Source: a virus | Direction: 5' to 3' (one strand) | Length of the DNA: 23,475 bases | Virus record (IMG/VR): IMGVR_UViG_3300042328_000382 | Location: 1-23,475 of that record | Shown here: positions 1-23,475 of the stretch, in pieces | Layout of the letters: each line of letters begins with the position of its first letter | Numbering within the stretch: the stretch's first letter is position 1 | The notes under the pieces: generated by a model | What the model saw: the letters and a program-made list of their open reading frames with translations, nothing else | Databases searched by the model: none | Told to the model about the DNA's origin: nothing | Program-made: the position numbers and the translations under genes

Positions 1-505
1 CTTTCGCACCTCTTGCAGCTAGTAATTTCCAATAAGAATTACTTACAGTTATAGACCCATCAGCAGGTGGTGCATTATTTGCATTAGATGTATGAGTAAT
101 ATCGCATGACCAGCTATCACCGTTAGTATTTGTTACAATATCACCTTTTCTGTAATCGTGCTCTGCTACCCATGCCCCTGTAAAGCTATTTCTAGTTGCA
201 CCATCATCCATGCCAATATCAGTGCCCTTCTTAACTACTGTAGATACTTCAGTCCATTGTGGATTTAAATATTGATGATATACTTTTAAAACGTTTGGGG
301 TTACACCATTGTTTAACCAATACTGGCCTTCTATAGGGGCAGAGGGTGCCGTAGCACCCACCCATGTCGGAGCGTCAGAAACGATCCAAGATGTCCCTGT
401 CCATGTTGCTGTTGCTCCCGCTGGTATTAGAACGTCATTATCGGTTACAGAAGTACTATTAATGTTAACCCAAGAATCTCCCGCTGTAATATATTCTACT
501 GCCAT
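1..505 (-). CDS. Tail fibre protein, N-terminal 168 residues (partial, runs off left edge)
   Basis: This gene starts 2 nt after the stop of the J-like gene. ATG at 505-503 follows an AAGG Shine-Dalgarno (516-513) with a 7-nt spacer. The frame is open to base 1. Residues 1-48 are a short Thr/Ser-rich beta segment. Residues 46-86 contain a 'PTWVGATAP...EGQYWLNN...VYHQ...W' unit of the kind repeated in phage fibres. Residues 110-163 match the carbohydrate-binding-like fibre module: W112, Y118-x2-GD (121-122), G129, C134, H138, then YWKLLAARG. The visible protein ends at R-G-A-K, and the next codon begins with G. In many phage fibres this module is followed by collagen-like Gly-X-Y repeats, so this is probably the first triplet of such a stalk (inference). 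Its place after the J-like gene fits a side or central fibre involved in adsorption. The C-terminal part, likely to hold receptor specificity, is not seen. Confidence 0.8.
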   Translation of the reverse strand, partial: MAVEYITAGDSWVNINSTSVTDNDVLIPAGATATWTGTSWIVSDAPTWVGATAPSAPIEGQYWLNNGVTPNVLKVYHQYLNPQWTEVSTVVKKGTDIGMDDGATRNSFTGAWVAEHDYRKGDIVTNTNGDSWSCDITHTSNANNAPPADGSITVSNSYWKLLAARGAK

Positions 506-507
506 AT

Positions 508-3500
508 TTATACCTTATTTGGAATTGATGTTGATTTAATTAATTTCTTATCATATGTGCTTGCTATACTCCATGCATCCGATGTTGTATTTCTGTAATA
601 ATACACAGGCAGCGATTGAGGTGTTTTAGTAATTACTTTAGCTAACTGTAAATATCTTGTAACAGTTAATGTTTTAGCCGGTTTACTTGTACCTATTTCT
701 CCCGCTGCAAATGATGCAAACGCAACCCATGTGCCATTTTTAGCATTATACAATTTATTTCCACCGTCAATTATATTAGATGTTAAATATAGATTGCCTT
801 CAAGCATATTAGATGGTTTAGCGGTATCAAGACCTATATATAAACTTTGAGAAATAGTTTTAGACGTTGAAATCCAAATACCTAAATCACTATTAAAATA
901 AACAGTATCACCAGCCTTAACACCTGATACATCAGAGGTGGATGTATTTTTCCAATAATATCCTGATTGATTTCCAGGCTCTGTAGTTGATAGATACGTC
1001 TGAGTTATACCTTTTAGTTTAAATTCAGCTGCATCAATAGGCTCCCAAGTTGTGCCATTAAACACTGCAGTTACAAAAGGCGCAATACCTGCTGTAGTCG
1101 TTGTATCATCTGGCCCTGTCCCATTAGTATTTAACCAATAATCTCCAATAACAGGTGAAACAGGTTGTGAAGCGCTTTGGATATCCCTACGACTATATTG
1201 TTGACTATTAGCAATTGATAATGTATAATCTTTATGAAATACTACACGTGTATTGCCGACAGTACCGATTCTATCTTTAACAACTGTAGTCTTATAAGAT
1301 TTCTGATAAGTTTGTTCAGAAATAATATGATAAGGTATTACTGAAAAATTAAAGAAGTCTTTTAAATTTTGGCTCTGTAATTTAAATGTACGAATAGACG
1401 GCCCTGCTGAATAATATCCTGCTATTTTATCAATAGTTTTTCTAGTTATATTATTCTTAGTCGAAGACTGAGGATCTATTAAAAATCCATCAATATCTGT
1501 TTCAGACCCTTCGTATAACCATGTGACATTTACATCAACTCTATCTTTATTACCTTCAAATGTTATCGGAGTATCGCTAAAAGTAACGCCTGTTAAAGCA
1601 GCTGTTTTAGCCATATTATCTTGATTCGTTAATACAAAATCTCCTACAATGTCCTTTAATACATATGTCTCATCATCTACTGCAACTTTACCATACATAA
1701 CTGCTGTTGTCATTGCTTGATATAACTCTGAATTAGCATGACTTCTCAGAGGTGAGGCTTGAGATGTTGTCATAAAATATCGTATATTAGCTGCCTTACC
1801 GGTAGTAAATTTACGTGAAGGACTTACATACAAATCATAAAAATATTTAGTACGAGCTTCTCTATATGGGAATATAAATACTGTTCTAAATAAATCAGCT
1901 GCCACATTTGGAAATACAACAGAGTGAGTTGTAAGTGTAGTTGGTAAATCTTCTCCATTTAATTCTATAAATTTAGATATCGGATCAACCATCATATCTG
2001 CATACTTAGGCACAGCTATATTTCCATTAGTTTTACTTTCAGCCATATACAAACAAAAACCATCTATTGAATCAGCTGCTGCAATGCCAGTATAGTCGTA
2101 ATTAAATGTAAATACAACATCAACATTACCATTTGCATATGTTTTTGCAGTATCATACGCTAATGACATATTTGTAGGCAATACAGTAATAGCTGCAATA
2201 GAACTTGGATTTTTGTTATTGAAATCTGCTAAACTCTCAAATAAAGAACTTGAGCCTACAAGTTTACCGTCACTGAGTTGCAAGTTATCAGCGGCTACCG
2301 TAATTGCATCTGTATAATTACTTAATGATAAATTATCGTGTGTTCTATACACATCAGACACAATATAAGTATTTAGCTTTTTACTGGGGTTATTATAAAC
2401 AACACTTGAAGCTTCTACATTTTTCTTTGTAACAAGGTTACTAGAGACTTCTCTATAGCCGACTATGAATAAAGTACGATGAGTTCTGGGTTTCGCATTT
2501 TTAACGCGTACATAATAATTTTTAACATTATAAGAATCTTTCTGAAAACTTTGTGCGCTAATAATTATTTTATTCGGGTTATCGTATATTTGTTGAGCTG
2601 TTGGCGCTGCTATTGACGTAGAAGCTTCTGCAACCTCACTTTCAACTATCCAAAAACCATCAATTGAATCATCAGCTGTAACCAAAGGGTCTGCTTCAGA
2701 ATTAGAATCTTTAAAGTGTAATATATAATCAATATTGCCATTCTTATTTAATGTATTGTCATAAGTTATTATAGGAATATTAACACCTGGGTTATACGGA
2801 GTAATCGGTATATTAACACTACGATCATTTACTGTTTGGAAATTTCTAGATACATCATAAATATCTGATGTAGTAATAGTATTGCCATTGACATTAAATT
2901 TATCGCCCTTTAATGTTGTATAATCACGCCATCTAGTTAATGTTGTTGTATCATTTACTTTTATAATATCAGTAGCAAAGAAATAAGATGTACTTAAACC
3001 CTTTTTAATGAATTTATGAAAATTAACTTTATTAGCGCCAACGCCATATGCAGGTGCTTTATCGTATGTAGCTTTATCTACTACTCGATATGAGAATAAA
3101 TATACATTACGATACAAAGTAGCTTTTCTTTCATCGAATCCTACACTATATAATCTAAAAGATGTTGCATCAGAATTTGTGTGACTATTTACGTCTACAA
3201 ATACAGTATCTGGAGCAGTAACCATAGTTTCAGGAGTATACGCTTTCAAAGAAGAGCTTAACGCACTAGTAGATGTAACTTCCAATAAAGCAAATCCATC
3301 TATGTCTGCCAATGGTCTATCTACATCACCTGTATTTACTGAGAAACTGATTACAAAATCTACATTACCTGAAGATGAATATGTATCATCATATACAATA
3401 GTAGGAGCACCTCCTAAAATAGGAGTTAACATACTTTTTACAGATGTATTATTTTTACTGTTAAAATCTTGTAAATTAGCTGACATATCTGATAATGGTA

Positions 3501-6500
3501 TTAATGTACCATCAGCAGCTTCTACTTTTGCAGTCAATACTATTGAGTCTTTATATCTAGAAAGCTCTGTAGGCAGATGACTTACAGCTACATTTGAAAT
3601 AAGCCAACCTTGAGTTCCGTTTTTAAGTACATTATTTGGTGTATCAACTAATAATGCATCATACGTACTTGTACCGATATTTCTATACGCAAACACAAAT
3701 GCACATACATACCTATTAGTACCTAAGTTGGTGATTGAAATAGATGTAGTTCCTTTTGGTAATATCTTTTTAGTACTTGACTTTAATATTTCGGCAGCTG
3801 TTAATGGATTTTGCGAATTAGTTCTTGTCTCTGTATAACAAACAACGTATCCATCATAATCTTGAAAATCAGTCTGTATTGACCAATTGATTGTTCCCTC
3901 TGTAGTTCCATCTTCATTTTGGTCAGATACGTATACTATCGAATCTGTTGCAAATATCGGAGTAGGTATTGACGTTGAATTGGAACTATTATTGTTCTTA
4001 TCATTATCAATAGCCTCTTTAAGATCGTCCGATAATTCAGTAGACAATTGTGTATATAATTTTTGTATTTTAGCGGGTGTATTTGAAATAATATTTCCGT
4101 CAAAATCTTTTACTATTACAGAAAAAGTTATTGTTGCAACTTTTGTATTATCTGTAATTCCTGCATAATCCGCAAACGATACTTGTCCGTCATTATCTAC
4201 AACTGGGCTGAGTTCAATGTCAGTTAGATTAGATTTCTCTATAGATAAATTATATGTACCATTATCGCCGTCTTCGCTACTCAGAGGAGTTGATGTATAA
4301 GAAAGCTTTTTATTACCTAATAGTACCGTTAATCCGGTACCAGTGTTTGACATTGATACCGTGCCGCCTGCAGATATTGGTAATATTTGAAATGGATTTG
4401 TAAGATCTAATTGTATAGAAGAATTATTTTCTTGTACCCCTAATATTGTAACAGTATCTGCTGCAATTAGTTTATCAAGTTCTTTAACCTCAACTTTTAA
4501 CGTCTGCGGCATATTCTTAAAAATTAGATCAGCAGTATATACGAAAGTATTTGTTACTCCATCTTTTTCAACATCATCTACATAATACTTAAATGTATAT
4601 GGCGTTAAATCAGATACGCTCAATATTGTTGTAAAATTAATGCCGTTTTCGTCACTACTGGCGATATTACCTTCTGCTGTATAATTAATATAATACTTGC
4701 CAGAATCGCTTGAAAGTTTTGCAGTAATTACATCTGCACCTGCTATTATTGTAATCTTGACTTTTGCAGTTAAAGTGCCATAAGTTACAATTGCATATAC
4801 ATTTGCAGAGTCCTTATCTATTTCTGTAATTGAAATTCCAGTGCTTGTTACAATAGCTGTACAATTAGTGCCTACTGCTGTATACGTATCAATGATTGAT
4901 TTAACAGCACCTGCTTCATAATATGTTAAAGTTAAGGGAATGCTGTAAGAATCAGTAATAGCTGATTTATTTAAAATTATATTATCATCGCTAAGGACAA
5001 TTCTTGGAGGGGAATCGATCCCACTAAAAATAGGAATTGTCAGATAATCAGTATAATCATACGTATCACCTGGTTCATCAATATCTGCTTCAGCCACTGT
5101 CAAATAAATATTGACACCTATTTTTAACGAATCTCCTGTCAATATAGTAGGCAAGTTATAAGTTACACTGGCTCCAATTAAGCTTATATCTCTTACGCCA
5201 TTTATATACCAATCATAATTAAGATTAGGAGGCGCATCAATTGCAGTTGTTGCTGTCAACAATATTGATTTCTTCTGTGTTACATTTTCACCTGTAAATA
5301 AAACACTTGTATCAGACGCCAAAGTTAATATTTGTTTTGTTAAACCTAATGTATGAGCACCTTCTAAAATACTATAACTTGGTGCGCCCCATTGATTTGT
5401 TAAAGAATACAGTCTAACTCTGAATACAGCATATTTAGCAGCTGTTGGAGGAACTTCATAAAATGTTTGACTGCTATTAGCTTCTAATACTGTAAAATTT
5501 AAATTACCACTAGCGTCTTTATTTGTGAGTTCGCCATCTTCATCTAATGTATCTGAATAGCATGCAGCATATTCATAGCTTGCAGCAAGATATCTATTTT
5601 GAGCTTGAACATATAAAGTACCAGGACTTCCAACTGTTTGATTTTGCTCTGCAGTGAAATAAAAATAGTTAGCATTTATTATGACAGTATTATATATTGG
5701 TGAAACTTCATTGTAATTAAAATTAGGAAGATTAACTCCAGGAGTATATAAATCTGTACTTAAATACGTTGCGGAAATTGTACATACATTATTATCATCT
5801 AAAGAACTTGAGGTTACTTTTAAAGGTATTGGCTCATTAGACCAATCAAGCGTAGCTGAATCTAATGTAAATACATCACCAGGCTCTAAATACATACTTC
5901 TGACTAGATATTTAAAAGTTATTTTAAAACTATATCTGCTTTCCCTTACTAATTCTTCAGCTCGCATCCAAGCGTGGTAGATAGTACTTACTCCAGGTAA
6001 TGTAAAGTCACCTTCTAATAATGCACCGCCATCTTTAGCTTTTAATTCATCATGTAATGATTTAGCAGTTTGAAGAGCCGTTTTACTATATGCATCCGTT
6101 ATTACAAAATTCTTATAATATTCTCTGCCTGTTTGCCATAATACAGTGCCGCCTGTATCATAGTCAATAAAGCTAACACCATATATAACTCCAGATGATG
6201 GATTGTAGTTTGCAAACCGTCTATAATTGTATGTGTTTATAGCACTGTTTCTATATTTCCAATAATATCCGGTATCGCGTGTATAAGAGATTTCAACTCT
6301 AAAGAAATATTCTTCATTCTGGTTTAATGTTATTTCTGTCTGGCTTCCACCAGCATTTACAAGACGTGTAGCTCCACAAAGAGTTTTGCCATCATAGTAT
6401 CCAATATTTAAAGATGAAGACCCACTGAGTAGTCCATAAGAGCCTGGATATCTATCAGTATTGAACATATCTGAAACTCTATTCCAAAACCACGGTTTTC

Positions 6501-8097
6501 TAGCCTTATTTGAACTAAATACTAATTCAGCTTCACGTCCAGGTTCTTTAGGATATTCTCTATACAGTGTAATATAATTAATACTAGCAGTACAAACAGC
6601 TTCTACGCAATATTTACCTGTTCTATTTAAGGCATGAAATCTATAAGTATCAACACCAGTAGTTACACCTTGTGCATTTGGATTCTTTACAAAACCAGCT
6701 ACACCAAATTGTGTAAACATTTCTGGAAAAGCATATTTAGAAAAATCTTTACCTGTATGTTTACCATCTTGCCATTGTGATTCCCATTTATAGAAAGTAG
6801 CAACAGGATTTATGGTTATTTCTGAAGTGGCTGAGATTGGAATATTAGCATCTTCATATAGCACCGGCCATGAAACTACATCTTCTTTAAAATTTCTAGC
6901 TTCATTTTTGAAATGTACAGTAACTTTGTTTAATTTAGTAGACGCATCTGGCCATATGATTTCAAGATCTTGCGACATAATTAAATCATCATCAGTCAAA
7001 GCTGCTACCGTGCTACCGTGCTTATTAATCAATGCTTCTAATGCTGTTGAACTTGTAGCTCTAACTAAATTTAAACTATACACACCACCGGACCAGACTA
7101 ACATAGCGCCCGACATTGTTGTCAAAATAGTCTCAATATTTTCTCGTAAAGGTTTTGCTGTGTCTAATGTTATATTACATTCAAATGTTTTACGTGTAGT
7201 AGCTACGCTAGTGTCACCGTTTATTTTACCACCAATAATAAATTGAGCATCCGCACCTGCAGCTGTTTTAAGAGGAATATCACAAATTGCAGCTGCCTCG
7301 ATAAAACTTTTAATATTGATCTCTAAATTTTCATCAACGCCCTTACCATATACAGTATTAGTTAAATAATCTAATAAGCACCATGCAGGATTATTAGAAT
7401 AGACTTTATTACCTTGTTTTTGAGGTATACCATTAGCATCTAAATACCATCTTTGAACTTTCAAACCTTCAATTAAGAATGTGACTTCAGGAATATTATT
7501 CCATTGTGGCGCATATTCATCTAGTTTAAAAGTACAATGTGCGTATGCAATACCTGTAAAATAGTCAGTAACTTTCTTAGCATTAGGGTGTGGAACATTA
7601 CCATTCGTACATACATCAATTTGCCAAGAAGCTTCTGGTAATCCGCCAGAAACTTTAGTAGCTAATTTGTGTGTAGAGTTATCATTTCTATATGCTACAT
7701 TAGGATTATCAGAAGGTTGATCATCAATCAAAATATCAATTACTTGGTTGATAGGTGCATGACCAATTACCACAGGTGTAGTTAATACTGAATTCTTAGG
7801 CGATACTCCGCTATCTAATAATTTTGCATTTTCAGCTACACCAGTAGGATCTATTCTTTTACTGAAACCTTCTGGTAATAAATGATGATCATAATGTGTA
7901 GCTATATGCGCATCTGCTCGTATCCCCGCAACTTTATTTCGTCCATATGTAATAGGAATAGGACTTGTGACCCCTGTAGATGTAATATCAACACCAGGAG
8001 TTTGCTTCATTGCTTCTGGAGGTGGTGCAGGTGGTTTTGGTTTATTAACAATTGTATAAATCATTACACCTAATTGAAATAAAAATTCAAGAGTCAT
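508..8097 (-). CDS. J-like tail tip / host-specificity protein with modular C-terminal region (2529 aa)
   Basis: This is a tail tip attachment protein of the lambda J type: it should close the distal end of the tail and contact the receptor. ATG at 8097 overlaps the previous TAA by 1 nt (TAATG) and follows GGGGG (8107-8103). An N-terminal hydrophobic stretch is followed by a proline-rich piece, then 'IPITYGRNKVAGI' (about 46-58) and 'NPAWCLLDYLTNTVYGKG' (about 237-254), both hallmarks of the J hub. Around 436-662 there is an aromatic-rich insertion. The hub resumes with YHAWMRAEELVRESR and LEPGDVF, before about residue 760. Beyond it are an FN3-like segment (about 790-915), Ig-like segments (about 920-1340), an Asp/Asn/Ser linker (about 1362), five tandem modules centred on DGY/DGF (about 1415, 1600, 1811, 2012, 2202), and a C-terminal run of YWLNT-type units (about 2250-2529). 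It is about twice the length of lambda J (1132 aa). The frame is intact. The hub assignment is strong; the domain names in the C-terminal half are inferred from pattern only. Confidence 0.9.
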   Translation of the reverse strand: MTLEFLFQLGVMIYTIVNKPKPPAPPPEAMKQTPGVDITSTGVTSPIPITYGRNKVAGIRADAHIATHYDHHLLPEGFSKRIDPTGVAENAKLLDSGVSPKNSVLTTPVVIGHAPINQVIDILIDDQPSDNPNVAYRNDNSTHKLATKVSGGLPEASWQIDVCTNGNVPHPNAKKVTDYFTGIAYAHCTFKLDEYAPQWNNIPEVTFLIEGLKVQRWYLDANGIPQKQGNKVYSNNPAWCLLDYLTNTVYGKGVDENLEINIKSFIEAAAICDIPLKTAAGADAQFIIGGKINGDTSVATTRKTFECNITLDTAKPLRENIETILTTMSGAMLVWSGGVYSLNLVRATSSTALEALINKHGSTVAALTDDDLIMSQDLEIIWPDASTKLNKVTVHFKNEARNFKEDVVSWPVLYEDANIPISATSEITINPVATFYKWESQWQDGKHTGKDFSKYAFPEMFTQFGVAGFVKNPNAQGVTTGVDTYRFHALNRTGKYCVEAVCTASINYITLYREYPKEPGREAELVFSSNKARKPWFWNRVSDMFNTDRYPGSYGLLSGSSSLNIGYYDGKTLCGATRLVNAGGSQTEITLNQNEEYFFRVEISYTRDTGYYWKYRNSAINTYNYRRFANYNPSSGVIYGVSFIDYDTGGTVLWQTGREYYKNFVITDAYSKTALQTAKSLHDELKAKDGGALLEGDFTLPGVSTIYHAWMRAEELVRESRYSFKITFKYLVRSMYLEPGDVFTLDSATLDWSNEPIPLKVTSSSLDDNNVCTISATYLSTDLYTPGVNLPNFNYNEVSPIYNTVIINANYFYFTAEQNQTVGSPGTLYVQAQNRYLAASYEYAACYSDTLDEDGELTNKDASGNLNFTVLEANSSQTFYEVPPTAAKYAVFRVRLYSLTNQWGAPSYSILEGAHTLGLTKQILTLASDTSVLFTGENVTQKKSILLTATTAIDAPPNLNYDWYINGVRDISLIGASVTYNLPTILTGDSLKIGVNIYLTVAEADIDEPGDTYDYTDYLTIPIFSGIDSPPRIVLSDDNIILNKSAITDSYSIPLTLTYYEAGAVKSIIDTYTAVGTNCTAIVTSTGISITEIDKDSANVYAIVTYGTLTAKVKITIIAGADVITAKLSSDSGKYYINYTAEGNIASSDENGINFTTILSVSDLTPYTFKYYVDDVEKDGVTNTFVYTADLIFKNMPQTLKVEVKELDKLIAADTVTILGVQENNSSIQLDLTNPFQILPISAGGTVSMSNTGTGLTVLLGNKKLSYTSTPLSSEDGDNGTYNLSIEKSNLTDIELSPVVDNDGQVSFADYAGITDNTKVATITFSVIVKDFDGNIISNTPAKIQKLYTQLSTELSDDLKEAIDNDKNNNSSNSTSIPTPIFATDSIVYVSDQNEDGTTEGTINWSIQTDFQDYDGYVVCYTETRTNSQNPLTAAEILKSSTKKILPKGTTSISITNLGTNRYVCAFVFAYRNIGTSTYDALLVDTPNNVLKNGTQGWLISNVAVSHLPTELSRYKDSIVLTAKVEAADGTLIPLSDMSANLQDFNSKNNTSVKSMLTPILGGAPTIVYDDTYSSSGNVDFVISFSVNTGDVDRPLADIDGFALLEVTSTSALSSSLKAYTPETMVTAPDTVFVDVNSHTNSDATSFRLYSVGFDERKATLYRNVYLFSYRVVDKATYDKAPAYGVGANKVNFHKFIKKGLSTSYFFATDIIKVNDTTTLTRWRDYTTLKGDKFNVNGNTITTSDIYDVSRNFQTVNDRSVNIPITPYNPGVNIPIITYDNTLNKNGNIDYILHFKDSNSEADPLVTADDSIDGFWIVESEVAEASTSIAAPTAQQIYDNPNKIIISAQSFQKDSYNVKNYYVRVKNAKPRTHRTLFIVGYREVSSNLVTKKNVEASSVVYNNPSKKLNTYIVSDVYRTHDNLSLSNYTDAITVAADNLQLSDGKLVGSSSLFESLADFNNKNPSSIAAITVLPTNMSLAYDTAKTYANGNVDVVFTFNYDYTGIAAADSIDGFCLYMAESKTNGNIAVPKYADMMVDPISKFIELNGEDLPTTLTTHSVVFPNVAADLFRTVFIFPYREARTKYFYDLYVSPSRKFTTGKAANIRYFMTTSQASPLRSHANSELYQAMTTAVMYGKVAVDDETYVLKDIVGDFVLTNQDNMAKTAALTGVTFSDTPITFEGNKDRVDVNVTWLYEGSETDIDGFLIDPQSSTKNNITRKTIDKIAGYYSAGPSIRTFKLQSQNLKDFFNFSVIPYHIISEQTYQKSYKTTVVKDRIGTVGNTRVVFHKDYTLSIANSQQYSRRDIQSASQPVSPVIGDYWLNTNGTGPDDTTTTAGIAPFVTAVFNGTTWEPIDAAEFKLKGITQTYLSTTEPGNQSGYYWKNTSTSDVSGVKAGDTVYFNSDLGIWISTSKTISQSLYIGLDTAKPSNMLEGNLYLTSNIIDGGNKLYNAKNGTWVAFASFAAGEIGTSKPAKTLTVTRYLQLAKVITKTPQSLPVYYYRNTTSDAWSIASTYDKKLIKSTSIPNKV

Positions 8098-8729
8098 TAT
8101 TTCCCCCAGTGTAATTCAGCACTTCTTGCTGATACATATACATTTTCAGCACATGTATCTTCTTTATTTCTTTCTTTAATCTTAGGATCAGAGAAATAAA
8201 TACCATTCTTTTGATCTAATCCATACATTGGAGATCCTGCTGTTAATTTAATCATAGATTCACCTATTTCATCAGTTCTTCTTGTATTAGTGACACCATT
8301 AATTCTTCCGGAATAAATTGTTAATATATTTTCAGGTGATGTGTTTATATCGCCATTAGCTGTAAATATTGCACTTACCTTTAAATGATTTCCTACTAAT
8401 CCCCAGTCATTAGCTGCAATAGCTAATACTACAGAATCTGTCAAAGTAACTGTGTATAACTCTCTATCTACAGATGTTGATAACTTCGGTGCTTGAATAC
8501 CAACAAGTGAACCATCTGCTAAAAATTCAATCTGAGTTAGTGGAATACCTGCGCCATCTGTAACAGTTATATTAGGAAATATAGAAGCTTTAGGTAATGT
8601 CATATTTACAAAATGAGATGTAGAAGCATATATTAAATTACCTGTAGTTCCTAATATTGATACTAAGATTATTGAGTATGCGCCAGGTGTATCTAACATT
8701 GCTTTGCTGTGATCAGATAACACTATCAT
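8097..8729 (-). CDS. Tail tip / baseplate hub-like protein (210 aa)
   Basis: This small protein sits between the 213-aa tip protein and the J-like gene, the place of lambda L in a lambda-type tail cluster. ATG at 8729 overlaps the previous stop (ATGA) and follows GAGG with a 7-nt spacer. The N-terminal half is beta-rich. The C-terminal half carries 'IYSGRINGV' (about residue 138), then LTAGSPMYGLDQ, and ends in VYVSARSAELHWGK, with a conserved-looking 'EDTC' just before. This order (YSGRIDGV, Asp/Cys-rich turn, terminal WGK) is what I know from phage tip or hub proteins encoded directly upstream of J-like genes. The final C could suggest a metal or Fe-S site as in lambda L, but only one cysteine is present in the protein, so I do not claim this. 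Role: probably bridges the distal tail ring and the J-like hub. Exact family unsure. Confidence 0.7.
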   Translation of the reverse strand: MIVLSDHSKAMLDTPGAYSIILVSILGTTGNLIYASTSHFVNMTLPKASIFPNITVTDGAGIPLTQIEFLADGSLVGIQAPKLSTSVDRELYTVTLTDSVVLAIAANDWGLVGNHLKVSAIFTANGDINTSPENILTIYSGRINGVTNTRRTDEIGESMIKLTAGSPMYGLDQKNGIYFSDPKIKERNKEDTCAENVYVSARSAELHWGK

Positions 8730-9367
8730 TGCAATGCCTCTATTAATTTGATTGTACCATTATCCATAAGAATACCATCTTGATAAACCATACCTTGTAC
8801 AGTATCAGTATCATAATAGCATTGCATTTCTACACCGACGTATTTCAATTTAATTCCAGTTCCAGTAGTTTTACGCAATTCTGGATATAATTTAACTGTA
8901 ATTGGATTTGTAGAATTTTTAAAAGTACTCTCCATTACCATATAAACTTTAAGATCATCACTTAATGTTACAAAAGTTCCTTTAGTTAATGATACTGAAT
9001 CAACTGCAGAAATAGTTACCTCACCATGACCGCCCACATTTGCGCGAGATAAAATAGGAGTTTCTTTAACACTATTAATTGTATGTGTATCTCTATCTTT
9101 TTCTATTACCCCAATATTTTGAGGCACTTTAATTTTAAATTGTGTATGATGCCCTTTCAATATCATATTAACGAAAAGTTCTTCAGCACTAGTATTAAGC
9201 GGTGACAGGTTGGTACTTAATTCCCAACGCTGTGCACCTCTTTTAGTTACTCTTCGATGTAATGAAAGGGTATCACTAGTAAAGACGGGTTGATTGCTAG
9301 TCAATGTCATTGGAGTAACAAACTTAGCAGCCAATGTTCCATCATCATTCATGATACCGTAATTCAT
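8726..9367 (-). CDS. Minor tail / distal tail-like protein (213 aa)
   Basis: First gene after the tape measure. ATG at 9367 lies 2 nt beyond the tape measure TAA, with AAAGGA as Shine-Dalgarno and a 6-nt spacer. Position matches lambda M or the distal tail (Dit) slot. The sequence is all-beta in appearance. An N-terminal 'GAQRWELSTNL' strand motif is followed by 'HHTQFKIKVPQNIG' (about 93-106) and a Gly/Val-rich stretch near 130. A middle SLTKGTFVTLSDDLKVYMV segment resembles the 'gdfi.f.n..KvY.v' strand pair of distal tail proteins. The C-terminus reads GILMDNGTIKLIEALQ. No enzyme motif or signal peptide is seen. It most likely forms the ring at the end of the tube on which the hub proteins assemble. 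That role rests mainly on gene order, so the family call is tentative. Confidence 0.65.
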   Translation of the reverse strand: MNYGIMNDDGTLAAKFVTPMTLTSNQPVFTSDTLSLHRRVTKRGAQRWELSTNLSPLNTSAEELFVNMILKGHHTQFKIKVPQNIGVIEKDRDTHTINSVKETPILSRANVGGHGEVTISAVDSVSLTKGTFVTLSDDLKVYMVMESTFKNSTNPITVKLYPELRKTTGTGIKLKYVGVEMQCYYDTDTVQGMVYQDGILMDNGTIKLIEALQ

Positions 9368-9369
9368 AA

Positions 9370-12300
9370 TTATCCTTTGTAATTTTGTTCTTTATTGTGA
9401 GTATTTACACCCGATGCAATAGAAGGCATCATACGATATACTTCATTGCGTGTTTGTCTAGAGATATCTCCAGTTATATTTAAATTAACTATTGTAGATT
9501 TACCCGCAGCGGTAGATGTTGATAATTGTTTACCTAATGGTGCAGAAGGCACAGCCATTACGCCTGCGGATACCTCACCTACTGAGCCGCCCATTGCGAA
9601 TTTATGAACTTTTCTGCCATCATTAATAGCTGCTAATAAATCTCTGTGCTGGCCTGCAGATTTAGCATTAATTACAAATTCGCCATTAGATAGCATTGCG
9701 GGAATCGAATCAGAAGTACCTGTTCCTGGTCCACTAATTAAGCCGCCTGTCGCATGAAACCCGAAAGAACTTGAACTCAAATAATCAGTAGATTGAAGCC
9801 CACCACCGCCAATATTCATGCCATAACTTGCACCGCTATAACCGCCTGCGCCTGCTGATGAGCCACTGCTACCGCTCTTAAATAAACCTAAGAAAGATGA
9901 ACCAAGGCCTGCCCAATTAATATCACCTCCGCTAGTTAATGCTTGTAGTGCATCCCCAATACCTGTTAAGAAGTTTTGCAATGGTTTGAATAGTTCATCC
10001 CATTTAATACCCATGAAGCCTTCTTTAACGCTATCAGTAACACTTGTTGACATGTCAGTAGCTTGTGCCGTAGGTACTGCACCTGCATCGGATTGTAATA
10101 CACCATAGCTTTGACCTGGTTGTGTACCATCTCGTGTACCGCCTAGACCGAATAATCCGCCCAAACGTGTAATACCGCCTTTAGCTAAATTGAATAAACC
10201 TGTACCACCAGCTTCTAAAAATTTAGTTGCACGACCACCTTTGCCAAACCCTAACCCTTGCGCTACACCGCCTGTAATAGATGTCATTGCATTATCAGCA
10301 ATAGAGCTAAACATTTTCTTTTTGAAAGTTCCAAATACCCCACCGCCTTGTGAACTATCACCAGATAACACACCTTTAAATGCATCGCTAAAACCTGAAG
10401 AAACACCAGCCGCATTTGCCTTACCTGCTTCAGATGCTGCTTTTGCACTCTCTGAAATAGCATCACCCATATCTTTTAAACCTTGAGTTAATTTATCTAC
10501 TTTATCTTGAAGAGCTGCAGTGGCTTGATTCTGATCTTTAGCCATTCTGAGTTTATTTTCAGCATCTAACAAATCATCAGTCATTAATTTAGCTTGGTTC
10601 AATTCCATTTCATTGAAATATGCTACAACATCAGCACCTATTTTTCCATACTGAGAAACAAATAATTGGCGATTTCCACCTGTACCTTTATTATATTCTT
10701 CTGCTTGTTTAATTGGGTTTACAGATAATGCAGCTTTAGCAGTTGCACCTTCAAGGTATGCTGTTTTAATTGTCAAAGATTCGTTTAAAGCTCTTATATA
10801 CTCTTCGACAGGTTGATTATTTGCGGCTGCTTGCGTGATTCTATCAGTCTGTGCATTAATACGATTTGTAAGACCTAGGATGTAATTTACACCTTCTTCA
10901 CCTAATTTAGCAGCAGCATCTTTATCTAATGCACCTGATCTAACTAACGCACCGCGTATATCTGAACCGAATGTTAATCGTTCTTCAGCAAATTTATCTA
11001 CTTCAGATGTATACTTATCTGTTAACTTTTTAGTAGCTTGCGCAACATTAGCAAATACTTCAGGTTTAATAGCTTGTTTAGCTTCTTTTGCCATTGGCAA
11101 TGGCTTACCAGTCTTTATACCAGCACGACCTTCATAAATTGCCATAAATTCAGCTTGTTTGTCGTATCCTTTACCTTCTTTTGCACCAGTTTGTCCTACG
11201 GCATAAGCTCTAAATGCATCAGGAACATTTTTAAACATTTTAAGATTTAAACTTAAATATTTAGCAATACCTCTGAGAGAATCTGCTTCATTAGTTTTAT
11301 CAATACCTAGAAAAGAAGCAGTAGCATTATTAAATTGGCCTAATCCGAAAGAAGTATCTTTTACGCCTGGTTTAACAATTGCTGCAATATTACGGCCTTG
11401 AGATTCATGTTGTATAACTGTTTTAACCATATCCGCAGTTACATTAGGAAATTCTTTAATTGCGTTATTAACTAAATCACTCCATTTTTCTACATTAGGT
11501 TCAAATACAGGAGAACCCTTTGGTAAACTTTTCCAACGATCTAAAATTGCAGTAGTATTCTTAGCTGCATCACTTTGAGGAAGACTTGTAGTTTCTGCAG
11601 GTGCTTCTTCTGGTTTGGTAACTAATGCATTAATTAGATCATCAACTTTTGTAGTTAAAGATTGCATTGTAGTATTAAGTGTTTGTGTCGCATCAATACT
11701 ATTTTCTAACGGTGTTTGCAATAATTTATTTAAGTCAGAACCTTTACTATAGAAATCATCCGCTAACTTCTTTAATACTTCAGTTAAATTTGATTGATCA
11801 TAAGAATTAATAATTTCTATTTGGGAATTAGATAAATCTGACATTCCTTTAATTTTATTAAACATTGCAAGATTAGATGCTTCTTGTGCTAATCCTTTAC
11901 CCTGATCAGGCATTGAGGCTAATCTATATGAACTAATATTCAAGTCAGGTAATCCCGCTTTAATTTTAGCAAGAGACGCATCAAAACCATCTGTAAATGA
12001 TTCTTCGACACTATTAGCAAGATCTTTAAAGAATGTTATAAATGCACCAACTTTTTCTACTTCTTTAAGTTTAATGAATATATTTTTAGCCTTATCTGAG
12101 AATTCATTACCACTTTCTGATAACGCATCTTCAAGTTCTGTTTTCAAAGCTTTAGCTGCACCTATTAAACCTCTTGTGATATTATTAGGTAATTTAGCTA
12201 ATTCTTTGTCTGCAATATCAGTCTTAAAGATATCTCTAACAACACTTGTTTTAGAAGTTATATCATCAAAACTAGATTTAAATCTCTCTAGATTCTTTTC

Positions 12301-15300
12301 AGTAGAAATTAATTCATTTTTAAACTTAACAAATAACGCAGGATTTTTCTCAGATGCAATCTTTTCTTTTAAAGATTCAACTGCAGCGTTCATATTAAAC
12401 AATGTCATCAAACTCTTTTTATCTACATATTTATGATTCATTAAGTCTGCAGCTGCCGATAATCTACCACCAGTTATAGTACTCTTTCTTGCTAAAGAAG
12501 ATTCAATAGCAGCTTTACGTCCTTTTTCTTCTTCTTCAACAATTTGCTTATATATTTCACGCTGTGCATTAGAAGAATTAGGTGTTTTAGCTAAGGCTGT
12601 TAATTGTTCTTTAAGATTAGCAATATGTAAAGCAGATTGTCTGAGTATTTCCGCTTGTTCTGGTAAAATTAATTGAATTTCAGTATCAGATAAATCGCTA
12701 ATAAATACTCCAAAACTTTCTTTAAGTGGAACTAAATCTACTGATTTTATCGAAGACACTAAACGCTCAGCTCTACTATTCAATTCAGCTAATTTTTCAC
12801 CATTATCTTTGTAAATTTGTTTTTGAAGATTTATATCAGCCAATTCGATACCGACACTACCAATTTTCTCTTTAGCATATCCTGCATACTCTGAAGTTAC
12901 TTTATTAATAGAATTGCTCAAAAGAGCTTCATCTGTTAATAATTTAGCAGTTAATGGGTTGGTTTTTGCCTTTTCCATTAAATTTTGCAATTCAGAATAT
13001 TTAGTAACTTCTAAATCTAAAGGTGATACATTTCCTGCTTCTTCAATACTTTTTCTAATATTAAGAATATCATTATATTCTTTTTGTAGTTTTTGGTATT
13101 GTTCGGTACCTTGTAATTGGCTCATTAATCCAGGTTTTTCAGGGATTTCAGGTAATGCTAATTTACCTATTGTAGATTTAAATTTAGTATCTCTTACTTT
13201 CGCTAAAGACCCTTCTAAATCGGTTTTAGATAAACTCTCAAAAGCTTTAGGTAATTGAAAACCCAATTCCTCAGAATAACCTTTAATAGATTCTCTTATT
13301 GACTTGTCCGCACTTGCATTTTTATCTGATAAGGCTTGACCATATTGTTTTAAAGATTCTGCAGTAATTTTAAGATTTACTCTTACTTCTATATTATCAG
13401 TTTCTTGAGCTTGTTGATCTAGTCTTTTAATTGATGCAGTCAATGAATCAAATTTACCAGCTAACTCGTCTGTCATTACAAAAGAATTTGGATCTATTTT
13501 AATACCTATTGCTTTAGCATCTGAAATGGTTTTATTGAATTTCTGCTGAGATTTAGCAGCATCTTCCATTTGCCAAATATATTTATTACGAGCTATCACC
13601 AAATCATTTAATTCTGCTATAAGTGGTTTTATTGCTTCTGAACGTTTATAAATATTTTCATCCAAATATTTTTGGCTTTTAATTTCAGGATTAGCAAAAG
13701 GTAATGCTTCTTTTACACTATTTATCAAATCTGGTGTTGCTTTATTTAATGTAGTTAATGCATTTCTAATGGATTCATCAAAAGGTGCTGTAATAGCTGA
13801 TGTATTTCTTTCAAAAGATTTATTAATATCGTCTAATACCATTGTCAAACTGGTATCATTCAATTTTACATCAACTTGATATAAATCTGGACTTGGTAAA
13901 TTATTAGTTCCAATTCTAGACGCAATTTCTTGATTTGCAGTTTTAGAGTTAAAGCTATAAACAGCTTTTTGCTCATTAGTCAATTCACCAATTTTTAAGC
14001 TTTCTTTAAGTTTAGGAATCCCTTTTTGTATATCAAACTTAGATTCAGATGTTGCACGTTTTGCCCACTCTTCTACAATTCTATTTCTATCTTGTAAATC
14101 TGCAATACTTTTATCTATCTCTTCACGGCTGCCTTCAATACTTGTTTTACGGAAATCATCAATACTATCAGCAAATTTAGAAACTGCACTATCTAATCCT
14201 TCTCTAACTTTTGGAGTTAACAGCTCACGATTCACTTGAGAGAGATCGTAACTAATAGACACACCTGCATTTGCAAGTAATCCTTTTTGCTGTTTAGACA
14301 ATCCAGATGTAAGATCTTTTGATTCATATTGGAAGCCTAAAATTTCTTTAAGCTTTACAATTACATCACTAAGATTTTCTGACCAACTTTTAGATGTATT
14401 TACAAATCCTTCAAATATAGCAAAAGCCATTGTAAGACCAGCTATTAATAAACCAATAAAACCTTTCTTTAAAGGAGTCATTGCAGATTCAATAATTGCT
14501 GTAGCTAAAGTTTTTCCTAATCTCCAGCCTATGATTGCACCAATTAGATTACCTATTCCTTCTAATTCTGGACGATGTAGTAAAACATTAGCAACATATT
14601 CTCCAGCAAAACCACCTGCAAGACTTGCTATTATACGAGTAATACCACCCATAGCTGCACCTAATAATGATACAGGTAACGTTAAGATTGAAGTGAATTG
14701 TGTATTAATAATGGAACGGAAACTCAACAGCATTACACCTAAATACGCTAATAATTGCGTAGTCTTACTTGTTACAGCTTCAATAAATGCATTTACAAAG
14801 CCGTATCCAGCTTGTTCTCCAGCTTTTGAATAATAGTTTATAAATGTTTCATAGCCTACAAAGGCCAATGTAACCGTAAAGAACGCTGCAGGACTTGCAA
14901 GTGCTGCGAATAGAGATTTTGTAGTATCAATAACTGTTTTAAGCCTCAGTAACAATGGCGCAAAATCCATTGTAAAAATGCCCTTGGCAAGCTCATAAAG
15001 ACCTATTGTAACTTCTTTTAATAAAGAAAAACTTAATTTTATAGTTTCCCATATACCTTTGCCAAAAGTCTTTAATAAGAATAAAAGAGCACTCCCAATA
15101 GCCGTTGCTATATTGTAAACAACATCCCAACCAATAGCTGAAAGTATTGAAAGTGAAATACCACTTGCAACAACTGCATCACCAATCTCTTGTGCGTAAT
15201 TTTGTATCTTTGCCTGAATTTGTGATAAGCCGGAAGACATATAATCGGAAAAGTCAACAAAAGCGGCTATAGCTAATCCAATAGCGGTTGCCCATACGAT

Positions 15301-18300
15301 TAAAAGGCCTGCAGCACCTACAATTGCCATTCTAAATAATAATGCATTTTTTATAAATCTTAAAATTTGAAAATTTATTGCTTCGATGCCCAATGAGGCA
15401 GCAAGCTTATTTGCAAAATGAACAGCAATTTTCATCATAGTTAATACAGCCCCTAGCATTCCTACAATTATAGCTGTATTGCCAAAAGTAGATAATGCTT
15501 TTGCAAGTTCGACAAATGGCGCTCCAATATCACGCCTTAACTGTCTAAACCCTTTCCAAAGACCTGTAATTGAATTTGTAAATGCATCAAAATACGAAAT
15601 ATCACCTTTGACAGCTCCACTGAGATTATCTAGTAAAATAGTCAATGGCCCCATTTCTTTAACAAGCGCTTGAGTTGAATCTGTTAATGCACTTACAGTA
15701 GGATCAATTGCTTTTTGAGTTTCTAGTTTGTATTTATATGCGCCTGTACTTGTGACTTCTTTAATTAAAGAAGTTTTTTCAGGTACAAAAGGTTTATTAA
15801 AATCACCAGCTTGCGCGGCTATTGAGAATTTTTCAAATTCAGCTTTACGATCTTCTACAATTTTAGTTAAACTTTTTGTAGTAGATTCAAGTCCTGTTGA
15901 AATTAATTTAGGCCCCATGAAAGGTAAATCTGATTCAGATAAGTTTGGATTTTTCTTTCTAACTACATTTTCAATAAAATTATCTACGCCTTCATTCCAT
16001 TTATCCTTTAAAGATTGCCAGCCTTCCTTAATCTTATCCATACGACTTTGAAAATATGTCGTATCAGTCATAGTAGTATCAGCAGCAGCAGTGGCTGTAT
16101 TAGGATTAAATACAGTTTTAGAAAGATTTTGGTTTTCTTGCATATTCGCAACTAACTGTGAATACATATCTTTCTTTGGCAATTCGGCTTGAGCTACGTC
16201 AACTTTTACTTCTGGCAGTTTATTTAATTCTTTTAAATTAGCGATTAAATAACCAAGTGCAGCAGTAACAGAAAGGATTGCGCCCACACGCATAAATTTG
16301 GCAAAGTCAAAAACCCTAACAAATGCCATTGCAATATCTTTAATAAATAATAAAAGAATTCCAAGGTTGCTCATTAGTTCTTCAATAAATACTAATGATT
16401 TGCTGAACATTTTCTCTAAGAATGGCGCTCCAGGATTTAATGGAGGGATAACTAAACTAAAAAGCAATGTTGCCAATTTAACACTATATGGTGCAATTGC
16501 AATTGCTAATTCATTTATCATTGGGAATAAAACACCCTTCTTTATATAAGAAAAGACTTCTTTCCCATATATAGCAAAACCACCTGTAATAACTTGAAAT
16601 ATTGTATGCGTTAAAGGACTATCTTTAAATACTACATCAAAAGCTCCAAGCATATCCAATGCTAGCGCAGTCATTCCAAGCATCATTGTTCTGCGGCCAG
16701 GCCCAAATAACGCTCTAGAAATAAAAGCTAAAGGACTTGCTGCCCATGTTGATGCTGAAGATCCCATAGCTCCTGAAAAGAATCTACCTACGCCTGCAGT
16801 CAAGGCACTTAGTGCAGCAATCTTTTCTGTAAATAAGCCAAGCATGCCAAATAATGAAAGTACTTTACTGCCAAAAAGCCATGTCCCTATTAATCCAAAG
16901 GCTGTATTTAAACCCATTCCTTCTAATAGTTTGAAAATGCCTTGTACAAATCCACCTATTGGGAATAAGCCTTCTAAAAGGCCCTGTCCAAATCCGCCTA
17001 AAAATCCAAATAATTGTTTCAGTATATTAGGCAATTCTGCAAATAAATAACCTATTGCTCCGCCTACAATTGAACCAACTACATGTCCTAGTTTTACCCC
17101 AATAGAAGCACTTGGTAAGTCTGCCCATAATTTTTCAATACTTGCCCACGCATGTACAGCTGTTAGCCATAGTGTATTTTTTATAAAAGAACCTATAGGG
17201 CCATCTGGTACAAACTTTTGAGCCAGTATTGCCATAAAAGTTGTCAAGAAAGCGTCAGCAAATTGAGGTGCAGATTTACCTACTGATTTTTCGATTGTAT
17301 CTGAAAGCATGCTACCTAAAGATTTTATTTCAGAAATAACTGTTTTAAATCCCTCACTTTCAATTACAATATTTACACTAGCTTGTGCTTCATTTATCCA
17401 TGTTTTAATTTCACTAAATGCAGATTTTATTTTGGTTTTAAATTCATCACTATTTAAATATTTAGGATCTTTTAAATTTTCCCAAACTTTAACAATAGTA
17501 TCTCCAAATGCAATTGCTTTTTCTTTTAATTCTAATAAAAATTTCTTTACATCATCAAAAGTACTTTTATATTTATCAACATCAATAACTACTGTAGATG
17601 TTTTTAATTCTGAGATGAATTGTTTTATAGAGCTATACAAGCTTTTAAAAGTAGAAATAACATTTCTAGCAAACGATATAATTTTACCTAAAGGCCCACT
17701 TGATAGTTTTTCTGATGAACTATTAATCTCTGAAATTGTATCTGTCCAATAAGAATGGCCAACTACTTTATCCCATATTAATCTGAAGTATTCTATAACT
17801 GTTTCGGAGAAATTACGTATAACAGCTGCAGCAGATTTCAATGAGGTAGAGATATTTATTTTAAAACCTAATTTACCAGAAATATTTTCTATTTCAGTAT
17901 TCAAGGCTTTTAGGTCTCTGACAATTTGTGTTTTAAGACCATCAAAAATACTTTTATACCATATGCTTATTCCTTCAACTTTAAAACTTTCTCTTAATTT
18001 TGAAGTTACTTTTTCGCCATATGTTTTAAACAAATCAGTATTTGTTGCAAAATCTTTAATAGTTTTATATAATAATTTCAGTCTAGATGAAATAAAATTA
18101 TATCCTGCATTAAATAAATTTGCATTTAATGAAATATTAATAACACTGCCAGTATCGCCTATTAATTCTATTAATGCCCATAATCCTCTTAATGGAGGAA
18201 ATATAGCTGCAACTATTTTTGCAAGAACAGTATTAAATGTGCCAAATTTATCAGAAACTGCTACTACCATCTCTACTAAGTCTTGGCCCAATAACTTACG

Positions 18301-19737
18301 TAATGTTGTGCCAAGCAGTGTAAGAGGTTTTGTTATAAAATCAAATTCAGAAAATACCAAATTATTCCCTAATGTTTTAAACATCTTTATTATAGGTTTT
18401 AATGTTCTGTCTATAATTAAATCTTTTAAAGATGTAAAACCCGGAATTAATCCACTAAGGTCTAATCCATAACTAGCAATTGATTTAGCCAACATTCCCA
18501 TTAAGTATTGACCGCCATTTGAAAATGTTTGGCCTATTACATAAAATTTAGTTGCTGATTTCTTAATAAATTTATTTCCCCAATCTTCATATTCCGAAAT
18601 TGTCATGTTTAACATGCTTCCAAATATTTTAGGAAATAATTTTATTGAGTTAATAGTTCCAGTAAATAAATTACCTTTATCAAATGTTTTTAATATTTTA
18701 CCAGTATTTTCTAAATTAATAAATACTCTTCGTATTGTATTAGTAGCGGCATGTTCCATTTCATACCACATATTAATTAAGAATTTTTCAATACCTGAAG
18801 CAGCTAATAATGTTTTTACTAAAATTATTGCTTTATTAAAAGCAAATATAAATGGATAAAAAGCATTAGATAATCTAGGAGACCATTCTCTCCAAAATAT
18901 TTCCATATTCAATGACATTAATTTAATATCATCAGCTAATGCAGATGCACTATTACCAGCTTTTAAAAATAAATTACCTAACCCTGAGGATATTCCAAAA
19001 CTTTTTGAGATTTCATTAAATAGAATTGAGAAGGACTCTCTGGCTTTATCAATTCCGCTACCCAGTGTTGCACCAGTTAGTTTAAACTTTTTCTCAATAG
19101 CTGTAGATTGCGTGAGTAAGGCGTTAAATACTACTTCTGAAGTTATACGGCCTTGATTGGCCATGTCGCGTAATGCGCCTACGGATACATTTAGCGAATC
19201 AGCAATCATCTGTGCAACAGGCAATGCTTGTTCCATTATAGAATTAAATTCTTCACCACGTAAAACACCTGAGCCTAATGCTTGCCCTAATTGCATCATT
19301 GCCGCTTTAAATCCTTCAGTAGAACCTCCAGCAACCATACCCGCCATTTGTAATGATTTAGCAGCTTTTGAAATTGATTCAGATGAAGCATTTAATGATG
19401 AACTTGCAATACCTAATTTAGCAAAGATCTGCGCAGTACTCTCAAAAGTAGAACGTGTTTCATTTGCAATTTTTTGCACTTCAATATATGCAGCACCAAA
19501 TTCTTTAGTAGCGCCTGTAACTAGTCTTATATTGTTCTCAATGGATGTAAAAGTAGAATCAATTTGCGTTAATGCAACAAGTGTTCCACCTACTGATAAT
19601 GCACCGGCTATTTTAGAAAATCCAGAAGTTACACTGGCTACGCTTTTACTAATAGATCCAACAGTACTATTTAAATTTTCTAAATCTCTTTGTGCCTTAT
19701 CGACTTTTGCTTCGACATCAATTACAATGCCTGACAT
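9370..19737 (-). CDS. Giant tape measure protein with internal lytic transglycosylase (3455 aa)
   Basis: Tape measure protein: sets tail length, fills the tube lumen and is ejected ahead of DNA. I choose ATG at 19737 because a perfect AAGGAG (19750-19745) precedes it by 7 nt. The longer reading from 19773 would begin inside a terminator hairpin. Residues about 35-205 match the tape-measure N-terminal domain (TIGR02675 type), including 'GSGVLRGEEFNSIMEQ', 'VSVGALRDMANQGRI' and a VVFNALL end. Residues about 860-1780 hold many hydrophobic, Gly/Ala/Leu-rich segments. About 1790-2700 is charged and helical. An SLT-type transglycosylase lies near 2750-2880: VIQHESQGR with likely catalytic E2778, then SFGLGQF and the YLSLNL/FRAYAVGQ region. 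A Gly/Ser-rich tract (about 3080-3330) precedes the typical C-terminal 'MLSNGEFVINAKSAGQHRDLL' region (about 3350). At 1.5 angstrom per residue the full length would span about 520 nm at most. The size is unusual; the identity is secure. Confidence 0.95.
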   Translation of the reverse strand: MSGIVIDVEAKVDKAQRDLENLNSTVGSISKSVASVTSGFSKIAGALSVGGTLVALTQIDSTFTSIENNIRLVTGATKEFGAAYIEVQKIANETRSTFESTAQIFAKLGIASSSLNASSESISKAAKSLQMAGMVAGGSTEGFKAAMMQLGQALGSGVLRGEEFNSIMEQALPVAQMIADSLNVSVGALRDMANQGRITSEVVFNALLTQSTAIEKKFKLTGATLGSGIDKARESFSILFNEISKSFGISSGLGNLFLKAGNSASALADDIKLMSLNMEIFWREWSPRLSNAFYPFIFAFNKAIILVKTLLAASGIEKFLINMWYEMEHAATNTIRRVFINLENTGKILKTFDKGNLFTGTINSIKLFPKIFGSMLNMTISEYEDWGNKFIKKSATKFYVIGQTFSNGGQYLMGMLAKSIASYGLDLSGLIPGFTSLKDLIIDRTLKPIIKMFKTLGNNLVFSEFDFITKPLTLLGTTLRKLLGQDLVEMVVAVSDKFGTFNTVLAKIVAAIFPPLRGLWALIELIGDTGSVINISLNANLFNAGYNFISSRLKLLYKTIKDFATNTDLFKTYGEKVTSKLRESFKVEGISIWYKSIFDGLKTQIVRDLKALNTEIENISGKLGFKINISTSLKSAAAVIRNFSETVIEYFRLIWDKVVGHSYWTDTISEINSSSEKLSSGPLGKIISFARNVISTFKSLYSSIKQFISELKTSTVVIDVDKYKSTFDDVKKFLLELKEKAIAFGDTIVKVWENLKDPKYLNSDEFKTKIKSAFSEIKTWINEAQASVNIVIESEGFKTVISEIKSLGSMLSDTIEKSVGKSAPQFADAFLTTFMAILAQKFVPDGPIGSFIKNTLWLTAVHAWASIEKLWADLPSASIGVKLGHVVGSIVGGAIGYLFAELPNILKQLFGFLGGFGQGLLEGLFPIGGFVQGIFKLLEGMGLNTAFGLIGTWLFGSKVLSLFGMLGLFTEKIAALSALTAGVGRFFSGAMGSSASTWAASPLAFISRALFGPGRRTMMLGMTALALDMLGAFDVVFKDSPLTHTIFQVITGGFAIYGKEVFSYIKKGVLFPMINELAIAIAPYSVKLATLLFSLVIPPLNPGAPFLEKMFSKSLVFIEELMSNLGILLLFIKDIAMAFVRVFDFAKFMRVGAILSVTAALGYLIANLKELNKLPEVKVDVAQAELPKKDMYSQLVANMQENQNLSKTVFNPNTATAAADTTMTDTTYFQSRMDKIKEGWQSLKDKWNEGVDNFIENVVRKKNPNLSESDLPFMGPKLISTGLESTTKSLTKIVEDRKAEFEKFSIAAQAGDFNKPFVPEKTSLIKEVTSTGAYKYKLETQKAIDPTVSALTDSTQALVKEMGPLTILLDNLSGAVKGDISYFDAFTNSITGLWKGFRQLRRDIGAPFVELAKALSTFGNTAIIVGMLGAVLTMMKIAVHFANKLAASLGIEAINFQILRFIKNALLFRMAIVGAAGLLIVWATAIGLAIAAFVDFSDYMSSGLSQIQAKIQNYAQEIGDAVVASGISLSILSAIGWDVVYNIATAIGSALLFLLKTFGKGIWETIKLSFSLLKEVTIGLYELAKGIFTMDFAPLLLRLKTVIDTTKSLFAALASPAAFFTVTLAFVGYETFINYYSKAGEQAGYGFVNAFIEAVTSKTTQLLAYLGVMLLSFRSIINTQFTSILTLPVSLLGAAMGGITRIIASLAGGFAGEYVANVLLHRPELEGIGNLIGAIIGWRLGKTLATAIIESAMTPLKKGFIGLLIAGLTMAFAIFEGFVNTSKSWSENLSDVIVKLKEILGFQYESKDLTSGLSKQQKGLLANAGVSISYDLSQVNRELLTPKVREGLDSAVSKFADSIDDFRKTSIEGSREEIDKSIADLQDRNRIVEEWAKRATSESKFDIQKGIPKLKESLKIGELTNEQKAVYSFNSKTANQEIASRIGTNNLPSPDLYQVDVKLNDTSLTMVLDDINKSFERNTSAITAPFDESIRNALTTLNKATPDLINSVKEALPFANPEIKSQKYLDENIYKRSEAIKPLIAELNDLVIARNKYIWQMEDAAKSQQKFNKTISDAKAIGIKIDPNSFVMTDELAGKFDSLTASIKRLDQQAQETDNIEVRVNLKITAESLKQYGQALSDKNASADKSIRESIKGYSEELGFQLPKAFESLSKTDLEGSLAKVRDTKFKSTIGKLALPEIPEKPGLMSQLQGTEQYQKLQKEYNDILNIRKSIEEAGNVSPLDLEVTKYSELQNLMEKAKTNPLTAKLLTDEALLSNSINKVTSEYAGYAKEKIGSVGIELADINLQKQIYKDNGEKLAELNSRAERLVSSIKSVDLVPLKESFGVFISDLSDTEIQLILPEQAEILRQSALHIANLKEQLTALAKTPNSSNAQREIYKQIVEEEEKGRKAAIESSLARKSTITGGRLSAAADLMNHKYVDKKSLMTLFNMNAAVESLKEKIASEKNPALFVKFKNELISTEKNLERFKSSFDDITSKTSVVRDIFKTDIADKELAKLPNNITRGLIGAAKALKTELEDALSESGNEFSDKAKNIFIKLKEVEKVGAFITFFKDLANSVEESFTDGFDASLAKIKAGLPDLNISSYRLASMPDQGKGLAQEASNLAMFNKIKGMSDLSNSQIEIINSYDQSNLTEVLKKLADDFYSKGSDLNKLLQTPLENSIDATQTLNTTMQSLTTKVDDLINALVTKPEEAPAETTSLPQSDAAKNTTAILDRWKSLPKGSPVFEPNVEKWSDLVNNAIKEFPNVTADMVKTVIQHESQGRNIAAIVKPGVKDTSFGLGQFNNATASFLGIDKTNEADSLRGIAKYLSLNLKMFKNVPDAFRAYAVGQTGAKEGKGYDKQAEFMAIYEGRAGIKTGKPLPMAKEAKQAIKPEVFANVAQATKKLTDKYTSEVDKFAEERLTFGSDIRGALVRSGALDKDAAAKLGEEGVNYILGLTNRINAQTDRITQAAANNQPVEEYIRALNESLTIKTAYLEGATAKAALSVNPIKQAEEYNKGTGGNRQLFVSQYGKIGADVVAYFNEMELNQAKLMTDDLLDAENKLRMAKDQNQATAALQDKVDKLTQGLKDMGDAISESAKAASEAGKANAAGVSSGFSDAFKGVLSGDSSQGGGVFGTFKKKMFSSIADNAMTSITGGVAQGLGFGKGGRATKFLEAGGTGLFNLAKGGITRLGGLFGLGGTRDGTQPGQSYGVLQSDAGAVPTAQATDMSTSVTDSVKEGFMGIKWDELFKPLQNFLTGIGDALQALTSGGDINWAGLGSSFLGLFKSGSSGSSAGAGGYSGASYGMNIGGGGLQSTDYLSSSSFGFHATGGLISGPGTGTSDSIPAMLSNGEFVINAKSAGQHRDLLAAINDGRKVHKFAMGGSVGEVSAGVMAVPSAPLGKQLSTSTAAGKSTIVNLNITGDISRQTRNEVYRMMPSIASGVNTHNKEQNYKG

Positions 19738-19744
19738 CTTTATA

Positions 19745-19750
19745 CTCCTT
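19745..19750 (-). promoter_or_regulatory. Ribosome binding site deciding the tape measure start
   Basis: AAGGAG on the minus strand, 7 nt before ATG at 19737-19735. It lies only 2 nt past the U-tract of the terminator hairpin. It supports the start at 19737 over the in-frame ATG at 19773, which has no such site and lies in the hairpin loop region. Confidence 0.85.
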
Positions 19751-19752
19751 AT

Positions 19753-19789
19753 AAAAAACCCCTTAGGAATCATTAGATTCTTCAGGGGT
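19753..19789 (-). terminator. Intrinsic terminator just before the tape measure gene
   Basis: On the minus strand the two arms are ACCCCTGAAGAATC (19789-19776) and GATTCCTAAGGGGT (19771-19758), with a TAAT loop (19775-19772). They pair over 14 positions with two internal mismatches, closed by a five-base ACCCC/GGGGT base. TTTTTT follows at once (19758-19753, sharing its first T with the stem). This is the standard layout of a Rho-independent terminator. It sits between the stop of the gp10-like gene (19798) and the tape measure ribosome-binding site (19750). No promoter is visible between it and the tape measure, so partial termination or antitermination is likely (inference). Confidence 0.8.
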
Positions 19790-19797
19790 GTGTTGTC

Positions 19798-20094
19798 TTA
19801 ATTAGCTGATGTTACAATGACACCATTTGCGTCTACTTCTGAGAAGGACAACAAAGTTCTCTCAATAAAATGAGATGGTGCTTGTTTACTAGAGCCTGCA
19901 TTTAGTTCATCAATGTATTCCACGTGATTAACTATACGTCCGTCTTCTATCTTCCATCCGTCTCTGGCATTACCTGTATCTACAGGTGTAGCATCTTTCA
20001 AAGCATCAATTAGTTTATGTAACTCCGCTTCTTTTTTGTTTTCGAATTTCTTTAATAATTCTTTTTTGAAATTCATATTTATTTTTACAGACAA
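19798..20094 (-). CDS. HK97 gp10-like neck/tail protein (98 aa, TTG start)
   Basis: The core 'TPVDTGNARDGW' and, after it, a valine-rich strand, HVEYIDELNAGSSKQAP and HFIE match the HK97 gp10 / minor tail family. Members of that family bridge head-tail connector and tail or help finish the tail. I place the start at TTG 20094-20092: it is one nt past the GT stop (TAA 20098-20096), and GGAGG (20104-20100) precedes it by 5 nt. The first ATG in this frame after that (20076) has no Shine-Dalgarno, and an upstream ATG at 20130 would overlap the GT gene by 35 nt. At 98 aa it is shorter than HK97 gp10. Family members usually sit in the neck cluster; here it stands between the chaperone and the tape measure. 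Family fairly clear, exact role inferred. Confidence 0.75.
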   Translation of the reverse strand: MSVKINMNFKKELLKKFENKKEAELHKLIDALKDATPVDTGNARDGWKIEDGRIVNHVEYIDELNAGSSKQAPSHFIERTLLSFSEVDANGVIVTSAN

Positions 20095-20095
20095 A

Positions 20096-20754
20096 TTATC
20101 CTCCAAATAAATTTTCGCCACCAGAGGCATTTATAAGCTTTTGAAAGAATCCAGAACGTTTGAAACCACTAGCATCAAATTCACCGTCTTTCTTATTTGA
20201 TTTTGGATTGTAAATAGCATCTAATGAAGTAAAAAGTTGCCAAGGTTTTTCTTTAACACCCTGTACCTGAATTAATTTAGCTGCCCTATCGTCAGCACGC
20301 CATTCTATTGGACGTTGTTCTAGATAGCTAAACCAGCCTAATAATTCTTCATAAGTCATTTCCTCATAAATTTTATATACTGGCATTTTTAAATGAAATG
20401 CTAATTCAAATATTGGCAATTCTTCTGCACTTAAGACGACTTTCCCGCATCTTGCCCTTGACCAAGACCTGAATATTTCATAATTTCATTAGAAAGTTTT
20501 GACAATTCATCCATTGGGAAACTATCAAAATCTGAATCATCAAGTTCAGTACCACCTTCTACAGCTGAACGAACAACTGATTTAAGTAACTCTAAACCTG
20601 CATTTTCATCTTTTTCAGCGTCTTTTGCTTTGTTTTGAATTTCTAAAACTTCTGAAACAGATAGCTTAGAAATCTTAACATCGCTGCCTAAGAATTTAAC
20701 TGTTTTGGTCATACGTTGACCAACAAGTGCTTTAATACCCTTTGCTTCTGACAT
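20096..20754 (-). CDS. Tail assembly chaperone GT fusion, made by -1 frameshift (219 aa)
   Basis: Extended form of the tail assembly chaperone, as lambda gpGT. Translation starts at 20754 and runs 105 codons to AAG (20442-20440). It slips back one base at GGGAAAG and continues from 20440 to TAA 20098-20096 for 114 more residues. The T frame has no good start of its own. It is open upstream through 'KVVLSAEELPIFELAFHL', and the TTG at 20419 has no Shine-Dalgarno. The T part has MPVYKIYEEMTYEELLGW, then 'RPIEWRADDRAA', and LFTSLDAIYN, the pattern of the downstream half of TAC proteins (DUF4035-like). In lambda the T part recruits tube protein while the G part coats the tape measure; GT is then absent from the finished tail. 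The G:GT ratio matters for assembly. Confidence 0.88.
20100..20104 (-). promoter_or_regulatory. Ribosome binding site supporting a TTG start
   Basis: GGAGG on the minus strand, inside the last codons of the GT reading frame, 5 nt before TTG at 20094. It is the only strong Shine-Dalgarno near the start of the gp10-like gene, so it decides for TTG over ATG at 20130 or 20076. Confidence 0.75.
20431..20754 (-). CDS. Tail assembly chaperone G (107 aa)
   Basis: Short, main product of the chaperone gene. I choose ATG at 20754 (MSEAKGIKALVG...), one nt after the stop of the previous gene, with AAGG (20766-20763) 8 nt upstream. The ATG at 20784 would overlap the previous gene by 29 nt and adds an unlikely decapeptide. 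The protein has 'TKTVKFLGSDVKISKLSVSE', a helical LEIQNKAKDAEKDENAGLEL region and an acidic SDFDSFPMDELSKL segment near the end. Such small, alpha/beta TAC proteins just upstream of the tape measure are typical. It is expected to bind the tape measure before tube polymerisation. It ends at TAA 20433-20431, nine bases past the slippery heptamer. Confidence 0.85.
   Translation of the reverse strand: MSEAKGIKALVGQRMTKTVKFLGSDVKISKLSVSEVLEIQNKAKDAEKDENAGLELLKSVVRSAVEGGTELDDSDFDSFPMDELSKLSNEIMKYSGLGQGQDAGKSS
20440..20446 (-). other. -1 ribosomal frameshift site GGGAAAG
   Basis: The minus strand reads GAT GCG GGA AAG TCG in the G frame, so the heptamer is G GGA AAG (20446-20440), the same slippery sequence as lambda G/GT. 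Slipping one base back gives GGG AAA and enters the T frame at GTC. An internal AAGGG (Shine-Dalgarno-like) lies 8 nt upstream, a spacing similar to known stimulators of -1 slips. The G frame stops nine bases later. Confidence 0.9.
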
Positions 20755-20755
20755 A

Positions 20756-20971
20756 TTACTTACCTTGATTAATTTTGCGTTCATCTAGTTGTGCTCGCAT
20801 TTGATGTAAAATTGAGAGTGTTTCGAAAGCTTCAGTTTTCTTATCTGGAGATAACGAATCATCTTTTGTTCTTTCGAATGTTTTATTAATACTAATATCG
20901 ATGCTTTTGAGCATATGTTTGACAGTAATGCCAACGACATACTCTAAGCTGAATGGTTTATCTTGAGCCAT
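20756..20971 (-). CDS. Small tail-module protein of unknown function (71 aa)
   Basis: Gene between the tail tube and the chaperone. ATG at 20971 follows an AGGA-like site with about 7 nt spacing; TAA (20758-20756) is one nt before the G start. The protein is hydrophilic and mostly helical in appearance. There is a 'LEYVVGITVKHMLKSIDISI' stretch in the first half and a 'FETLSILHQMRAQLDERK' helix at the end. No signal peptide, membrane segment or catalytic motif is visible. The tight coupling to G suggests a partner in tube or tape-measure assembly, perhaps an extra chaperone. I do not recognise a named family. Confidence 0.7.
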   Translation of the reverse strand: MAQDKPFSLEYVVGITVKHMLKSIDISINKTFERTKDDSLSPDKKTEAFETLSILHQMRAQLDERKINQGK

Positions 20972-20994
20972 ATAGGTTCCTAATGTTTAGAATG

Positions 20995-21014
20995 GGGGGT
21001 ACCGAAGTACCCCC
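20995..21014 (-). other. cUUCGg tetraloop hairpin after the tail tube gene
   Basis: The minus strand reads GGGGGTAC TTCG GTACCCCC: a perfect 8-bp stem with a UUCG loop closed by C-G, the most stable tetraloop class. It starts 11 nt past the tail tube stop and lies in the 54-nt gap before the 71-aa gene. No T-tract follows (CATTCTAAAC), so it does not look like a usual intrinsic terminator. It may protect the 3' end of tube mRNA or mark a processing site (inference). Confidence 0.8.
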
Positions 21015-21025
21015 TCCTGTAATGC

Positions 21026-21622
21026 TTAGTTGACAGTCCAAGCACCTTTGATAGATGATTGTACAGTAATTGTTAATTTTGCAGTCATTGCATCTGTCAA
21101 GCTTGGTGTTACTTCTAACGCTTCGATTTTACCTAAGAAGTAATAAGAAGAATTCTCAGACGTAGCAATGCTGTTGGTAGTTGCATTATAACCTGCTGGT
21201 TCTTTGTCTAACAAAGTAAATCTAAATAAACGTAATTTACCGTCAGCAACTTGAGGTGCTGCTACTGAAGGTGAACCAGAATTTGCAACAGTTGCTGCAC
21301 CACCTAAATAACCATCTGCCCAGTAAGATGGGATATAGTTAAGTGTGATTTCCATTGTTGGAGAGTCAGCTTGACCTTGAATTTGTTTAGATGTTTTAGA
21401 ACCGTATTCAGGAACTTTAACAACGTTAGCAGGAATACCAATTGCAGGAAATTCTTTAATATTGGTAATGCGTTGATATTCACCAGTGTTTGGTGCACCA
21501 TCAAAATAAGAAGATACATCAGAATTTTCATCAAATGTGATAAAAGTTGCTTCAGTAACAGTTGCAGTAGTAACAGATAAGTCGGTGAAGCGAGCTGCGC
21601 CAAGTGTAGAAATGTGTGCCAT
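21026..21622 (-). CDS. Major tail tube protein (198 aa)
   Basis: Forms the stacked rings of the non-contractile tail tube. I choose ATG at 21622 (MAHISTLGAARF...): AAAGGA (21634-21629) is 6 nt upstream. The longer reading from 21670 overlaps the terminator gene and has no such site. Features include 'ARFTDLSVTTATVTEATF', a GAPNTGEYQRITNIKEFP segment, then VPEYGSKTSKQIQGQAD with PTMEITLNY. The last two are the kind of 'yGs...Q..GQaD.Pt..i.lnY' strands seen in tube proteins of lambda-like phages. The C-terminal strand LTITVQSSIKGAW ends the fold. Length and position, after the terminator and before the chaperone, fit. It should be one of the most abundant late products. No Ig-like C-terminal domain is present. 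Confidence 0.83.
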   Translation of the reverse strand: MAHISTLGAARFTDLSVTTATVTEATFITFDENSDVSSYFDGAPNTGEYQRITNIKEFPAIGIPANVVKVPEYGSKTSKQIQGQADSPTMEITLNYIPSYWADGYLGGAATVANSGSPSVAAPQVADGKLRLFRFTLLDKEPAGYNATTNSIATSENSSYYFLGKIEALEVTPSLTDAMTAKLTITVQSSIKGAWTVN

Positions 21623-21638
21623 TTTAATTCCTTTAAAT

Positions 21639-22052
21639 TTAAGTAGGACTTCCGTAGAAGTTAAAATCAATTGTATAAGTACTTTTGTGTATCACAGGTA
21701 ATGCTTTGTCAGGTCCATTATGAGCCAAACTGCTAATACCAAATTGTGTTACTTTACCTGTACTTGTTGTTTTAGATTTATCTAAAAGATATTTATCTAA
21801 AGTATCTGCTATAATCATAGCACGTCTTGTGCCAGAGCCTGAAGCAGTGAATATATCAATTATTAAAATACCAGCTAATGAATATCTATCTATAGGTTTT
21901 CCACTAGGTATCACTGATACGCGAATAAATTCATCATTAGTAGTATTCATAACTACAAAATTTGTCGGGAATGTTTTTATGTTTTCAGCTTTCCATTCAT
22001 TAGATGAAAATACTGAGTAAACGTCTCTCTCTAATAACTCATATTTACCCAT
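21639..22052 (-). CDS. Tail terminator-like protein (137 aa)
   Basis: Likely caps the tail tube and joins it to the neck (lambda gpU type). ATG at 22052 is 2 nt past the stop of the previous gene (TGA 22057-22055); the Shine-Dalgarno is weak (GAG), consistent with coupled translation. Sequence: an N-terminal helix followed by 'FIRVSVIPSGKPIDRYSLAG', then ILIIDIFTASGSGTRRAM with a helix 'IIADTLDKYLLDK', and a C-terminal strand YTIDFNFYGSP. The 'v.v.p.g........G.l.idiF...g.G...a..iad.l' order is typical of tail terminator proteins. Position between head closure and tube proteins agrees. Moderate to good confidence in role; no biochemical motif. Confidence 0.72.
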   Translation of the reverse strand: MGKYELLERDVYSVFSSNEWKAENIKTFPTNFVVMNTTNDEFIRVSVIPSGKPIDRYSLAGILIIDIFTASGSGTRRAMIIADTLDKYLLDKSKTTSTGKVTQFGISSLAHNGPDKALPVIHKSTYTIDFNFYGSPT

Positions 22053-22054
22053 AA

Positions 22055-22399
22055 TCAGATCTCATGATAAAGTTCAACAACTGAAACGTGATTGTTTGAA
22101 GTAATCACATTGCCAAAATGCCATCTATCATTGTCAATATACACATGGTCAGTCATGGAGAACGGTCCGACTTCTTTTGTTTTAAACATAATAGTCATCG
22201 TTTTCGCTTCTGGAGTTTTAGACGTTTTTGTAATAATTATTTTTGTTGTTATCGAAGGTATAGTTGTATCATTAACTTCACCAGTGCTAAAATCAAATTC
22301 AGAATTAACTGTTTTTGTAAATACCGCTTCAATAGCCAAGTCCTTAGCTGCATTAAATGCTTTATTTAGCTGGACACCAATTAATGAATTATAAGCCAT
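22055..22399 (-). CDS. Head closure-like neck protein (114 aa)
   Basis: ATG at 22399 overlaps the stop of the adaptor gene by one nt (TAATG). GGAGG stands 8 nt upstream. The protein begins with an amphipathic helix (LNKAFNAAKDLAIEAVF), followed by beta strands 'TTKIIITKTSKTPEAKTMTI' and a final 'DHVYIDNDRWHFGNVITS' turn that resembles the end of head-tail closure or stopper proteins. Position between adaptor and terminator supports a stopper or closure role, sealing the packaged DNA and accepting the tail. The sequence itself is only weakly diagnostic, so the call is largely from gene order. Confidence 0.6.
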   Translation of the reverse strand: MAYNSLIGVQLNKAFNAAKDLAIEAVFTKTVNSEFDFSTGEVNDTTIPSITTKIIITKTSKTPEAKTMTIMFKTKEVGPFSMTDHVYIDNDRWHFGNVITSNNHVSVVELYHEI

Positions 22400-22881
22400 T
22401 AATTAGCCCTCCACCATGTTCTCTTACCACTATTCCGGAGTAATGGTTTGATAAGTGTCTTTGCAACCATAGGAATTTTATCCGCAGGTCTAATAACACT
22501 AAGTTTAATACCGCTAAGCTCTAAGTCTTTAATTAAGCCTGTATTATCTAAGAGTCCATCATTATTTAATAAATGATAAGCCAGCTCATAAGTAGCTTTA
22601 GTGACTCTTACATCAACAACAGTAGAAACCAAAGAAACAAGTATACCAAGTTTAGGATCAAAATATTCACCATCTTTACGAGGATGAGCTAGTGATTGTG
22701 TTGAATCTGTAGCTACTCCGATCCAATCCAATTCATCCAACATAAATGTAGCAGTGCATAGAGCTTGTTCTTTCTGAAGATCAGGAGCGCCAGTCCATGC
22801 TGCTACATCTAGTCTGTTCTCAAAATAAGTATTGGCCTCAGTTACGGTAGCATTTGAATTAACACCTTTAACTAGTGCCAT
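22399..22881 (-). CDS. Head-tail adaptor, DnaT_2-like family (160 aa)
   Basis: First neck gene after the capsid. ATG at 22881 has AAGGAG 7 nt upstream. The protein begins with V-(x)n-TVTEANTYFENRLDVAAW, then 'KEQALCTATFMLDELDWIG', SLAHPRKDGEYFD, and a helix VTKATYELAYHLLNN. This is the pattern of the family often labelled 'DnaT-like ssDNA-binding' (Pfam DnaT_2): 'A..Y...r....W......k..AL..At..ld...w.G......aWPR.g'. In phage late operons next to capsid and closure genes it is thought to be the adaptor ring on the portal, so I do not call it a replication protein. The C-terminus is basic and tryptophan-rich (GKRTWWRAN). Confidence 0.75.
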   Translation of the reverse strand: MALVKGVNSNATVTEANTYFENRLDVAAWTGAPDLQKEQALCTATFMLDELDWIGVATDSTQSLAHPRKDGEYFDPKLGILVSLVSTVVDVRVTKATYELAYHLLNNDGLLDNTGLIKDLELSGIKLSVIRPADKIPMVAKTLIKPLLRNSGKRTWWRAN

Positions 22882-22891
22882 AACTTACTCC

Positions 22892-23475
22892 TTAAGAATG
22901 GAATACAGGTAAGATACCTAATGATAATGCAGATTGTGTTTTACGTGTCCATACACCGCGTGTGCTAGCAATAACTGAAGCTGCAGTAAGTGCTTTAGTA
23001 ACACCACCTTCAACAACACCCATATAATCAGCATCAGATGGGAATGCAGTTTTAGAACCATTCCAGTCGTAACCAGCAGGCGCCAATACATAGCCCCAAC
23101 GATTCCAAATAGAAGTTGTACCGCCACCTTTATATTTGTTAGCATCACGGTAAACTTCAGTTGCATCAGGAACAGTTAATTGTTCAAATGCAATAGCACC
23201 TGGAAGCACAATGAATGAAGTTTTAGTGCCAACTACGTCAATACCAGCACCACCATTGATTTTAGCTAGTTCAGCAGATGACAATGATTGGTTAGCACGT
23301 GTAGTAATTAAACGGAATTTGCCATTGAAAATTGTATTAAAGTTAATGTTACCATCAACAACAGTTGTTTCATCAACGAAGTTTGCACTACGGAATGAAG
23401 CCAAAGTTTCAGGAGACACAACTAAGTATGCCCACTCTGGTTCATAATCTTTAAATGCCATACCAAATGCATTCA
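22892..23475 (-). CDS. Major capsid protein, C-terminal part (partial, 5' end off right edge)
   Basis: The frame is open from base 23475 to TAA 22894-22892, giving 193 visible residues. The ATG at 23461 is internal: residues N-A-F-G lie before it without a stop. The visible part has 'FRLITTRANQSLSSAELAKI', a 'TSFIVLPGAIAFEQLTVPD' segment, YRDANKYKGGGTTSIWNRWGY, 'VLAPAGYDWNGSKTAFPSD' and a final helix-strand region ending in SLGILPVFHS. The 'RWGYVLAP.GY.W.G....FPSDA.Y' stretch is like C-terminal regions of coat proteins in siphophages with this gene order. It would be the main shell subunit. The N-terminal arm, scaffold region or any protease are not in view. No decoration gene follows; the adaptor starts 10 nt later. 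Confidence 0.75.
   Translation of the reverse strand, partial: NAFGMAFKDYEPEWAYLVVSPETLASFRSANFVDETTVVDGNINFNTIFNGKFRLITTRANQSLSSAELAKINGGAGIDVVGTKTSFIVLPGAIAFEQLTVPDATEVYRDANKYKGGGTTSIWNRWGYVLAPAGYDWNGSKTAFPSDADYMGVVEGGVTKALTAASVIASTRGVWTRKTQSALSLGILPVFHS

Follow-up and report, generated by a model that had tools for sequence, protein, structure and literature searches.

A siphophage tail contains hundreds of tube subunits and only a few tape-measure molecules, a disparity that is usually credited to translation. The locus reported here raises the question of whether transcription could contribute to it. The window, by which we mean the whole stretch of DNA that was analysed, comprises 23,475 nt (positions 1 to 23,475 of the IMG/VR virus record IMGVR_UViG_3300042328_000382), and a preliminary description based on its letters had pointed to an intrinsic terminator wedged against the ribosome-binding site of the tape-measure gene. 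Following up this description computationally, we conclude that the element is probably an intrinsic terminator working as a constitutive, partly read-through attenuator that, much like Tphi of T7, divides head/tube transcripts from tape-measure, tip and fibre transcripts.

The predicted terminator hairpin and its flanking genes

The recognised genes of the window are all encoded on the minus strand, in the order capsid (C-terminal part), connector, tail terminator, major tail protein, a small ORF, chaperone G/T and neck; after the neck gene follow the hairpin, the tape-measure gene, two more genes and a 2529-aa gene of the tip/fibre type. The capsid and the major tail protein are the abundant products of the upstream unit, and the tip/fibre gene belongs to the low-copy unit. 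The features are, in the direction of transcription:

22892–23473, minus strand: major capsid protein, truncated at the edge of the window, upstream unit (phrog_247, E 1e-14)
21026–21622, minus strand: major tail (tube) protein, upstream unit (phrog_158, E 1e-8)
20431–20784, minus strand: tail-assembly chaperone G-like gene, upstream unit (position, length, frameshift site)
20096–20446, minus strand: chaperone T part, reached via a −1 frameshift at GGGAAAG 20446–20440 (phrog_337; heptamer in the canonical frame)
19798–20130, minus strand: neck/tail-completion gene, directly upstream of the predicted terminator (phrog_169, E 4e-8; phrog_5, E 5e-8)
19759–19788, minus strand: predicted terminator hairpin, CCCCTGAAGAATC-TAAT-GATTCCTAAGGGG (fold, shuffles, conservation in relatives)
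19753–19758, minus strand: T6 tract, predicted RNA release point (sequence; kept in close relatives, T5 in a second lineage)
19745–19750, minus strand: Shine-Dalgarno AAGGAG of the tape-measure gene (sequence)
9370–19737, minus strand: tape-measure gene, 3455 aa, first after the predicted terminator (22 PHROG matches, almost all of them to tape measures, with a best E of 1e-53)
508–8097, minus strand: 2529-aa tip/fibre-type gene, downstream unit (PF24058, weak PF13550; position)

The GGGAAAG slippery site is of the lambda type and the heptamer is also present in two relatives of 77–78 kb, G001 and G003. Comparison with the closely related contigs L003 and L004 places the tape-measure start at 19737; an ATG at 19773, inside the hairpin, was considered as an alternative start and rejected, as it is out of frame in both contigs owing to one extra A.

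Read along the minus strand, the junction runs stop(19800–19798)-GACAACAC-ACCCCTGAAGAATC-TAAT-GATTCCTAAGGGG-TTTTTT-AT-AAGGAG-TATAAAG-ATG(19737). The coordinates of the hairpin and its T6 tract were thus confirmed from the sequence, as was the spacing of 2 nt between T6 (19758–19753) and the Shine-Dalgarno sequence (19750–19745), and the claim that no promoter separates the hairpin from the tape-measure gene stands, neither a sigma-70-like site nor a phage-type motif being found there. The 14 positions ascribed to the stem hold only if mismatches are counted: in the minimum free energy fold a 3x3 internal loop divides 11 pairs into 6 + 5, and a 4-nt loop caps the stem. The stem extends from C19788 to G19759 with a ΔG of −13.6, or −15.3 if the possible closing pair A19789-U19758 is included. 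Its base consists of CCCC/GGGG, and two structural hallmarks of an intrinsic terminator are present, a stable GC-rich hairpin and a U-tract directly 3′ of the stem. The internal loop and the moderate energy of the stem count against the attenuator reading. A second GC-rich hairpin, which has no T-tract, follows the tube gene at 20995–21014.

Could such a structure have arisen by chance and have no function? A simple consensus scan does return as many terminator-like sites in shuffled sequence as in the window, and it does not list the hairpin itself, apparently because internal loops are not tolerated. The hairpin nevertheless outperforms shuffled sequence, the 81-nt hairpin region having a z of −2.8 with an equally good fold in 1 of 200 shuffles. 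Scored with the d'Aubenton-Carafa function, it reaches d = 17.1 and is the sole positive site in the window, the next best scoring −6.7; an equally good site occurred in 2 of 200 shuffles of the whole 23.5-kb strand and in none of 2000 local shuffles. Together with a position that is conserved while the sequence changes, as detailed below, this makes a chance origin extremely improbable.

The preliminary description had also suggested that the hairpin might hide or expose the ribosome-binding site, and a translational switch would indeed be conceivable in view of a T6 tract ending 2 nt from the Shine-Dalgarno sequence and of a U-tract able to pair weakly with AUAAAG. Against such a switch, the predicted accessibility of the Shine-Dalgarno sequence is 0.78 with the hairpin and 0.85 without it, and the corresponding values in relatives scatter between 0.25 and 0.84 with no pattern. 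We therefore do not retain that suggestion, and regard hairpin and U-tract governing access to the ribosome-binding site as highly unlikely.

Conservation at the neck/tape-measure junction

A search for the hairpin in related phages, proposed as a check at the outset, was successful. Eleven IMG/VR contigs carry the 5′ arm and loop unchanged, and wherever the flanks were read among these, diverged ones included, the hairpin lies between the neck and tape-measure genes. In L028, L029 and L031 the hairpin is kept and the coding sequence has diverged; in L008, with a tape-measure N-terminus that is 45% identical, the hairpin is likewise kept and a changed 3′ arm gains pairs. A second lineage (L009–L011, L013, L014) carries a different stem, CCCCTTTATTATTACC-TTAT-GGTATTAGTGGAGGGG-T5, at the same place with a ΔG of about −20 to −22, and the phages DSS3_PM1 (in which the hairpin was recognised by folding) and EBPR siphovirus 1 have versions of their own with stem sequences that differ from that of the window.

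The same arrangement recurs more widely. In a set of 20 named phages whose tape-measure N-termini are related, nine have an annotated gap of 40 nt or more, and eight of these carry a hairpin with T-tract before the gene; none of the 11 with a gap below 20 nt has a convincing one. In YC#06 the hairpin overlaps the annotated tape-measure start, which is probably a wrong start call. Across a test set of 80 viral loci whose tape measure resembles that of DSS3_PM1, a hairpin plus T-tract was found at 35 of 59 non-identical junctions preceding the tape-measure gene compared with 62 of 263 junctions elsewhere in these loci (P = 2e-7). Where the gap was at least 45 nt the proportion rose to 23 of 26 by hand count, and of the three exceptions one is a hairpin followed by a poor T-tract, while the other two look like wrongly called starts. 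In some related phages the tape-measure gene is not preceded by any terminator, and no prophage relative was confirmed among the genome contigs searched.

This pattern bears on two further explanations. According to the first, the hairpin is mainly an RNA 3′-end or processing element, which shields or labels the 3′ end left when a nuclease has cut the head/tube mRNA and causes little termination. RNA 3′ ends are commonly stabilised by hairpins, and the hairpin at 20995–21014 could act as such a stabiliser; the hairpin before the tape-measure gene, however, keeps its T5 or T6 while the stem sequence changes, and a pure stabiliser would have no need of the tract. We consider this explanation unlikely. 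The second, a relic or insulator, supposes an old moron terminator or a stop for stray transcription that late transcripts read through fully, and we deem it more doubtful still. It can draw on HK97 and ES18, where the gene ahead of the putative pre-tape-measure terminator bears the annotation of a moron or possible moron, and on L135 and L118/L129/L131, in which an extra ORF apparently lies between the hairpin and the tape measure. In the window, by contrast, the gene upstream is no moron but a core neck/tail-completion gene that keeps the same order in relatives; moreover the hairpin has been retained across diverged lineages with a changed sequence, and a Q-type antiterminator that could carry late transcripts through was not found with profile PF06530 in four relatives.

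Many relatives carry before the tape measure a hairpin with a GATGG conserved in its 5′ arm. One could suppose that the pre-tape-measure hairpin, with or without GATGG, is a distinct tape-measure-linked RNA element of a broad siphophage group that both terminates transcription and binds a factor tuning tape-measure synthesis during infection. If so, the element would amount to a dedicated control of the tail-protein ratio, a reading to which we give little credence. The Rfam 15 families yielded no match at gathering scores in 20 relatives and, in the window, nothing beyond chance matches below threshold, and RNAalifold applied to a sequence alignment of the GATGG hairpins, in which the stems are not aligned, returned no pairs. 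A leader peptide beginning with the ATG contained in GATGG was rejected, since there is no preceding Shine-Dalgarno sequence and no conserved residues were apparent by eye.

Polymerase, candidate promoter and read-through

The window is a fragment that does not cover the polymerase region, and both the polymerase and the candidate promoter motif are known from relatives. A T7-type RNA polymerase is encoded in all four relatives searched (G001, G002, G003 and G005), with matches to PF00940 (E 7e-68) and phrog_414 (E 4e-119) and with T7 RNAP as the best solved-structure match (E 7e-44); DSS3_PM1 also encodes one. A head protein carrying a fused RNA-polymerase-like domain was noticed as well. The enzyme transcribing the junction is thus, judged from these genomes, most likely a phage-encoded T7-type RNA polymerase. 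A lambda-type antiterminated late operon was rejected as a model: the PF06530 profile of the Q antiterminator found no match in any of the four relatives, which encode the T7-type polymerase instead, and antitermination of the lambda-Q kind is accordingly set aside; the preliminary description had offered antitermination alongside read-through as a means of setting the ratio.

Intergenic k-mers of G001 and G003 yielded a candidate phage promoter, ACCCCGTTAAATTAACCCTAA, the core of which occurs in seven sense and no antisense copies per genome and not at all in shuffles. Two copies form a tandem pair immediately before scaffold and capsid, separated by 114 nt in G001 and by 85 nt in G003. In six contigs (L022, L023, L024, L025, L028 and L030) the window-type hairpin is located 5.1–5.3 kb downstream of this pair with no motif between, and no ACCCCGTTAAATTAACCCTAA-type motif separates the hairpin from the tape-measure gene either; the 23.5-kb window itself has no sense-strand copy. 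The T3 phi10 promoter likewise begins with the ten bases AATTAACCCT, a likeness that is suggestive only, and the 3′ part of the candidate differs from T3/T7 promoters. DSS3_PM1 has a sense-only motif of its own, ATAGG-NNN-CGTTAAAG, with ten sense and no antisense copies in 50 kb, and the promoter-like motif that follows its tube gene indicates that the promoter layout varies.

On the attenuator reading, transcripts would start at the tandem phage promoter upstream of scaffold and capsid and pass through the capsid, connector, tube protein, chaperone and neck genes. Part of them would then end in the U6 tract at 19758–19753, while the remainder would enter the tape-measure, tip and fibre genes, a set lacking any recognisable promoter of its own. 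The outcome would be many copies of head/tube mRNA and few of tape-measure mRNA. Because a terminator-type element splits the two units and no recognisable promoter lies between them, we infer that read-through would set their ratio; the division into two sets of transcripts, put forward in the preliminary description, thereby gains from the conserved element and the promoterless interval, and the setting of the ratio by read-through is its probable corollary. A stop signal retained at exactly this junction despite turnover of its sequence would make transcriptional attenuation a directly testable answer to the stoichiometry problem in siphophages.

The design may not be confined to the tail genes. 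In G001 and G003, in which nearly all genes point in one direction and intergenic DNA makes up 3–5%, a fast scan lists eight and five strong sense-strand terminators, respectively. The raw count is only moderately above that of shuffles; 12 of these 13 lie at gene junctions, most of them less than about 30 nt from the next start. Junctions shared by both genomes precede the tape-measure gene, the DNA polymerase A gene and a gene for a 437/455-aa ligase-like protein, and a further one is located at a 162/177-aa gene after the fibres. The terminator before the DNA polymerase separates it from a promoter-proximal unit, which in G003 comprises an SSB-like 156-aa protein plus one gene, and so forms a similar module of promoter, short unit and terminator. 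This repeated design suggests that modular promoter-terminator units could set gene dosage throughout the phage.

Comparison with known systems

The element is a well-conserved new case of a known type, terminators at this junction having already been annotated as putative in HK97 and ES18. In the open-access literature searched we found no mapped RNA ends before a tape-measure gene, nor a description of the breadth of conservation before tape-measure genes, of the association with a T7-type polymerase in siphophages or of the GATGG subgroup. The annotated terminators of HK97 (8398–8422) and ES18 (13262–13283) likewise consist of a hairpin and T-tract, placed about 20 nt ahead of where the tape-measure gene starts, but the genes preceding them are annotated as morons or possible morons. 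HK97 is a lambdoid phage, and its late genes are transcribed by the host polymerase. Closer to the window are DSS3_PM1 (Naomviridae) and EBPR siphovirus 1, which share the order neck-terminator-tape measure with a hairpin and T5/T6 directly before the ribosome-binding site, and the latter also the tape-measure start MSGIVI; their stem sequences differ, and neither record annotates a terminator there. SPP1, Felix O1 and Corndog have late-gene terminators with no known promoters, and read-through has been left open for them (PMC6316719, PMC3185647, PMC4351075). Their stem-loops similarly lie near the end of the tube gene or within late clusters, but differ in position relative to the tape measure, and the transcribing enzymes are different or not established.

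The nearest functional parallel is Tphi of T7 and T3, where a hairpin with a U-run also marks the boundary between abundant structural and low-copy tail genes, where promoters precede scaffold and capsid (here the candidate motif), where the polymerase is of the T7 type (here in relatives) and where read-through is the route to the downstream genes (here the proposed one). The T3 record places phi9 before scaffold and phi10 before capsid, followed by Tphi. The differences are that the boundary here falls between neck and tape measure in a siphophage, with the tube protein on the high side, that the U-tract abuts the next ribosome-binding site, that several terminators are distributed over the genome (in the relatives) rather than one, and that T3 has the promoter phi11 5 nt after Tphi whereas none is seen here. 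Expression of T7 genes 11 and 12 depends entirely on read-through of Tphi (PMC5592923), and phage polymerases terminate at hairpins with efficiencies of 12–86%, T7 RNAP at Tphi with 54% (PMC11347151). It is because the anatomy of the junction matches this T7/T3 arrangement, with its read-through and its partial termination efficiencies, that we favour a read-through attenuator.

Frameshift site and hairpins of the head/tube unit

Two further elements lie in the head/tube unit of the window, both on the minus strand:

20440-20446 (-), GGGAAAG slippery heptamer of the lambda type
20995-21014 (-), strong UUCG-type hairpin, GGGGGTAC-TTCG-GTACCCCC

The frame of the heptamer in the window suits a -1 frameshift yielding a G-T tail chaperone, and the same heptamer is found in G001 and G003, two viral relatives of 77-78 kb. 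The UUCG-type hairpin is positioned directly 3' of the tube (major tail protein) gene and is devoid of a T-tract. Hairpins of identical shape and different sequence are present in the viral contigs L025, L026 and L028; no clear counterpart was found in the second-lineage contigs L009-L011.

Hairpins preceding the tape measure and a further ATG

Many hairpins in the 140 nt ahead of the tape-measure start codon share a GATGG directly after a basal GCCC stem, while its 3' partner varies (CTGTC, CCGTC, CCATC and others). The carriers among the viral contigs are as follows:

L077, L085, L086, L092, L093, L096, L099, L102, L120, L121, L128, L131, L136, L137, L141, L142

Hairpin-borne GATGG is nearly restricted to this position, the one exception being L135, where extra ORFs appear to separate hairpin and tape measure. 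An Rfam search returned no match.

A different terminator-like hairpin, GCCCTGACTTCGGTTGGGGC followed by T5, is flanked by an AGGAG Shine-Dalgarno-like sequence on its 5' side and an ATG on its 3' side, an arrangement common to both lineages (G001, G003):

G001, sense-strand 74889 (plus-strand ~2112), GCCCTGACTTCGGTTGGGGC hairpin + T5
G003, 51766, GCCCTGACTTCGGTTGGGGC hairpin + T5

Polymerase genes and candidate promoters

The T7-type RNA polymerase of G001 is encoded by two ORFs with a small ORF in between (G001:C1:71476-74446, (-)), whereas that of G003 is a single ORF; the split possibly reflects an intron, intein or homing insertion. Between portal and capsid, a Mu-F-like head protein of 1463-1878 aa resembles RNA_pol (PF00940) weakly but recurrently towards its C-terminus:

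G001:C1:28016-33652 (-), Mu-F-like head protein with PF00940 match
G003:C1:16196-21511 (+), the same
DSS3_PM1 (a Naomviridae phage), 39768-44159, the same

It is a candidate virion RNA polymerase in siphophages, additional to the separate T7-type enzyme.

The intergenic regions of G001 and G003 contain a sense-only motif, ACCCCGTTAAATTAACCCTAA, a candidate phage promoter that also occurs in L022-L025, L028, L030 and many of L158-L260. Frequently two copies stand in tandem at a spacing of ~114 nt; C-rich sequence comes after the first of them and AT-rich DNA after the second. DSS3_PM1 (L076) has a sense-only motif of its own, ATAGGKKRCGTTAAAG:

L076, copies at 3657, 7756, 21640, 21731, 25096, 25927, 37729, 37763, 37852, 47925

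The copy at 47925 is immediately 3' of the tube gene, and ATAGGKKRCGTTAAAG is a candidate promoter for the T7-type polymerase of DSS3_PM1 itself.
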